Virus record (IMG/VR): IMGVR_UViG_3300003653_000051
Location: 1-59,015 of that record
Length of the DNA stretch: 59,015 nucleotides
Source of the DNA: a virus
Strand: one strand, 5' to 3'
A program made the position numbers and the translations under genes. This document shows positions 1 to 59,015 of this stretch, one piece after another; position 1 is the first letter of the stretch; each line of letters opens with the position of its first letter. The notes beneath the pieces were generated by a model. It was not told the origin of the DNA, did no database searches, and was given only the letters and a program-made list of their open reading frames with translations.

Positions 1-109
1 GATGTAAATGCTCTGCTAATGCTGCTGGAATCCCTTAGCTGCCCCAGCCAAGATGACCATGAGCCCGTGCCAACCCAACTCTCCCTCGTCCCAGAATGGA
101 GCCCAGACA

Positions 110-367
110 ATGACCCCGACACTTACTGACCGTTCCCATCTCCGTGCCTCCCGTGAGCGCCTCATGGATCTGGTGATCCATGTCGGCATCCTCCGTGGTG
201 TACTGATCCGTGACATCCCTGGAAAGTTCTCCATCGACGGGGATGAGGCGGTCTTCTCCATGACCGCACTCCTCAACGACGTGAACCAGCTCCTCCGCTA
301 CATGGACGACCTGGACAAGCTGGAGGGTCTGCCCGCCCTCTATGGCGAGCCAGCGGGCTCGCCATGA
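110..367 (+). CDS. Small hypothetical early protein
   Basis: First gene of the rightward operon, 85 aa from the ATG at 110, which has GGAG 8 bases upstream. An ATG at 53 in the same frame would add 19 residues but has no clear ribosome-binding site. The middle of the protein is predicted helical and acidic (FSIDGDEAVFSM, then RYMDDLDKLEG). It overlaps the next start by 4 bases (ATGA), as is usual in this operon. I do not recognise the family. Confidence 0.6.
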   Translation: MTPTLTDRSHLRASRERLMDLVIHVGILRGVLIRDIPGKFSIDGDEAVFSMTALLNDVNQLLRYMDDLDKLEGLPALYGEPAGSP

Positions 368-702
368 GCACCAAGGCGGATCGCCCCGACACCATGTCCT
401 GTGCCCATGTCTGGGCCCGGGACATGGGCAACCCCAATGGACGCCGCTGCACACTCTGCCGTGCTGGCGGCTTCGTCAAGCACAACGCCAACCGTCTTCC
501 CCAACGAACGAAGGTGATGACCCAGGAGATGCTCGATGCTGTGGCACGGAGCATGGTCGTCTCAACCTACCAATGTCGCACCAAGATCAGGGACGCAGCG
601 CGCCCCCTGCCCCCGGTCTACGTCATCTGCGGTCGTAACGCATACAACTCCGGGGGCTACTGCAACCTTCACAGCCCGCTGCTCGTAGGAGAAACTGAAT
701 GA
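364..702 (+). CDS. Cys/His-containing small protein, putative zinc binder
   Basis: 112 aa. A CTLC pair sits near residue 30 and is preceded by CAHVW; later come VICG and YCNLHS. The four or more Cys/His positions suggest a structural zinc site, though the spacing fits no family I can name. It starts with an ATGA overlap on the previous gene and ends with an ATGA overlap on the next, so translation is probably coupled. Function unknown. Confidence 0.6.
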   Translation: MSTKADRPDTMSCAHVWARDMGNPNGRRCTLCRAGGFVKHNANRLPQRTKVMTQEMLDAVARSMVVSTYQCRTKIRDAARPLPPVYVICGRNAYNSGGYCNLHSPLLVGETE

Positions 703-1223
703 CTGAGTACATACTTCGTCCCGACGAATGGGAGCCTCCACTGCTCCCCAGCCTACCGGAGCCTGTGCTCCCCAAGAAGCAGCGCAAGCAACGGAAGAAG
801 CAGAGGTCCAGGTCTCGCCGCTTCACCCAGACCGCACCTGGACCCGATCCATGGGAGGCCGCCGCGCACCCTACAATGGCGGCCTACATGAACCGGAAGC
901 CGCCCTTCCTTCATGTAACGCTCCCCAAGGGAGAGGAGCTCAAGTCGTTCATCTACCTTCTCACCCAGGACAAGAGCAGGTTCCGCGACCCCGAGGGCCC
1001 ATGTGGTGTGATCCAGCTCTCTGAAACGTCATGGTGTTTCTTCGGGTGGTATCGCCCCGACTCCCCCAAGCCCACAACGGATAGGAAGGAGCGCGCCTCC
1101 ATCTCCGAGATCCTGGAAGCAGGAGATGCCGCCGAGATGGAAGACGATGCACCCTATGAAACTGGTGAACACGACTACGAGCACGAAAATCACACCGGAG
1201 ATCCTGGAGTGGGCGAAGGCTGA
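699..1223 (+). CDS. Hypothetical protein with basic N-terminal patch
   Basis: 174 aa. Residues about 24-45 are very basic (KKQRKQRKKQRSRSRR), which may bind nucleic acid, while the C-terminus is acidic and His-rich. A middle segment (FIYLLTQDKSRFRDPEGPCG, then CFFGWYRP) looks globular. The 3' end overlaps the following gene by about 68 bases. No family recognised. Confidence 0.6.
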   Translation: MTEYILRPDEWEPPLLPSLPEPVLPKKQRKQRKKQRSRSRRFTQTAPGPDPWEAAAHPTMAAYMNRKPPFLHVTLPKGEELKSFIYLLTQDKSRFRDPEGPCGVIQLSETSWCFFGWYRPDSPKPTTDRKERASISEILEAGDAAEMEDDAPYETGEHDYEHENHTGDPGVGEG

Positions 1224-1416
1224 AGGATACGGGGAACTGGAGATCCTAGATCAATCAGAAGGCTACATCTTGGCACGCTTCACCCTCCACGAGATCGAAA
1301 CAGGATGCTGGCTCTACACAACAGGGCCATGGGCAGCGCCCCACCAACAACTGCGAAGGCTCGCCTTTCACTGGCTCCTAACCGCCACCCTCCCCCGCTA
1401 CCAGAACCCACCATGA
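1156..1416 (+). CDS. Small hypothetical protein
   Basis: 86 aa from ATG 1156; in-frame ATGs at 1126 and 1147 are alternatives. The frame stays open through the end of the previous gene, and its stop overlaps the primase start (ATGA at 1413-1416), which supports expression. The sequence (EILEWAKAEGYGELEILDQ, then FTLHEIETGCWLYTTG) has mixed alpha/beta character. Family not recognised. Confidence 0.5.
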   Translation: MKLVNTTTSTKITPEILEWAKAEGYGELEILDQSEGYILARFTLHEIETGCWLYTTGPWAAPHQQLRRLAFHWLLTATLPRYQNPP

Positions 1417-2312
1417 GCTACGCCAAGAACCGGCTGGTCCTGGAGGCCATCGCCCACGAATCGTCCTCCGGGCTCATGGGAATCATCCGAGCCATCTGCC
1501 CCTTCTGTGTCGCATCGGGACACAGCACCCGAAAGAAGAAGCTGGACTACTTGCCAGCGACCGGCAAGTGGTCTTGCTGGCGATGCAAAGCGTACGGCTG
1601 GCTAACCGTCGCCGAAACGCTCGCGCCTCGACGCATGGCACCGTCTAGCGCCAGCAATCGCCATGTTCGACCGACCACGGTTGAGCCGCCTGAAGGTTTC
1701 TTTCGCGTCGGCGCGTATCCGTCGCCGATTTCGCATTTGGTTCATTCGTATGCGATAAAACGTGGCATAACGAGAAATGCCATAGCGGAAGCTGGCTTCG
1801 GAATGACGCTACACCGGGCGGATCGCTCCCAGGGGGAGCAGGATTTCCGGGGGAGGTTGATTGTTCCTATCTATGCTCCTGGTCAGCACGGATCGGAGTC
1901 TGGGTGGTTGGGGTATGTAGGTAGGGATGTGACGGGGAGGAGTAATCTTCCTTATCTCTATTCCAAGGGATTGAGTAGGGCGAAGGTTCTCTACCGGGAG
2001 GAGATTCTCTGGGAGGAGACGGAGGAGCCTGCCTTGTGTGTGGAGGGCACCTTGGATGCGGCCTACCTTTGGCCGGATGCCTTTGCTGTTCTGGGCACCT
2101 GGGGTACGGATCAGGTGGCCTTGATGCGGGGGGCCAAGCGTCCGATTGTGGCGCTCTTGGATGGGGATGCGTGGAGGAAGGGGGAGGCGCTGGCGATGTG
2201 CCTAGAGGTTTTGGGGAAGCGGGGCGGGTATGTCCGTCTTCCCCCTACCAAGGACCCTGATCAGTTGGATCGGGCGTGGATCAAGGAGGAGGCCCTTCGG
2301 AGTCTCCGATAG
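1413..2312 (+). CDS. DnaG-like DNA primase (zinc-binding plus Toprim)
   Basis: 299 aa. The N-terminus carries a CHC2-like zinc ribbon (CPFCVASG, then WSCWRCKAYG). The C-terminal half has a Toprim core: ALCVEGTLDAAYL supplies the conserved Glu and PIVALLDGDAW the DxD-type acid pair, followed by KDPDQLD. Primases of this type lay down RNA primers at the replication fork. No helicase domain is attached and no separate helicase is visible in the window, so a host helicase may be recruited. The start at 1413 gives an ATGA overlap. Confidence 0.82.
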   Translation: MSYAKNRLVLEAIAHESSSGLMGIIRAICPFCVASGHSTRKKKLDYLPATGKWSCWRCKAYGWLTVAETLAPRRMAPSSASNRHVRPTTVEPPEGFFRVGAYPSPISHLVHSYAIKRGITRNAIAEAGFGMTLHRADRSQGEQDFRGRLIVPIYAPGQHGSESGWLGYVGRDVTGRSNLPYLYSKGLSRAKVLYREEILWEETEEPALCVEGTLDAAYLWPDAFAVLGTWGTDQVALMRGAKRPIVALLDGDAWRKGEALAMCLEVLGKRGGYVRLPPTKDPDQLDRAWIKEEALRSLR

Positions 2313-2334
2313 GGAAGAGGAAGGAAGAGGGTAC

Positions 2335-2661
2335 ATGGCCGAGGATGCGGAGTGGTTTCTGTTGGTTCAGATGTCTGTGGTTGGGATTGGGTTTCACGCC
2401 TGGAGGGGCAGGGCCCATCAGTTCCGTCAGGGTCTTCCTGTGAAGATCCAGGCGGAGCCTCGGAACGAGCATGACCAGTACGCCCTCATGGTGCTGGCAA
2501 AGCCTTCGGGAGAGGAGCCCAGTCATGTGGGCTACCTTCCGAGGGGTGCGAAGATCCTGAGCTTGATGCTCCAGAACGGGCATAAGTTCCGGTGTGAAGT
2601 GGCAGAGGACACGTCTGGGGTGAGCCCGAGCGTGAAGATCTACATGAAGAAGGGAAGCTGA
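2335..2661 (+). CDS. HIRAN-domain protein
   Basis: 108 aa. Nearly the whole protein matches a HIRAN domain: VVGIGFHAW at the start, AEPRNEHDQYALMV in the middle and VGYLPRG near residue 75. HIRAN domains in SNF2 factors such as HLTF and Rad5 bind DNA ends, notably ssDNA 3' ends, so a role at stalled forks or ends fits its place in the replication operon. The start at 2335 is chosen for the strong GGAAGAGG just upstream. Stand-alone HIRAN proteins occur in phages, but their exact role is not established. Confidence 0.8.
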   Translation: MAEDAEWFLLVQMSVVGIGFHAWRGRAHQFRQGLPVKIQAEPRNEHDQYALMVLAKPSGEEPSHVGYLPRGAKILSLMLQNGHKFRCEVAEDTSGVSPSVKIYMKKGS

Positions 2662-2662
2662 G

Positions 2663-3637
2663 ATGACCAAGCTGAAGATCGTGAATGTGAGCTGGACCGA
2701 GGATCTGACCACGGTGGTCCTGGAGTCTGCGGGCGGTGAGGAGTTCACCCGTGCGGAGGCGATGGTGGTGGTGGATCGCCTGGAGAAGTACCTCGACGGG
2801 GGCGGTAGCCTTGCGGATCTGCCCGTGTCCGCCCCCGTTGTCTCGGAGGTCAAGAAGGTCCGCAAGAAGGAGGCTGCCCTGGTGGACTACCCCCCGAGTG
2901 TGATGGCCATGGACATCGAGGTGCCCGATCCCCGCCAGATGGCCCTGATGGAGAGGCAGATGGCAGACGCCGCCATCCCCTCCGATCTCCTTCCCATCCC
3001 CGTGAAGCAGGTGCCCCACCCCAAGGACACGGGGCAGAGCCTGGAGGCGCTCGCCAACCAGATGGCCACCCGGAAGCATGAGGAAGTGCCCGCTGTCGTG
3101 GATGAGGATGAAGCCGAGATGGCCCTCGGGATGTTCGAGGACAACTTCTCCGAGGTTTGCATCACGGAGGATGCCATCCGTGTCTGGGCAGAGAACCAGC
3201 CCCTGTTCGGGAAGTACCCCAGCATCCGTGAGCGGTCCCGGATGCTCCTCTCCGCACACCTGGGACGGAAGCTGGGCAAGAGCCCGCAGGAAGCCTCCGA
3301 ACTCATCAAGGCCATGATCACGGCCAAGAGTGCCCCCGTGGCCGCAACCTATGTGGCAGCCCCCGTGGCCGCCCACTCGCCCCAGGCAAGCGCCTTCCTC
3401 CTGAAGCTGGGCTCCGATCCCAAGCAGCTCATCGGAACGGCAGTGAAGCTGGCGTGCGAAGTGATGGGAGGGGAAACCAAGACCGTCACGGTCAAGCTGG
3501 TCGAGGACTTCCTGGTGTCCATGGTGGGCAAGCACCCCCTGCTCACGGACGCGGATCTGATCCGCGGACTGGTCCAGTCCCCCAGGTTCAAGCTCTTCGC
3601 CTCCGCAGGCAAGGTCAAGGTCATCGACCCCGCCTGA
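2663..3637 (+). CDS. Hypothetical replication-operon protein
   Basis: 324 aa, starting one base after the HIRAN stop. The N-terminal 60 residues look like a small beta/alpha unit; residues about 130-215 are helical and acidic; the C-terminal 80 residues (VKLVEDFLVSMVGKHPLL, then SPRFKLFASAGKVKVID) could be a small winged-helix-like fold. No Walker motif, zinc site or catalytic signature is visible. Its place between HIRAN and polymerase suggests a DNA transaction role, but I cannot assign one. Confidence 0.7.
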   Translation: MTKLKIVNVSWTEDLTTVVLESAGGEEFTRAEAMVVVDRLEKYLDGGGSLADLPVSAPVVSEVKKVRKKEAALVDYPPSVMAMDIEVPDPRQMALMERQMADAAIPSDLLPIPVKQVPHPKDTGQSLEALANQMATRKHEEVPAVVDEDEAEMALGMFEDNFSEVCITEDAIRVWAENQPLFGKYPSIRERSRMLLSAHLGRKLGKSPQEASELIKAMITAKSAPVAATYVAAPVAAHSPQASAFLLKLGSDPKQLIGTAVKLACEVMGGETKTVTVKLVEDFLVSMVGKHPLLTDADLIRGLVQSPRFKLFASAGKVKVIDPA

Positions 3638-3650
3638 AAGGATCGTGTGC

Positions 3651-3685
3651 CCGTAGTGCAGGGGCATGTACGCCCTGCACTACGG
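3651..3685 (+). other. Perfect 13-bp stem-loop between genes
   Basis: CCGTAGTGCAGGG (3651-3663) and CCCTGCACTACGG (3673-3685) are exact reverse complements around a 9-base loop. It starts 13 bases after the stop of the 324-aa gene and ends 15 bases before the ATG at 3701. No T tract follows, so it is not a standard intrinsic terminator. A processing site, mRNA stabiliser or protein-binding hairpin are alternatives. Confidence 0.8.
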
Positions 3686-3700
3686 CGCGCTGGGAGCACC

Positions 3701-3946
3701 ATGGAACTACCCTGTCTTCTCTGCCATCAGCCCAAGGGGAATGTTCGATACATACTTGGTACGCCGCGGGATCTCACACTCCGTATTCCCAGGCTTGTAG
3801 CAGGTGTATTGGACTTGCGGATTCACAGGGGTCGAACAGGGGATCGCCGCCCTATCTGTCAGCAGTGTCACGATGATTGGGGCACTGCGCTTGACTGCAT
3901 CCACCTGATCCACTCCAGAATCAGGCTACAACTGGTGTCCCCATGA
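3701..3946 (+). CDS. Tiny four-cysteine protein, putative zinc knuckle
   Basis: 81 aa from ATG 3701, which has a GGGAG just upstream; a longer frame from 3647 would read through the hairpin and is less likely. Two CxxC pairs (CLLC near residue 5, CQQC near residue 54) fit a treble-clef or zinc-ribbon fold, followed by a helical tail. It belongs to a set of similarly built small proteins in this operon. Ends with an ATGA overlap. Confidence 0.6.
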   Translation: MELPCLLCHQPKGNVRYILGTPRDLTLRIPRLVAGVLDLRIHRGRTGDRRPICQQCHDDWGTALDCIHLIHSRIRLQLVSP

Positions 3947-4164
3947 CGCAGCTCTGTTGTGTATGTGCTGTTCCCATACCGGCCAGCGCCTACTGCATGT
4001 GGCAGGACCAGGAACTTGCCTGCACTGCTCTGGGCATTCCCCTGTATTGGGCAGGCTATCCTGGGCTATCCATGGCATGTACCCCCTGCGCCATTGCGGC
4101 GGAGCGGTTTGTTTGGGCAGAGCGGTGTGTATTCCGTCGTCTTCGTGCATGGAGTGCCAAATGA
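3943..4164 (+). CDS. Tiny four-cysteine protein, putative zinc knuckle
   Basis: 73 aa. It opens with CCVC near residue 5 and has CTPC near residue 47, then a short basic helix (RCVFRRLRAW). The organisation copies the preceding gene: CxxC, about 40 residues, CxxC, helix. ATGA overlaps on both sides place it in translational coupling with the polymerase downstream. Function unknown; nucleic-acid or polymerase binding is a guess. Confidence 0.6.
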   Translation: MTQLCCVCAVPIPASAYCMWQDQELACTALGIPLYWAGYPGLSMACTPCAIAAERFVWAERCVFRRLRAWSAK

Positions 4165-6827
4165 GAATCCTACCGCTCTACCCGGAGCTCCCGCTTCCTG
4201 CCGTCCAGCTCGCTTCTCCCCTGGACAGGAATCCTGACTGTACCCGCTGCCCCCTTCACACTGGGACACCTGCGGGTCAGCGGTGTCTTTCTGCGGAGGG
4301 CACGCCTGGGGACATTCTGGTGGTTCTGGATCACCCCACCGAGTTTGAGCGCCGCCTGGGGCGTCCCGCTGCCTCCCCCTCGGGGGTATGGATCCGTTCC
4401 CTGATCGCCAAGATCGCTCCTGGGCGATCGGTGGTCTTCACCTACGCCCTTGGGTGCAAGCCTCTCCCCAATCAGGAAACCAAGGATCTGATCGAGCCCC
4501 TGGCACAGTGCCGCCCCTATCTGGCGGGGGTTCTCAAGGATGCCAGCCCTCAGATCGTCCTGCTCTTCAACTCCCTGGCAGGTATTGGGTTCCTGGGAAG
4601 GAGCTTCCAGCCCCTCTCCGTCCGAACCGGCTACGGGATGTTCGTCGGGGAGCTGGTGTCCCCCGCATACCTGCTAGGCGACCCCGCCTATGCCATGAGG
4701 AACAAGCTCATCGCCCGTGCCATGGAGGAAGACCTCCGCCATGCGCTTCTGGGGGCCCTTCCGTCGTTCCCTGCTCTGTCTCTGGGCTACGGCATCATTG
4801 AGACGGTAGAGGACGCTGTAGAGGCTTGGGAGGTGCTTCAGCGTGCAGCCTATGTAGCGACGGACTGTGAGACTTCGGGGATGCTTCACGAGCCTGACTT
4901 TCGGATCGAGTGTTTGGCGACCTCGGATGGGGAGATGACCTACGTTTGGCCAAGGGAGTCGGTAGAGTCAGAGGAGATTGGGGCGATCCTGGCATCTGTC
5001 CTGGAGGACAACGATCAGGTTACATGGAACGGGCAGTACGATTTGGTGGCGATCGAGTGTGAGCCGCTCCTGAAGCGGCACCAGCTTGGTGGGCGGAAGT
5101 GGCTCCTCAATCTACAGAGTGACAGCCGCATCAAGCGCAAGCTGTACGAGGCGGATGCGGTTGCTGATCTGGGTACAGCCGCGGAGCTTGTTGGGATGGG
5201 TGGTCACAAGACCGAGGCCCACGATCAGATCGGTGTCATCTGCTCCGAGCTACGGAAGCTCGCCATGGCAAGGAACCTCACCCCCACGGGCAAGGTCCGC
5301 AAGGCTGCGGAGCTGAAGGTGGTGGACCCCAAGCAGGTCCCGCCGGAGTGGCTGGTCTATCTGGATCAGGGCTTCGAGCCGGAGAAGTTCGCCTACCGAT
5401 TCCTGGATCGGGACGTGATGCACCGCTACTGCGCCCTGGACGCACTCTCTACCTCATACCTGGAGGATTGGTGTCTCCAGAAGCTAGTGGAGCACCCCAA
5501 CCTTGCTCTGATCTGGGATGAGGTAGCCCAGCCTGCGATGTGGGCATGGTGCTGCGCCCGTCTCACGGGCTTCCCCACGGACAAGCGGCGGGTGGAGCTG
5601 CTCCGGGACTACCTGAACGTGGAGATCGACAAGCTCTACACCAAGATCCAGGCATACGAGCCTGGGATGAACCCGAACTCCCCCGCGCAGATCGCGGTGG
5701 CCTTTGCCAAGCGTGGGCTGGTGAGCAAGCGGCTTACACCTTCTGGTGCGGTGAAGATGGACAAGGAGGTGATGGTGGACTTCAAGGGGAAGCACCCTCT
5801 GGTGGATCTAGTGCTGACCTACAAGATGTTCAAGCACACCCAGGACAACTTCGCGGAGGGGCTGTTGATGCACGTCCGCACCGACGGACGGTGCCACCCC
5901 AGCTTCCTTCAAGACGGCACATCCACTGGACGCCCCAGTTCCAGCGATCCAAACTTCTTCAACAGGCTCAAGGGCCGTGATGAGGAGAGCCGCAAGCTGG
6001 GGACCATGCTCCGGGAGTGCCACACCATGCCCCCCGGATTCACCCTAATCGAAGCGGATGAGGGGCAGATTGAGATTCGGGCGGTGATGGACCTTTGTGA
6101 AGACCCGGTGGGCATCGCCACCATTGTCTCCGGGGTGGACTTCCACATGGCCTCCGCACGGAGCTTTGCTACCGTGCTGGGTAAAGATCCAGAGAAGGTG
6201 ACGGACCTGGATAGGGAGACTGCGAAGACCTGCAACTTCGCGGCAATCTACGAGCTACCCGATCAACTTGGGTTCATGCTTGCTCAGCGCCTCGGCATCC
6301 CCAACAAGGCTGGGAACGAGCTGGCCACCGCCCTCTTTGGGAGCTACCTACGGCTCAAGCCATGGATGGATGAGTGCCTCTCCGATGCTACGCGCACGGG
6401 GTACGCCAGCACCCTCTGGCGGGGCCAGGAAGGGCGGCACCGCCCCCTCTGGCACCTGGGACTGCCCGTACCCAATCGGGCGGATCGCACCCCGAGCAAG
6501 GACAAGAGCAACTGGCAGACCCATGCGCGTTCTACATGGAACGGACGCGCGCAGGGAGGGGCTGTAGACATTGTGACCTCCATGCTCTGGCCCGTGCAGT
6601 GCTGGTTGGATGCCAACACCTCCGGGGGGCAGTTCCTGCTCCAGATCTACGACTCCATCATGGTGATGGTGCCCGATGACGATGTAGGCAAGACCATCGC
6701 CTTCCTCCGGGAGCTGATGACCGATACCGTTCCCGGAAAGAAGATGGGCTACCTCAAGGCTGTCCCCCTCACCATCGACGTGAAGACAGGGAAGAGCTGG
6801 GGCGGCATGTCCAAGGTGAAGGCGTGA
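4161..6827 (+). CDS. Family A DNA polymerase with N-terminal UDG-like domain
   Basis: 888 aa from ATG 4161. Residues about 20-160 resemble family 4 uracil-DNA glycosylases: cysteines 27, 30, 99 and 117 match the [4Fe-4S] ligands, but the usual GExPG catalytic motif reads LDHPTEFE, so the domain may be inactive. A 3'-5' exonuclease follows (DCETSG at 235-240). Polymerase motif A is DEGQIEIR (Asp633), motif B RETAKTCNF (Arg685, Lys689, Phe693, Tyr697) and motif C YDS (Asp831). Phe693 aligns with E. coli Pol I Phe762; aromatic residues there have been linked with virulent phages. SPO1 polymerase is a known case of a UDG-like N-terminal domain. Confidence 0.88.
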   Translation: MRILPLYPELPLPAVQLASPLDRNPDCTRCPLHTGTPAGQRCLSAEGTPGDILVVLDHPTEFERRLGRPAASPSGVWIRSLIAKIAPGRSVVFTYALGCKPLPNQETKDLIEPLAQCRPYLAGVLKDASPQIVLLFNSLAGIGFLGRSFQPLSVRTGYGMFVGELVSPAYLLGDPAYAMRNKLIARAMEEDLRHALLGALPSFPALSLGYGIIETVEDAVEAWEVLQRAAYVATDCETSGMLHEPDFRIECLATSDGEMTYVWPRESVESEEIGAILASVLEDNDQVTWNGQYDLVAIECEPLLKRHQLGGRKWLLNLQSDSRIKRKLYEADAVADLGTAAELVGMGGHKTEAHDQIGVICSELRKLAMARNLTPTGKVRKAAELKVVDPKQVPPEWLVYLDQGFEPEKFAYRFLDRDVMHRYCALDALSTSYLEDWCLQKLVEHPNLALIWDEVAQPAMWAWCCARLTGFPTDKRRVELLRDYLNVEIDKLYTKIQAYEPGMNPNSPAQIAVAFAKRGLVSKRLTPSGAVKMDKEVMVDFKGKHPLVDLVLTYKMFKHTQDNFAEGLLMHVRTDGRCHPSFLQDGTSTGRPSSSDPNFFNRLKGRDEESRKLGTMLRECHTMPPGFTLIEADEGQIEIRAVMDLCEDPVGIATIVSGVDFHMASARSFATVLGKDPEKVTDLDRETAKTCNFAAIYELPDQLGFMLAQRLGIPNKAGNELATALFGSYLRLKPWMDECLSDATRTGYASTLWRGQEGRHRPLWHLGLPVPNRADRTPSKDKSNWQTHARSTWNGRAQGGAVDIVTSMLWPVQCWLDANTSGGQFLLQIYDSIMVMVPDDDVGKTIAFLRELMTDTVPGKKMGYLKAVPLTIDVKTGKSWGGMSKVKA

Positions 6828-7093
6828 GGAGAGGCTGCGTCTCCTGTGGTGTCACCAACCAATCCAACATTGGACCTCCACCATTACATTCTGTCCCCAA
6901 TATATCCTTGGGCCTGGGCCTGTGTGCCCAGGATCTCTATGACATGATGGATGGGGACACATGCACCCTATGCGATAGTGAGTTCTGGCGGGTAATCACC
7001 TGCCTGCCCTTGCTACAGACTGTACTGAGTTCATGGCATACAACTGCTGGCACTGTGGGGAGCGGACTCCCGGTGGATACACAGTCTCCATGA
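6824..7093 (+). CDS. Tiny cysteine-rich protein, putative zinc binder
   Basis: 89 aa from a GTG that overlaps the polymerase stop (GTGA). CVSC at the N-terminus and CTLC near residue 47 resemble the other two-CxxC proteins of this operon. The last 20 residues overlap the next gene by 61 bases and look unstructured, so the functional part is probably the first 65 residues. Confidence 0.5.
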   Translation: MRRGCVSCGVTNQSNIGPPPLHSVPNISLGLGLCAQDLYDMMDGDTCTLCDSEFWRVITCLPLLQTVLSSWHTTAGTVGSGLPVDTQSP

Positions 7094-7227
7094 CTGCATT
7101 CATGCAGTGCTTGGGGATTGGGGTGCGTATGCCCGTCAAGGTTTGTATTCCATGTCACACCATCCTGGTGCGCCTCATGGAGTGTGAAGACATCATTAGT
7201 CGGCTCCTGAATCGAAGGGGCTGGTAA
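7033..7227 (+). CDS. Tiny four-cysteine protein, putative zinc knuckle
   Basis: 64 aa. CWHC near residue 5 and CIPC near residue 38, then a helical C-terminus (ILVRLMECEDIISRLLN). The plan matches the other tiny two-CxxC proteins at 3701, 3943 and 9770. The stop overlaps the next ATG by one base (TAATG). Function unknown. Confidence 0.6.
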   Translation: MAYNCWHCGERTPGGYTVSMTAFMQCLGIGVRMPVKVCIPCHTILVRLMECEDIISRLLNRRGW

Positions 7228-8018
7228 TGCGAAAGGAAACGACAATGGAACAACAAGTAAACAAGGATCCCCTGATCACCGTGTCCGCTGACGTACAGGA
7301 GCCTGAGCTTTCTGGGTGTCTCCAGGGGCTGCATGAGCATCTGGGGCTTCAGGTGAAGCTGCTGGAGCACCTGAACAGGTCCATGGCCCAGCAGTCCCTG
7401 GTCATGTGTGGGCTTCTGGCGTGGTTGGCACGTCCGGTGGTGGTACTGGCACCGCCCCCCGTTGCGCCGATCCCGGAGGTGGTGCCCGTGGTTGCCCCCG
7501 TTCCGCGCCAACGCCAGCTCCGTCAGAACACCCGTACGTCGCGGGTGCTGGGTGCGCTTACCAAGAGCCCGTGGATGACCACCAAGGAGCTCGTAGCGGC
7601 ACTGGCATCCGATGCAGGTGCCACCTCCAACACCATCGCTTCCATCTGCTCCAGCCTGGAGTTCCACGGGTTCATCATCTCCATCTGGGAGAGTGGTCAG
7701 CGCGCCCGCTACGCGCCCGTTGGGACGCCGCTGCCCCAGGAAGAGCAGGCTACCCTCCCAAGGCTCTACGAGCCCGCAAAGACCACCCCGGAGCGGTCAC
7801 GGTACACCCTGCACGAACAGGCAGTGCTCCGCGCCCTGGAGGGTGCTGCAAGCCCGCTCAACGCGCTCCAGATCCAGGAGCGCGCCAGCGCCCAGGGCAA
7901 CCAGATCCTCGCCAACAGCATCGGAAGTGTCTGCTCTCGCCTCCACAAGAGGGGAATCCTCCACCGTACCCAGACCGGTGGGCGTGTCACCTACCTCATC
8001 CCCGAAACGAAGAGCTAA
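7227..8018 (+). CDS. Tandem winged-helix DNA-binding protein, putative regulator
   Basis: 263 aa; an ATG at 7245 preceded by GGAAAC is an alternative start. Two wHTH modules are visible: about residues 105-165 (TRVLGALTKSPWMTTKELV, then SICSSLEFHGFI) and 190-260 (LHEQAVLRALEGAASPLNAL, then SVCSRLHKRGILHRT). Each has helix-turn-helix plus wing, as in transcription factors that pair two half-sites. A Pro/Val-rich linker separates an N-terminal helical segment. It closes the first block of the early operon, just before a candidate promoter, so control of the next block is plausible. Confidence 0.65.
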   Translation: MRKETTMEQQVNKDPLITVSADVQEPELSGCLQGLHEHLGLQVKLLEHLNRSMAQQSLVMCGLLAWLARPVVVLAPPPVAPIPEVVPVVAPVPRQRQLRQNTRTSRVLGALTKSPWMTTKELVAALASDAGATSNTIASICSSLEFHGFIISIWESGQRARYAPVGTPLPQEEQATLPRLYEPAKTTPERSRYTLHEQAVLRALEGAASPLNALQIQERASAQGNQILANSIGSVCSRLHKRGILHRTQTGGRVTYLIPETKS

Positions 8019-8068
8019 AAGGACCAGCAACGACAAACACACACATGTAGGTGTCCGATTCTTTCGGT

Positions 8069-8092
8069 TTGGCGTGGCGATTGTGGCATAAC
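8069..8092 (+). promoter_or_regulatory. Candidate rightward promoter
   Basis: TTGGCG (8069-8074), 12 bases, CATAAC (8087-8092). The same layout, TTGACC, 12 bases, CATAAA, occurs at 58863-58886 upstream of the early operon, and both share TGGCATAA. The 12-base spacer is too short for a classical sigma-70 promoter, so a phage-specific or alternative factor would be needed. It lies in the 108-base gap before the gene at 8127. A weak hairpin (CCGA TTCTT TCGG, then TTT) at 8055-8067 precedes it. Confidence 0.35.
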
Positions 8093-8126
8093 GGTATTGC
8101 ACCATTTGTGTGCAGAGGAGGATCTA

Positions 8127-8543
8127 ATGGATCATCAGGAGATGGCTGGGTTGTTGGTCATTGACAACATGGATTTGGGTGGGCAGTTTGCGTCCCTTCC
8201 CGGGCTCTTGTTTCAGTACGGGATGTTGGAGGCGGATGCCATCCAGCTCTTCCTGGAGAGCAAGGCGATGATGGAGCAGGTGCATGCGGCTGCCCACACC
8301 AGCATTCGTGGGGCGACGATTGGGAAGGCCCCGACGGTTGACCAGCTTGACGCGATGATTGAGCTGGACAATGACTACATGCAGGCTCGGGGCATCTGCA
8401 TCGCACGGGAGGGGGACAGTCGCCGGATGAAGGCGATGGTGACGGCTCTGCTGGCGAAGCGGGACATGCTGGTTCAGCTTGGTTCGAGCCAGCGGGCGCA
8501 GCTTCAGGCTGGGATGGACACGGGGATCCGGGCTACCCGGTGA
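8127..8543 (+). CDS. Hypothetical protein paired with the ssDNA-binding protein
   Basis: 138 aa from ATG 8127, which has the best ribosome-binding site of the operon (GAGGAGG, 6 bases away). Helical throughout; the C-terminal KAMVTALLAKRDMLVQLGSS segment resembles short helical proteins often found beside phage recombination genes, but I cannot name a family. A recombination-mediator role next to the SSB would be attractive but is only inference. Confidence 0.65.
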   Translation: MDHQEMAGLLVIDNMDLGGQFASLPGLLFQYGMLEADAIQLFLESKAMMEQVHAAAHTSIRGATIGKAPTVDQLDAMIELDNDYMQARGICIAREGDSRRMKAMVTALLAKRDMLVQLGSSQRAQLQAGMDTGIRATR

Positions 8544-8564
8544 TCTGGTAGGGTTGGCAAGAAG

Positions 8565-8581
8565 GATCCCATGATGGGATC
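8565..8581 (+). promoter_or_regulatory. Palindrome just upstream of the SSB gene
   Basis: GATCCCATGATGGGATC is a perfect 8-base inverted repeat around one base, ending 16 bases before the SSB start. As RNA it could fold with a 6-bp stem and ATGAT loop next to the ribosome-binding site. Phage SSBs often repress their own translation (T4 gp32 is the classic case), so an operator is plausible. It also contains two GATC sites. Confidence 0.5.
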
Positions 8582-8596
8582 AGGAAGACGTGATAC

Positions 8597-9646
8597 ATGG
8601 GCAACATCAAGCAGAATCAGGGTCCGATCGACACCTCCGCGTTGGAGGCTGAGATGGCAGCGGCCAAGGGTGGTGGTCGCCGGGGTGGCGACTACGGCAA
8701 GAGCACCAAGGGTCGTGCTGTGGAGCAGAAGAACCTGCCGTGTGTGGTGGAGGTGGGTGGGAGGGCAAAGCCCGGGAGCGGTGTTGTGACCTTCAAGATC
8801 CTCCCTCCGGTGGAGGGTCAGCCGATGCCCTGGGTCCGATGGGACGGTCACTTCTTCTTCAACGAGAGCACCCGCGATTGGGCCAGCATGAACTGCAACT
8901 GGCGGATGACGGGGGGTGCGGAGCAGTGTCCTGGGTGTGACTTCATCCAGCGGTTGAACCGGCAGATTCTCTGGCCCATGGAGAAGCTCTCCGAGGCCGA
9001 GCAGGGGCGTTGGATGTCCCAGCACCCCGCCCACCGTGGGGCGAAGAAGATGGCGGGAGGGAAGGCGAAGACCTCCATCGCCATGAACGTGATCTTCACC
9101 TCCTGGAATGGGGGTCCGGTCCCCGCCGACTACGACGGGGTTCGGGTTCTGAAGGTGGGGGCTGGGATCTGGAAGGGCACGACCAAGGGTCAGGTTCTGG
9201 GGCTCTGCGACATCCTCTCCCGCTACCCCGATCTGTGCGATCCGCAGAACGCCCTGGAGATCAGCATTACCAAGGCCGGGGAGGGCCTGGACACCACCTA
9301 CATCGTCTCCGAGGTGACGGAGAAGGTGGAAGCCACGCTCGGTGGGCAGAAGCGGATGGTGGATGTGGAGAAGCGCGGACCCATCGGGGCCTCCCCCGAG
9401 GAAATCTCCGCCATCCTGGAGGATCGGATGGGGCTCGGGATCTTCCTCCGCATGAAGACCATGGATGAGGCAACGGCGGACATCCTCAAGGTGGACACCT
9501 TCACCGACCCCAACGTCTTGGACGCCCCCAAGAGGGCCACCGCACCCAGGGCATACGACCCCAGGCCCGCAGGGAGGAGCGCACAGGACGACCTGGAGAC
9601 CGAGGCATTCAAGGGAAAGTCGGACGACGACCAGATCCCCTGGTGA
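8597..9646 (+). CDS. Single-stranded DNA-binding protein, gp32-like
   Basis: 349 aa. A basic N-terminal segment (residues 20-45) precedes a core with a T4 gp32-style zinc cluster (MNCNWRMTGGAEQCPGC near residues 97-115). The C-terminus is acidic and ends DDDQIPW, the typical protein-recruiting tail of SSBs. It would coat ssDNA during replication and recombination. Supported by neighbours: polymerase, SbcCD-like pair and primase in the same operon. T4 gp32 is 301 aa, so the size fits. Confidence 0.8.
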   Translation: MGNIKQNQGPIDTSALEAEMAAAKGGGRRGGDYGKSTKGRAVEQKNLPCVVEVGGRAKPGSGVVTFKILPPVEGQPMPWVRWDGHFFFNESTRDWASMNCNWRMTGGAEQCPGCDFIQRLNRQILWPMEKLSEAEQGRWMSQHPAHRGAKKMAGGKAKTSIAMNVIFTSWNGGPVPADYDGVRVLKVGAGIWKGTTKGQVLGLCDILSRYPDLCDPQNALEISITKAGEGLDTTYIVSEVTEKVEATLGGQKRMVDVEKRGPIGASPEEISAILEDRMGLGIFLRMKTMDEATADILKVDTFTDPNVLDAPKRATAPRAYDPRPAGRSAQDDLETEAFKGKSDDDQIPW

Positions 9647-9674
9647 TGAGCTAGCCTTCCCACCTTAGCTTCCT

Positions 9675-9766
9675 TGCCCCCGAAAGGGGGCACCCTCCAG
9701 TCAGGTGCTCTTTGGGAGCACACCCCCGCATGGGGGAAGAGCCGGGATCGTTCTCCGGGACTGGAG
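9675..9766 (+). ncRNA. Structured leader: hairpin plus four-way junction masking an RBS
   Basis: TGCCCCC GAAA GGGGGCA (9675-9692) is a stable hairpin with a GNRA loop. Next, CTCCAGT (9695-9701) pairs with ACTGGAG (9760-9766), enclosing GTGCTC/GAGCAC (9705-9721), CCCCC GCAT GGGGG (9723-9736) and a weaker CCGG/CCGG arm (9742-9758). The closing stem contains GGAG (9763-9766), the ribosome-binding site of the gene at 9770, so folding should block its translation. It is cloverleaf-like but not a tRNA. The same bases could also act as a terminator for the SSB mRNA, though no T tract follows. Confidence 0.6.
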
Positions 9767-9769
9767 CCT

Positions 9770-10012
9770 ATGGAATACGACATACCGCCCGTGATCATGG
9801 GGGTTGCTACCCATGACCCCTGTGCCATCTGTTCGTATAGCACATGCAGGTGGTGGCACCATATATTCCCGTTGGATCAGCGTGACATAGAGCGGTTGTG
9901 GGTCCTGTACGGCATAGACTTCCCCTCGCAAGGGTGCCTATGTAACGCCTGCTGGAGTGGTTTGCAGATTATGTTGAGCTGTCACGGGCTCACGGTGGGT
10001 GTGCCCCGATGA
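9770..10012 (+). CDS. Tiny cysteine-rich protein, putative zinc knuckle
   Basis: 80 aa from ATG 9770. CAIC near residue 16 and CLCNAC near residue 60 repeat the two-knuckle plan of the small proteins at 3701, 3943 and 7033. An in-frame upstream start at 9674 would read through the structured leader and is unlikely. ATGA overlap with the nuclease gene downstream, so leader control could also affect that gene. Confidence 0.6.
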   Translation: MEYDIPPVIMGVATHDPCAICSYSTCRWWHHIFPLDQRDIERLWVLYGIDFPSQGCLCNACWSGLQIMLSCHGLTVGVPR

Positions 10013-11154
10013 ATAAAGTTCTCTTCCTTGGCGACCTCCACTTGTGGAACCATAAGTTTGAGGGTGGCGAGCTCGTCTGTGGGATCAACCGCAGGTGCCA
10101 GGAGCTACTTGATGCCCTGGATCTTACCGTCTCGGAGGCCGTGGCCATGGGGTGCTCTGCGGTGGTCCAGGTTGGGGACTTCTTCGATCAGGCCAGACCC
10201 TCTGGGGCTCTCCTGGATGCAGCCATCCAGTTGATGCTGCGGCATCCTGTGGCGTGGCACATCATGGCGGGCAACCATGATCTTGCGGCCTTCGGAACTC
10301 CCTCTGGGTTGGCACCTCTGCGGTACATCCCCGGGATCTGTGTCTACGAACAGCCCACCCAGCTCCTTCTGTGCGGCAGACGGGTCACACTGATCCCCTA
10401 TGTAGCGCACAGCGTCCTAGAGGCGCTGGAGCTTTCCAAGGGTGTGCTAGATGGCGCATCCCTGGTGGTGATGCACTACGGGGTAGTTGCCAATCCCTCC
10501 CGTCCCGATCAGATCTCTCTGCCTCAGATTAGATCTTGGTGGGCGGAGGTCATGGGGCAGAGCAGCCGTGATCGCTTCTTCCATTGGATAGGATCTCAGT
10601 CTGTAAAGATCCTATCTGGGCATGAGCACGGGGAGCGTACGGTGGCTGAGTTCTCCATGCAGAACTCCAATATGGCTATGGGTTTGGGGAGCTTTGCCGA
10701 TCTGGACTGGAGCGCGGTGCGCTTCCCCTGGCCCCATGCTGTGTTGATGAACATGGACACCTGGGATGTTACGCCCATGAAGGTACATGGCCCTGTGTTC
10801 TGTGTCGTAGGCACAGAGGAGCCCACTTGGGATCCCAAGGAGCATATACACGAGCGTATGCTGCTCCGCGATGCAATCAATAGTCGTGGGCACGGCATGT
10901 ATATCTCCGGGGAGCCCGAGCATCAGGAGTTACTGGGCGTGCTCAAGGTCATGGGGCTGATCCAGGGGTTCCGGTTGTCACCGTCGGATGATCTGGAGGT
11001 GTGCGCTGGCCCTGGCATGTCCACTGACCCTGTGGGGTTTCAGGATCTTGAGGAGGCGATTGCGGAGGTGTTGGTGTCTCAGGGTGCGGATCTCGCGGAT
11101 GAGAAGATCCAGAGGATCTGGTCAGAGTGCATTACGCACATCAAGGAGCGTTGA
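10009..11154 (+). CDS. SbcD/Mre11/gp47-like metallophosphoesterase
   Basis: 381 aa. Calcineurin-like motifs appear in order: FLGDLHLWNH (residues 5-14), VQVGDFFD near 62, AGNHDL near 88, MHYGV near 158 and LSGHEHGE near 204. These hold two Mn ions for dsDNA exonuclease and endonuclease action. The ATPase partner lies about 600 bases downstream (11749), as in T4 gp47/gp46, so the two probably form the recombination and repair complex. Confidence 0.88.
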   Translation: MNKVLFLGDLHLWNHKFEGGELVCGINRRCQELLDALDLTVSEAVAMGCSAVVQVGDFFDQARPSGALLDAAIQLMLRHPVAWHIMAGNHDLAAFGTPSGLAPLRYIPGICVYEQPTQLLLCGRRVTLIPYVAHSVLEALELSKGVLDGASLVVMHYGVVANPSRPDQISLPQIRSWWAEVMGQSSRDRFFHWIGSQSVKILSGHEHGERTVAEFSMQNSNMAMGLGSFADLDWSAVRFPWPHAVLMNMDTWDVTPMKVHGPVFCVVGTEEPTWDPKEHIHERMLLRDAINSRGHGMYISGEPEHQELLGVLKVMGLIQGFRLSPSDDLEVCAGPGMSTDPVGFQDLEEAIAEVLVSQGADLADEKIQRIWSECITHIKER

Positions 11155-11159
11155 AGATC

Positions 11160-11450
11160 ATGGCACATGCCCGGGACTACGATTTGGGGATGACGGAGAC
11201 GGTGCTGGAGGATGTGCCCATGGCACCTCCCACCATCGAGAGCTTCCAGGAGCTGCTGGACAGACTGGAGGCGCTCTCGATGACCCGTCCCATCGCGATG
11301 GCCTATGCGGCGGTGTGTAAGGAGCGGGAGACCTTCACCACCTGGGATGCTTTCTCCCTGGTGCAGAAGACCCGTGCCCTGCTTCTGTTCGCGGTTTACA
11401 ACGCCAGCATTCGGAGCAACTCAAAGTTTCTGGCGGAGCAGGCAACCTGA
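11160..11450 (+). CDS. Hypothetical small protein
   Basis: 96 aa between the two subunits of the SbcCD-like complex. ATG at 11160, preceded by AAGGAG; the start context is GATCATG. Mostly helical (SFQELLDRLEAL, then FSLVQKTRALLLFAVYNASI). No family recognised. The position suggests a role with the nuclease complex, but nothing in the sequence proves it. Confidence 0.65.
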   Translation: MAHARDYDLGMTETVLEDVPMAPPTIESFQELLDRLEALSMTRPIAMAYAAVCKERETFTTWDAFSLVQKTRALLLFAVYNASIRSNSKFLAEQAT

Positions 11451-11752
11451 TGGACACCTATGGCGAAGCACGCGACGGCCTCAACCGCATTCTGGATCGG
11501 CTCGCGACGGGGTGTACTTCCGATGACGCCGTGGATCTTGGGGATGCTGTGTGCCACCCCGCACACTACGGGGGTGGTAACAACCCCTACGAAGCCATCA
11601 AGGTCATTGAGGCGTGGGAGCTTGGATTCTGCCTTGGGAACGTGGTGAAGTACATCGCCAGGGCGGGGAAGAAGGCAGACCCTCTGGAGGATCTGAAGAA
11701 GGCCCGGTGGTATCTGGACAGGGAGATCTGCCATAGGCAGGCCAAGGAATGA
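11450..11752 (+). CDS. DUF3310-family protein
   Basis: 100 aa. The DUF3310 signature is clear: HPAHYGGG near residue 36, then YEAIKVIEAW, LGNVVKYIARAGKK and DLKKARWYLDREI. The family includes part of T7 gp1.7, a dTMP kinase, so a nucleotide-metabolism role is possible; this short form lacks a P-loop. It overlaps the ATPase gene by 4 bases. Confidence 0.8.
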   Translation: MDTYGEARDGLNRILDRLATGCTSDDAVDLGDAVCHPAHYGGGNNPYEAIKVIEAWELGFCLGNVVKYIARAGKKADPLEDLKKARWYLDREICHRQAKE

Positions 11753-13332
11753 TCACCCTGCTCCATGTCGGGAACTTCCTGGCCATTGAGAAGAGCGAAC
11801 TGGTCCTGGGTCCAAAGGTCACGCTGGTTACAGGCCCCAACGGGAGTAACAAAACGACGCACCTGGAGGCACTGCTCTGGTGCCTATGGGGGCAGCGCCT
11901 CCGTCCTGGGCCTCTCGCGGAGGGTGCTGCGGTTGCCATCACCTTCGGGTGTGGCGAGCTACTGGAGCGGGTACAGACGCCCTCTGGTGAGCGTGTGCAG
12001 CTCTGCGGTGCCCCCTCCATAGCGCATAGGGGTGTGTGGCAACAGAAGACCAAGATCCTTCCGCAGTTGGAGGGGAAGTTCGGCACCTACCTTGCCTGGA
12101 GTCGCTCCCTTCACCTCACAGGGAAGACGGTTGGTGCCTTCGCAACGGGGACTCCTGGTGGTCGTTGGGATCATCTGGTGAAGCTCACAGGGGCTGGGCA
12201 GTATGACAAGGGGATTGAGTCTGCCCGGAAGTGTGTGAAGGTTGCGGAGGCGGAGAAGCTCCGCCAGAGCGGGGAGGTACAGAGCGCCCGTGTGGTGTGT
12301 GATATGATAACTTCCACCTGGACGTCTGCGGTGGTGGAGGCCCGTGGGATTGATCCCGAGGTGTTTCCAGAGCGCATCGAAGCCTGGGGCCAGGAGCTGG
12401 CTGTCCTGGATCTGCGTGTGGGCCGGGGTGGCGTCGTCAAGGCAGATCAGCAGGAGTTGCTGCTCGCAGCCCTAGTGCATGAAGCGGATGCCATGGCACA
12501 CCTTACGGGTGTGCGGGTACGCCTACGCGCCGTGCTACAGATTCAGCGGCTCTGTGAAGCCTGTGGGGGGCCTATCCCTGACCCTAAGCAGGTTCAGATT
12601 CAGGTGGAGGTGGAAGATGCCGAGCACCTACACGTTCAGGCCCGCGATGCCCGATACCGAGCTTACGATGTGGTGGCCACCACACAGACCAAGCTAGAGC
12701 TACTTCTCATGGAGCGCATGGCAACCCTCCACAAGATAGAGCGTGAGACTGGCAAGGTAGAACGCTACCTCCAGAGTCAGGATCGCCTATGGGATACCGC
12801 CCTTCAGGCTGTGACTGCCCAGACACTCTCCGTGGGCTGCGGCTTGCGCTACGCCGCAGCGATGGAGGCTCTGATCCATGCGGAGGGTGTATTGGGCACG
12901 CTGGTAGCTGCCCGGATGGTCTATCTCCAGAGCTACCTCCGCGAGATGAACCGGATGGTCAAGATCTTCCTGGGCTACATCGGAGCGAAGGCCACCGTGG
13001 TTCTGGTGGCAACAGGTGCCAACGGGCTTGAGTTGCAGACGGCGGGGACGGGGGCAACCAGCTACGCACAGTGCTCGGGCGGTGAGCAGCGGAGGATCGA
13101 CCTTTGCTTGGCCCTGGCCATGTCCGAGGTGGCCTCCCGCATGGGGAACCTGACCCAAGCGGTGCCTCTGGTGATCGACGAAGCCTTCGACACGCTTGAC
13201 GAGGCTGGGATGAGCGCGCTTCTCTCCCTGGCATGTCACATCGCCAAGACCCGACAGGTGCTTCTGGTGAGCCATGTCCTCCCAGACCTACCCCTCGGAT
13301 CCGACATCCTGCATATCCGGCTGGGTCCGTGA
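11749..13332 (+). CDS. SbcC/Rad50/gp46-like ATPase with zinc hook
   Basis: 527 aa. Walker A is GPNGSNKTT at residues 29-37, with Asn34 where Gly is usual. Coiled-coil-like flanks surround a zinc hook CEAC (Cys269, Cys272), which joins two molecules. The ABC signature CSGGEQRR and Walker B LVIDEAFDTLDEAG follow near the C-terminus, then LLVSHV as the switch His. Length matches T4 gp46 (560 aa) rather than bacterial SbcC (about 1000), so the coils are short. Partner of the nuclease at 10009. Confidence 0.87.
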   Translation: MITLLHVGNFLAIEKSELVLGPKVTLVTGPNGSNKTTHLEALLWCLWGQRLRPGPLAEGAAVAITFGCGELLERVQTPSGERVQLCGAPSIAHRGVWQQKTKILPQLEGKFGTYLAWSRSLHLTGKTVGAFATGTPGGRWDHLVKLTGAGQYDKGIESARKCVKVAEAEKLRQSGEVQSARVVCDMITSTWTSAVVEARGIDPEVFPERIEAWGQELAVLDLRVGRGGVVKADQQELLLAALVHEADAMAHLTGVRVRLRAVLQIQRLCEACGGPIPDPKQVQIQVEVEDAEHLHVQARDARYRAYDVVATTQTKLELLLMERMATLHKIERETGKVERYLQSQDRLWDTALQAVTAQTLSVGCGLRYAAAMEALIHAEGVLGTLVAARMVYLQSYLREMNRMVKIFLGYIGAKATVVLVATGANGLELQTAGTGATSYAQCSGGEQRRIDLCLALAMSEVASRMGNLTQAVPLVIDEAFDTLDEAGMSALLSLACHIAKTRQVLLVSHVLPDLPLGSDILHIRLGP

Positions 13333-13580
13333 ACCTCCTAGCCCTGTTCATCGAACTCCGGCACGGGATGTTCTGGGCCCGCTATGACGAGGTGTGCGTC
13401 AAACTACACTGCATTGTAGTCCCTGGGGTATCACGCCAGCCTGGGATCCACATGGACTGGCGGCTGACCAACATCCCAGCGTTCTACGAGTGGGCATCCA
13501 GAACTGGGTATTGGACCCCAGAACAGTTACGTCCCGTGGAGGCCGTGGTGGTTCTTGGTATGATGGAGGATGCGACATGA
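13329..13580 (+). CDS. Small hypothetical protein
   Basis: 83 aa from a GTG that overlaps the ATPase stop (GTGA); the next gene overlaps its own stop (ATGA). Contains LALFIELRHGMFWARYDEVC and WRLTNIPAFYEWASRTGY; mixed alpha/beta. Not recognised. Confidence 0.55.
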   Translation: MNLLALFIELRHGMFWARYDEVCVKLHCIVVPGVSRQPGIHMDWRLTNIPAFYEWASRTGYWTPEQLRPVEAVVVLGMMEDAT

Positions 13581-13855
13581 CGCCCAAGGAACTCTGGATG
13601 AAGAATCGTCCATGGATTCACGAGACGGATCTATCCACCTTTGAGGTGGAACATGGGATGGAGAAGCTGATGTACCTGCCCGAGGCAGGGCTGGTTGTCC
13701 TACCTACGGTGCGCGAGGTCGATCGGAAGCCCGAGGTGTACCAATGCACCTCCCCCTCTGCTTTCCGACGTTGGCTGTGCTCTTTCGGGAAGTTCGCGGG
13801 CGAGGATTTGGTGTTCCTAGACCCGTACATCGTCCTGGAACTATCCGAGGGCTGA
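13577..13855 (+). CDS. Small hypothetical protein
   Basis: 92 aa, ATGA overlap with the preceding gene. Includes ELWMKNRPWIHETDLSTFEV and FRRWLCSFGKFAGEDLVFLD. No motif recognised. A small hairpin (GGGC ATAA GCCC, 13864-13875) lies just after the stop. Confidence 0.6.
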   Translation: MTPKELWMKNRPWIHETDLSTFEVEHGMEKLMYLPEAGLVVLPTVREVDRKPEVYQCTSPSAFRRWLCSFGKFAGEDLVFLDPYIVLELSEG

Positions 13856-13916
13856 TCAAAACAGGGCATAAGCCCGCTGCGCTCTGTGTGTACCTGAAGA
13901 AGAGGAGATTCTGTTC

Positions 13917-14018
13917 ATGGCGAAGAAGCTGATCAAGATGGTTCCGGTAGTAGCTCCTGGCGAGCCGAAGTTCATGACACTGGATGCTGGGTTGAACCCC
14001 ATCACGGAGCCAAGCTGA
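13917..14018 (+). CDS. 33-residue microprotein
   Basis: A 33-codon frame starts at ATG 13917 behind a strong AGAGGAGA and ends at TGA 14016-14018, 7 bases before the next start. The product begins MAKKLIKMVPVVAPGE and ends LNPITEPS: basic N-terminus, Pro-rich. It fills an otherwise empty gap and has the best ribosome-binding site nearby. Function unknown. Confidence 0.5.
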   Translation: MAKKLIKMVPVVAPGEPKFMTLDAGLNPITEPS

Positions 14019-14025
14019 TTTGGGG

Positions 14026-14487
14026 ATGATCAGCTTCAACGTCTCCGCGGATGTTCAGGATGAGATCCTGGGGAAGTTCGTGCTGGAGATGCTGGAGACG
14101 GGGGTGGATGAGGAGCAGCTCAGGCTTCATGCGGGCCTGTCGGAGTCCTTCATGGCCTCCATCAAGGCCGCTCTCGCAGAGCCCATCCCCGGCCTGGAGG
14201 ATGGCGAGCTCCCCCGAGAAGGCACCGGAGACGACAAGGGTACGAAGGCTAAGAAGGCCCCCGCTGTGAAAATGGTGATCGTGCTGGCCAAGGATGAGGA
14301 GGGCAACCTGAGCCCGCTCGCCTTCACCATGACGCACCGCGACACGATCTTGAGCAAGGAGGTCCGTGACGCGCTGACGGAGCAGGGGATGGAGCTTGAG
14401 GAGGTCGAGCCCATGTGGTTCTCGGAGGGAGAAGATCTGCCCATGCTCCTGGACGAGCTGGCCAACCAAGGGTCCGAGGATAACTGA
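14026..14487 (+). CDS. Acidic hypothetical protein
   Basis: 153 aa from ATG 14026 (a TTG at 14020 is an alternative). N-terminal half helical (DEILGKFVLEMLETGVDEEQ), then a Lys-rich linker near residue 75, then an alpha/beta half (VKMVIVLAKDEEGNLSPLAF) and an acidic end (LANQGSEDN). Not recognised. A long inverted repeat overlaps the stop codon. Confidence 0.6.
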   Translation: MISFNVSADVQDEILGKFVLEMLETGVDEEQLRLHAGLSESFMASIKAALAEPIPGLEDGELPREGTGDDKGTKAKKAPAVKMVIVLAKDEEGNLSPLAFTMTHRDTILSKEVRDALTEQGMELEEVEPMWFSEGEDLPMLLDELANQGSEDN

Positions 14488-14508
14488 CCATCCCGATGGG
14501 TAGTTATC
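14479..14508 (+). terminator. Stem-loop over the stop codon, possible terminator
   Basis: GATAACT (14479-14485) pairs with AGTTATC (14502-14508), with an inner CCAT/ATGG stem, giving a near-continuous hairpin. No T tract follows, so it could slow RNA decay or attenuate rather than terminate fully. It separates the replication genes from the last three rightward genes. Confidence 0.4.
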
Positions 14509-14544
14509 GCCAACACACACCTGCATCCTGGAGACATTGAGATC

Positions 14545-14922
14545 ATGTATGAGCGTGTAAATACCGTCCTTCAGAACTCTGGGCTTGGGTTCGCATACGC
14601 CTACCCAAAGACCCTGACGCTCCCCCATGGGAGCACCGGAACCCTGCTGGTCACGGTGGTCAGCGACAACGGCATCCCAATGGACCTGGAGGGTGCCAGC
14701 GTGGCGCTTCGTATGGTGCATCCTGTGGGGGGGCACGTTCTCTATCAGGTGGCAGTGCTGGGGGTTGCGAGGTCGTCCCAGGTGGCCCTGGCTCTGGCTC
14801 CTCCGAGTTCCCTCCAGGTGGGGAGCTACCATTGGGATCTGTGGCATACGGTTGTGGCGACGGGGGTGAAGCACCAGATCTTCCCGCTCTCCAGCTTTCT
14901 GATCGTTCAGACCTCCCAATGA
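14545..14922 (+). CDS. Putative beta-sandwich (BppU-like) structural protein
   Basis: 125 aa, start context GATCATG. Pattern TLTLPHGSTGTLLVTVVSDNG, ASVALRMVHPVGGHVLYQ, LQVGSYHWDLWHTV, IFPLSSFLIVQ resembles the N-terminal Ig-like domain of receptor-binding proteins of the BppU/DUF2479 type, where a polarised value feeds a fibre. Odd at the end of the early operon, away from the tail genes. Call is by pattern only. Confidence 0.45.
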   Translation: MYERVNTVLQNSGLGFAYAYPKTLTLPHGSTGTLLVTVVSDNGIPMDLEGASVALRMVHPVGGHVLYQVAVLGVARSSQVALALAPPSSLQVGSYHWDLWHTVVATGVKHQIFPLSSFLIVQTSQ

Positions 14923-15599
14923 CATGCCGGGGGCGTCAGCTCGCTCCTCCGTGGTCCGAGAAGGAGCGAGCCCTAATCAAGAAGTGGTACACCAAAGAGG
15001 GGGGCCCCAAGTCCCTCCACCGCTTCCCCGGACGGACCCTGGCTGCTCTACGTCGTGTAGCACTGGGGATGAAGGTGCCCAGCCTGTTCACCCGACCCGT
15101 ATGGTCGCGTGGGCAGTCTGTGGTCCTCGCTCACGGGTGGCACGAATCTGGGATTCGTGTCATTCGGAAGACTCTGGCGGAGACACAGCCTCGTAAGAGG
15201 TCCGCCCTTGTGGCGAAAGCCAAACGGATGGGGCTTGGCCCGCGGCTCCAGGGCATGTTGTCCGTCACGGCTGCGGCGGTGATGGTGGGCTGCTCCACAG
15301 AGTTGCTCACCCGTATTGCCAAGGTCGAGGGGGTGGCCCTGTTGTTCAAGTACAAGCGCAAGCAGGGTGCGTGGCGTGTTGTCGATGAGGAGAGCATCAC
15401 CAAGGCCGCACTAAACTACTTCCGAAGGGAGACTCAGAGGGGATTTCTGGAGCGCTCTGGGCTCACTCGGGATGTCCTCTGTCCCGTCATGATCTGGGCG
15501 GGGATGAAGACGCAGGGGACGGCTATGTTCTGGCGGCTGCTCCCCGAGGAATGGGACAGCCTGATGGTCCGGTATCAAGCGAGAGGGGGCGACGGATGA
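14919..15599 (+). CDS. Multi-HTH (SANT/GcrA-like) DNA-binding protein
   Basis: 226 aa from ATG 14919 (ATGA overlap). Two SANT-like repeats: PPWSEKERALIKKWYTKEGG, ending AALRRVALGMK (residues about 8-50), then PVWSRGQSVVLAHGWHESG, ending KAKRMGLG (55-105). A third HTH-like block follows (TAAAVMVGCSTELLTRIAK). This layout is common in phage and alphaproteobacterial GcrA-type regulators. Last regulator before the late region, so control of late transcription is possible. Confidence 0.55.
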   Translation: MTCRGRQLAPPWSEKERALIKKWYTKEGGPKSLHRFPGRTLAALRRVALGMKVPSLFTRPVWSRGQSVVLAHGWHESGIRVIRKTLAETQPRKRSALVAKAKRMGLGPRLQGMLSVTAAAVMVGCSTELLTRIAKVEGVALLFKYKRKQGAWRVVDEESITKAALNYFRRETQRGFLERSGLTRDVLCPVMIWAGMKTQGTAMFWRLLPEEWDSLMVRYQARGGDG

Positions 15600-15820
15600 T
15601 CCGCCGTCGCTACATGATGTTGACGGAGGAGCAGGACGCTACCTTCCTTGCGGGTGAGGAAGCTCTCTCCCGATCCTCGGGGTTGAAGGTCACCCACCAG
15701 GAGCTGCTGCTCCGCATGATGAAGTTCTGTTTGTACCATCGCTGGGGGGAGTTCCTGGATGTAACATCCCAGGAGATCAAGGATGAGGTGGCGCTCATCC
15801 TACAGAAGCACGGGGGCTAG
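15596..15820 (+). CDS. Small helical protein, possible RHH-like
   Basis: 74 aa, last rightward gene before the convergent late cluster; ATGA overlap. Opens MIRRRYMMLTEEQDATFLAG, a strand-then-helix start seen in ribbon-helix-helix proteins, then LLLRMMKFCLYHRWGEF. Function unknown, perhaps a partner of the upstream regulator. Confidence 0.55.
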   Translation: MIRRRYMMLTEEQDATFLAGEEALSRSSGLKVTHQELLLRMMKFCLYHRWGEFLDVTSQEIKDEVALILQKHGG

Positions 15821-15850
15821 AATCGTATCCGCGGTGCTGGGGGGCCTGGG

Positions 15851-15884
15851 GGATCGTTCTGGGTAGCAACCACCCAGAAGATCC
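15851..15884. terminator. Convergent stem-loop, probable bidirectional terminator
   Basis: GGATC-G-TTCTGGGT (15851-15864) pairs with ACCCAGAAGATCC (15872-15884), 13 bp with one bulged G and a 7-base loop. It sits in the 124-base gap where the rightward early operon meets the leftward late operon. No long T run on either side. The rest of the gap shows nothing else. Confidence 0.5.
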
Positions 15885-15944
15885 AGAGCCATGCATGTAC
15901 GAAGCTAACGGCTGCTTTGGCCCCTGAGACGACCGTTCGCACTC

Positions 15945-17606
15945 TCATGCGGGTACGAACTCCAGGGTGCAGACCAGATCATCCGCAGCCACGGTGATGG
16001 CCCCAAGGGGCTTTGTCCGTAGCTGGATGTGCTGCCCTGCGGTGACAACCGTGGTGTTTACGGTGTCCGCTTTGTCCTCGTTGGTGAGTCCCGCGGTGTG
16101 TGTCAGGACGATTCCGGTTGGCACCCCGTCCACATAGACTTCCACCTCGAAGTCGAATGTGGTGGGGCCAACACGGAGGTTGGAGTACAGGTTCTGTAGG
16201 GTTCCAGCTCGCGGGATCCGTAGGGCTGGGAACTTCCCGCTCGCCACCGTGGGGGGCGATCGAAGCCCAAACCCTGGGTCGATCACACATGCATCCGCCC
16301 CAACTGGAATCACATTGTTCCCGAAGGTGAGGAGTGCCCCTCTGGCAAGGACATACGCCTTGGTGGCGGCGTCCTGTGCGTTGACAGGATCGAGGACGCC
16401 CTGGATGGGTCGATTAGCTCCCGTGCCGATGAGGGCCCCGGTGGCTGCGTTCAGGACCCAGCGGTCAGATCCTGAGCTCTGTAGCCTGACATCACCGACG
16501 CCGCTGAGTGCCAGGGCGGTGGTGCTCCTGATGTAGCGGAGCCCATCGCCATCTGGGTCTTCCAGGGTGGTGTCCCCGTGGGCGGTAACGTAGAGGATGG
16601 GTGCCCCCGCTTGTGTCACCAGTCTGAATAGGGGCTGTACCTGTGCTGCGTCGAAGCGCCTGAGTTGGAGGTTGGTGACATCTGCCGCCGCCTCCATCCT
16701 GACCACAGCGGTCAGAGCTCGGAGGTTGACCCCCGTGGGGTAGACACCCGTGGGTGCATCCGCAAAGACGAAGGGCTCCTGGGTCGAGATCCCGCCCCCA
16801 TTTCCCTGGAAGTGAAAGTAGTTCGCTGCCCCTACCAGCACCACGACCCCGATGGGTCGTGGGTAGGTTCCGGGGGTCAGGGCTGTCACTCCCGCATCGG
16901 AGAGGTACACCGTCTGCCCCAGAACAGGCAGGCCCGCGATGGCACCGAAGACGCCCTGCATCCTGGTCCGAATGAGCTCCCCAGCAACGGATGCTGGCGA
17001 CCCATCCACGTTGGATTCCATGAGGTAGAGCACCTCCCTGGCGTCCGTTGCACTCAGGGCCAGCGCCTTGATGAAGACAGGAACCTGCTCCTCCCCCGGC
17101 AGCCCAGCCTTGATGGTGGTGACTGCGGAGATGCGGAGAAGGTCGCCACGCGAGAGCACACCCGCCCCCATGCCCACCACACTGCTGGTGTCCGCTCGGG
17201 CGTTGTCCAGTAGCTGTAGAGCGCGGTTGACCCGTGTGGCCCACCCACGAGCTGAATCAACCTGGGTTGATTCACCAGCAGCAGGGATGACAACCTGTGT
17301 CTTGAGCTGGGCGATGGCAGCCACCGCCACGTTCACGGCTTCCGTGGCGAGGTTCTTGTTGACCGTCAGGCGGATGAGGTAGCTGCCCTCCACGTCCGGG
17401 GTGAAGGTGGGGCTCTGGAGAGCTGGGTTGGAGAAGGCTGCGGCGACAGAGCCCTCGGGGCGATCCAGCCATTCCCAGAGGTAGGTGAGCTCCCCGCCGC
17501 TGTTGACGTTGGAGAGGTTGACCAGCGTGTCGATGACCAGCGCGACGCCACCTGGGGGGTTGGACCCGGTGACGGCGTTGATCGTGATTTTTGCTTGGGG
17601 TGGCAC
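15945..17606 (-). CDS. Tail fibre protein with N-terminal PKD-like domain
   Basis: 553 aa from GTG. Residues about 5-95 look like a PKD/Ig domain (LTYLWEWLDRPEGSVAAAF, then TPDVEGSYLIRLTV). The middle is repetitive beta (GTYPRPIGVVVLVGAANYFH), and residues near 400 read DPVNAQDAATKAYV, a phrase typical of tail fibres. The C-terminal 120 residues form a likely beta domain. Last gene of the late operon, 3 bases after the previous one. Likely a fibre or fibre base that contacts the host surface. Confidence 0.65.
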   Translation of the reverse strand: MPPQAKITINAVTGSNPPGGVALVIDTLVNLSNVNSGGELTYLWEWLDRPEGSVAAAFSNPALQSPTFTPDVEGSYLIRLTVNKNLATEAVNVAVAAIAQLKTQVVIPAAGESTQVDSARGWATRVNRALQLLDNARADTSSVVGMGAGVLSRGDLLRISAVTTIKAGLPGEEQVPVFIKALALSATDAREVLYLMESNVDGSPASVAGELIRTRMQGVFGAIAGLPVLGQTVYLSDAGVTALTPGTYPRPIGVVVLVGAANYFHFQGNGGGISTQEPFVFADAPTGVYPTGVNLRALTAVVRMEAAADVTNLQLRRFDAAQVQPLFRLVTQAGAPILYVTAHGDTTLEDPDGDGLRYIRSTTALALSGVGDVRLQSSGSDRWVLNAATGALIGTGANRPIQGVLDPVNAQDAATKAYVLARGALLTFGNNVIPVGADACVIDPGFGLRSPPTVASGKFPALRIPRAGTLQNLYSNLRVGPTTFDFEVEVYVDGVPTGIVLTHTAGLTNEDKADTVNTTVVTAGQHIQLRTKPLGAITVAADDLVCTLEFVPA

Positions 17607-17609
17607 GGA

Positions 17610-18827
17610 TCAGCCCTGGCCCATCATGAACTGGAGGAATGCCTGCTCCGTGGCTCCAATGGCACCAGCCGACGTGTTCTGTAGCTCGAACGCGAACATG
17701 ACGTATGGCTGTCCGATCGCAAACGTCCTTGGGGTGACCACAGTATAGGTGCCCGTGGTTCCTGCAAGCATGGAACGTAGCGTGGTATCCACCGCACTAG
17801 TGCGCCAGTCCCTGATCTGCCCTGCGCAGAATATAGTGGTGTCCCCTGCCGTGACAGTCGCCGTTCCGCGGCGTGTGGCCATGGATGTCCTGGGGCGGAT
17901 TTCACCCCCAAACAGATACACCTCCATCGTGTAGCTGGTCCCTACGGCCGGTGGTACGTTGTTGATGTACCCCATGGTCATCACAACACCTGGGGGCAGC
18001 TCTACATTTGTGATAGCCTGCGTGCCCAAACCAACTGCTGTCCCGGGGACGTTCACTACTGCCCCTGCATGGATCATCCCGCCCGCGTAGATCTTGGGCC
18101 TCATGTCCGCGATCAGATCTTGGGTGATCGCTGCCACAGCTCCATCCAGATTGATCCGACCGATCATGATGTAGCCCGGAGTGACTGCTGGCTCCACGGC
18201 GGCAGCAATGCCACCCACAACAGCCACTCCCGTGACGTAGCTGATCGCTGCCGTGCTGGCTCCTGGGGCGGCGGAGCCAGTGAGGCCCAGTAGATCCCAG
18301 TTGAATCGCTTGTTCTTGACCGTGGGGTCGAAGATCCTGGTGGCAGCATTGAAGATGCCCACCGTGGCAGGGTCTGACGACTGATAGTTGGGGCGTACCT
18401 CGATGATGTCGATTCGGCTGCTCCCCACAATGGGGGGTGGTGGGACCGTGAGTGCTTGGGGCACGCTCAGCGCCAGAGGAGCACCGATCAGTGTGTCCGC
18501 AGTCCAGTTGAGGCCCGATACCCCGCCAATGTCTACAGCGGACGCAGGACCCAGACTCCCGCACCCCACACCTGACAGGACTCCAATCCCAAATGCTCCC
18601 GTGCTGGCTACCATGAAGCCAGTGCCATAGAACCCAATGGGTCCCACAGCATTCTGCTGCACACCGTAGTCCGTCGATGGGAGCCCAGAGAGCGCGCTGC
18701 CCATGGCACCCGCCTGGATACGGCGGAGGCCCGCTTCCGCGTACTCCTGCATCCGGTTCAGGTCGGAGGAGGTCGGGCGCTCTCGGGTGTGGATCATCCG
18801 GCGGGAGAAGAAGTCGAAGAGGCCCAT
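17610..18827 (-). CDS. Baseplate or fibre structural protein
   Basis: 405 aa. A basic N-terminal helix (FSRRMIHTRERPTSSDLNRM, then QEYAEAGLRRIQAG) is followed by Gly/Ala/Pro-rich beta segments (ALTVPPPPIVGSSRIDIIEV). The helix resembles anchors that dock fibres on the baseplate. It lies between J-like proteins and the terminal fibre, which supports a virion role; exact role unknown. Confidence 0.55.
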   Translation of the reverse strand: MGLFDFFSRRMIHTRERPTSSDLNRMQEYAEAGLRRIQAGAMGSALSGLPSTDYGVQQNAVGPIGFYGTGFMVASTGAFGIGVLSGVGCGSLGPASAVDIGGVSGLNWTADTLIGAPLALSVPQALTVPPPPIVGSSRIDIIEVRPNYQSSDPATVGIFNAATRIFDPTVKNKRFNWDLLGLTGSAAPGASTAAISYVTGVAVVGGIAAAVEPAVTPGYIMIGRINLDGAVAAITQDLIADMRPKIYAGGMIHAGAVVNVPGTAVGLGTQAITNVELPPGVVMTMGYINNVPPAVGTSYTMEVYLFGGEIRPRTSMATRRGTATVTAGDTTIFCAGQIRDWRTSAVDTTLRSMLAGTTGTYTVVTPRTFAIGQPYVMFAFELQNTSAGAIGATEQAFLQFMMGQG

Positions 18828-18830
18828 GGG

Positions 18831-19970
18831 TCAGTAACCTTCCTGGTGGAGCCCGGCGACAATACCCGCAGCCCGAAGCGATTGCATCTGCTCGTACACG
18901 CTGTTCAACAGCGCGTCCTGTTCAACATCCCTGCCATCATAGGCGATGCAGAGATCCTCACCATCCCCAAACGTCCCAGAATCTGGAAGGTCGTAGGCTG
19001 GGATCGCCCTTCTCCCTCCCGAGACAGGAGACCGGAGCATCTCGGCGGAGAGGGGTGCAAGATCGTCGTAGGCCCCGCCGAAGTCCGACAGTGGCTGGAT
19101 CTTCCCCACCACAACGTAGAACGTGCCCCACTGCTCGCGATCATCCGCGTACCAGTCGATGCTGGGAAAGTACCGTGGGCGTGGGTCGTCGTAGGTGAAG
19201 ACCTGCCCGTCGAGACCATCGGGGAGATCGTAGGCGGTCTGGAAGTCTGTCTCCCATGATTCCAACAGCTCCCACCGCGCCTGGGAGGGTCCCAGAAGGA
19301 TGGTGAGCATCCGCTCCATGGCCCCGGGGGTCAGGTTATCCGGGAGGTTCCTGGTCCTGTAGGAGAGCGCCTCATCAGGTTCCCCCGCGTACCGATGGAG
19401 ATTGTTCTGGACTGCCAGGAGATCCAGCATGGGGCTTCGCCCGCCGAGGGTGCTGGTGACAGACCGGACCATGACGTTGGGGTCACCGTAGGCCGGTGAC
19501 TGGATCATGGTCCTGACCGTCTGGATCTCCCCCGGGATGGTGCCCTGGGGTGCAACCACAGGCCCATCCGTGTTTGCCTGGAAGTCCTGGAAGACCGAGC
19601 GAACACCGACGGTATGTGGCCCGGGATCGGCTACCCCGAAGGTAGCGTCCTGGATGGTGCGGAAGAGCTTTCCCCCTACAGCCTCCACGATGGTCCCGGA
19701 GAGGACCACCACGGCGGGGCCCACGGCAGCCGTCCTGTAGAACTCCACGAGCCCTGTGGAATACGCACCGCCCGATGCGTAGGATGCGAAGAGCCCCTCT
19801 CCTGTGACATGGACAGCCGTGGAGACTCGGGCAAGCTGTACCGCCTGTGCCCGGATGATCTCGTAGCCCTCTCCTGCTTTGAGCCCGTTGAGGTAGTCGG
19901 GCTCCATGACCCGATCCGCCAGTGCCAGCAGATCCGCCGAGGACCGGATCATCAATCCTGATCCGTGCAT
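18831..19970 (-). CDS. Baseplate wedge protein, J-like N-terminal half
   Basis: 379 aa. Residues 40-165 show J-like beta sequence (GLVEFYRTAAVGPAVVVLSG, LFRTIQDATFGVAD, DPNVMVRSVTS). The C-terminal half differs (PRPRYFPSIDWYADDREQWG) and may have taken the place of the gpI-like helical protein usually encoded after J. Directly downstream of the canonical J-like gene. Probably part of the baseplate wedge. Confidence 0.6.
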   Translation of the reverse strand: MHGSGLMIRSSADLLALADRVMEPDYLNGLKAGEGYEIIRAQAVQLARVSTAVHVTGEGLFASYASGGAYSTGLVEFYRTAAVGPAVVVLSGTIVEAVGGKLFRTIQDATFGVADPGPHTVGVRSVFQDFQANTDGPVVAPQGTIPGEIQTVRTMIQSPAYGDPNVMVRSVTSTLGGRSPMLDLLAVQNNLHRYAGEPDEALSYRTRNLPDNLTPGAMERMLTILLGPSQARWELLESWETDFQTAYDLPDGLDGQVFTYDDPRPRYFPSIDWYADDREQWGTFYVVVGKIQPLSDFGGAYDDLAPLSAEMLRSPVSGGRRAIPAYDLPDSGTFGDGEDLCIAYDGRDVEQDALLNSVYEQMQSLRAAGIVAGLHQEGY

Positions 19971-19973
19971 CGC

Positions 19974-21125
19974 CTACCCAACCGTGGTGGTGAAGGTGGT
20001 GGAGGTTCGCAGTACCTGACCGGGTGCTGGTACTACGTTCCCAATCGGGGAGAGGAACTCTCCCCCTGTGTAGTACAGCCCCGAGATCTTGGAGATGGCG
20101 TCCCGCATCGTCTGGAGCACCAGAACTTGTCCGGGGCGGAGGTTATTCACCAGTTGGATCAGGGTGGTGATCACGATGGCGCGCACGGCGTCCGCATCCG
20201 CCCCCGCCGTATAGTTCAGGGAGAGTTTGATGGGCTGGATCACCACCTGCGCGAAGGTCACTACGACACCCACTCCCGCCGCTCGCCACTCCCTAAGCAG
20301 CGCATCCAGTTGGGTCCGAAGGCTTGCAAGCTGCGCTGCGTAGCCCGGTGGGACGGTAGATGCGGTGACGAACTGCTCGGTGTAGGTGTCTGCCACCACA
20401 GCCTGGACGTAGCCGATGGGCCTGCCCAGGATGTCCAGGTTCTCCAGGACGGTGACCTTCACAATCCCGGCGACGGAGAGGATGGCCTGCTCGATGGCAC
20501 CCACCGTGGCCCTCCGTGCGGCCAGATAGTAGAGCCTGTAGCGGAGCGCGTAGTCCCCATCCAGCTCACGGTCCTCACCCCCGAAGGTAGCTGCCTCGTT
20601 GCTCACGGTCATCCCAACCGCAGGTGACCCTGCGATCGTCGAGGTGAGGTTGACGATCTTGTTGGCCGACGCCTTCTGACTGGCCCCAGCCACCACAGAG
20701 CGGATGGGCACCCGGATGGATGCAGCCCCGATGGCCACGGAGAAGGAGCCCACCGTGCCAAACTGGATCCCATCTGCCGTGGTGGCCACCGTCCCCTCGG
20801 GGATGGTGAAGGCCCCCACTACGGCAGGTGTAAAGCTGAAGGTCAGGTAGCCAAAGCTGGGTGCCGCCTGCTTGCGGATGAGATCCGGGTAGCGATCCGT
20901 GATCAGACGATCCAGGGCAGCACCGCGCGCGGTGCCGACGAAGAGGTCGCCACGAAGGCTGGCAAGCTGCCCGGTGACCTCATCTGCCATGGCAGCCCCA
21001 GAGGCAATCAGGATGTTGAGGTCCGAGCCAACCCGAGCCACCTCCTCCATACTGAGGCGTGGGTTGCGTACCAGGGCCTCTGTCTGCCCGATCCTCATGA
21101 GGTCGGGGAAGCTGGGAAGATCCAT
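19974..21125 (-). CDS. Baseplate J-like protein
   Basis: 383 aa. Matches the Mu gp47/P2 gpJ plan: N-terminal helices, ASLRGDLFVGTARGAALDRL, a beta barrel (IPEGTVATTADGIQFGTVGS), then DGDYALRYRLYYLAARRATV and VTVLENLDILG, with a terminal domain. J proteins form the wedge ring around the hub. Gene order gp25/W-like, J-like is the standard one. Confidence 0.85.
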   Translation of the reverse strand: MDLPSFPDLMRIGQTEALVRNPRLSMEEVARVGSDLNILIASGAAMADEVTGQLASLRGDLFVGTARGAALDRLITDRYPDLIRKQAAPSFGYLTFSFTPAVVGAFTIPEGTVATTADGIQFGTVGSFSVAIGAASIRVPIRSVVAGASQKASANKIVNLTSTIAGSPAVGMTVSNEAATFGGEDRELDGDYALRYRLYYLAARRATVGAIEQAILSVAGIVKVTVLENLDILGRPIGYVQAVVADTYTEQFVTASTVPPGYAAQLASLRTQLDALLREWRAAGVGVVVTFAQVVIQPIKLSLNYTAGADADAVRAIVITTLIQLVNNLRPGQVLVLQTMRDAISKISGLYYTGGEFLSPIGNVVPAPGQVLRTSTTFTTTVG

Positions 21126-21137
21126 AAGGTCAGAACC

Positions 21138-21899
21138 TCAAGAAGCCGAGATGGCGGTTTCCAGTTCGCCCTGTGCGGTTTGCACCTTGGCGCGGATGGA
21201 TAGTAACCCAGAACCCAGGGAGAGTGCGACGTGCGCCGACAGAACACCGGGCTCTCGGAGGATCTCCTCCGTGATCGCCCGCTGAAGACTTGGAAGGCTG
21301 CTCATCCGTAGCAGGCCCTTGATCTTCAGGCCCACCCCGAACTCCCCCTCGGGGATGTGGAAGAAGCTCCCCGGCATGGTGGTCAGCCTCCGGTAGATCA
21401 TCTTCCGCAAGAGGTCCACCCCGTAGACCCTCGCGTACCCGCCAGCCTCCGTGGTCTTCAGGCTCCCCGCTACAATATCCGTAGTGAGGAGGTCGAATGG
21501 GCCCGAAGGCTCCCGAAGCTCCGTCGCCGGAATCACCCCGCGGAACTCTAGGGAGTACGGGAGCGACACCAGAACCAAGTTCTCCGCCTGGAGAGAGACA
21601 GAGCCCACGGTATGGAGATAGTTCCAGCTCGCCAGAGGCTCCCGCAGGATGATGAGCACCCTGCGGTCTGTGATCTTCTGCACCAGAATCGGGGTGAAGA
21701 GCTGGACGGGGCTCACCTGAGTCACCGTCCAGGTCCTGGGATTGAGCGCGTCTCCCGTGGACAGTGCCGAGCTGATTCGGAGGGGGCGTGAGCAGGTGAC
21801 CAACACCGCATGGGTGCTCACCGCAACAGCCTCCTCCAGAAGTAGGAACGGGGACGCCCCCCATGGCGTGAGCCCCCAGGATCCAAGGCCAAAGCTCAC
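21138..21899 (-). CDS. Baseplate protein with C-terminal gp25/W-like region
   Basis: 253 aa. The N-terminal part opens GLGSWGLTPWG and contains beta repeats (VLIILREPLASWN). The C-terminal 90 residues (FFHIPEGEFGVGLKIKG, QRAITEEILREPGV, VALSLGSG) have the form of GPW/gp25 wedge proteins that bridge sheath and baseplate. 4-base overlap with the upstream gene and 12 bases before the J gene. Confidence 0.65.
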   Translation of the reverse strand: MSFGLGSWGLTPWGASPFLLLEEAVAVSTHAVLVTCSRPLRISSALSTGDALNPRTWTVTQVSPVQLFTPILVQKITDRRVLIILREPLASWNYLHTVGSVSLQAENLVLVSLPYSLEFRGVIPATELREPSGPFDLLTTDIVAGSLKTTEAGGYARVYGVDLLRKMIYRRLTTMPGSFFHIPEGEFGVGLKIKGLLRMSSLPSLQRAITEEILREPGVLSAHVALSLGSGLLSIRAKVQTAQGELETAISAS

Positions 21900-22132
21900 G
21901 AGATCACCGCCGACCCCGTACCAGGGCCTGAGATTCCCACACCGGGGGTCACAGCGCCCACACTAGCTACCGTGACCGTCACGGTAGCGGTGATGATATG
22001 CGCCACGATGGCGTTCCCCATGGCCTCGAAGATTGCCTCGCGCTGAGCAGCGCCCGCGGTGGTGTTTGCGGCCACCGCGCTGTCGATGTTGCCCCTGATC
22101 AGCGCACCCAGAATAGCTCCGTTCAGTGGCAT
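21896..22132 (-). CDS. Small Ala/Thr/Val-rich baseplate-cluster protein
   Basis: 78 aa from ATG at 22132, overlapping the upstream stop (ATGA) and the downstream start. N-terminal helix (IRGNIDSAVAANTTAGAAQ), then an extended TATVTVTVASVGAVTPGVGI tail that could be beta-helical. A PAAR-like or spike-tip role next to the gpV-like protein is possible but the PAAR motif is not evident. Confidence 0.55.
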   Translation of the reverse strand: MPLNGAILGALIRGNIDSAVAANTTAGAAQREAIFEAMGNAIVAHIITATVTVTVASVGAVTPGVGISGPGTGSAVIS

Positions 22133-22758
22133 CAGCTCTTCCTTGCGAAGACCTTGGAGGACGTGTTCCCCAGGGCTGTCTGTGTAGCCCCGGTGAAAGA
22201 ATCGAAGGCTTCCCCCTGTACCACTCCCTGGAGTGCAGTGTGCTCGCTCATCCCAAGGTTCACGGTGCCGCCCGCGACGTTCAGGTTGACGTTCCCTGCC
22301 CCCTCGACCTTGAGGGTGATGTTCGCACCTGCGGAGACGATGATCACCGTGTCCGTACCCGGCTTGGCCCGGAGAACGACAAGCTGTGCGGGCTCGTACT
22401 GGTTCTCCAGCCCTGGGATGGCGGCTCCCTGCATCTCGGGGAAGGGCTTGTCGCCCGCATCCCACATCCTGGCGATGATGATGGGGCCTTGAGAGCAGTC
22501 GCCATCTGGGATGGCGATGAGCACGGTGTCATCCACCTGGAGGGGCATGTAGAGGCCGTAGCCACCCCCCGCGTAGGGCACGCCCATAAAGGCTGTCTCG
22601 GGCTCCTCGTTGGGGAGGAGGGAGATGTCCGCGAAGATGCCCTCGTTGGGGTCCACAACGATGTCATCCACGATGGCCAGCTTGAGGTGGTAGCGGGTGT
22701 CGATCCCCGGACGTGCCACAAGCTGTGAGATTCTGGAGGCGAGAAGTCCGCGGCTCAT
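22132..22758 (-). CDS. Baseplate spike/assembly protein, gpV-like
   Basis: 208 aa from ATG 22758 (ATGA overlap with the hub gene). An OB-fold-like half (YGLYMPLQVDDTVLIAIPDG, PIIIARMWDAGDK) precedes regular short repeats (ANITLKVEGAGNVNLNVAGG) typical of a triple-stranded beta-helix needle. Such proteins pierce the outer membrane. Neighbours hub and J fit. Confidence 0.75.
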   Translation of the reverse strand: MSRGLLASRISQLVARPGIDTRYHLKLAIVDDIVVDPNEGIFADISLLPNEEPETAFMGVPYAGGGYGLYMPLQVDDTVLIAIPDGDCSQGPIIIARMWDAGDKPFPEMQGAAIPGLENQYEPAQLVVLRAKPGTDTVIIVSAGANITLKVEGAGNVNLNVAGGTVNLGMSEHTALQGVVQGEAFDSFTGATQTALGNTSSKVFARKS

Positions 22759-24836
22759 AGCGGTACCCACCGTGACACTCCACCCATCGAGGTTCCAAAA
22801 CCAGCGAGACCGCCGCTGGGGGGTCCGCCGCTGGTGAGTCCAGGTTCAACCCTTGACCCGCCTGTTACGGGTGTATGTGCGTTGGCACTTGTATGAGCTG
22901 CCCTTCGTCCTCTGGCATGGTCCGCGGAAATGCGCTGTGCCCGCTGCTGTGCTGTCTCTGCCGCGATGTAGTCCCAGCGCGGCGTCCAGTAGTTCTGGAT
23001 CTCACACTTCACGGTCATCTCCGAGTCTGACCAATCCAGGTTCACACCAGAGACCCGGAAGTACCTGAGAACACCCATGATGTTCCCCCTGGCAGATGCC
23101 ACGATGGCACGGGAGAGGTTCTCGTCCAGGAGGATTGCCTGGACCTCCCTTACTGCCTGTGAGAATGGGAGCTGCGAAGTCCTATTCAGGGTGGAGACGA
23201 TGGGGCTGTTGTGGTCCAGGCGAGACGAATCCACCAGGATCTCGATGGGATCGCCCACCCTAAGCCTGATCATGTCAGGGTCCGCATTGCGCTCCTCGGA
23301 GGTGCCACCCCCGTAGGAACAAAGCCCCGCAGCTTCGATGTCACCCTTGATCTCTCCGCGCCCAATCTGCTCGTAGAGACAAATGGCGATGGAGACAAGC
23401 TGCCTCATGTCCGTGATGCCGTGGACAGGAACACTGAGGATCTCGGAGCTTTCCTGACCTCCGATGGAGTCCCGAATATCCCTGCCATGTGTGCTCGTCA
23501 GGAAGTCCTGACGCCCCTCTGCCGTGTTCCTCGGGGGCCAGTACGCCTCCATCATCCGTGCAGGATGGTGGCCCCTGTGGGGCGTGGACAGGTTGGTGTT
23601 CACGATCCTTACGGTCTTGGGCTTGGCGTGCCCGGAGTACTGGCGGGTGATCTTCAGGCTCTTGATGTCCCGCCCGTAGACCAGACGGCGGATGCCCCAG
23701 GAGTCCCCACTCCCATCCCTACGTTTCTCGTTGGGGCGGAACGGCGTGTCCGTGTGCTCGCGGCGGAGTGCCTCAAACAGCGCGCGTCCGGGTCGGATGA
23801 TGAGATCCCTCCCAACGAAGCTGGGGATACACCCGACCAGGAAGCAATATCTTGTAATTACGTCCCAGAAGTTGAGACCGGAGCTTCCACCACCTGCGGC
23901 ACTCCCGCCACCACCCGCACCCCGGCGATGCCGGGGAATATGGGATGCGTTCCCCGGAGATGGGATGACGCCATCCTCAAACTGATCCGGGTTGCAGATT
24001 ACACGGATGGGGAACGGTAGCTTCTTGATCTGGTCATGCTCATGGAGGATCTGGCGAACCAGAACGTCAATAGTTTTGGAGCAGTCCAGCCTGGAGAGGA
24101 TGCTGGTCTGCGGAGCTCGGTGCCTGTGCCGTCCCGCAGGTGTGGGGTGTGCTGTGGTGCCGCCGTCACGCGGCAGTGACTGGCCCGCAGCAACCTCCGC
24201 AGCCGAGGGGGGCTGTGGGGGTGGTGCAGGTGCTGGGTGTGCTGGCTGGGCTACCGTCCCGCCAGCGGTGTGTGTATGGCGTGACGGTGTGCCGTGGCGG
24301 CGGTGTTGATCCCTCGGTGTGACCAGGGGTGAGTCCAGGAGCAGTCCACGAAGGTCGCGACCTTCTAGGTGGACTTCCCCCCCGTCCTCTCCCTGATCCA
24401 CGCTCCACTTGTCTACCAAGCCTACGAGACGTAGGTGGCGGTCCAGCGTGCGACCTTGTGGGGTTCTTGTTACCAGGATGGAACGGCGAACTCCTGGGGA
24501 TGTCTCGCGCTGGATGCCTTCCGAAAATGCTCCTGGTGTGACTGTCCCTGCGTAGATCTCCACCCTGGCAGCCACGATGGTACGCGGGTCAATGGGGAGT
24601 TCTTTGTAGTCGAAGACCAGCTTGAAGGTAGCTGCCTGTGTGTGGCCCTGGAAGTCGATGGAGCACTTCCGGGGTACACGGTTCATGATCTGCGCCCCGA
24701 TGGAGTTGGGCTGTGTCACCAGTGGCTCGTTCTGGAAGCTGTCTCCGCCCTCATTCACGCGGATGAACAGCTTATCCTCAAACTTGAGGATCAGATGGAC
24801 TACGAGGCTGGGGTAGCTGGTGACCTGTCCGCCCAT
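22755..24836 (-). CDS. Baseplate hub protein, gpD/gp27-like, with low-complexity inserts
   Basis: 693 aa, longer than typical hubs of 350-450 aa. Core segments (FKLVFDYKELPIDPRTIVAA, then VDKWSVDQGEDGGEVHLEGR, later GDPIEILVDSS) fit late-control D hubs. Two insertions are odd: a His/Pro-rich stretch around residues 180-250 (PAHPAPAPPPQPP, GRHRHRAP) and a Gly-rich stretch near 310 (GAGGGGSAAGGG). These look like flexible linkers between hub domains. Sits between LysM protein and spike. Confidence 0.7.
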   Translation of the reverse strand: MGGQVTSYPSLVVHLILKFEDKLFIRVNEGGDSFQNEPLVTQPNSIGAQIMNRVPRKCSIDFQGHTQAATFKLVFDYKELPIDPRTIVAARVEIYAGTVTPGAFSEGIQRETSPGVRRSILVTRTPQGRTLDRHLRLVGLVDKWSVDQGEDGGEVHLEGRDLRGLLLDSPLVTPRDQHRRHGTPSRHTHTAGGTVAQPAHPAPAPPPQPPSAAEVAAGQSLPRDGGTTAHPTPAGRHRHRAPQTSILSRLDCSKTIDVLVRQILHEHDQIKKLPFPIRVICNPDQFEDGVIPSPGNASHIPRHRRGAGGGGSAAGGGSSGLNFWDVITRYCFLVGCIPSFVGRDLIIRPGRALFEALRREHTDTPFRPNEKRRDGSGDSWGIRRLVYGRDIKSLKITRQYSGHAKPKTVRIVNTNLSTPHRGHHPARMMEAYWPPRNTAEGRQDFLTSTHGRDIRDSIGGQESSEILSVPVHGITDMRQLVSIAICLYEQIGRGEIKGDIEAAGLCSYGGGTSEERNADPDMIRLRVGDPIEILVDSSRLDHNSPIVSTLNRTSQLPFSQAVREVQAILLDENLSRAIVASARGNIMGVLRYFRVSGVNLDWSDSEMTVKCEIQNYWTPRWDYIAAETAQQRAQRISADHARGRRAAHTSANAHTPVTGGSRVEPGLTSGGPPSGGLAGFGTSMGGVSRWVPL

Positions 24837-24838
24837 GG

Positions 24839-26098
24839 CTAGCCCTGCTCATCGGGGCTGATCCCGAGGTTGGGGATGATCAAGAGCTGCCCTGCGTAGA
24901 GTTCGGTGGTGTCGAGCTCATTCCATGTCATCAGGGCTCGCCATTGGGTTGGGTTGCCGTAGTAGCGGCTGGAGACATCCCGGAGATCCTCGCCTTCACG
25001 GGCTCGGTAGGTGTCGAGGATCTGTGCAGTGGGTGTGTCCAGAGCACGCTGTCGGATCACTGCCTCATCACGGAGGCGGCGTGCATCTGTGATGGTTTCG
25101 CGGACGTAGAGCTGCATCCGGATCACCCTCTCAGGGTCGATGCTCTCCAGGGCAGCAATGGCCAGAGCATCCGCCGTTCTCTCTTCTGCTAGAGATGCGC
25201 TAGGGCCCCCGAAGGGGAGGATGCTCTGTGGGTCCGTGAAGAGCAGGGGCCACCCCTGATCTTCCACCATATCCTTGATGAGCTGTGCAGAGCTGGCGAT
25301 ACCCCCCAGGGATGTCTGGAGTGTGGATCCCACATTCAGAAGCTCCGATACATCACTGGCGAAGCCGCTCACGGAGTCATCGAAGGCGCGTGAGAAGGAG
25401 TCGATCCTGTTCACCGTGTTCCTGAAGCCCTCCATGGCAGGCCCCAGGATAGCGTGGGGCGTATCCAAGATTCGGGAGATCAGCCGGAGCAGCTCCCGGA
25501 GTGCGCCGCCTGTCTCCATCATCCCGGCTGGGGGTCCGTAGAGGGGCGAGCTGGTGGGGAGATTCTGGGACACCCATGCGAAGGTGGCTGACCACTCGCA
25601 ATCATGGATGTTGTGCCACTTCTGTCCGAACTTCTTGAGGTAGCCCCGGCGGCTGATGTAGCCCCATGTCACCTGGAGAAGCTGCCCCTCCCTTCGGATG
25701 GAATCAAAGAGCAGGGTGGCATCCACCGCAGACGTGACCTGGGTGCCCGACGCGCGAATATCCATGCTACTAGCCGCTGCACTCGGGCTGCCCTGGTATG
25801 GTTGGATCATCTCGATGGAGGACCGCTGCCCCTGGCGCGTGTCCCCGATGAACTTGTCCTTCCAGTACCCCGAGATGTCCGTGGTCCCCTCCGTGGGGCC
25901 CATCACCGTCGCCCATCCCTCGGGGTTGCCCGGTGGGTTGGTCACCTTCACACGCTGCTCCCCCTCCACAGAGAACGGCCCAATGGGCAGGCCACGCCCC
26001 GTCAGGGCCACCGTGCGCTTGCGCCCGGTCATCTCTCTGATGACGAAGGCTGGCACCTCTAGGACGGGTGCTGGTCCAACAACTTGTTCGGGGGGCAC
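24839..26098 (-). CDS. LysM-domain baseplate protein (XkdP/gp53-like)
   Basis: 419 aa from GTG. The C-terminal 45 residues are a LysM domain (YRAREGEDLRDVSSRYYGNP, then LYAGQLLIIP). The middle is helical (RILDTPHAILGPAMEGF). Proteins of this plan, such as XkdP or T4 gp53, join the hub or tube end and may touch peptidoglycan. Lies between tape measure and hub, as usual. Confidence 0.75.
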   Translation of the reverse strand: MPPEQVVGPAPVLEVPAFVIREMTGRKRTVALTGRGLPIGPFSVEGEQRVKVTNPPGNPEGWATVMGPTEGTTDISGYWKDKFIGDTRQGQRSSIEMIQPYQGSPSAAASSMDIRASGTQVTSAVDATLLFDSIRREGQLLQVTWGYISRRGYLKKFGQKWHNIHDCEWSATFAWVSQNLPTSSPLYGPPAGMMETGGALRELLRLISRILDTPHAILGPAMEGFRNTVNRIDSFSRAFDDSVSGFASDVSELLNVGSTLQTSLGGIASSAQLIKDMVEDQGWPLLFTDPQSILPFGGPSASLAEERTADALAIAALESIDPERVIRMQLYVRETITDARRLRDEAVIRQRALDTPTAQILDTYRAREGEDLRDVSSRYYGNPTQWRALMTWNELDTTELYAGQLLIIPNLGISPDEQG

Positions 26099-26119
26099 GG
26101 TGGGTAGCTTACACCAGGA

Positions 26120-28153
26120 TCATGTGGAGCTGAATCCAGGAGTGAACCCGGAGGACAGGGGCCGCTCTGCCATGGCCTGTAGATCCGTGACAAAGGCGGT
26201 TGATACCCGGTCAGGATCGAAGCCATCCGCGAACTTCTGGGTGATGTCGAACCTGCTGAACCTGAAGTCGTTGTGGGTATGGGGCCGCGCCGCTGTGGTG
26301 CCATGGCCCGTCCGTGTCATATCCGCCGTAGCAGCCGTCAAGGTTGCCCTTAGCTCCGCAAGCCACGCCCCCGTACTGTCCGCGGCTGTCGTGCTCTGTA
26401 GTTCAGTCTGCCGTGCAAGGTACTCACCCTCAGTGCGGAGGTGCATGATAAAGAGTAGGTAGTTCACAGATTCCCCAAGCTCGGAACTTAGGGTGGTGAG
26501 CGTTCGCCCAAACACCCTCACAAGATCAACAAAGCTAACACCCTCCACTACCGCCCCACCAAAGACTGCGATGAACCCATTTATGGTGGCCCCTAGCGCC
26601 ACCATAAATATCTCCAGGACAGCCGCAGCTCCCATGAACCCCGCGAGAAGCACCAGGGCTACCGACATCACGATAAACCCAAGAATCTGAAAGACTGTCA
26701 ATACCACCCCCAACACACTAAGTATGCTCGTGACGATACTTGCTAGTATGTTGAGCACCGCAGGTAGCACAACGGCAACGATGGGTACAAGTGCCATCAT
26801 AAACGCATCGTATAGTGCGTATGCCCCGCGCGCCAGTACTAGGATTGGTGTGATTACATCTACCAACGCGGATGTAAAACTCGCTACGCTACCTCCAGTG
26901 TTCCCTGTGGTAAACATGCGTACAATGACATCTGAAATGATGAACCCGATGGGCCCCATCCCAATCCCAAGTACACGAAGCATGATAGCTGGTAGCCCTG
27001 CGGACACTATACCCGCCATCATACTCGTCGTGCCAAGCGCACCCCCCGCTGCATCTGCTATTCCAGATCCTGCTTGGCGGACTGTCCCAAATACCTTGCC
27101 AAAGAAGTTCACAACGGTCTGTGCGGTGTTACCGATCGAGACTGCATGGGTTGTGAGCCATGCACTCATGCGGTCAATGGGTGGCCCAATGCCCATGATC
27201 TTTTCTGTGACCCACTGAAGCGCGATTGCGACCTTGGTTCCCAGTACAAAGCCAACTTGGTTCAGGATTGGTGTGAATATCGCAAGTTGTGTGTTGGCTG
27301 CTTCGATTGCCTTCTTGAATCCGTCGAAGATGGGTTCTGTGGCGACGAGGTATATCTCATGTCTGAATGAGTCGAAGGTGCCCATCACCGCCGCATACGA
27401 GTCCCCCGCCGCATCCATCTGGGGCTGGAGTGCGAGGGAGATGTTCTCCGCAACCTTGATCTTGTCGTCCATGGACATAGCGGAGATCTGCGCCGCTGTA
27501 ACCGCATGTCCGTTCAGTGTAGCGAGCTGCTTCCACACCTCTGTCCATGAGCGATCCGTCATGTGCGGGCCCACGGAGAAGAACTGCATGAGGTCACGAG
27601 CGCCCTGGTCTGCCCCGATCCCGCCTGCAATGGCACCTGCACTCATGTAGCTGGAGATGCGGACTGCCCTACCCTCCGTCATCCCATGGCCTTGGGATAG
27701 GAAGGGTAGTGACTGTTGGAATGCCTGCATGTAGTCATCCGTCCCGCCTGGGAGGCGGGCGGCGAGGACGTTCATGTCTGTGAGGATGCCCCTGGCATTC
27801 GCCCTTGCTTCCGCAAACTGGCTTGCATAGCGGCGTGTGAACTCAGCTCCCTGTGCGGCCTGGGTTGCACCGGGCATGGATGTCGCGATGTCCCTGTGCA
27901 TCTGTACGACGGACTGGCCGACGTATTCATACTGCCGGAGGGTGCGGGCGATGTTGTTGATCTGTTCTTCGCGTTGGCTCCAGGAGTTGGCTACCTGTTG
28001 GAGCGGGCTGATCAGCCCCATGATGGAGGACTGTGCAGCGGTGGCGATATTGGAGACAGCCCACAGGCGCTGGCCCAGATTGATCAGCCCACTGCTGGCT
28101 CCGCCATCAACGAAGGATGCGTAGTAGGAGAGTTCCTGTGCGAGCGCGAACAT
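26120..28153 (-). CDS. Tail tape measure protein
   Basis: 677 aa. N-terminal third is helical, amphipathic and coiled-coil-like; residues about 330-560 hold many hydrophobic segments (MALVPIVAVVLPAVLNILAS, FIVMSVALVLLAGFMGAAAV). This is the tape measure plan: it sets tail length and enters the host envelope. At about 1.5 angstrom per residue the tail would be near 100 nm. It follows the frameshifted chaperone gene directly. DNA here is visibly less GC-rich than its neighbours. Confidence 0.85.
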   Translation of the reverse strand: MFALAQELSYYASFVDGGASSGLINLGQRLWAVSNIATAAQSSIMGLISPLQQVANSWSQREEQINNIARTLRQYEYVGQSVVQMHRDIATSMPGATQAAQGAEFTRRYASQFAEARANARGILTDMNVLAARLPGGTDDYMQAFQQSLPFLSQGHGMTEGRAVRISSYMSAGAIAGGIGADQGARDLMQFFSVGPHMTDRSWTEVWKQLATLNGHAVTAAQISAMSMDDKIKVAENISLALQPQMDAAGDSYAAVMGTFDSFRHEIYLVATEPIFDGFKKAIEAANTQLAIFTPILNQVGFVLGTKVAIALQWVTEKIMGIGPPIDRMSAWLTTHAVSIGNTAQTVVNFFGKVFGTVRQAGSGIADAAGGALGTTSMMAGIVSAGLPAIMLRVLGIGMGPIGFIISDVIVRMFTTGNTGGSVASFTSALVDVITPILVLARGAYALYDAFMMALVPIVAVVLPAVLNILASIVTSILSVLGVVLTVFQILGFIVMSVALVLLAGFMGAAAVLEIFMVALGATINGFIAVFGGAVVEGVSFVDLVRVFGRTLTTLSSELGESVNYLLFIMHLRTEGEYLARQTELQSTTAADSTGAWLAELRATLTAATADMTRTGHGTTAARPHTHNDFRFSRFDITQKFADGFDPDRVSTAFVTDLQAMAERPLSSGFTPGFSST

Positions 28154-28159
28154 GGCGGG

Positions 28160-28393
28160 TTAGTGCTCTGTCCTGTTCTCTTCAGAGATCAGCTTACCCA
28201 GCGCCTCCGAGAAGTCCGCAGTATCGCTGCGGGGCATCCCCATCGCATCCACGAGAGAGATATGTCCGTAGCGACAGAGGATCGCAATGCGCTGCCAGAA
28301 CATAGTACGGTACTCGTCCATTCCCAGTAGCCTAGCTGCGTAGATGCCAACCGCGAACGATGCTACCGGACGGTCGCGCTCGCGGACTGAAGA
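28160..28393 (-). CDS. Tail assembly chaperone, -1 frameshift extension
   Basis: This frame lies -1 to the chaperone gene and has no good start of its own; it is open upstream to 28552. If ribosomes slip at TTTT (complement of 28393-28396), the fusion would be about 196 aa, with an extension of 77 residues (GIYAARLLGMDEYRTMFW). Tail chaperones of many phages are made this way (lambda G/GT), where the long form binds the tape measure. A GGGG run at about 28459-28462 is a second possible slip site. Confidence 0.65.
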   Translation of the reverse strand, partial: SSVRERDRPVASFAVGIYAARLLGMDEYRTMFWQRIAILCRYGHISLVDAMGMPRSDTADFSEALGKLISEENRTEH

Positions 28394-28749
28394 AAACTGG
28401 CAGCCTGATCCTTGTTGGGCTGATTGACGAAGCTGTACGCCTGGAGAGCCAGCCCACGCCCCTTGGGTCCGATCTCCGCCATGATCTGGTCGATGGAGGA
28501 GTCCGCCGTGCTGATGGCCACGGGGCCGCTGTCCATCTTCACAGCGCCGCAAAGGCTCTCCTTCACCAGCTCCTGCATGAGCACCCCGCCATCCGTGCCC
28601 GCACGGCTGATGGCACGGCTCTCCGCAGAGCCCGTAAGCTCGCGAACCGTGATGGACGTGTAGCCCGTCTCCTGCTGGAGAGTCTCAGGGAAAGTGAAGG
28701 TCACCTCCACAGGGCTGCGGTACGACTTGGGTTGCATTGAATCGTTCAT
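28363..28749 (-). CDS. Tail assembly chaperone, short form
   Basis: 128 aa, start context GATCATG. Begins with a beta-rich segment (YRSPVEVTFTFPETL) and ends with helices (NQPNKDQAASFLQSASATVR). Position between tube and tape measure plus the overlapping -1 frame identify it. The short form should be the more abundant product. Confidence 0.75.
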   Translation of the reverse strand: MNDSMQPKSYRSPVEVTFTFPETLQQETGYTSITVRELTGSAESRAISRAGTDGGVLMQELVKESLCGAVKMDSGPVAISTADSSIDQIMAEIGPKGRGLALQAYSFVNQPNKDQAASFLQSASATVR

Positions 28750-28781
28750 GATCGGATTCCCTCTTCATGGTTCAGAAACAA

Positions 28782-28798
28782 AGCGGGTGCTTCCCGCT
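28782..28798 (-). terminator. Intrinsic-terminator-like hairpin after the tube gene
   Basis: On the minus strand AGCGGG AAGCA CCCGCT is followed by TTGTTTC. The 6-bp GC stem and T-rich tail fit a partial terminator directly after the tube stop, which could lower expression of chaperone and tape measure relative to the abundant tube. Confidence 0.55.
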
Positions 28799-28799
28799 C

Positions 28800-29237
28800 T
28801 CAGGTCAGGACAACCAGGGCTTCCCGGCAGGCCGCGTCGATCTTCACGGAGACATACTCCGTGCGCCCTCCCGTGGACACAGGAAACGCACCGAACTCCA
28901 CGTCAGGGAAGGTGATCCTGGCCACGTCCCCATTGGGCCATGTCATCGTCGCCTTGATGTTGATTCGCACCCCAGGAGTCCGCCGCTGTGCCTTGGCCAC
29001 AGCGGACTTGATCAGGGAGAAGATCTTGTGGTTGTTGGTGTGTAGCTCCATGTCCATCTTGATCCCGGAGTAGATCGAGTCCTTCCGGCTGGAGGTTTCC
29101 CCCAGGTAGTTCTCGCTCTTGATCTCCAGCTCGTAGGTGAAGTTGAACGAGCGGATGGCGTTGATCTCCTCAATCGGAGTGGAGTTCTGGATGATGAACA
29201 GGCTGACGTTCTGCCCGATTAGCCTCTGTGATGCCAT
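28800..29237 (-). CDS. Tail tube protein
   Basis: 145 aa. Beta-rich with the tube-like pattern SFNFTYELEIKSENYLGETS, then IKMDMELHTNN and VRINIKATMTWPNGDVARIT. It lies immediately after the sheath gene in transcription order and before the chaperones. Forms the inner tube through which DNA passes. Confidence 0.75.
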   Translation of the reverse strand: MASQRLIGQNVSLFIIQNSTPIEEINAIRSFNFTYELEIKSENYLGETSSRKDSIYSGIKMDMELHTNNHKIFSLIKSAVAKAQRRTPGVRINIKATMTWPNGDVARITFPDVEFGAFPVSTGGRTEYVSVKIDAACREALVVLT

Positions 29238-29260
29238 GGTGCGCTTCTCTCCTACTCAGA

Positions 29261-31288
29261 TCAGGTGGTGACCGAGATGCCGCCGGGGCCGATCTCAGAC
29301 TGGGCGACGATGGTATCAAGGGTCATGAGCATGGTGACCTTGTGCTTGATGATCCAGATGCCCTTGGCTGCGAGGGCGGGGGTGTTGGGGCTCTTGTCAT
29401 CCAGGGTGTAGCTGTCGATCCGCTGGGCCTCCGGGTTGGAGGGGGAGAGCAGGTCGTTGAAGAACGCATCCGACTCGGAGAGCAGGGAGTCCTTCAGGGT
29501 TTGACGCCCCAGCATCTTGGCCATCTGGTTGTAGCGTGCGGCCAGGGAGTCCTGAACGTAGTCCGCGAAGCGGCGGCGGTTGATGTTCGTCTCCCCCGTC
29601 GTCAGGCTGGTGGTGATGCCTGACTGGAGCAACGGGCCTACCACGCGATCCATGCGGAGGGCACAGATGCCCGCCTGCTTGAACAGGATATAGTCGTTCA
29701 TGTCCAGCGTCGGGGTGCCACGCTGGTATCCGATGATCGCGGAGAAGCTGGTGGGGACAGGCTCCGCTGCCTGCCCAGGGTTGTACTCCGGGGGCAGCTT
29801 GCTGAAGAGCGATGCGACCCAGGTGTCCATCGTCACGTCGATGACCCCATCATCCGTGGTGGTCCCATCCGAGCAAGCGACGACGATGCCCACCAGCTCT
29901 GGGATGAAGGTCCGGCATCCCGGCCAGGAGTAGATCACCCGCTCCGAGCGAACCGCACCTCCAGTACCACCGACCCCTGGAGCCGCAGAGCCCAGGACGA
30001 CGGACTTGGAGAGCGTGGTCAGCGTCGGGGAGATGATCGTGGTCCGAGACAAGCCCCGCGCGGATGCGTTGAGGCAGTGGAGCCGGGTGGCTGCCTGAAT
30101 GGTGCTGTCCTTGCGGGCGCAGATCACCACGGAGATGACGTTGGTGGGCGTGTCATCGTTGAGCAGAGCATCCAGCGCAGCCCCGTATCGGAGACGGATC
30201 AGTGCGGTGGTGGATGGGTTATCCGCATGGACGTTGGCGTCGTAGGTGAGCCCCGTGAGCGGGTGCGTTGAAGCACTGAGCCCAGAGCTCGGACCCCAGA
30301 AGGTGTCCGAACTTGCCGTCGGAACAGGGAAGGGCGTGAGATCCGTAGCAGCCGCGATGTCGCCCACACCAGGGCGGGCCAGCACCGTGTACCCAGCCAC
30401 AGTGACCCGAGCTCCAACGCCAGAGTCCGCATCCGATGCAGCGTGAACGCGGAATGCCAGGGCAGCACCCGTCCGCCAGTCCACGGTATCCGTGAAGGCC
30501 GACCCATCCTGCTTCTGGACCGTGATGATCAGGCCGAGGGCATCAACGACCGTGACACGGAGGGTGCTCGCCAGGGCGCAGTCGCCATTCTGGGTGCCCG
30601 CCGCACTGGTGAGGCTGCCCACGACCACCGCATCACCGACGACCACACCATCCGTGATGAAACTGCCCGCAGCGCGGGTGATGGTGCGGGTGACGCCGCC
30701 GACCACAGAGGCAGTGGTCCCGTCGAGCCCGACAGACTTCGGTGCCTTGCCCGTGAAGTTCACCGCCTGTGCGAGATAGGCCCTGTTGGCACCCGAGCGG
30801 AACTCGTAGCCCGCGGGGATGCTGGCACCCGAGCCAGGGACAATGGGGGTGGTGTCCGTGGCCGAGCGGTTGGTGGGAAGGTCGCGCCAGACCCGGATGG
30901 CAAACTGGGTCGCGGAGAGCGGGCGGATCAGATCCACCGGCATCACCACCAGACGGGAGAACGCCTTGTTCCGCACCTCCGCGAAGAGGTTGCCCATCTC
31001 CGCCCCGAACTTGCCGAGCTTGGAGTCCATGCCCCCGATCCGGTTGATCAGGTCAGAGCCGCCGTAGACCTCCGCAGGCCGAAGGCTGGAGACCACCTCC
31101 CCGGAGGTGTTGACCACGCAGGTCTGGCTCATGTCGCTGGCCTCCCCCACCACAGCAACCACGCCGTAGCTAGCCCCGCTGATGCCACCAGGAACCTTCT
31201 GGTCCACGATGACAACACCCTCGATGGCCGTGAGCTCGTCAGTGCCTGGGAAGTAAGAGAAGCGTCGGATGAAACCAGCACCAGCCAT
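29261..31288 (-). CDS. Tail sheath protein
   Basis: 675 aa. N-terminal segment (ELTAIEGVVIVDQKVPGGIS, GVVAVVGEASDM) and C-terminal domain (NDYILFKQAGICALRMDRV, NINRRRFADYVQDSLAARYN) match contractile sheath proteins. A variable middle (residues about 190-330) is probably the exposed domain. Strong GGAGG upstream suits high expression. Its presence shows the tail is contractile. Confidence 0.88.
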   Translation of the reverse strand: MAGAGFIRRFSYFPGTDELTAIEGVVIVDQKVPGGISGASYGVVAVVGEASDMSQTCVVNTSGEVVSSLRPAEVYGGSDLINRIGGMDSKLGKFGAEMGNLFAEVRNKAFSRLVVMPVDLIRPLSATQFAIRVWRDLPTNRSATDTTPIVPGSGASIPAGYEFRSGANRAYLAQAVNFTGKAPKSVGLDGTTASVVGGVTRTITRAAGSFITDGVVVGDAVVVGSLTSAAGTQNGDCALASTLRVTVVDALGLIITVQKQDGSAFTDTVDWRTGAALAFRVHAASDADSGVGARVTVAGYTVLARPGVGDIAAATDLTPFPVPTASSDTFWGPSSGLSASTHPLTGLTYDANVHADNPSTTALIRLRYGAALDALLNDDTPTNVISVVICARKDSTIQAATRLHCLNASARGLSRTTIISPTLTTLSKSVVLGSAAPGVGGTGGAVRSERVIYSWPGCRTFIPELVGIVVACSDGTTTDDGVIDVTMDTWVASLFSKLPPEYNPGQAAEPVPTSFSAIIGYQRGTPTLDMNDYILFKQAGICALRMDRVVGPLLQSGITTSLTTGETNINRRRFADYVQDSLAARYNQMAKMLGRQTLKDSLLSESDAFFNDLLSPSNPEAQRIDSYTLDDKSPNTPALAAKGIWIIKHKVTMLMTLDTIVAQSEIGPGGISVTT

Positions 31289-31356
31289 GAGGAAAACCTC
31301 CAGGAGTCAGGGAAGGGTGCCCCATCGGGCAGGTGTTCGGGCAGACCGTAGCAGAA

Positions 31357-31980
31357 TCAATCGGAAACCTCTACCACAGCCCTGGGGTCTAGCCTCGGGA
31401 GAACGAACCTCCGCGCCTTGGGGCTGTGTGAAACGATGGAAAACAGGAGCTTCCTGTAGCGACGTGCGTTGTCATCAGGGCTGTCCTCGTAGGTCATCCG
31501 CTCTACAGAATAGACGGCGCGGAGGTTGTAGTAGTGGGGCATCTCCAGCATGAAGCCCGTCATCCACTCCACAGGGTCCAACGCATCCTCCACCATCATC
31601 AGGGCGTTCTCCCTGATGGCATCTTCATCTGTCCAGATGTGAACGCTCAGGGTTTGCTTGATCTCCCCCGAGCCCATGATCGCACCCCCCTCGGGGTCAT
31701 CATCCGCTGGGGAGTACAGCATCTGGAACGAGGCATCGTCGGCCCCGTAGTCCACGGAGCTCTCTGGGAACACACAGGCTGCTGGGTAGTCCGCCAGGGT
31801 TTCCGGTTCCGCTTTCATGATCAGAACCTTCTTCAGCTTGAAGGCCAGCCCGCCAGAAATAGGGAAAGTCAGACTGCGGAGGTACTCTCCCAGAGCAATC
31901 ACAGGTGCCTTAGCAGCCGAGCAGGTTCTCCGGGAGGAAACCCTCTGCTTGTCCCCTGGCTCTTGGATCAGTCTGGTCAT
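31357..31980 (-). CDS. Putative tail terminator or connector protein
   Basis: 207 aa, ATGA overlap upstream. Contains AFKLKKVLIMKAEPETLADY, QTLSVHIWTDEDAIRENA and YRKLLFSIVSHSPKARRFVL. The position between the neck proteins and the sheath is where tail completion proteins are encoded. No family recognised with confidence. A small hairpin (TGCCC GATG GGGCA) lies in the 68-base gap before the sheath gene. Confidence 0.5.
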   Translation of the reverse strand: MTRLIQEPGDKQRVSSRRTCSAAKAPVIALGEYLRSLTFPISGGLAFKLKKVLIMKAEPETLADYPAACVFPESSVDYGADDASFQMLYSPADDDPEGGAIMGSGEIKQTLSVHIWTDEDAIRENALMMVEDALDPVEWMTGFMLEMPHYYNLRAVYSVERMTYEDSPDDNARRYRKLLFSIVSHSPKARRFVLPRLDPRAVVEVSD

Positions 31981-32582
31981 CCCAGCCTCTCCGACACCAT
32001 GCTAGCACCCTTGGTGCGCACAGCTTCCGCCACAGCACGCGCCATGTATTCCAGCATCCTAGCCTTGAAGATCTCAGCCACCCGCAGAGCAGACCGCTGT
32101 GTGATGGTCCTGGGCTTCAGAGCCCAGACCTTCCGCTTCTTCATGGCCTGGGTGATAGCCCATGTCATCTGCCTTGGGGTTAGCGGACGGCCCTTGGAGT
32201 CGTTGAACTGGATCTTCCGTGCCTTGATCCACTCCTCGATCCTATCTATGGCCGTCCTCCCGATCCTCAACTTCGCAGGGCGTACCCCTGAGTTGATGAC
32301 ACCTGCGTAGGGTACATTGTTGTAGAGGTGTACTGACAGATCATCCCTGTTGAAGTCTACCTCCCACCCCATCACAAAAGTCCCAGTAACGTGTGGATAT
32401 GTGCCAACGGAATAGGGGGAGTCTGATGCGGGGGGTGCATCCCATGTGCGAGATGCCAGCACAGGTATGCACTGTCGCGCGGCTACCTTCATGGCCTTGG
32501 CGATGGACTTCCTGAAGCCCTGTGCCAGTGCCATCTCAAACCTGCCCATGCTTCTCATGGGCACCTTGAATCGGACGGTCAT
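31977..32582 (-). CDS. Putative HK97 gp10-like neck protein
   Basis: 201 aa. Starts TVRFKVPMRSMGRFEMALAQ, contains YNNVPYAGVINSGVRP and ends with basic helices (FKARMLEYMARAVAEAVRTK). The motif of a Tyr-Ala-rich loop between helices and terminal helix resembles HK97 gp10-type tail completion proteins. Order in the cluster fits. Confidence 0.55.
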   Translation of the reverse strand: MTVRFKVPMRSMGRFEMALAQGFRKSIAKAMKVAARQCIPVLASRTWDAPPASDSPYSVGTYPHVTGTFVMGWEVDFNRDDLSVHLYNNVPYAGVINSGVRPAKLRIGRTAIDRIEEWIKARKIQFNDSKGRPLTPRQMTWAITQAMKKRKVWALKPRTITQRSALRVAEIFKARMLEYMARAVAEAVRTKGASMVSERLG

Positions 32583-33115
32583 CCTGGAACTCCCCCCTGC
32601 TCCCGATCCTTACCCGCTCGGACCAGTTGAACGGTCCACTGGAGTGCCTCTGGGTCGTAGGCTGGGATTCCGCTCACCATGAACCTGCGGCGGTGTGGGT
32701 TCTCTCGATCCCCCCTCATCAGGATGATCTCCCATGAGAAGGTTTCGTTGCCAGGGATCTGCCCGCCCATGGGATCAAAGCCCATGAGCTGGTGCTCTGT
32801 GTACTTCGGGGAGATCTCCGAGACGCGGAGGCTTCCCGCCTCATCCATCCCGATGTCCAGGAGAACACGATTCACAGAGCTGATCGGGTCCACCTTGGGG
32901 GTTGGAACAATCTCCGTGTCCTGGATGACGGTCTCGACCCCCTCACCCCGGCTCTCCCCGCTCCAACGGGTCCGTACCATGAAGGCGCGGTAGGGGCGCG
33001 CACCCAGGTCTGTGAAGAGCTGGCGTAGATCATCCAGCATCCCATCCGTGGCCAGCTCCCCTAGAAGGGTGCCAACCCACTCTGACTCGGGGGGACGCCG
33101 GATGTCGCTGGCCAT
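32579..33115 (-). CDS. Hypothetical neck-cluster protein
   Basis: 178 aa from ATG 33115; an upstream ATG at 33145 is less likely because the previous gene ends at 33117. Begins with helices (SEWVGTLLGELATDGMLDDL) then beta (GNETFSWEIILMRGD, RRRFMVSGIPAYD). Perhaps a head-tail stopper; no family recognised. Confidence 0.5.
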   Translation of the reverse strand: MASDIRRPPESEWVGTLLGELATDGMLDDLRQLFTDLGARPYRAFMVRTRWSGESRGEGVETVIQDTEIVPTPKVDPISSVNRVLLDIGMDEAGSLRVSEISPKYTEHQLMGFDPMGGQIPGNETFSWEIILMRGDRENPHRRRFMVSGIPAYDPEALQWTVQLVRAGKDREQGGVPG

Positions 33116-33116
33116 C

Positions 33117-33539
33117 TCAGTGTTTGACCTTGAGGTTGGTGACACCGCCGCTGCCCATAAAGGCGGAAGCGTAGGGGTAGTAGGGCTGGCCTAGCTCATC
33201 CGAGAGCTTCATGGCCCAGCGAACATACTCCCGCTGGATCAGGTCTGTGGAGGTCATCCCGTTCTGCGCGCCGCGCATCTTGATGGCCCCGATGCTCTCC
33301 ACCGTGAGGTAGGACACCGCCTTCAGGAGCTTCACCTCCAGCCCCTCCAAGATGCCCAGGAGCTGCCGCACCCGAGCAACGCTGTGCTCCGTGAGGTGGT
33401 CCATGGCGCTCTCAATCAGGAAGGCACCCTGCATCGGGATCACCATCCCGAAGGCGTAGACCGATACCGCACTGGTGCCGGGAAAGCCCAGATGCCTTCT
33501 GGTCATCGCCTTCTCTGACTCTGTGAGGAGGTAGGACAT
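33117..33539 (-). CDS. Putative head-tail adaptor
   Basis: 140 aa, mainly helical (TEHSVARVRQLLGILEGLEV, then VKLLKAVSYLTVESIGAIKM). Small helical proteins at this spot, after the capsid, usually form the adaptor ring under the portal. Identification rests on position and helix content. Confidence 0.5.
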   Translation of the reverse strand: MSYLLTESEKAMTRRHLGFPGTSAVSVYAFGMVIPMQGAFLIESAMDHLTEHSVARVRQLLGILEGLEVKLLKAVSYLTVESIGAIKMRGAQNGMTSTDLIQREYVRWAMKLSDELGQPYYPYASAFMGSGGVTNLKVKH

Positions 33540-33545
33540 GGGCCC

Positions 33546-33869
33546 TCAGACTACTTCGATCTCGGGGTAGGGCTCCAACTCTACCTGCTGCTGCTGGAGC
33601 TTCAGGTAGATGGAGTGGTCCCGGATGATCTTGCCAGGGGAGACGTAGGTAGTGCCCCCGTGGATCACCACCATCTTCTCCTTGAGCACCCGCCATGCCT
33701 TCACGATCTTCTGCGGGATTGGCTCCGGGATCTCTACAGCACAGACAACCGGCGCTTCCACCTGTGCCTCCGTGACCTCCGCCAGATCACGGATGTACTC
33801 CGCTTGGGGTATCAGAGCAGTCTGTGGTGCCTTGGTGATCTCGTGGTGGCTGTGGTGCTTCTTGCCCAT
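33546..33869 (-). CDS. Small hypothetical head-cluster protein
   Basis: 107 aa. His/Lys-rich start (GKKHHSHHEITKAPQTALIP), acidic middle, then VVIHGGTTYVSPGKIIRD, a short beta unit, and a Gln-rich end (LKLQQQQVELEPYPEIEVV). First gene after the capsid. Function unknown. Confidence 0.55.
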   Translation of the reverse strand: MGKKHHSHHEITKAPQTALIPQAEYIRDLAEVTEAQVEAPVVCAVEIPEPIPQKIVKAWRVLKEKMVVIHGGTTYVSPGKIIRDHSIYLKLQQQQVELEPYPEIEVV

Positions 33870-34045
33870 GAAGGTCGGAGCCTACCAGTCAGATGCATGG
33901 GAGGGAAGTGGCGATGCGTAGTGACAGGCCGCAGAACCAAACCAAGAGGGGGGATGATCTGGCTCTGCGACCCATCGGGGGCGAAGGTGCTGGAAGCCAT
34001 CTCCCAGACCGTCAGGGCTTGGCTCCGTGTTACCGGAGCTAGTGC
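33870..34045 (-). other. Gene-free gap after the capsid gene, with hairpin
   Basis: 176 bases with no convincing frame. GCTCCG/CGGAGC pair at 34022-34039 around a 6-base loop, starting a few bases after the capsid stop. No T tract, so a weak terminator or mRNA stabiliser. Elsewhere I see nothing in the gap. Confidence 0.5.
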
Positions 34046-35443
34046 TCAGGAGTCGAAGCCGTGGGCGCACACGATGGCGCGCTTCATCCGGGCGGGGGTG
34101 CCAGTGGCCGCGTCGGTACGCATGGGCCAGTCACCGTCGAAGCGCCAGGAGGTGGCCACCATGTCCTGAAGGCGGTTGAGGGGGGCGCGCATGATCAGCT
34201 TGACACGCTCCGAGGAGATCTCGATGCCGTTGTTGTTGACCTGGACATCGCCCATCTTGCCCACCATGCCCGCCTCAGTGATGAACTGGGCCGGATCCTG
34301 GTAGTACTCGTAGATCGCACCGAAACCGCTGAAGAGCATGCGATGCACCTCCATGCCGGTCGCCGTCCCATCGCGGGTCAGCTCGGGCGCGAAGGCGTCA
34401 TCCAGGCTGAAGGTGATGCCGTCCGCGGGAGCAACGGTGAGCTTGGTCGGAACCTCGTTGTTGTCCACGAAGATCACGCCCAGCATCTTGCCGATCACGA
34501 AGTCCGTGTACATGTAGTTCTCGGGACGGCCCGTGAGCATGCGCTGGATCTCAGTGTCCGCCATGAGCGCGGCGAGGGACACCGGGCCGATGTGTGCATG
34601 GTAGCAACCAGACGGATGCATCGGGATGTTGTTCCGCCGGAGCCGCATGATGCAGTTCCTGATGTCCTGAAGCCGGGGGAGGTCCGTGACACCCAGGTCA
34701 TCCACCTTGTTGCCGCCGCCGACGTAGACGATCTCCGAACGGTCCACCGACTGAACGAAGTCACGATCACCCCAGACCGCGACCGCATCCAGGATGAGCG
34801 TTCCCGGGCCGATCTCATCGCCCGACGTGCTCGGGGTGAAGCCGACCACGTTGCGAACCGTACCCGCGATGCTGATCTGGAGCGGGTTGCTGGAGCTGAC
34901 CGCCGAGAAGCGAACACGGGAGCCGTTCGTCAGGCTGGGGTTTCGCGACTTCGTGAAGCCATTGAGGCGCTTCACGACAAGGCTGGTGGACCCACCGCCT
35001 CCCTGCGCGCCGTTGGTCACCGTGGAGCCCGACTCCGCAGCGTTGTAGAAGCGGTTGCGGACCAGACGGTTGAGGGTCTGGGCAGCCTGGAGCCCGAGCT
35101 GGTGGCTGTTCCGCAGGAGCAGATCCACGATCGCCTGCACCGAGGTGGGGATGTTCGTGTCGATCGTCCCGGCGTAGGTGTTGAGCTGGGCTTCCCACTG
35201 CTCGATCGTGTAGCTCATGGGCTCCGGGTCCGTACCAGGACGGAGCGGACGGCCACTCGGCGCGATCAGACCAGGGGCCGACGCGATGTAGGTGTCACCC
35301 ACACCGGCAGGCCACGGGGAGGCCACCACGTCTCCGCGATAGATCATCGAGGGGAAGAGGGCATCATGGAACGCACGCTCCAGGAAACCCTCCTGGACGA
35401 TGGCGCGGACTTCTGGGGTGGCGATGATGTTCGAGAAATCCAT
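34046..35443 (-). CDS. Major capsid protein, HK97 fold
   Basis: 465 aa. Opens DFSNIIATPEVRAIVQEGFL; contains YTIEQWEAQLNTYAGTIDTN, a typical capsid phrase, then LRNSHQLGLQAAQTLNRLVR (spine-like helix) and PEVPTKLTVAP-like beta later. No long N-terminal delta domain is seen and the scaffold is a separate gene, so assembly is probably scaffold-driven. Ribosome-binding site GGAGAAAGAG. Also read antisense by a long open frame, which I regard as a shadow. Confidence 0.85.
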   Translation of the reverse strand: MDFSNIIATPEVRAIVQEGFLERAFHDALFPSMIYRGDVVASPWPAGVGDTYIASAPGLIAPSGRPLRPGTDPEPMSYTIEQWEAQLNTYAGTIDTNIPTSVQAIVDLLLRNSHQLGLQAAQTLNRLVRNRFYNAAESGSTVTNGAQGGGGSTSLVVKRLNGFTKSRNPSLTNGSRVRFSAVSSSNPLQISIAGTVRNVVGFTPSTSGDEIGPGTLILDAVAVWGDRDFVQSVDRSEIVYVGGGNKVDDLGVTDLPRLQDIRNCIMRLRRNNIPMHPSGCYHAHIGPVSLAALMADTEIQRMLTGRPENYMYTDFVIGKMLGVIFVDNNEVPTKLTVAPADGITFSLDDAFAPELTRDGTATGMEVHRMLFSGFGAIYEYYQDPAQFITEAGMVGKMGDVQVNNNGIEISSERVKLIMRAPLNRLQDMVATSWRFDGDWPMRTDAATGTPARMKRAIVCAHGFDS

Positions 35444-35505
35444 ATTACTTGCTCTTTCTCCGGGGTCAGGGGGGTTTCTGGCCCCATCGAATCAGTTGCG
35501 AATCC

Positions 35506-36270
35506 TCACACCATGGAGGCGGGGTTCTTGTAGCCCTTCTTGCGAAGGTACTCCTGGTACTCCGCCCTGGTCATCTCATTGGCCTGCTTTGGCTGGGACA
35601 GTGCCGCACCTTCCGTGCGTACCTCGCCCGGAGGCATACTCCTTGGAGCCCCGCCTCCGGGGGTAGAGCCCACCTCCAGCTCTTCGATCTTCCGCTCCGC
35701 CTGAGCCTGGAGAACCTGCTGGAAGATCCCAGGCTTCTTGGCCCGCAGATCATCCTTCAGGTACTTGGCCGCATCGAAGCTCTTGGCATCCGTATCCGAG
35801 AGCTTGCGGTAGTGCCCGTTGAGGTGGGACAGAGCGTAGTCGATCTCCTCGCCCTGGACCCCAGCCTCGTAGGCCATCTGCCGAAGCTGACCGTCGTTCT
35901 CCAGGACGGAGATCCGACTGCGAAGACCCTGAATCGTCTTCCGAAGCGTGACGTTCTCTGCCTGGATGGCAGCATCCGCCGCACCCCTATCCAGAGGCTT
36001 GGGGGTGGGCTTGCCGCCAGGGCCCGCCTTCATCATCGCTTCCACACCCTCAAACCCGAGGGCCTGAGCGCGCTTGTTGTACGCCTCCATGACAGAGGCA
36101 CGTCCCGCATCCCGATCCGTCTTGCGCTCCTCCGACCGTGCCTTGGCATTGGCGGAGGGGAGCGGAGCACGCGGAGGTGCCTGTACGGCCCGCTCGGCAG
36201 GTTGTTCGATGTCGGTAACAACCTCGTCGATGAGGGCCTCGGTCTCGGTGAGCTCGGTTTCGTCTTGCAT
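35506..36270 (-). CDS. Scaffold protein
   Basis: 254 aa directly upstream of the capsid gene. Highly charged and helical, with a coiled coil (AIQAENVTLRKTIQGLRSRI, then SVLENDGQLRQMAYEAG) and a basic C-terminus (YQEYLRKKGYKNPASMV), which in scaffolds binds the capsid protein. Acidic, Pro-rich N-terminus. Start context GATCATG. Confidence 0.78.
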   Translation of the reverse strand: MQDETELTETEALIDEVVTDIEQPAERAVQAPPRAPLPSANAKARSEERKTDRDAGRASVMEAYNKRAQALGFEGVEAMMKAGPGGKPTPKPLDRGAADAAIQAENVTLRKTIQGLRSRISVLENDGQLRQMAYEAGVQGEEIDYALSHLNGHYRKLSDTDAKSFDAAKYLKDDLRAKKPGIFQQVLQAQAERKIEELEVGSTPGGGAPRSMPPGEVRTEGAALSQPKQANEMTRAEYQEYLRKKGYKNPASMV

Positions 36271-36305
36271 GATCAGTGTCCCCTCTTCCAGTTCTTCTTG
36301 TCAGA

Positions 36306-36782
36306 TCAGCCGTTCGAGGGCCAGATGGTGGTGACCACATCGAACTCGGGGCGCGGGATGTACTGGATCACGAACGCCGTGATCGTGGACGGGAAGGTCA
36401 GCGTCTTGCCGTCATCCGAAAGCAGGGCGACGCCAACGACGGTTGAACCGAGGGGGGAGAGCAGGGCAGAGCCCGCATCCCCGATGGCGTAGGTGCCCAG
36501 GCTGTTGGCCGTGCCCGAGGCCGTGACCCGAACGGTCTTGACCGCATGGATGGCCGGGAGGTTGTCCGAGAGCCCGCGATCAAGGCCCACGATCGTCGCC
36601 GCAAGGCGCGATGCGTTCGTGGTGATGTCGATCGCAGCCGCAGCCGAGAGGCCCACGAACGTCACCTTCACAGGCGCAAGCACGTTGCCGAGCTTCACCT
36701 TCTTCAGGGCGTTCATGAACTGGTTGAGGTTGCAGAAGTTCAGGATCTTCTGAAGCGTGATGTCAGCTACGGTGATGGCCAT
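36306..36782 (-). CDS. Putative head decoration protein
   Basis: 158 aa, beta-rich (VKVTFVGLSAAAAIDITTNA, VGVALLSDDGKTLTFPSTIT). Small beta proteins between portal-side genes and scaffold are often decoration or cement proteins. No firm family match. Confidence 0.45.
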   Translation of the reverse strand: MAITVADITLQKILNFCNLNQFMNALKKVKLGNVLAPVKVTFVGLSAAAAIDITTNASRLAATIVGLDRGLSDNLPAIHAVKTVRVTASGTANSLGTYAIGDAGSALLSPLGSTVVGVALLSDDGKTLTFPSTITAFVIQYIPRPEFDVVTTIWPSNG

Positions 36783-36796
36783 GGATGCTCTCCCTA

Positions 36797-37180
36797 TCAG
36801 GCTTTCTCACCGAGAACAATGTAGACCTCAGTGTCTACGGTTGCCTCTCGGGTCAGATCAATCGCGGTGATGTTCACATCATCACACCGCAGAATCAGGA
36901 TCGGGTCAACTGGCAGGCTCTGTGTCTGGCCCTGCGAGCTAGTGATGCGTGCGCGGACATAGCCCCCCGATGCACGGATGCACAGGAAGTTCACCGCACC
37001 CAGGGTGCCCAGGCTCACCTGAACCACATTATCTGTGCTCAGGGTGAGGTTGGTGGAGAGCTGCCGCTTCAGGAACACCTGCTCGTTCAGGGTGAGCACG
37101 ATGGACGGCTCCCCCGAGGGGCTACCTACCGGGTTGGCTACCGTGATCGACCCGTCAAGCAGAAGACGTTGCTGTGCCAT
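36797..37180 (-). CDS. Hypothetical head-cluster protein
   Basis: 127 aa from ATG 37180 (ATGA overlap with the upstream gene). Beta-rich: QQRLLLDGSITVANPVG, EPSIVLTLNEQVFLKRQLST, ARITSSQGQTQSLPVDPILI. Could be a second decoration protein. Not recognised. Confidence 0.5.
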   Translation of the reverse strand: MAQQRLLLDGSITVANPVGSPSGEPSIVLTLNEQVFLKRQLSTNLTLSTDNVVQVSLGTLGAVNFLCIRASGGYVRARITSSQGQTQSLPVDPILILRCDDVNITAIDLTREATVDTEVYIVLGEKA

Positions 37181-37623
37181 CAGGTGAGCTCTCCTGCCCG
37201 CCAGAGCCATGCACCCACCAGGATGGGCTCCACTTCCGCGATCTCACCCGCCAAAGCCTGTGCGACTGCGATGGCATCCTCGGGGGCGATGCTCTTGAGC
37301 ATCTCCGGGAGGCCGTCACCCCAACCATCCACCAGCTCCAGAATCTTGTCCGCCATGTCCTCGGGAAGCTCCTGGTCATCTGCCAGGAGAATCGTGGGCT
37401 CCATCGTCTGAACCGACTCCTCGATCTGAGGAAGATGGTTCCTGGTCAGGGTCACGATGTTCTCAAGCTGCTCCGGGGACAGGGCCCCAGAGCCGCTCCC
37501 CAGAGCTTCCGCTCGGCTTGGGTCCAGCTCCTCATGGGGAACCGGATCCTCCTCGGGCCCTTGAGGGGGCTGTCCGCGAGGTGTCTGACCTCGGGACCAA
37601 GCTTGCATGTCAGGTGGTGGCAC
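37180..37623 (-). CDS. Hypothetical acidic head-cluster protein
   Basis: 147 aa from GTG 37623 (an internal ATG at 37608 is possible). Pro-rich and acidic N-terminus (GQPPQGPEEDPVPHEELD), then helices (SPEQLENIVTLTRNHL, EDMADKILELVDGW). First gene after a candidate promoter, so it may lead a head transcript. Not recognised. Confidence 0.5.
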   Translation of the reverse strand: MPPPDMQAWSRGQTPRGQPPQGPEEDPVPHEELDPSRAEALGSGSGALSPEQLENIVTLTRNHLPQIEESVQTMEPTILLADDQELPEDMADKILELVDGWGDGLPEMLKSIAPEDAIAVAQALAGEIAEVEPILVGAWLWRAGELT

Positions 37624-37630
37624 TACGGTA

Positions 37631-37659
37631 GAATCCTATAACATGCCTGGGTGTGTCAA
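37631..37659 (-). promoter_or_regulatory. Candidate leftward promoter with TATAGGATTC
   Basis: On the minus strand TTGACA (37654-37659) precedes TATAGGATTC (37631-37640), just upstream of the gene starting at 37623. The 10-base element recurs exactly at 58762-58771 and nearly at 58595-58604 in the control region. Spacing from TTGACA to TATAGG is 13 bases, short for sigma-70. It would drive the head genes. Confidence 0.45.
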
Positions 37660-37919
37660 ACGTCCCCGGTTTCGTCCCAGGACTCGCCAGCCATGATCCT
37701 GCGTGCCAGATCCACAGAATCGAAGACGGGGCCGTCATCAGGCTCGACCCCGAGGTCACCATAGGGGTTCCCCTCCGAGATGAATTTTATCAGGGATGCC
37801 ACGTCCTCCACAGGGTCCATGTCCCGTTCCAGGGCATGAAGCTGGGGGGGTGCGTTCTTCAGGACACCATCGGGGGGTGCCACAATACTGTGGGTCGTCA
37901 CGACCTTTGTGTGGATCAT
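37656..37919 (-). CDS. Small hypothetical protein
   Basis: 87 aa from ATG 37919, preceded by GAAAGG; a longer frame from 37991 would overlap the tagged protein upstream. Contains APPQLHALERDMDPVEDVAS and DDGPVFDSVDLARRIMAG. Not recognised. Last gene before the head promoter. Confidence 0.5.
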   Translation of the reverse strand: MIHTKVVTTHSIVAPPDGVLKNAPPQLHALERDMDPVEDVASLIKFISEGNPYGDLGVEPDDGPVFDSVDLARRIMAGESWDETGDV

Positions 37920-37938
37920 CGGTTCGCCACGGAGCCTT

Positions 37939-38526
37939 TCAGACCTTCGCCGCCCGAGGTGGCGGGCGAAGACCTCGGATGTGCGTCGCACCTGCCTTCA
38001 CGACACTACCAAAAGCCTTCACGGCTTCAATGGGGTGGCGGAGGGACGTGCCTGCAATCTTGGCCAGACCCGCACCGAATCGCGCCGTCTGGGCAACCTC
38101 ATGGCCTGCACTCCTAAATGCGCCAGCCACACGAGTCCCAACCGCGCTGTCGCCGTGGTGCGCTCGCATGGCAGCAGTTGCACCTTGAAGAGCAACGCCG
38201 AGTCGCTGGCGCATCGTAGTCTTCACGCCCGCTTCCGCCGCGTGCGCCTTGAATATGGCATGACCCATGCGAGCACCACCAGGGGCTGCTGCGAGTGCCC
38301 TCCCGCCCTTGTGGAGCCCATAAGCCGTAGCGGCAAGCATGGCAGCTCCGATGAGCTTGCCCTTGTGCTGCCTGAGTTTGTCGAGGACAGAGCCCTTGCG
38401 GATCATCATCCCCGAACTTCGCAGCCCCACCTTCTTCGGGTTGGCGCGGACCCACATGGTCCTCATGATGGTCTTGCCCTTGACCCTGACAGCTACCTTC
38501 TTCGCAACCAGTCCTGCTCTAGCCAT
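37939..38526 (-). CDS. Tagged array protein 9 (module plus hydrophobic helix)
   Basis: 195 aa. Residues 1-28 form the shared module (ARAGLVAKKVAVRVKGKT, then MRTMWVRANPKK). A hydrophobic helix follows near residue 55 (KGKLIGAAMLAATAYGLHKG). The rest is Ala/Gly/Arg-rich and helical (MRQRLGVALQGATAAMRAHH). The first 78 bases of the gene match those of the gene ending at 40066 with 4 differences, so the module was copied recently. Strongly basic overall. Proposed virion-internal, membrane-active protein. Confidence 0.7.
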   Translation of the reverse strand: MARAGLVAKKVAVRVKGKTIMRTMWVRANPKKVGLRSSGMMIRKGSVLDKLRQHKGKLIGAAMLAATAYGLHKGGRALAAAPGGARMGHAIFKAHAAEAGVKTTMRQRLGVALQGATAAMRAHHGDSAVGTRVAGAFRSAGHEVAQTARFGAGLAKIAGTSLRHPIEAVKAFGSVVKAGATHIRGLRPPPRAAKV

Positions 38527-38528
38527 AA

Positions 38529-39350
38529 TCAGCTCACATTCCTGCGGTTCAGTAGCCCGCGCCGAGCGAAGAGTCGATCAAACTCTTTGGCGATGGGTGC
38601 GAAGTCCTTGTCGTCCCACTGCGCGTGCATGTTACCGAGCTGTCGCCACTGGTCCCCAAACGCTTTGGTGTCGTGCTGAACAGCGCCCCCCGCATGGTGG
38701 CCCACCCACTGTGCGTAGCTTCGGGCGAATAGCTCCGCAGGCATCAGAAGGTACTCCGCGCTCCGCTTGGCGTTGGGCCAGTCGTTCTTGATTGCGGCTT
38801 CATGCCGCCCCATGAGCTGCTTGGCTGCATCACTTTTATAGATGGCGGTCATCAGCCCCTTGAGCTCCTTGGAGCGGCGCATGGTGCCCATGCCCCTCAG
38901 ACCGTCCTGTCCCGACACCCCCCCAGCCCCGAATAGGTTGTGATCCAGGAAGTGCCCATACTCGTGCGCGGCGATACCCGCATGTCCCTTGGCCCACTTG
39001 GAGACTTTGATCTCAGGATCGCGGAGCATGTACATGCCCCCTGCCCCGCCGAGGGAGCCTGTGACATTCATCTTGATCTTGAGCAGATCCTTCGGGACGG
39101 TGTGGACCTGCCCGATGGCATGGACCGCAGCATCAACCCCGTGGTTGGCGGTCTTGGAGAAGATCATCCCGTAGCTAACGGAGATCCTCTCCTTGGGGTG
39201 GATTCCAGGGTTCACAACCCGCTGCTTCTTCTCCACACCCGAGCTGATACGGATGGGCTCCTGGTCCTTCACCCAGTAGGTACGGCGTGTGTCCCCCTTG
39301 GGGCCGTGCGCCATGAGCACCTTGCGATGAAGACCAGGGTGGCCGCTCAT
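38529..39350 (-). CDS. Tagged array protein 8: zinc metalloprotease, LPD1-like
   Basis: 273 aa from ATG 39350 (ATGA overlap). Residues 1-32 are a variant of the shared module (GLHRKVLMAHGPKGDTRRTY, then WVKDQE). The catalytic HExxH reads AAHEYGHFLDH near residue 125. The later phrase AEYLLMPAELFARSYAQWV resembles LPD1, a zincin-like domain of polyvalent proteins that plasmids and phages carry into recipients with DNA. It is the only protease I see among the head genes, so capsid maturation or tag cleavage is also possible. Confidence 0.7.
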   Translation of the reverse strand: MSGHPGLHRKVLMAHGPKGDTRRTYWVKDQEPIRISSGVEKKQRVVNPGIHPKERISVSYGMIFSKTANHGVDAAVHAIGQVHTVPKDLLKIKMNVTGSLGGAGGMYMLRDPEIKVSKWAKGHAGIAAHEYGHFLDHNLFGAGGVSGQDGLRGMGTMRRSKELKGLMTAIYKSDAAKQLMGRHEAAIKNDWPNAKRSAEYLLMPAELFARSYAQWVGHHAGGAVQHDTKAFGDQWRQLGNMHAQWDDKDFAPIAKEFDRLFARRGLLNRRNVS

Positions 39351-40063
39351 CGCTGCAACCGTTCTTGCGCCCATTGGGCTGCGCGGATGATGTGCTTCTC
39401 CGTGTGACGACCTGCGAGGTATCCCCCTGCGTGTCCGCCCAGGAAGCCTCCGACGCCCGCACCCACACCGCCACCTGCCAGCCCGCCGATAGCGGTGCCC
39501 GCTACCGTGCCGAAGTGGGAGCCGATGTGGTGTGCAGCGGCTTCGCCGCCAACCTTGGTCATGTGGCCAGCCAGATCCGCCCCGATCCCACGGCGGTATG
39601 CCGTGACCGCCGCACGCGCTCCCGCTGTCCTGGTCGAAAGGGACTCACGGGCGGATGCAAACTTGGCCCTGGCAGCAGTGGCTCCATCGCCTAGATGACC
39701 GCGGACCTCCGCTCCGGTTAGATCCCGCTTCTTGTTGTGGTAGCCAGAGCTCGCACCGCCCAGTGCTGCCTTCAAGCGGTCCTTGAGGCCTTCGCCCTGG
39801 TGTAATCCATGCGCTGCGGAGGCACCTCGGAAAGCTCCGGCGATTCCATGCCCGTGCTTGTGCGCGATGTACGCGCCACCAACCAGAGCAGCTGCACCCA
39901 GAATCTTCCCGGCGTGTCTACGGAGGAAGCCTGGGCCCTTCTCTGGGCCCGCGGAGCGTAGGCCCTTCACCGTCGGGTTTGTCTTGACCCAATAGGTTCG
40001 CTTGACCGTGCCACGCTTCCCGCGGACGGTTTTGACGACCTTCTTTAGCCCAGCCCGCGCCAT
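39347..40063 (-). CDS. Tagged array protein 7
   Basis: 238 aa, start context GATCATG. Shared module in its fullest form at residues 1-30 (ARAGLKKVVKTVRGKRGTVK, then RTYWVKTNP). Hydrophobic helix near residue 53 (AGKILGAAALVGGAYIAHKH). The C-terminal third is a long Gly/Ala stretch (GTVAGTAIGGLAGGGVGAGV) like glycine-zipper membrane segments. Basic and helical between. Function unknown; membrane insertion likely. Confidence 0.7.
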   Translation of the reverse strand: MARAGLKKVVKTVRGKRGTVKRTYWVKTNPTVKGLRSAGPEKGPGFLRRHAGKILGAAALVGGAYIAHKHGHGIAGAFRGASAAHGLHQGEGLKDRLKAALGGASSGYHNKKRDLTGAEVRGHLGDGATAARAKFASARESLSTRTAGARAAVTAYRRGIGADLAGHMTKVGGEAAAHHIGSHFGTVAGTAIGGLAGGGVGAGVGGFLGGHAGGYLAGRHTEKHIIRAAQWAQERLQR

Positions 40064-40065
40064 GA

Positions 40066-40488
40066 TCAGCGAGGCTCCTTACTCAGCGCCATCTGTTGTC
40101 TAGTGCCCCTGTATATTCCGTGTGCTGCTGCTGCTACGCCAACCGCTGCGGCTGCTAGACCAAACTGGGCCTTATGGTCTGCGCTCATCTTGCTATCCGC
40201 CAGGTGCCGCCCCAATAGGTGTCCAGCGGTAAGCCCGACGGCACCCCCGCCTACGACGTGTGCAACACCCCCCTTGCCGATGTGAGAGCCTGCGGCAATC
40301 CCAGTACCTGCCCCCATAATCTTCATACCAATGCGAAGAAGATGCGCAGCATCCTTGTTGACCTTTTCATTATGAAGGCCCTGCATCCCGAGCTTCTTGG
40401 GGGTAGCCCTGACCCACATGGTCCTCATGATGGTCTTGCCCTTGACCCTGACAGCAACCTTCTTGGCTACCAATCCTGCTCTAGCCAT
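40066..40488 (-). CDS. Tagged array protein 6
   Basis: 140 aa from ATG 40488; a TTG at 40494 is rejected because the paralogue at 38526 starts at the same MARAGL. The first 28 residues are almost identical to those of that paralogue, but the remainder differs. Hydrophobic glycine-rich segment (IMGAGTGIAAGSHIGKGGVA, then GGGAVGLTAGHLLG) and a second one (FGLAAAAVGVAAAAHGIYRG). Supports module shuffling. Confidence 0.7.
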   Translation of the reverse strand: MARAGLVAKKVAVRVKGKTIMRTMWVRATPKKLGMQGLHNEKVNKDAAHLLRIGMKIMGAGTGIAAGSHIGKGGVAHVVGGGAVGLTAGHLLGRHLADSKMSADHKAQFGLAAAAVGVAAAAHGIYRGTRQQMALSKEPR

Positions 40489-40503
40489 GATCAATTCACC
40501 TTC

Positions 40504-41154
40504 CTACTCATCATCATCTTCCGCACCAAATCGCTTGCGAGCCCGCTTGATTGCACCACGGGCGAGGGCATTCCCGATGATTGCACCTACGGCGGAGCGG
40601 CCCGTTCGGCTGGCCGTGCTGCCTTTGCCTCTCATACCCAAAGCGGCTCCGGCAAGTGTTCCTGCGTGTTCGGCAAGTTCCATGGCTACCTTGGACCTGA
40701 CCACATGCCCTGCCGCAGTGCTGGCAGTTCTCACCAGGAACTCGGCTGTCTTGGCCCTAGCCTTCTCTGTGCCCAGATGCTTGTGGTACGCCTTCGCAGT
40801 GTTGGTCCTGAGCGTTCCAGGCCCGCCCTTCCTCGCTGCCAAATCCCAGCCGCCCTTGGCACCGCGCGTTGCAGCACGGAACTGTTCCAAGAGCGAGCGG
40901 GAGCCCCCCTTCTCAAGGTGCTCGCCCAACCTCTGCTTGGCACCCTGATGTGCCCAGGTCAGTGCCTTCCGATTCCCATACGCCAACCCCGCTACCGTAG
41001 CGGCCACCACAGCCGCTCCGATGAGCTTCTTCTTGTGGCGGGACGCGAAGCCGGTCGTAGCCTCCTGGGATCGCACCCAATAGGACCGGCGGACCTGCCC
41101 GTGCTTTCCGCGGACAGACTTGGTGATCTTCTTCAGCCCTGCGTGCCCAGGCAC
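40504..41154 (-). CDS. Tagged array protein 5
   Basis: 216 aa. Module HAGLKKITKSVRGKHGQVRR, then SYWVRSQE; hydrophobic helix near residue 45 (KKLIGAAVVAATVAGLAYGN). The middle is basic and helical (QRLGEHLEKGGSRSLLEQFR); a later segment (MELAEHAGTLAGAALGMRGK) may also enter membranes. Acidic tail EDDDE. Unknown function. Confidence 0.7.
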   Translation of the reverse strand: MPGHAGLKKITKSVRGKHGQVRRSYWVRSQEATTGFASRHKKKLIGAAVVAATVAGLAYGNRKALTWAHQGAKQRLGEHLEKGGSRSLLEQFRAATRGAKGGWDLAARKGGPGTLRTNTAKAYHKHLGTEKARAKTAEFLVRTASTAAGHVVRSKVAMELAEHAGTLAGAALGMRGKGSTASRTGRSAVGAIIGNALARGAIKRARKRFGAEDDDE

Positions 41155-41157
41155 TTC

Positions 41158-41559
41158 CTACCTCCGTGCATCCGACAGAGCCTTCACCGCATGGAACATC
41201 CGACCCACATCAATGGCGTGTGCCACGACATGGGAGGCCGTGGCGAGGTTCCGGGCAGCGAGCTTGGTCATCTTGGCCCCGACGTTGTACCCAACCTCCT
41301 GGCCAATCTTTGCTCCGGCAACCCGCCCAGCAGTATGCCCTGCGGCATACCCAAAGAGCCTGCCCACCGTACCCGCCTTGTGCTTCCCTATGGCAGCACC
41401 CGCATGGGCTCCGACGAGACTGCCCAGAGATCGCCCAAGATGATCGCCGCCCTTGGCCAGCAGATCCGCGCCCGTAGCCCGGACCCAATAGGAACGGAGG
41501 TAGGTGCCACGCTTGCCGCGCACCTTCACCTGCTTCTTCGTGAGTCCAGGTCGCGACAT
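41158..41559 (-). CDS. Tagged array protein 4
   Basis: 133 aa from ATG 41559. Module SRPGLTKKQVKVRGKRGTYL, then RSYWVRATG. Body rich in Gly/Ala/His (GRSLGSLVGAHAGAAIGKHK, LFGYAAGHTAGRVAGAKIGQ) with glycine-zipper spacing. Starts one base upstream of the end of the next-upstream gene. Basic. Confidence 0.7.
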   Translation of the reverse strand: MSRPGLTKKQVKVRGKRGTYLRSYWVRATGADLLAKGGDHLGRSLGSLVGAHAGAAIGKHKAGTVGRLFGYAAGHTAGRVAGAKIGQEVGYNVGAKMTKLAARNLATASHVVAHAIDVGRMFHAVKALSDARR

Positions 41560-41560
41560 A

Positions 41561-42208
41561 TTAGAAGAGGAGGGGCTTCCTACGGATCTGCGTACCATCA
41601 TAGGGTGCGTTCTGTTGTGTCCGAATAGCGTGTGCGTCTGGCATCACACTCGGCCTCGCCGCGATGACCTCCTGCCTGCGTATCGCATTCCTGTGCCCCT
41701 GCATCTCGGCCTGGTATTCCTTCATGACATCATGAGGACTCATTGAGTGGAGTCCGCGGACGTTTGAGTTGGCAGACCCGCTCTGGGTTCGATTGCCGTT
41801 GCGGGATGCAGTGCCCGTACCCGGAGCCATGGCACGCCCGATGGACCTGCCTGCGATGGCACCGCTGATAGCGCCAGTGACCGCGCCGAATACGGCACCC
41901 ATCGTACCTACCCGCGCGGTGTTGTAGCCGATGAGGACAGCTTTACCCGCCGTCGGCACTACACGCGCGGCACCTGAGTCCCGGATCAGACCGTGTGCGG
42001 CATGCCCCCCTGCAACGGCACCCGCAGTGCCGAAAGTGGTTGCACCCGCCACAGCGCCGAACAGAGCACCGGCCAGGGCACCACGACGACCGTACTTGGT
42101 CTTCTTGGCACCTGCATCCTCTGACTTCACCATCACAGAACGCTGGTAGGTCTTGCCGCCCTTGCCACGGACGGTCTTCTTGACCTTGCGTAGATTTGAT
42201 TTAGCCAT
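41561..42208 (-). CDS. Tagged array protein 3
   Basis: 215 aa. Module variant NLRKVKKTVRGKGGKTYQRS, then VMVKSED, in which VMV replaces YWV. Long hydrophobic glycine-rich region (RGALAGALFGAVAGATTFGT, VGTMGAVFGAVTGAISGAIA) that could span membranes. The C-terminus is polar (MSPHDVMKEYQAEMQGHRN). Shares its module with the adjacent gene at 42607. Confidence 0.7.
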   Translation of the reverse strand: MAKSNLRKVKKTVRGKGGKTYQRSVMVKSEDAGAKKTKYGRRGALAGALFGAVAGATTFGTAGAVAGGHAAHGLIRDSGAARVVPTAGKAVLIGYNTARVGTMGAVFGAVTGAISGAIAGRSIGRAMAPGTGTASRNGNRTQSGSANSNVRGLHSMSPHDVMKEYQAEMQGHRNAIRRQEVIAARPSVMPDAHAIRTQQNAPYDGTQIRRKPLLF

Positions 42209-42223
42209 GATGTGCCATCCTAC

Positions 42224-42607
42224 CTAGCGCATGACATGCGGCTTGATCTTGTTGTCCCGCATGTATGCATCGTAGTCGTGGCTCATATTAGGCTTGATCT
42301 TGTTGATCCGCATGTACGCATCGTGCGGGTGCTCGTGTGCGGCGGGCGCGCTGCTGCGAGATGCAGTGCCAGAACCCAGATGCTTGTGCGCCATGTACGC
42401 TGCCGCTGCCGTCAGGGCGGTAGCTGCGAGGATCCTCCCCCCGTGCCGCCCAAGGATGCCGTGGGTGGTAGATCCTTCCGACTTCAGAGCCCTCTTGGTC
42501 TTCTTGGAGCCCGCATCCGCAGACTTCACCATCACGGAGCGTTGGTAGGTCTTGCCACCCTTACCACGGACGGTCTTCTTGACCTTGTGTAAGCTGTGCT
42601 TGGCCAT
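42224..42607 (-). CDS. Tagged array protein 2
   Basis: 127 aa. Module SLHKVKKTVRGKGGKTYQRS, then VMVKSAD, nearly the same as in the next gene. Hydrophobic helix near residue 60 (GRILAATALTAAAAYMAHKH). The tail carries an imperfect 15-residue repeat (DAYMRINKIKP, DAYMRDNKIKP). Small and basic. Confidence 0.7.
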   Translation of the reverse strand: MAKHSLHKVKKTVRGKGGKTYQRSVMVKSADAGSKKTKRALKSEGSTTHGILGRHGGRILAATALTAAAAYMAHKHLGSGTASRSSAPAAHEHPHDAYMRINKIKPNMSHDYDAYMRDNKIKPHVMR

Positions 42608-42622
42608 GTGCGTGCCCCACGC

Positions 42623-43135
42623 CTAGCGCATGGCGCGCTGGTCGCGGTGAAGCTCGTCAACGACCGTGCGACCCTTTGGCCCGCCCAGCGATTCCGGGTT
42701 CGGCGAGCGCAGATCCTCGCGGATCCTGTCTGCGATGTGCCCCAACTTGGCACCGACCTTGGCATCCCCGATGGCGTGACCGATGCGCGCACGCAAGCCG
42801 ATGTGTGCGTCCGTGGCCCCCGCAGCCCGCGCCAGCCTGTTGAATGCCCCCGAGACCTTCATTGAGCCGTGCGCGGCCAGAGCAGCGCCCACGATCTTCC
42901 CGGCGTTCTTGTGCGCGTAGTGTCCGCCCTTCGCCAGCGCCGCAGCCGCAACGACCGCCCCAGCGATCTTCGCGCCGCGCTTGAGGCCGACCTCGTGCGC
43001 CCTGGCGAACTTCCCGACGCGCTTGCCAGCGCCCTTCACGGCGGCAGTGGCGCGCACCCAGTAGCTGCGCTTCACCATCCCGTGCTTGCCCTTGACCGTC
43101 TTCTGGACCTTCTTCAGACCTGCATGCGACCCCAT
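42623..43135 (-). CDS. Tagged array protein 1
   Basis: 170 aa, first of the array in transcription order; start context GATCATG. Module HAGLKKVQKTVKGKHGMVKR, then SYWVRATA. Hydrophobic region near residues 55-80 (KIAGAVVAAAALAKGGHYAH). Tail basic (REDLRSPNPESLGG). Function unknown; see the array finding. Confidence 0.7.
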   Translation of the reverse strand: MGSHAGLKKVQKTVKGKHGMVKRSYWVRATAAVKGAGKRVGKFARAHEVGLKRGAKIAGAVVAAAALAKGGHYAHKNAGKIVGAALAAHGSMKVSGAFNRLARAAGATDAHIGLRARIGHAIGDAKVGAKLGHIADRIREDLRSPNPESLGGPKGRTVVDELHRDQRAMR

Positions 43136-43228
43136 GATCTTGCCTTCTCTGCCCTAATCAGGGCGTTGGACCTGCCGAAGCCCAGGCTATCACAGCATTT
43201 CAAGTGCGGGCAGACTTGCCCAGGCTGG
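43136..43228 (-). other. Gap before the tagged array, with two hairpins
   Basis: 93 bases. GCCCT/AGGGC (43151-43164) and GGGCA/TGCCC (43208-43221) form two perfect 5-bp hairpins with 4-base loops, and AGCCTGGGC occurs twice as a direct repeat. The one at 43208 lies after the upstream stop; the one at 43151 is near the start of the first array gene. This could be where the array gets its own expression level. Confidence 0.5.
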
Positions 43229-43513
43229 TCAGATGATGCGTTCCATATCCTCAGACTGTGCATCCATGAGGAGCTGTGCCCTTTGCTTCCGGGTCTCCTG
43301 CCAGGATCGCAGCCCCAGGAGCCTGTTCCAGATGCAGTACCAGAGCATCCAGAGCGCCAGACGGAGTGCCAGACCCTCGGATAGATGGGCACGGACGACA
43401 CAGGATGCTGGGTCGCGGGGGGCGGAGAAGAAGAGCTCCACCATCCCCCGTGATGGGATCGCCGCTACCTCCAGGTAGCCGTCGGTCTTTCGGAAGATGG
43501 AATGGTGGATCAT
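43229..43513 (-). CDS. Hypothetical membrane-associated protein
   Basis: 94 aa, ATGA overlap with the methyltransferase. A hydrophobic stretch near residue 50 (LALRLALWMLWYCIWNRLLG) is a likely membrane segment, followed by a basic, helical tail. The N-terminus is beta-like (GYLEVAAIPSRGMVELFFSA). Not recognised. Confidence 0.6.
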   Translation of the reverse strand: MIHHSIFRKTDGYLEVAAIPSRGMVELFFSAPRDPASCVVRAHLSEGLALRLALWMLWYCIWNRLLGLRSWQETRKQRAQLLMDAQSEDMERII

Positions 43514-44424
43514 CGGACGATGCCCTGACCCCGTAGTGCCTTCAGGATGGCCGTCTCTGTGGAGTTCTTTCCCTCGATGGCGGCATCCTGCCAGCGCGCT
43601 CCGATCTCCTCAGAGGCGGGGTAGTTCATCCAGAGAACCTCGGTGGCTGTTGTGCTGCCCTCTCGGGCGGTTGTGGTGATGGCGCGATCGAAGCTCACAC
43701 GTCTCCAGCTCTGATAGAGCCTGTCGTAAAGTACACCACCATAGCCCGACACCATGATCCGTGCCCCCGCTCCTGCGGCGGTGTGATTAGCCTGTGCCAG
43801 TGTCTCGTGCTGGTCTGTAGTCATCTCGTGCTGATACCCCTCGTTGACTACCCGAGATTCCGCATGATAGGGCGGGTCCTCGTAGATGAACGCATGGAGA
43901 TGCTGGTACTGCTGGATCATGTGTATGGCATCCTGATTATACATGCAGACACCCAACATTCTGTCTGCATACTGTTGGAACTGCCGGAGTCGGGATTCTG
44001 ACCCTGCTGCATGGGAGGCACCCGGTATGGGGCGACGCCAACCCACCGTGGGGGTTTGCATCCCGCTGAAGCTCTGTCTGGAGCGAACCCAAACCCTCCG
44101 GGCTACCTCCAGCTCATCCTCGAAGTTGTCCTCCGAGAACCGCTTGCAGACTTGGTGCTCTTCAAGCGCATAGGGTGTGAGCTCACAAACCCGGATCAGC
44201 TCATCCGTTCTTGTTTGGAGAACCCGGTAGAAGGTGATGATGCCCTTGTTCAGGTCGTTGATTACCTGGACATGGAAAAGCTCCTTGGGCACCTGGAAGA
44301 ACACACCGCCTCCCCCAAAGAAGGGCTCCACATAGAGTGTTGGACCCTTGGGAAAGTGGGGGATGATGTGCCGTGCAATCAGCTTCTTACCGCCAAAGTA
44401 ATGAAGCGGCCCATCCAAACTCAT
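43510..44424 (-). CDS. Dam-type adenine-N6 DNA methyltransferase (D12 class), copy 2
   Basis: 304 aa. YFGGKKLIARHI (SAM-site start), EPFFGGGGVFF, VINDLN and the catalytic EDPPYHAES (DPPY) are in the order of D12 enzymes such as Dam, which methylate adenine, commonly in GATC. Very similar to the neighbouring copy over its whole length, with differences mostly in the middle target-recognition part. Leader sequence also shared. Late location suggests action on replicated DNA before packaging. Confidence 0.85.
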   Translation of the reverse strand: MSLDGPLHYFGGKKLIARHIIPHFPKGPTLYVEPFFGGGGVFFQVPKELFHVQVINDLNKGIITFYRVLQTRTDELIRVCELTPYALEEHQVCKRFSEDNFEDELEVARRVWVRSRQSFSGMQTPTVGWRRPIPGASHAAGSESRLRQFQQYADRMLGVCMYNQDAIHMIQQYQHLHAFIYEDPPYHAESRVVNEGYQHEMTTDQHETLAQANHTAAGAGARIMVSGYGGVLYDRLYQSWRRVSFDRAITTTAREGSTTATEVLWMNYPASEEIGARWQDAAIEGKNSTETAILKALRGQGIVR

Positions 44425-44468
44425 GATCCGTTGTCCCCCTTCCTACTGATGTGAAACTGCCAGACGCC

Positions 44469-45386
44469 TCATCGGACGATGCCCCGCCCGCGTAGTGCCT
44501 TCAGGATGCCCTTCTCCGCGGCGCTCTTCCCCTTGGGCGTGGAGCTCTGCCAGTGGGCTCCAATCTCCTCAGAAGCTGGGTAGTTCATCCAGAGCACCTC
44601 GGTCTTGAGAACCTGCCCATCTTTCGGGTTGGTTATCATGTTGTATCGTGTGAACTCCGTCCGCCTCCAGTTCTTGTATGTCTGATCGTAGAAGGCTCCG
44701 CCATAGCCTGAGATCATGATCTTGGCCCCCAACTTAGTAGCAGCTTCGTTGGCATCAAACAGACCCAGATGCTGGGCTTCTGTCATCTCGTACTGGTAAC
44801 CACCAGACGAACTGCGAGATTCTATGTGGTAGGGTGGGTCTTCGTAGATGAACGCACCGGGCTTGGCGTACCTGGACACGAGCTGTGTGGCGTCTTCACA
44901 GTCAATGTGTACACTACGGAAGCGCGCAGCATAATCTCGTAGGTGGCGTAGTTGCACCTCTGTAGAATCACTCTGCGTGTGATTTACACCTACACGCCTC
45001 CAACTCACAGTCTCAGTCTGGTCACCTCCGAAACTCTGCCTTGCCCTGACCCAGACTCTCCTCGCCACCTCCAGTTCGTCCTCTGGGTTGTCCTCCGAGA
45101 ACCTCTTACATGCCCGATGCTCTTCGAGCGCGTAGGGTGTGAGTTCGCAAACCCGGATCAGCTCATCTACCCGCGTCCTTAGAACCCGGTAAAACGTGAC
45201 AATGCTCTTGTTCAGGTCGTTGATTACCTGGACATGGAAAAGCTCCTTGGGCATCTGGAAGAACACACCGCCACCCCCGAAGAAGGGCTCCACATAGAGC
45301 GTGGCACCCTTCGGGAAGTGGGGAATGATGTGCTGTGCGGTGGTCTTCTTGCCGCCGTAGTATGGGAGTGGCCCATCTAAACTCAT
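44469..45386 (-). CDS. Dam-type adenine-N6 DNA methyltransferase (D12 class), copy 1
   Basis: 305 aa from ATG 45386, in the same context as its paralogue (AGGAAG then GGATCATGAG); upstream in-frame ATGs lie in the previous gene. Motifs YYGGKKTTAQHI, EPFFGGGGVFF, VINDLN, EDPPYHIES. Same ends as copy 2 (ASEEIGAHWQ, ILKALRGRGIVR). Tandem duplication with divergence in the recognition region suggests either two target sites or redundancy. Confidence 0.85.
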   Translation of the reverse strand: MSLDGPLPYYGGKKTTAQHIIPHFPKGATLYVEPFFGGGGVFFQMPKELFHVQVINDLNKSIVTFYRVLRTRVDELIRVCELTPYALEEHRACKRFSEDNPEDELEVARRVWVRARQSFGGDQTETVSWRRVGVNHTQSDSTEVQLRHLRDYAARFRSVHIDCEDATQLVSRYAKPGAFIYEDPPYHIESRSSSGGYQYEMTEAQHLGLFDANEAATKLGAKIMISGYGGAFYDQTYKNWRRTEFTRYNMITNPKDGQVLKTEVLWMNYPASEEIGAHWQSSTPKGKSAAEKGILKALRGRGIVR

Positions 45387-45411
45387 GATCCGTCGTCCCT
45401 CTTCCTGCTGA

Positions 45412-46347
45412 TCAGACCGAGCGTTTACGCCCCGCGCCAGCGCCCTTGGCCTTGCGACCCGCGGCTGTTTTGTCGCTCTGGTAGAATGTGCCACCACCAA
45501 CCTTGGTGTAGTAGCCCCCGCCTTTCGTCTTCTTGGTCAGTTTGGCCTCATCCCGCCCGTAGGAATGATCTCTGGTGGCCTTCTGGCGTGCGTCATGTTC
45601 GGCATTTCGCTTCGCCGCACCCTCGGGGCTCTGTGCCTTCATGGTGGCACGGATGGCCTTCTGGCGATCCTGGACGCCCTTGGTCTTGACGGTCTCTACC
45701 GCCTTCTTGATGTTCGCCAGCTTCTGCGCCTCCGCTACCCTGGCAGTGCTGGTGTGCCCTGCCACTTCCCGGAGGCGGCGGATTCGATCAACGTGTGCTG
45801 CCTCCCTCTGTCCCTGGCGATGCTCGTGGATCGCCTTGTCCTGGGTGATCCGGCTATGGGCACGCTCCTGGCCCTTGCTCTCGTGCCTCCGTGTCAGCTC
45901 CCCCGTTGCCCCCGCATGGATGGCAGCATGGTCGTGACCCCCGTACCTCTCCGCGTGGTGGGCCACCTCCCGCAGTTCGTTGTGGGACATGTGAGCTACT
46001 TCAGGATCACCACGGCGTACCTTGGCTACGTTCGTGAAAATCCGCTGGTCATTCTTCAGGTTGCTCATGTGGGACGCCAGGGCATGACCCGCGAAGGTCA
46101 TGAGCGTCCCCATGATGAAGTTCCCGCGTCGGAAGTTCCGGCTGGTGGCGGAGCCCAGCCACTTGCTGATGCCCGTACCTACGGAGTGCCGCGCCGAGGC
46201 CCGTCCTGCATCCGAATGGATGTAGTCACGCACGCTGGGCATGTTCCCGTGCAGCGCGTGGTAGTCGGCGCGATTGGTCTGGGCGTAGGCTTTCGCCCCC
46301 GTCGCAAGGTGCGTGGCCGTGCTGAGATGATCACCGAAAACGCCCAT
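45412..46347 (-). CDS. Basic His-rich protein, possible internal virion protein
   Basis: 311 aa. Has a hydrophobic helix near residue 80 (GNFIMGTLMTFAGHALASHM), a His/Arg/Glu-rich helical middle (HAERYGGHDHAAIHAGATGE) and a Lys/Gly-rich tail (TAAGRKAKGAGAGRKRS). Lacks the N-terminal module of the array, but its composition is similar. Might be another packaged protein. Not recognised. Confidence 0.6.
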   Translation of the reverse strand: MGVFGDHLSTATHLATGAKAYAQTNRADYHALHGNMPSVRDYIHSDAGRASARHSVGTGISKWLGSATSRNFRRGNFIMGTLMTFAGHALASHMSNLKNDQRIFTNVAKVRRGDPEVAHMSHNELREVAHHAERYGGHDHAAIHAGATGELTRRHESKGQERAHSRITQDKAIHEHRQGQREAAHVDRIRRLREVAGHTSTARVAEAQKLANIKKAVETVKTKGVQDRQKAIRATMKAQSPEGAAKRNAEHDARQKATRDHSYGRDEAKLTKKTKGGGYYTKVGGGTFYQSDKTAAGRKAKGAGAGRKRSV

Positions 46348-46388
46348 GAGCTAGGCTAGAAGACCACGGATCCGTGGGTTTGGCCAGA

Positions 46389-46796
46389 TCAGTTCCCGGT
46401 GTACCCGGTCACCAGACGGTCTGGGGTAGGGCCGGTGTCGATCTCGACGAAGCACCAGCTCGGGTGGCGGGCAGCTTCCTTCTGTGCCTGCTTGGAGCAG
46501 AGGGAGCAGGCGTAGACGGCCCCGATGCGGAGGAAGTAGCCCATCTTGGTCTGGGTCCGCATCTGGGCGTACTTCTCCGGGTCCGTCTTCAGGAGCACCA
46601 GGAGATTGGGGTCGCGCTTCAGCATCTCCGCCTCCTCCCCGTAGGAGTGGATGGAGGTCATCGGGGGGCCGCCACAGCCCGTACACTTCGCACCCAGAGG
46701 GAACGCGGTGGATGCGTGCAGCTCCTGCGGGGTCATCCGCCCGTCCATGAACTGCTTGCGGTGGATGATCGGGCTCTTCTTTACTTCTTGTCCCAT
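46389..46796 (-). CDS. Hypothetical protein with two CxxC pairs
   Basis: 135 aa. CTGCGG near residue 38 and CSLCS near residue 97 suggest a zinc ribbon with a long helical insert (EEAEMLKRDPNLLVLLKTDP). Overlaps the upstream gene by 16 bases. Function unknown. Confidence 0.6.
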   Translation of the reverse strand: MGQEVKKSPIIHRKQFMDGRMTPQELHASTAFPLGAKCTGCGGPPMTSIHSYGEEAEMLKRDPNLLVLLKTDPEKYAQMRTQTKMGYFLRIGAVYACSLCSKQAQKEAARHPSWCFVEIDTGPTPDRLVTGYTGN

Positions 46797-47185
46797 CGGT
46801 CTACTTGCTTTCTGTTGATCTTGGATCGCTCTACTGGGGGCGCTTCCAGGATGGTTTCGCGGATCACAGCCGCACGATCTAGGATTCGGAAAAGCGGAAC
46901 GGTGCTCCCCCTGACCATGGCGGTGTCCAGCTTCCCATCATGGACACCCAGAACTACCCAGGGCTCATCCTGGCGAACTAGCCGGAGAAGCTCCAGCATG
47001 GTCATCCAGTTCTCATGGGGCATCGCCTGATCAATCAGACGGTAGCGCAGCTTCCATGGGCCATCCCGCCAGTTCGGATCCCTCGGGGTGACGTGGCCAA
47101 GCGGGTGATCCAGCACCTCCGTAGAGAACGAAGGAGCACCCCCGGTGGTGTAGCGGTAGCCATTGAGGATCAATGTGGATGCCAT
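46781..47185 (-). CDS. Hypothetical protein
   Basis: 134 aa. Contains LILNGYRYTTGGAPSFSTEV, PWKLRYRLIDQAMPHENWMT and EPWVVLGVHDGKLDTAMVRG; mixed alpha/beta, perhaps a small virion protein. Divergent from the resolvase gene; the 79-base gap holds a CTACC/GGTAG hairpin at 47201-47215. Not recognised. Confidence 0.6.
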   Translation of the reverse strand: MASTLILNGYRYTTGGAPSFSTEVLDHPLGHVTPRDPNWRDGPWKLRYRLIDQAMPHENWMTMLELLRLVRQDEPWVVLGVHDGKLDTAMVRGSTVPLFRILDRAAVIRETILEAPPVERSKINRKQVDRWDKK

Positions 47186-47264
47186 ACCTGTGCATCTGTC
47201 CTACCCGCGTGGTAGTGGGCCGTCAAGCCCCCTGTGTTCTCGGGGTGCAACGGAGGTCGCCGCC

Positions 47265-47828
47265 ATGCGGATCATCGGGTTGGACATCGCCTTCTGTAAT
47301 CTGGGTGTGGTGTCCTGTCATCTGTTGGGCGGTGTGCTTACTCTGACGGGAGCGGAGGCCATCTACACTGGCAAGGGCAAGGAGGGGCTGTCGGACACAG
47401 CGGACAACCTACGGCGGTCCCAGCTTCTCCATGCACGTCTCAAGGAGGTGATGGAGAGGACGGAGCCGCAGGTGGTGGTGGTGGAGTCTCAGAGCTGGCC
47501 GAGGATCAACCCTGCCAGCTCGATCAAGATGGCCCATGCCTGGGGAGCGATCAGCCCTCTTCTGGTTGGGCTTCCTCTTCTGGAGGTGACGCCACAGGCG
47601 CTGAAGCTGTTTGTGGCGGGGGACCGCTCGGCAACGAAGCTCCAGGTTCACCAGGGGGTGCTTCGTCGGATGGCAGAGCCTCTTCAGACCCAGCAACTTG
47701 TGGACTGGGGCGTCCTGAAGCGGGCTCGCCAGGAGCATTGTTGGGACGCCCTGGGGGCTGTCCTAGCGGTCCTCCCTTCCCAGGAGTTCCAGGCGCTTCT
47801 GCGCCTCCATCTCCCGCCATCGCTTTAG
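47265..47828 (+). CDS. RuvC-like Holliday-junction resolvase
   Basis: 187 aa from ATG 47265 (GGAGGT upstream). RuvC acids are in place: GLDIAFCNLGV (residues 5-15), VVVESQSW near 70 and HCWDALGAVLA near 163. Such enzymes cut branched DNA before packaging. It is a lone rightward gene in a leftward cluster, and its last 278 bases are antisense to the portal gene; the catalytic HCWDA lies in that overlap, so both frames must be kept. Confidence 0.78.
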   Translation: MRIIGLDIAFCNLGVVSCHLLGGVLTLTGAEAIYTGKGKEGLSDTADNLRRSQLLHARLKEVMERTEPQVVVVESQSWPRINPASSIKMAHAWGAISPLLVGLPLLEVTPQALKLFVAGDRSATKLQVHQGVLRRMAEPLQTQQLVDWGVLKRARQEHCWDALGAVLAVLPSQEFQALLRLHLPPSL

Positions 47829-49764
47829 CCGCCATGGCTGGCGAGCTGATCGCGGCGTTCGCCACGAAGAGCTCCGCGAACTTCGCCCTGTACTGGATCA
47901 TCGTCAGGTCGCCATCCGGGAGGGCACCCAGCCCCAGGGCTCCCATGCGGTACTCGTTCAGGGTCACAATCCCCGCATCCAACCCCGCCTTCCATGCAGC
48001 CGGAGTCATGCTTGGCCCCGTCTTCGGTGCAGACGGACTCGGTGCAGCTCCAGTATCCTCGGCGGCGGGATCGGCACCCTCATCCGCTCCTGGATCTTCT
48101 CCTTCGGCAGCAGGCTCCGCACCTGGATCTGCTCCGGCATCCTCGGGGGTTGCTGCCGCATCTGCCTGAGCTGCCAGATTCGCCTCTTCCTGCTTCTTGA
48201 GATCGTGCATCTCCTTCAGCGGGTCCATGCTGACATAGGGGGCGTAGAACTTGATGGCGGTGGCCTTGGTCATCACCTCCGCATCCTTGGCGGTGGTGCA
48301 GATCCGAAGGGCGGTTTCTACATCGGACAGTGTGGGGCGGAAGTACGGGGGCCACTTCACCTCGCAGATCGTGCCCTTCCCCATGTCACGGGGGACCTCC
48401 AGCGTATCCCCATCCGGTTGCTGCACCACCTTCGGGGGTGTGTAGACCTTCCCCCGCACAAACCGAGTCGTGCCATCTGGGCCGGGAACCTCCCGGATCG
48501 CCGTCCACATCCTCACCGCTTGAAGCAGCTTCTGGCAGAGGCGGATGATCATGGGGCCATACTGCTCCCGCAGATCGTCCGCCCGCTCCAGCATGGAGGA
48601 GTAAACCCGCTCGATCTCCAGGGCTGTCTTCTCCCCAGAGTTCTGAAAGAGCACCTGATCCGGGACGCACTGGGCCAGACGGTACGCCCGATCCTCCAGC
48701 TCCTTCGCGACCGTGATCCCCAGGGTTGGGCCGGAGCCTGCCAGCTCCAGGTAGGAGGCGCTGCTGCCGATGGGGATTTTCAGTGCGTTGTCGGAGCCCT
48801 TGGCGAGCGTGCCCAGGGATGCGTCGGTGGTGAGGACCAGGGTGGGGTCCAGGTTCTTGATGGTCCCGGAGTAAACCTCCGTCATCAGGTTGTCGATTGC
48901 CTGGACCATCTCGTAGATGCCCGCACAGTCCGGCTCCCCATCCATATCCGCCCCCTCGGAGATGTTCTGGACCCACTCGTAGGGGACGAAGCCCAGGCCG
49001 TGACGGACCACGTTCTTCTGGATGTAGTCCCAGGCCGGTGCCTTCTGCTTGCACTTCACGGGCACCCAGACCGTATCCGTCTCCGTGTCGATCACCCTGC
49101 GATACCAGTACCAGATGGGCTTCCAGTTTCCCTCCAGGTCCTTCTCCTCCTTGACGTAGGTGTACTCAATCGTCAGGCGCTGAAGATCCTGGGAGCCCTT
49201 CCCCATGAACTCCGCCGTGGCCCAGCGCGGGTCCAACGCCTCAAACTGACAGCGCCCCTGGACGAACTTGAACCCGGTGCAGCCCGATCCCATGCCGCCG
49301 CCGTAGTTCCGGGTCTGGATCATGGCAGACCAGAACTGCCCGAAGACTAGCTGTGCGTTGAGCCAGTCCTCCGTGTCCTCATCCCCAGGAACACCCACCC
49401 TGGGCTGCTTCCGGTTGGAGAAGAGTAGCCCAGTGAACCGGCTCACGATGTTCCGAACAATCCCGTAGGGGGCTACAGGTCTGCGGAACTCTCTGGGTAG
49501 GCCGTCCCCTACCACCGCGTAGCCCGGGGGGAGGTAGCCGTTGCGGGAGATGCCGTCCCTGGCAGGCCCAGACATGACGGCCCTACCCTCCCAATCCACG
49601 CCCTTGCCCATGTGCTCCTGGACCTTGAAGAAGCTCCAGCGTGTGTTGAGCTCCATCTGACGTGCCGTGAGCTTCAGGTGCTTGCCCCCTGTCGCAGCGG
49701 TGTCGTTGTCGCCCAGCGCAGACATGGCCCCACCAGAATCTGATGGGTCTCGTTGAATCGGCAT
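47551..49764 (-). CDS. Portal protein with disordered C-terminal tail
   Basis: 737 aa. Portal features: RNIVSRFTGLLFSNRKQPRV, YEMVQAIDNLMTEVYSGTIK, and the helix SGEKTALEIERVYSSMLERA near residue 380. The last 200 residues are Ala/Pro/Glu/Gly-rich and low in complexity, except a 70-residue island (PAAWKAGLDAGIVTLNEYRM) that recalls C-terminal crown helices. The final tail is antisense to the resolvase gene. Portal forms the DNA channel. ATG 49764 is used; an internal ATG at 49725 is possible. Confidence 0.85.
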   Translation of the reverse strand: MPIQRDPSDSGGAMSALGDNDTAATGGKHLKLTARQMELNTRWSFFKVQEHMGKGVDWEGRAVMSGPARDGISRNGYLPPGYAVVGDGLPREFRRPVAPYGIVRNIVSRFTGLLFSNRKQPRVGVPGDEDTEDWLNAQLVFGQFWSAMIQTRNYGGGMGSGCTGFKFVQGRCQFEALDPRWATAEFMGKGSQDLQRLTIEYTYVKEEKDLEGNWKPIWYWYRRVIDTETDTVWVPVKCKQKAPAWDYIQKNVVRHGLGFVPYEWVQNISEGADMDGEPDCAGIYEMVQAIDNLMTEVYSGTIKNLDPTLVLTTDASLGTLAKGSDNALKIPIGSSASYLELAGSGPTLGITVAKELEDRAYRLAQCVPDQVLFQNSGEKTALEIERVYSSMLERADDLREQYGPMIIRLCQKLLQAVRMWTAIREVPGPDGTTRFVRGKVYTPPKVVQQPDGDTLEVPRDMGKGTICEVKWPPYFRPTLSDVETALRICTTAKDAEVMTKATAIKFYAPYVSMDPLKEMHDLKKQEEANLAAQADAAATPEDAGADPGAEPAAEGEDPGADEGADPAAEDTGAAPSPSAPKTGPSMTPAAWKAGLDAGIVTLNEYRMGALGLGALPDGDLTMIQYRAKFAELFVANAAISSPAMAAKAMAGDGGAEAPGTPGKGGPLGQPPGRPNNAPGEPASGRPSPQVAGSEEALPSDEAPPGEPGASLPSGPPPQTASAPVASPPEEEAQPEEG

Positions 49765-49778
49765 GGCGGAACCTTACC

Positions 49779-49808
49779 CTGACAAACCGTAGGCTGTCCG
49801 GTTGTCAG
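49779..49808. promoter_or_regulatory. Imperfect inverted repeat in divergent promoter region
   Basis: CTGACAAACCG (49779-49789) and CGGTTGTCAG (49799-49808) are inverted with a single extra A. They lie in the 73-base gap between portal (leftward) and the LexA-like gene (rightward). A DNA-binding protein encoded next to such a site suggests self-control and control of portal. Confidence 0.5.
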
Positions 49809-49837
49809 ACTGGACAAATACACATACCCTGCTGTTC

Positions 49838-50095
49838 ATGCGTGAGCCTACCGATCGACAGCGAGAAGTTCTGACCCTTGTGCGTGACTACATCAGCATC
49901 AACGGCTACCCGCCCACCCAGAGGGAGTTGGCCGCTAAGTTGGGGATCAAGTCCGCCACGGCTGTCTCCGACATCCTTGCCGCTGCGGAGAAGAAGGGCT
50001 TGGTTCGCCTGATCCCCTTCATATCCAGGGGCATCCAGCTAACTGCCGAGGGTCTCCTTGCCATCGAGGTGGCACCCATCGAGGAGCAGCCATGA
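49838..50095 (+). CDS. LexA-type winged-helix DNA-binding protein
   Basis: 85 aa from ATG 49838 (TTG at 49802 lies within the inverted repeat). REPTDRQREVLTLVRDYISI, then PPTQRELAAKLGIKSATAVS and AAEKKGLVRLIP match the LexA N-terminal domain. The peptidase half of LexA is missing, so it cannot self-cleave. Likely regulator of the flanking packaging genes; overlaps the next start by 4 bases. Confidence 0.75.
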   Translation: MREPTDRQREVLTLVRDYISINGYPPTQRELAAKLGIKSATAVSDILAAAEKKGLVRLIPFISRGIQLTAEGLLAIEVAPIEEQP

Positions 50096-50763
50096 GCCGT
50101 GCGGGGCTGCCCAAGATCTCCTGGACCAAACTCGGTGTCACCTCCCCAGCTCCAGATGTTACACCTGCGGTTGGTGGGGCCAAAGCAACCCTGACCCAAA
50201 TCCGGCAGCAACACCCGCCACTCCTCCGTGGTGGCCAGACCACATCCTGGGCCCAGGGATTCGATCAGCGCGAAGCTGCCCAGGAGCAAAAGGAGGCGGA
50301 GGCTGCCCTCGCTTCCCGGCAGGAGCAGCTTCAGGCCCTGGATGATGAGACCACCGTTCGTCGTCTCAACAGACGGATTGCTATTGGGTTTGGGGCTGCT
50401 GGGATGGGGCTGCTGAAGACCCTCCAGACAACAGCGAAGCTACTGGAGGATCGGGTCAGCTTGAAGGGGTCCGACATGTCCATGAAGGAGATCAGGGACA
50501 CCATCCAGGTTCTCGGAGCCACCATCCTGAAGTCCCAGGCCGCTATGGAAGCCGCTGCCCGTACCGAACGCTTCATGGTCCGCAAACCGCTGGATAGTGG
50601 CGAGGGGGAGCCCGACGATCTGGCCGACATGAACGAGGAGGGTGCCATGCTCATCCTCAACAACTTGGCCAAGAGCCTGGGCAATCTCACCAGGAAGAGC
50701 CACATCATCCCCGCAGAAGGTGAACTCGTGTCTGAGAAGATCCCAACCCCGGAGATCCTGTGA
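50092..50763 (+). CDS. Putative terminase small subunit
   Basis: 223 aa directly before the large subunit, with a GTGA overlap. Coiled coil at about 60-90 (QREAAQEQKEAEAALASRQE), then helices (TTVRRLNRRIAIGFGAAGMG), a second coil and an acidic segment (GEGEPDDLADMNEEGAMLI). Coils for ring assembly are common in small terminases, but no N-terminal HTH is obvious. Position is the main argument. Confidence 0.6.
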   Translation: MSRAGLPKISWTKLGVTSPAPDVTPAVGGAKATLTQIRQQHPPLLRGGQTTSWAQGFDQREAAQEQKEAEAALASRQEQLQALDDETTVRRLNRRIAIGFGAAGMGLLKTLQTTAKLLEDRVSLKGSDMSMKEIRDTIQVLGATILKSQAAMEAAARTERFMVRKPLDSGEGEPDDLADMNEEGAMLILNNLAKSLGNLTRKSHIIPAEGELVSEKIPTPEIL

Positions 50764-53381
50764 AGCTCGACCAAGTTGCACTGGCTACTCTCGCAAGAGA
50801 GAACCCAGAGTACGCAGCCACCGTCGCCCGTGACTACCGACGGGCCATGATCACCCTCGCCAGGAAAGATCCCAGCTACTTCTGCGCCTACGTCCTCAAG
50901 AACGAGAAAGACGGGGGGCAGATCTACCAGCACCCTGACCATGAGCTGATCCAAAAAGCCATCATGGAGTCCAGCCGCACAGCCATCTGGACCCATCCGG
51001 GATGCGGCAAATGTTCCACACGGGGTACACCCATCCTTCTAGCTTCTGGGGCATGGGCTCCTGTAGAGGCCCTGGCGGAGTGGACCAAGGTTCTGACCTG
51101 GGATGCACACTCAGATGCCCTGAAGGTGGTGACAGCCCGGAGCACACCAGACGGGATCAAGCCTGTGGTGGAGCTCGACTTCGCGGATGGGAGGAGTCAG
51201 CGGGTGACGCTGAACCACCCGCTGATGGGGACGGATCTACTTTGGAGGCGTGCTGATGGGTTTCAGGTTGGTGATTCGGTTGTGTGTCTTCGTCGTCTGG
51301 ATCTTCCTCTTGAGATGCTGACGCTGGAGAAGGATCTGCCAGATGATGAGGCAGAGATCCTGGGCTACCTCCTTGCTGGCCGGGTTCTACGGACTGGCTC
51401 TGTGCAGCTCCGCACCATGGGGGGTAGTACCAAATGGTCTGACCGGAGAAAGAGGCTCCTGGGGTCTGCGGGATGGGAGAGGATCCCGGTCACCCGCGTA
51501 GACGGTGCTGCCATCACCTTTGGGAACAAGCAGGGTGTGATGCACCCTGGAGCCTTCCTCAAACTCTGGGCAGCCGTGGATGCCGAGGGGTGGCCCATCG
51601 GTGTCTCCGATGCGGTCTACTGCCTGCCCAGACGTGCCCTGGAGCGGCTGCTCTCCGCCTTCTTCTCTGCCGCCTTCATGGACCTGCCCGACAAGCGGCG
51701 AAGGCCCATGGCTGCGACCGTGGGACGCGACGATGACTTCGTGCCCCATATGGTGGGGCACGTCCGTAGGGAGCTTCTGCTCACCATCCAGCGGCTCTTG
51801 CTTCGGGTAGGTGCAACCGCGAAGGTGCAACGGCTCAGGAGCTTGGTGGATGTGTCCCTTGTTACCTTCAAGCAACTCCTTGGGCAGAGGGACAGGGGGA
51901 TGAAGCCGTGGAAGATTACGCTGGACACGGGTGAGTACGGTCACTTCTGGCCCGGGCGCATGGCAGCCCCCGAGGAGCCTCTGATCCGCTCTGTGATGAT
52001 CACGGGCACCCGTGTTGTCGTGGAGCCACAGGAAACATGGGCAGTGGAGGTGCAGGAGACGGAGCACAGCTTCCTGGCGGACGGTGTGATGCACCACAAC
52101 ACCAATCAGGTTTCGATTGGGCATGTGCTCTGGCGGATAGGGAAGGACCCCAACACTGCCATCGCCATCATGACCAACACGGGGGCGCTGGCCAACCGAA
52201 TCATCGGGACGCTCAAGACCTACATCGCAGAGAGCCTGGAGTTCCGAGATGTCTTCCCCAACGTGAAGCCGGGGGAGAAGTGGTCGGAGTCCATGCTCAC
52301 CGTGTCACGGGACACCATCCGTAAGGATCCAACCGTACAGGCAGTGGGGCTCACCGGCTCTATCGTAGGGAGCCGCCTGGATGGGCTGGTCATCGACGAC
52401 ATCGACGACATCGACAGCACCCACACCCTGGGTGCCAGAGATGCCACAGAGGCCAAGGTGCGTAAGCAGGCCCTCACCCGCATAAACGATGGTGGCTGGG
52501 CCGTTGCCATCGGGAACGTCTGGCACGAAGACGACTGCATGCACCGGCTGGTCAAAAGCAACTGGAAGGCCCTGCGCTTCCCTCTCCTCGTTCCAGATAA
52601 GCAGGGCGGGTTGGTCAGCCGGGACCCCGATACCTTCTCGGAAGATCGCATCATCGGGATCCGGGATGACGACGTGGGCCCCGTGGAGTTCCAGCGCCTC
52701 TATCTGCTCCAAGCCAGGATCGACGGAGAGCAACGCTTCCGATCCGAATGGGTGGACACCGCCCTTCGGAAAGGTGCTGGATTGTCCCTCTGTACTGAGG
52801 GGCTGATCAAAGTCCCGTCCGGGTGTCGTACCATCACCGGGGTAGACCTGGGTGTGAAGCAGAGTGTCTCCTCCGATCCCACCGCAGTCATCACCATCCT
52901 GGAGATGCCCCAGGGCGGAGACAAGGTGGAGTACCAGATCCTCAACATCATCAAAGGCCGCTGGAACGCCCAGGAGATCATGGATCGCGTTACAGAACAG
53001 CAGAGACTGTTCCGTTCCGAGGTGTGGGTAGAGTCCAACGGCGCGCAGTCGTTCCTGATCCAGCTCCTGAATCTGAATGGCTCTGGCATCCCCGTCTCCG
53101 CCTTCTGGACCGGGAAGAACAAGTACGACCCCGCCTACGGGGTGGAGTCCATCGCAGCAGAAATGGCCATGGAACGCTGGTGGATACCCAGCTTCAACGG
53201 GAATCGGGAGGGGTTGGAGCCTGAGGTCCATCTCCTCATCCAAGAGATGGAAGCCTACATGCCAGGGAACCACACAGGCGACTGTCTCATGGCACTGTGG
53301 ATCGCTAGAGAGTCCGCCCGGATGAGCAGGAACAAAAACAAGGGCACCGTCGAGTACGGAAGACTCAGGCTCCGTCGATGA
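50760..53381 (+). CDS. Terminase large subunit with in-frame intein
   Basis: 873 aa from GTG. After removal of the intein (residues 85-447) the protein is 510 aa, the normal size. The spliced P-loop reads HPGCGK/TNQ (Walker A), with Walker B LVIDDIDDID near residue 545, a TGVDLGV nuclease start near 697, VWVESNGAQ near 758 and HTGDCLMALW near 838 as the RuvC-like acids. The protein drives ATP-dependent packaging and cuts concatemers. Without splicing the ATPase would be dead. Confidence 0.9.
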   Translation: MKLDQVALATLARENPEYAATVARDYRRAMITLARKDPSYFCAYVLKNEKDGGQIYQHPDHELIQKAIMESSRTAIWTHPGCGKCSTRGTPILLASGAWAPVEALAEWTKVLTWDAHSDALKVVTARSTPDGIKPVVELDFADGRSQRVTLNHPLMGTDLLWRRADGFQVGDSVVCLRRLDLPLEMLTLEKDLPDDEAEILGYLLAGRVLRTGSVQLRTMGGSTKWSDRRKRLLGSAGWERIPVTRVDGAAITFGNKQGVMHPGAFLKLWAAVDAEGWPIGVSDAVYCLPRRALERLLSAFFSAAFMDLPDKRRRPMAATVGRDDDFVPHMVGHVRRELLLTIQRLLLRVGATAKVQRLRSLVDVSLVTFKQLLGQRDRGMKPWKITLDTGEYGHFWPGRMAAPEEPLIRSVMITGTRVVVEPQETWAVEVQETEHSFLADGVMHHNTNQVSIGHVLWRIGKDPNTAIAIMTNTGALANRIIGTLKTYIAESLEFRDVFPNVKPGEKWSESMLTVSRDTIRKDPTVQAVGLTGSIVGSRLDGLVIDDIDDIDSTHTLGARDATEAKVRKQALTRINDGGWAVAIGNVWHEDDCMHRLVKSNWKALRFPLLVPDKQGGLVSRDPDTFSEDRIIGIRDDDVGPVEFQRLYLLQARIDGEQRFRSEWVDTALRKGAGLSLCTEGLIKVPSGCRTITGVDLGVKQSVSSDPTAVITILEMPQGGDKVEYQILNIIKGRWNAQEIMDRVTEQQRLFRSEVWVESNGAQSFLIQLLNLNGSGIPVSAFWTGKNKYDPAYGVESIAAEMAMERWWIPSFNGNREGLEPEVHLLIQEMEAYMPGNHTGDCLMALWIARESARMSRNKNKGTVEYGRLRLRR
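51012..52100 (+). other. Intein inside the terminase P-loop
   Basis: 363 aa. Block A starts with Cys (CSTRGTPILLASGAWAPVEA), block B is VTLNHPL, and the end is FLADGVMHHN with Thr as the +1 residue. The inserted position is between the Lys and Thr of GKT. A homing endonuclease-like middle is present, but its LAGLIDADG blocks (EILGYLLAGRV, FFSAAFMDLP) lack the usual acids, so the nuclease is probably dead while splicing should work. Confidence 0.85.
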
Positions 53382-53667
53382 GCTCCCGCTCCACGTCTTC
53401 CTGATCCGCTGCATCTACCTGGAGATCCAACCGACGATCCCTAGTCCTGATGCGGTGGTCAGAACTGCAAACCACCTCACACTTCTCAATCTCCCTGACC
53501 AACACCTCCCACTTCAGATGAAGCATCTCGGAGATGTTCCCCAGCTTCACACCTGAGACATGATCAAAGTCTAGGCTCTCCACAGGGTACAGCTCCCCGC
53601 AGTCCGCGCAGGGTGTCCGCTCCTTGAGCTGATTCACCCAGAGCTTGTGCAGCTCCCTGCGTGTCAA
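53365..53667 (-). CDS. HNH-like small protein
   Basis: 100 aa from a TTG that overlaps the upstream stop (TTGA). CADCG near residue 20, LDFDHVSG near 33, EKCEVVCSSDHRIRT near 62 follow the HNH plan, but the last knuckle has Asp in place of the usual Cys (CSNCH form). HNH proteins beside terminase help packaging in HK97-like phages. Here it converges on the terminase gene, overlapping by 17 bases. Confidence 0.6.
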   Translation of the reverse strand: MTRRELHKLWVNQLKERTPCADCGELYPVESLDFDHVSGVKLGNISEMLHLKWEVLVREIEKCEVVCSSDHRIRTRDRRLDLQVDAADQEDVERELIDGA

Positions 53668-53882
53668 TCTTCCTTCTCCACGATCAGACCGTAGGACTTG
53701 CCCACCCAGTAGCAGGCCCGGTCAATCCCCGAAACCACATCTGCTACCTGCCTGCGGATCATGTGCAGATCGAGCTCTGAGGTGCCTTTAGGGGCTTGTA
53801 ATAGCGCCAACTGAGCCTCCTCCTGTACCTGCTTGCTCAACGCCCAGAGAGCCCTCATCCGGTCCTTGGCATAGTCACTCAC
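53664..53882 (-). CDS. Small helical hypothetical protein
   Basis: 72 aa from GTG (GTGA overlap). Helical (RMRALWALSKQVQEEAQLAL, LHMIRRQVADVVSGIDRA). Not recognised; likely a small packaging or lysis helper. Confidence 0.55.
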   Translation of the reverse strand: MSDYAKDRMRALWALSKQVQEEAQLALLQAPKGTSELDLHMIRRQVADVVSGIDRACYWVGKSYGLIVEKED

Positions 53883-54127
53883 TTTTTGGTTCCCCTCTTG
53901 GCTCCTCCTGTAGCATCGGGGAGCCGTGTGTATGGATACGATGTCCTGACGTGCCTCCAGTGGTACTTCCCATGGGAGGGCGCTGCCAAGAGTGCCCTAT
54001 GTCTTTGTGCAGAAACCCCGGCGTAGCTGTAGATCCTCCCCGACTTGAAGCCAATCTCCAGCGTCTTCGACGGGGCATCGAAGCCCACATCCTTCAGGTT
54101 GGAGCTTATGACAGGCTTGCGAATCAC
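53879..54127 (-). CDS. KTSC-domain protein
   Basis: 82 aa from GTG (GTGA overlap). The domain is complete: ISSNLKDVGFDAPSKTLEI, FKSGRIYSYAGV, LLAAPSHGKYHWRHVRTSYP. KTSC domains occur alone or fused to lysyl-tRNA synthetase-like or phage proteins; function is not well known. Basic C-terminus. Confidence 0.75.
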   Translation of the reverse strand: MIRKPVISSNLKDVGFDAPSKTLEIGFKSGRIYSYAGVSAQRHRALLAAPSHGKYHWRHVRTSYPYTRLPDATGGAKRGTKK

Positions 54128-54324
54128 GCGCGGCTATCGCTCGGAGGAATGAGCACGGACCAGTAAGATCCAAAGTGTGTCCATTCCAGGGACAGCCCGC
54201 CATCCAGCGTTGGGAATACGGATGGCACGGGCATCCCAGGGACGGTCGCCATGGATATGAAAATCCTCCGCGCGATACCAGCCGCGTGGGCTGTCACCGC
54301 GAGCCCATAGCCGTCGGAGGTCAC
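54124..54324 (-). CDS. Small protein with DGGLSLEW motif
   Basis: 66 aa from GTG 54324, overlapping the upstream stop. PSVFPTLDGGLSLEWTHFG then YWSVLIPPSD resembles small bacterial proteins with a P-x-V-x-P-T-x-D-G-G-x-x-x-E-W motif, often near toxin-antitoxin or restriction genes. Function unknown. Confidence 0.55.
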   Translation of the reverse strand: MTSDGYGLAVTAHAAGIARRIFISMATVPGMPVPSVFPTLDGGLSLEWTHFGSYWSVLIPPSDSRA

Positions 54325-55130
54325 GCCCCGCTCACGATCCGCGCTCCGCAGTCGAAGTGCATGGCGTCCCCCGACTCCCTGGCGGACAGGTCGCAAAGCC
54401 CCATCCGCAGCCCCTCCGCCCCTAACGCCACGAAGACCGGGCGAGTGATGTTGATGAGCCCCTTCGCCGGGTTCCGCGTCAGCCTCGGATGGGGTAGGGG
54501 CTGGCCCACGACCAACACCACCCGCAGCGCCCGGTAGTCCGCCGCAACCTGGGGCGGGATGGGCACGCCGAGGGTGTCATCGTCGCCAGCGTCGTAGTCG
54601 TCCCGCACCGGGTAGTACGGCGCGAAGTACGCCACGACGGCCTCGCTCACCCAGTGCCAGCGATCCCAAACATCGCCGTCCGTCTCGCCCTTCTTCCGCG
54701 CGGAGAGGTCCGCGTCCTGGCCATCGACGTAATGACAGGCCCGGTCGCAAGCATCGCAGAACGCTTCCCTTACACCACGAAGGCCAGCGCCCGCAGCCTC
54801 ACCCCCGTAGACAATCCGCCCCAGCGGCGAAACCGTCCTACACGCAGAATACCCGTTCCGCGCGTAGTTGATGTCGATGGCCAGCCCTTTGCCATGCCAT
54901 CCCGCGTCCACCCTGTAGCCGCCTACGCTCGTCACTCCGCACCACCCCTCGAACGTCGGGATCGCCACGCCCCCTGGCTGCGCGAGCATCGCACGAGTGT
55001 AGGCCACGCCGAGGTGGCGATCGACCTTCGCGAGAATCTCGGCCAGCTTCGGGGCTACGCGGACGGCTTTCCCCAGGAACGTCACGCGGAGGAGGGACGC
55101 CTCGATGGCGGCGATGGCGGCGGGAGTCAA
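54321..55130 (-). CDS. Peptidase M15-like endolysin candidate
   Basis: 269 aa if the TTG at 55130 is used, which gives the TTGA overlap that matches its neighbours; GTG 55151 or ATG 55175 are alternatives. WHGKGLAIDINYAR near residue 78 supplies His and Asp of the M15 zinc site, and the second His may be in DRWHWVSE or AMHFDC. These enzymes cut peptide cross-links of peptidoglycan. In the lysis module. Confidence 0.65.
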   Translation of the reverse strand: MTPAAIAAIEASLLRVTFLGKAVRVAPKLAEILAKVDRHLGVAYTRAMLAQPGGVAIPTFEGWCGVTSVGGYRVDAGWHGKGLAIDINYARNGYSACRTVSPLGRIVYGGEAAGAGLRGVREAFCDACDRACHYVDGQDADLSARKKGETDGDVWDRWHWVSEAVVAYFAPYYPVRDDYDAGDDDTLGVPIPPQVAADYRALRVVLVVGQPLPHPRLTRNPAKGLINITRPVFVALGAEGLRMGLCDLSARESGDAMHFDCGARIVSGA

Positions 55131-55738
55131 AGTACCTGCCCCACAATGGACTCGGGGGCGTTCGCTCGCATCCAACCCAGCACAGCTAGCCCAACGTCGG
55201 TGGAGATCACGCCCGCGCGGACGCTGGTGACGGCCTGTTCCAGCAGGTCGCGCGTCAGGTCTGCAACGTCATCATGCTCGCCCGGTGCCGTCTTGAGCGC
55301 GTAGCCGTGGCGGGTGATGTCGATGGAACCGAGGTCCGTGGGGGTCTCGCCTGTGAGAATCCACCACGTCTCAATCGCGCCCCGCTCGGACTCCGCTTCG
55401 AGCTCCGCACGTCCACGGCTGGTGAGGTAGCGCAGCATGAAGCCCGCGCCGTCCCGCCAGAACTGCACAACATGGGTGATCTCATGTGAGAGCACACGCA
55501 GATTCTCCCCAAGCACCGTTGATAGACCAAGCGGAGTGAAGATGACCGGGCCAATGGTGGTCCAGTAGCGCGTGAGGAAGTCGTCACCCGTAGGAACACC
55601 CGCCTCGAAGAGATCCGCCACGTCGAACATCGCAGCGATAAACTCCATCGGGCTGCCCGCCTTCTCGTATGAAATGGCGTTGAAGCGAGAGAGCAGGAAC
55701 TCCGCGAGCATGAACCGCTGGTCAAGGGAAAGCTTCAC
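55127..55738 (-). CDS. HExxH zinc-peptidase-like protein
   Basis: 203 aa from GTG 55738 (GTGA overlap). LRVLSHEITHVVQFWRDGAG near residue 80 holds the HExxH site, with a likely third ligand among EAESERGAIETWW. The layout, with 'SHEITHVVQ', is common in secreted DUF4157-type proteins. Second peptidase in this lysis cassette, beside the M15-like gene. Confidence 0.65.
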   Translation of the reverse strand: MKLSLDQRFMLAEFLLSRFNAISYEKAGSPMEFIAAMFDVADLFEAGVPTGDDFLTRYWTTIGPVIFTPLGLSTVLGENLRVLSHEITHVVQFWRDGAGFMLRYLTSRGRAELEAESERGAIETWWILTGETPTDLGSIDITRHGYALKTAPGEHDDVADLTRDLLEQAVTSVRAGVISTDVGLAVLGWMRANAPESIVGQVL

Positions 55739-56034
55739 GGGGACACCTCGGGAGAGCACATGGCCTGAGGCACGCACGCATGGAGGAAGACCCCAGGACG
55801 CATCGCACTCGGAGTGCGGCAGCACACGACCGCAGAGGCATCGGTCGAAAGTCGGTTGCACTGTCTGTCGGCTTGGGACCAACGGTTGTCATTGCAACGC
55901 CATGGAGCGCCTGAATGGCAGAGGGTTGCACCAGCTTCGCACCCCACACTGGGCGGCTCGACGACTGGATCTCGAACGACCGTGGGGCAGCCGGTCAGGG
56001 CGACTGACAGGAGAGCGAGTCGGAGGATCTTCAC
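55735..56034 (-). CDS. Cysteine-rich lipoprotein, outer-spanin candidate
   Basis: 99 aa from GTG (GTGA overlap). The start KILRLALLSVALTGC is a lipoprotein signal with the Cys of the lipobox at residue 16. The remainder has 8 more cysteines (CEAGATLCHSG, WRCNDNRW, VVCCRTP), a style seen in Myxococcota-type secreted proteins. Position in the lysis cassette suggests an o-spanin, though spanins are usually Pro-rich, not Cys-rich. Confidence 0.6.
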   Translation of the reverse strand: MKILRLALLSVALTGCPTVVRDPVVEPPSVGCEAGATLCHSGAPWRCNDNRWSQADRQCNRLSTDASAVVCCRTPSAMRPGVFLHACVPQAMCSPEVSP

Positions 56035-56354
56035 GGGGCTCCTGGGATGTCGCGGGGCGTGTGCTCCGCCTCAAGACGGGCGATGGTCGCGAGGTGCGTG
56101 GCGATGATCGCGTCCCTCGGGTCGGCCACCCGACGCCCGGTGATTGTCTGCATCGCGCCTTCAAGCACCTTCGACGGCTCAAAGCCAAGCGCCCTTGCCA
56201 GCTTGAAGATGCCCTGGACGCGGGGGAAGGACTCCCCAAGCGCGATCCATTGGGCGGCGGTTCGGCTTCGGTAGACGGCAAGGAGGGTCGCGACGACCCA
56301 TGCCGTGATGGCCGGGTGCGCGGCGAGGACAGCGGTGATGTAGTGGAGGTTCAT
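56031..56354 (-). CDS. Small single-span membrane protein, holin or i-spanin candidate
   Basis: 107 aa, ATGA overlap. N-terminal membrane segment (ITAVLAAHPAITAWVVATLL), then basic and helical (RVQGIFKLARALGFEPSKVL). Between lipoprotein and another membrane gene, so a lysis role is likely. Cannot decide between holin and spanin. Confidence 0.5.
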   Translation of the reverse strand: MNLHYITAVLAAHPAITAWVVATLLAVYRSRTAAQWIALGESFPRVQGIFKLARALGFEPSKVLEGAMQTITGRRVADPRDAIIATHLATIARLEAEHTPRDIPGAP

Positions 56355-56701
56355 CGGCGTCCTATGGGGCTGACGGGGCTGACGTGGTGCGTTTCGAGCG
56401 TCCTGACCCGCCCTTCGATGTCGGCCCGGTTCAACCGTACCGAATCGCCAGCCGCGAGGTCGCGGGCGGTGTTGTGCGCCATATCCCTCTCCAATACCGC
56501 CACCCGTGAGGTGAGCTCGGCATGATGGGAAAGCAAGGTGTCGAGCTTCGTCGCGACGGAGGCGTCACGGATGGCCGCGAGCGCCCGGTGCTCGGAGAGC
56601 ATTTCGCGCAGTTGACGCAGTTCGGAGCGCGCGGAACCCAGCACCCCGGCCACGCCGAGGAGCGTGACGAGGAAGGGGAGCCATCGGGCAAGCTCGGTCA
56701 T
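56351..56701 (-). CDS. Membrane protein with coiled coil, holin/i-spanin candidate
   Basis: 116 aa from ATG 56701 (ATGA overlap). Membrane helix at 6-25 (RWLPFLVTLLGVAGVLGSAR), followed by a long coiled coil (RSELRQLREMLSEHRALAAI, ELTSRVAVLERDMAH). This plan fits an inner-membrane spanin or an XhlA-like protein. Confidence 0.55.
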   Translation of the reverse strand: MTELARWLPFLVTLLGVAGVLGSARSELRQLREMLSEHRALAAIRDASVATKLDTLLSHHAELTSRVAVLERDMAHNTARDLAAGDSVRLNRADIEGRVRTLETHHVSPVSPIGRR

Positions 56702-57540
56702 CCCGCCGCCAGTCGGCGGCACACGTCCGCGCGAGTGAGGATCTCGGCGGGGGTGAGGACTGACGTGTGGATGGTGAAATCCGACATCAGCAGCGCAGAC
56801 GCAGCGACGGGGGTGGGCGACATACCACCGACCGATGCAGTCGTCAGGACAGCGAGCGTCCCAGCAGTGGCGTAAGACTGCCGCTCAATGCCGTCGATAT
56901 ACAGGATCGTAGTGCCACCCCCAGTCCGCGTGAGGTCGAAGCGGTGGGGCCTACTCCAGTCAATCTGGTGGTTTGACGAGTTCACGCCAACTCCCGCGAC
57001 CGTGGTGTTCACATAAACTGCCGTCCCCTCATTGGTGAGTAACAGGATTCGGTCGCCCCCGAGATCTCCAACATGGAGCGCAACAATGATGCGGATACCA
57101 GCAGGCAGGAGTTCCGTGGTGCGCTCATTGGCGATCGTCACACCGACCGTAAGGCCCTCCAGAACTCCTGATGGAGTGGAAATGGTCGCCGCCGCGTGGT
57201 CCGTGTCGCCGGGTGCGCGCTGCATCGTCGCACCATATCGGGCGTAAACGCCCGCACGGGCGTACTCCCGTGGTCCAGCGACGTAGGCGAGATCCGCCAC
57301 ACCGGAACCCAGGTCCGCGAACGGCGATGCGGATTCGTCCATTCGCCAGTGGTGGACCGCAGTGCCGACGCCGAGGCGCGCAAGCGAAACCTCCGCCCCG
57401 AGCGCCGCCCGCACGTCCGCCATCGACCGCACCGGGGACGTGGCGACACCGCCGACGACCTCCACGATGCCAGTACCGTCGGGCATGGCTGCACCGCCCC
57501 CACCGCCGCCGCCCGATCCCACAAGAGGTCGAATGCTCAC
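56698..57540 (-). CDS. LamG/concanavalin-like domain structural protein
   Basis: 280 aa from GTG 57540 (GTGA overlap). Starts with a Gly run (LVGSGGGGGGGAAMPDG). Residues about 60-270 form a LamG-like jelly roll (AVHHWRMDESASPFADLGSG, TTILYIDGIERQSY, FTIHTSVLTPAEILTRADV). Such domains bind sugars, so a minor fibre or capsid-surface role is likely. Confidence 0.65.
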   Translation of the reverse strand: MSIRPLVGSGGGGGGGAAMPDGTGIVEVVGGVATSPVRSMADVRAALGAEVSLARLGVGTAVHHWRMDESASPFADLGSGVADLAYVAGPREYARAGVYARYGATMQRAPGDTDHAAATISTPSGVLEGLTVGVTIANERTTELLPAGIRIIVALHVGDLGGDRILLLTNEGTAVYVNTTVAGVGVNSSNHQIDWSRPHRFDLTRTGGGTTILYIDGIERQSYATAGTLAVLTTASVGGMSPTPVAASALLMSDFTIHTSVLTPAEILTRADVCRRLAAG

Positions 57541-57827
57541 CGAATGCTCCCAGCCATCACGGTCACGTTGACAGCAGCACCCGCAGCAGACCTGCGAAGC
57601 CAGAGGCGCGGCATCTTGGTGTCCCAGCCAAGGCCCGCGATGGCCGTGCCTGGAACCAGCTTGCCATGGTCCACGATCCCGTCGAAGGACAGCATGATGA
57701 CGTCTGCTGCCACGATGGACTCGTTGAAGAAGGTCCACGAATCAGGCTCGAACCCCAGCGCCACGCTCGGGGCGGCGGTGTAGGTGTCGGCTGCTACAGC
57801 AACGACGGTGAGGGGATGGATCGGCAT
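57537..57827 (-). CDS. Small beta-rich structural protein
   Basis: 96 aa. PLTVVAVAADTYTAAPSVAL, NESIVAADVIMLSFDG and AAGAAVNVTVMAGSIR are beta segments. Likely a minor virion protein paired with the LamG protein. Not recognised. Confidence 0.55.
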   Translation of the reverse strand: MPIHPLTVVAVAADTYTAAPSVALGFEPDSWTFFNESIVAADVIMLSFDGIVDHGKLVPGTAIAGLGWDTKMPRLWLRRSAAGAAVNVTVMAGSIR

Positions 57828-57885
57828 GGGCCGAACCTATCACGTCCGGGGACGGATGGTGCCTACCGAAGAGGAAGAGGCAGGA

Positions 57886-58425
57886 TCAGGCGGAGATGAG
57901 CCCGAGAGAGACAAGGGCCGCATGGATGCCAGCACCCGAGACCGCCACACCCGCTGGACGAGCCACAGGGGTCGCACCGAAGAAGCCCAGACCCGTAGCG
58001 TTGCTCTGAATGGCGTAGGTGACGCCATCAGCCTTCTGAATCCCAACCTCCCCGCCAGTCGGAGCAGGACGAAGAAGAAGATCCGTCGCCATCCCGTGAA
58101 TCACCTGGACCGTCAGGATGCCAACCCCAGTGATGTCGTTGCTCCCACACACCAGAGACGAACTCAACGTGCAGGTGTTCAACGCCTTGTTGGTCAGAGT
58201 CTCAGACTCCACCGTGGACAGCCCGAACTCCACGTCATCCGTAGGACCCGTGTAGCTCGGAAGATCCCGGATGTAGAACCCACGACCCATCGAGGGAACA
58301 GAAGACAGAAGAGTCGCAGCAGACATGGCAAGCACAATGGCCCGACCACCCTGGAGAACACCCTGAAGAGGGTACGGAAGAGAAACCGAATCTACCGAAA
58401 CATTCCGAACCTCAACAGCAGGCAT
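57886..58425 (-). CDS. Tail fibre-like structural protein
   Basis: 179 aa, first gene of the lysis/appendage operon. TVESETLTNKALNTC and AIQSNATGLGFFGATPVARP are phrases typical of phage fibre or head-fibre proteins. The N-terminus VEVRNVSVDSVSLPYPLQGV is beta-rich. It starts about 90 bases after a TGTAGGATTC element (58511-58520). Confidence 0.65.
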   Translation of the reverse strand: MPAVEVRNVSVDSVSLPYPLQGVLQGGRAIVLAMSAATLLSSVPSMGRGFYIRDLPSYTGPTDDVEFGLSTVESETLTNKALNTCTLSSSLVCGSNDITGVGILTVQVIHGMATDLLLRPAPTGGEVGIQKADGVTYAIQSNATGLGFFGATPVARPAGVAVSGAGIHAALVSLGLISA

Positions 58426-58510
58426 GAACTTCCTCCAGAGGATGACCCCGAACTACAGCAGCCCAGGACAAACAAACACTACCACACCCCAGACCAACCC
58501 ACACAAGGAG

Positions 58511-58520
58511 GAATCCTACA
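58511..58520 (-). promoter_or_regulatory. TATAGGATT-type element (variant)
   Basis: TGTAGGATTC on the minus strand, about 85 bases upstream of the fibre-like gene that begins at 58425. It differs in one base from the element at 58762. Could be the start signal for the lysis/appendage operon. Confidence 0.35.
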
Positions 58521-58522
58521 TC

Positions 58523-58566
58523 AGAGAACCTGAATAGAGATCCCCCCATCCTCGGGGATAGAATCC
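58523..58566. repeat. Direct repeat copy A
   Basis: Carries CTGAATAGAGA (58530-58540) and ATCCTCGGGGAT (58548-58559), followed by GAATC. Copy B at 58651-58702 has the same two blocks in the same order. ATCC-TCGG-GGAT can also form a small hairpin. Possible iteron or operator pair. Confidence 0.6.
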
Positions 58567-58594
58567 AGATTCTACATCCTGAATAAGCACACGC

Positions 58595-58604
58595 AAATCC
58601 TATA
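58595..58604 (-). promoter_or_regulatory. TATAGGATT-type element
   Basis: TATAGGATTT on the minus strand, downstream of a T7 run on that strand. Shares 9 of 10 bases with the sites at 37631-37640 and 58762-58771. Confidence 0.35.
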
Positions 58605-58650
58605 AAAAAATCCCAAACAACAGATCCCTCGGTGGGTAACCTCAGATCAC

Positions 58651-58702
58651 AGAATCTGAATAGAGAACCTGGATCCAGCTCCCTGATCCTCGGGGATGAA
58701 TC
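58651..58702. repeat. Direct repeat copy B
   Basis: CTGAATAGAGA (58656-58666) and ATCCTCGGGGAT (58686-58697), then GAATC. The spacer between the blocks is longer than in copy A (19 versus 7 bases). Overlaps a GGGGA/TCCCC hairpin. Confidence 0.6.
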
Positions 58703-58761
58703 TCCCCAGAATACCCATGCCTAACTTGAGGTTTTTTTATCCCAAAAAATCTGGGAACAAG

Positions 58762-58771
58762 GAATCCTATA
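58762..58771 (-). promoter_or_regulatory. TATAGGATTC element, candidate leftward promoter
   Basis: Exact copy of the 10-base element at 37631-37640. TTGGAT lies 12 bases upstream on the minus strand. Likely a late promoter for genes left of the control region. Confidence 0.4.
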
Positions 58772-58861
58772 CACAAACCAGAGATCCAATCTGGCCAGGT
58801 TCTATGTAGATTCCAGAAGCACTGTGTATCTGAACAGGTAGAGGGTTGCATTATTCGTCTT

Positions 58862-58886
58862 TTTGACCCGTCAAACATGGCATAAA
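58862..58886 (+). promoter_or_regulatory. Candidate early promoter with palindromic operator
   Basis: TTTGAC-CC-GTCAAA (58862-58875) is a perfect palindrome; TTGACC (58863-58868) inside it plus CATAAA (58881-58886) repeat the 12-base spacing of the site at 8069-8092. A repressor on the palindrome would cover the promoter. If base 59015 joins base 1, it drives the early operon. Confidence 0.4.
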
Positions 58887-58970
58887 TTCTTCGCCTTACT
58901 GGCTTGCCCTAGAAAACAAGCAAAACAGGAAGACCAGCAGGGGTGTCAACCTGTGCAAGCGGAATCTGGT

Positions 58971-59014
58971 GTGGCTAGGTGCATCGGGAGGGGTGTACCT
59001 CCCCCCAGAGCCAC
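58971..59014 (+). other. Nested hairpin at the right end
   Basis: GTGGCT (58971-58976) pairs with AGCCAC (59009-59014), enclosing GGGAGG/CCTCCC (58986-59003) with a 6-base loop. It would lie in the leader of the early transcript if the ends are adjacent. Attenuation or RNA stability are possible roles. Confidence 0.5.
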
Positions 59015-59015
59015 C

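Follow-up and report, generated by a model that had tools for sequence, protein, structure and literature searches.

The window analyzed is the whole 59,015-nt virus contig of IMG/VR record IMGVR_UViG_3300003653_000051 (positions 1 to 59,015), in which nine consecutive ORFs, termed p1-p9, occupy positions 37939-43135 on the (-) strand (Table 1). The intergenic gaps are only -28 to 15 nt, so p1-p9 probably form one operon. The array sits between the portal and major capsid genes and each ORF opens with an N-terminal module of 26-30 residues, here called the tag, which bears out the original prediction of nine leftward genes sharing one module inside the head gene region. The start of p6 is corrected from 41601 to 41559, judged by its tag, and the p2 tag is degenerate and begins at an internal Met of the ORF. 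The first 73 amino acids of p3 used as a query recover all nine genes and nothing else in the 59-kb record, with E values between 3e-13 and 6e-4 for seven other array genes and of 0.045 for p7. Four array genes, and zero shuffled sequences, match a strict DNA pattern of the YWV form.

Table 1. Coordinates of the array genes and of neighboring features in the window.
Feature	Coordinates	Strand	Length	Description
Tail sheath	29261..31288	(-)		Weak match (8.6e-4); sister-phage ortholog 66% identical
Major capsid protein	34046..35443	(-)		Downstream of array
Predicted scaffolding protein	35506..36270	(-)		Predicted from position and composition only; kept immediately upstream of capsid gene
Acidic protein	37180..37623	(-)	147 aa	Strongly acidic, pI 4.1, charge -22; conserved beside array
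p1	37939..38526	(-)	195 aa	Tag 38437-38526; basic body
p2	38529..39374	(-)	281 aa	Degenerate tag about 39261-39350; zincin-like metallopeptidase body
p3	39347..40063	(-)	238 aa	Tag 39974-40063; basic helical glycine-zipper body
p4	40066..40488	(-)	140 aa	Tag MARAGLVAKKVAVRVKGKTIMRTMWVRATP at 40399-40488
p5	40504..41154	(-)	216 aa	GTG start; tag 41062-41154; basic body
p6	41158..41559	(-)	133 aa	Tag MSRPGLTKKQVKVRGKRGTYLRSYWVRATG at 41470-41559; glycine-zipper body
p7	41561..42208	(-)	215 aa	Tag 42116-42208; glycine-zipper body
p8	42224..42607	(-)	127 aa	Tag MAKHSLHKVKKTVRGKGGKTYQRSVMVKSAD at 42515-42607
p9	42623..43135	(-)	170 aa	Tag MGSHAGLKKVQKTVKGKHGMVKRSYWVRATA at 43043-43135; basic Ala-rich body
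Dam-type DNA methyltransferase	43510-44424			First of tandem pair
Dam-type DNA methyltransferase	44469-45500			Second of tandem pair
Basic His-rich protein	45412..46347	(-)	311 aa	No family match, no tag; syntenic, partly conserved ortholog in sister phage
Portal protein	47551..49764	(-)		phrog_145, 1.2e-10; upstream of array

The array module is confidently predicted to fold as a small β-hairpin. In the AlphaFold model of p3 the two strands span residues 6-15 and 18-27 with a pLDDT of about 96 at the center, and the structure outside the hairpin is a low-confidence helix. At the DNA level p1 resembles p4 over 123 nt (87% identity) and p7 resembles p8 over 115 nt (83% identity); in both pairs the similarity is confined to the tag and drops to background level across the bodies, indicating that the tag has been shuffled between bodies. 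The bodies of p1 and p3 are similar to each other (38% over 107 residues), and this pair aside, pairwise comparison of the window bodies gives no significant similarity. As read from these alignments, the array appears to be an expansion in which the tag, a putative address, is copied more than the protein that carries it.

All nine proteins are basic, with pI values of 10.1-12.0 and net charges of +17 to +31, and contain zero Cys residues. The bodies had been described as basic and often glycine-zipper-like; the first property extends to all nine and the second is confined to p3, p4, p6, and p7, the only members in which GxxxGxxxG repeats rise above shuffled expectation. The hydrophobic helix K-[IL]-x-G-A-A, claimed to follow the module in most members, is clear in p1, p3, p5, p8, and p9 (about five of the nine), only a loose fit in p4, and either missing or of another form in p2, p6, and p7. 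Scanning p1-p9 in 19-residue windows detects no transmembrane segment at the usual threshold (maximum Kyte-Doolittle value 1.54), and the low hydrophobicity together with the limitation of the zippers to some members makes the proposed membrane activity doubtful. Matches of p3 and p6 to tape-measure and Gly-zipper families are set aside as apparently composition-driven. The p2 body carries a zincin-like motif, HEYGHFLDH, and weakly matches a minor head/pilot family, although its structure model is poor (mean pLDDT 36); this enzymatic motif lies inside the portal-capsid module, the arrangement expected of head-packaged enzymatic effectors. Searched against viral contigs, p3 alone has no relatives and the zincin pair recovers the sister phage only.

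The source virus is an uncultured contractile-tailed phage, as identified by its tail sheath gene, and its terminase gene lies on the opposite strand from the portal, capsid, and array genes. The 147-residue acidic protein encoded beside the array is a candidate partner of the array proteins. The 311-residue basic protein is possibly a further internal head protein; it shows no similarity to MuF. Two tandem Dam-type methyltransferase genes adjoin the array in the window, and one such gene is present at the matching site of the sister phage.

The sister phage (IMGVR_UViG_3300042520_001624) is about 50% identical to the window phage, is syntenic with it across most of the genome, and carries a similar array. 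Of its nine tags, eight belong to the array and the ninth immediately follows the capsid gene. The core head and tail proteins of the two phages are mostly 45-70% identical, and the only array bodies with sister-phage orthologs are p2 (48%) and p3 (52%). In 43 further loci whose capsid genes are related, the portal-capsid interval encodes a minor head protein of MuF-like type, and an HMM of this MuF cluster gives no relevant match in the window or the sister phage, both of which bear the array. No prohead protease is recognized between the portal and capsid genes of the window phage, whereas contig G053 and Lysinibacillus phage LysYB2, considered below, do encode a protease near portal and capsid.

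A profile search of phage genomes, suggested alongside the original prediction, finds the hairpin on varied bodies, mostly beside portal and capsid genes. In related phages some of the genes adjoining MuF open with a similar hairpin (KEVERAGTTFKQRYWVK and alike) followed by a DRAT-type ADP-ribosyltransferase (ART), and the wider tag profile takes the form GLxxVxKxVxRxGxTxxQxYWV. A profile of 15 tags run against 50 related records recovers extra copies outside the training set at E values of 1e-9 to 5e-5, which precede ARTs, zincins, and a GNAT acetyltransferase. Other tagged bodies contain PARP domains (2.6e-14, 1e-10, and 2.4e-5), a zeta toxin kinase (2.7e-29), and, in Thermus Lalka phages, a DarB-like methyltransferase/helicase antirestriction protein; some of the domain calls on tagged bodies combine weak Pfam scores with motifs read by eye. 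In the records with related capsids, about 28 of 31 tag copies fall between the portal and capsid genes, a count that is taken from profile positions and gene matches and includes contig G037 on the assumption that it is circular. Outside the interval are two copies in contig G030 and a single copy in contig G001, where it immediately follows the capsid gene. The tag is absent from 40 of the 50 records with related portal and capsid, showing that it is optional.

A pattern scan of viral contigs identifies G053, which carries a tandem run of four tagged genes (PARP, zeta toxin, unknown, and PARP). A portal-protease-scaffold-capsid module lies directly downstream of this run, and its portal and capsid share 57-59% identity with their LysYB2 counterparts. 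Against 50,697 phage records the consensus tag is significant only in the Lysinibacillus phages LysYB1/2 and the Thermus phages phiMa, Cumys, and Lalka. The LysYB1/2 protein has its tag at residue 6 and a PARP C terminus, and its gene directly precedes the portal gene; the tagged gene of phiMa and Cumys directly follows the portal and minor head genes. In phiMa a small HELGH metallopeptidase-like protein is encoded right after the tagged protein (L165, 9595-10020).

Several further arrangements were observed in the contigs. Eight of them (L141, L144, L148, L150, L153, L154, L158, and L160) contain a recurring pair of large hairpin-tagged proteins, read by eye as a MoxR-like AAA ATPase and a VWA-like partner, the ATPase-like member having no Pfam match. 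Nearby opposite-strand ORFs of 297-362 amino acids in this group carry a weaker related motif, VRKVRRDGVAQRYWV, and one of these contigs has a neck gene and a methyltransferase gene near the tagged pair. Contig L032 encodes a protein with two tandem N-terminal hairpins (2816-3739) and, as its neighbor, a protein whose single hairpin precedes a very basic Ala/Lys/Arg body (4466-4876). In L084 two proteins of the portal-capsid interval (1214-2206 and 3426-4241) share another N-terminal motif, W.EELHPR...GKFA.K, which is possibly a second type of address tag. An intein-like insertion interrupts the MuF-like gene of L025 (4682-6598), and the terminase frame of L162 looks similar.

The wider profile scores 32-42 bits on real matches in related loci, some of which were used in building it, and no more than 10.3 bits on shuffled, reversed, and column-shuffled controls. 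A first HMMER cross-test, which set the window and sister-phage tags against the tags found in related phages, is weak, and the link from the window to the wider family rests on an external model. This model was built from the tags of unrelated phages only; applied to the window and sister phage translated in all six frames, it gives its top eleven places to array proteins, at E values of 2.8e-4 to 1.3. The module could have belonged mainly to non-phage proteins, but the tag has no match in a limited sample of 590 bacterial genomes of two phyla at a threshold of 1e-5, nor in a limited sample of plasmids at 0.1. Searches of Pfam, NCBIfam, PHROGs, and PDB sequences return only isolated weak matches, the best of them at 0.0058 for one member, and the window-type tag has no match in cultured phages. 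The tag is short, so single matches are credible only with positional context, and the first tag alignment was too diverse for a pattern search. Three matches of the strict tag pattern in genome contigs are discounted as chance occurrences in short frames; KQRYWVK alone matches mostly in short or non-N-terminal frames; and weak tblastn matches in phiV10-like phages (E 3-8) are rejected, the phiV10 match being at the C-terminal end of a structural protein.

In T4, the internal proteins and Alt share a short N-terminal capsid-targeting sequence (CTS) by which they, as well as foreign proteins fused to it, are directed into the prohead (PMC9958956, PMC5694885). The likeness to the array is that a short N-terminal sequence is common to several otherwise different proteins of the head locus, and in both systems an ADP-ribosyltransferase is among the carriers. 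The T4 CTS differs in being about 10-20 residues long, with a length of 10 residues given for the internal proteins (PMC9958956), and in being removed by the gp21 protease, whereas the array tag is a 26-residue predicted β-hairpin. The parallel with T4 drawn originally is kept as one of function only. In phage P1 DarB is packaged, and its N-terminal 10-30 residues suffice to load a reporter into the heads, although the authors found no common signal among the Dar proteins (PMC9024508). The tag resembles this leader as an N-terminal loading stretch and is unrelated to it in sequence, the profile giving no match to P1 DarB, residues 1-30 included, even at an E value of 100. In the DarB homologue of the Lalka phages, conservation of the body sets in at the position corresponding to P1 residue 33, which places the hairpin, located in the preceding leader, within the stretch that stands in for the known targeting sequence; it begins at residue 88 and not at the extreme N terminus.

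Enzymes whose genes adjoin those of portal and terminase, ARTs among them, are predicted to be head-packaged and injected (PMC9503650, PMC5512222, PMC5576092). The tagged proteins are similar to these MuF polymorphic toxins and polyvalent proteins in being effector enzymes encoded at this site, but there a large MuF or portal domain is fused to the effector, whereas here a 26-residue hairpin heads separate proteins that are often encoded beside an intact MuF. In phiKZ and SPN3US, too, internal or ejection proteins form enlarged paralogous families, with member counts that vary from phage to phage (PMC5694885); these proteins differ in having propeptides of over 100 residues that are cut by a prohead protease and belong to the Pfam 12699 family, and no PF12699-type domain is matched in the array proteins in Pfam searches up to an E value of 1. 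By analogy, the best reading is of a hairpin tag, absent from Pfam, NCBIfam, PHROGs, and PDB, that would work like the T4 CTS and the P1 DarB leader.

Since the hairpin is also found at the start of enzyme-like proteins encoded next to head genes in unrelated phages, it is probably an N-terminal cargo address that loads proteins into the phage head for exit with the DNA into the host. The hairpin would bind a conserved procapsid component, such as the portal, the scaffold, or the inner capsid surface, the tag-bearing proteins would be enclosed in the head during assembly, and they would then leave it with the DNA and enter the host. In the window phage the tag has been duplicated and shuffled onto nine bodies, of which the zincin-like metallopeptidase p2 is likely an injected effector, and the other eight, strongly basic and Gly/Ala-rich, would probably accompany the packaged DNA as internal or ejection proteins. 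Most relatives with related portal and capsid lack the tag, so its receptor is probably a general head component for which cargo is optional. The capsid-loading part of the original prediction thus gains strong indirect support from the occurrence of the tag on effector enzymes encoded next to head genes in several groups of phages, the lack of bacterial and plasmid matches, and the recovery of the array by an independent model, and its membrane-active part remains weak.

The absence, from both phages with expanded arrays, of the MuF-like gene present in the 43 related loci is what would be expected if the nine were instead structural minor-head or neck proteins, permanent parts of the virion that replace the missing MuF and dock onto the portal or vertex through the hairpin. 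SPP1 gp7, a MuF protein, is portal-bound and reportedly DNA-binding (PMC5576092 and references therein), consistent with such a role. This alternative is unlikely, as the tag elsewhere is carried by ART, PARP, zeta kinase, GNAT, and DarB enzymes and coexists with intact MuF, and divergence and turnover of the array bodies far outpace those of structural genes. Lower still is the probability that the nine are late proteins acting in the producing cell, in host takeover, superinfection exclusion, or membrane damage, where the hairpin would bind a complex of host or phage origin and the genes merely ride the head operon. The glycine-zipper bodies of p3, p4, p6, and p7 and the two G030 tags lying outside the portal-capsid interval fit that possibility, but the head-operon position is consistent across unrelated phages, the DarB-like and ART bodies have relatives that are packaged or predicted to be packaged, and strong transmembrane segments are absent. 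That the hairpin is a small nucleic-acid-binding element tethering the proteins to DNA with passive packaging, as the basic module and very basic bodies might suggest, is very improbable because the most constant tag positions are aromatic or hydrophobic (YWV) and the module precedes ordinary enzymes.

To our knowledge, the way in which a phage chooses its head-borne proteins is known in detail for very few phages (T4 and P1), and the signals are hard to recognize in other genomes. As a head-loading address the hairpin may extend to a transferable code used across unrelated phage families, including the myovirus lineage of the window, Herelleviridae-like phages, Thermus phages, and others, a generalization for and against which the balance is even. 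The tag is present in cultured phages (Lysinibacillus LysYB1/2 and Thermus phiMa, Cumys, and Lalka) and the proposal is hence testable at once. The array would illustrate how a cargo set expands by copying the address and not the protein. If the proposal is true, the hairpin would provide a sequence handle for injected effectors in uncultured phages and would amount to a signal peptide for virion cargo, by which packaged and injected effectors could be recognized from sequence alone.
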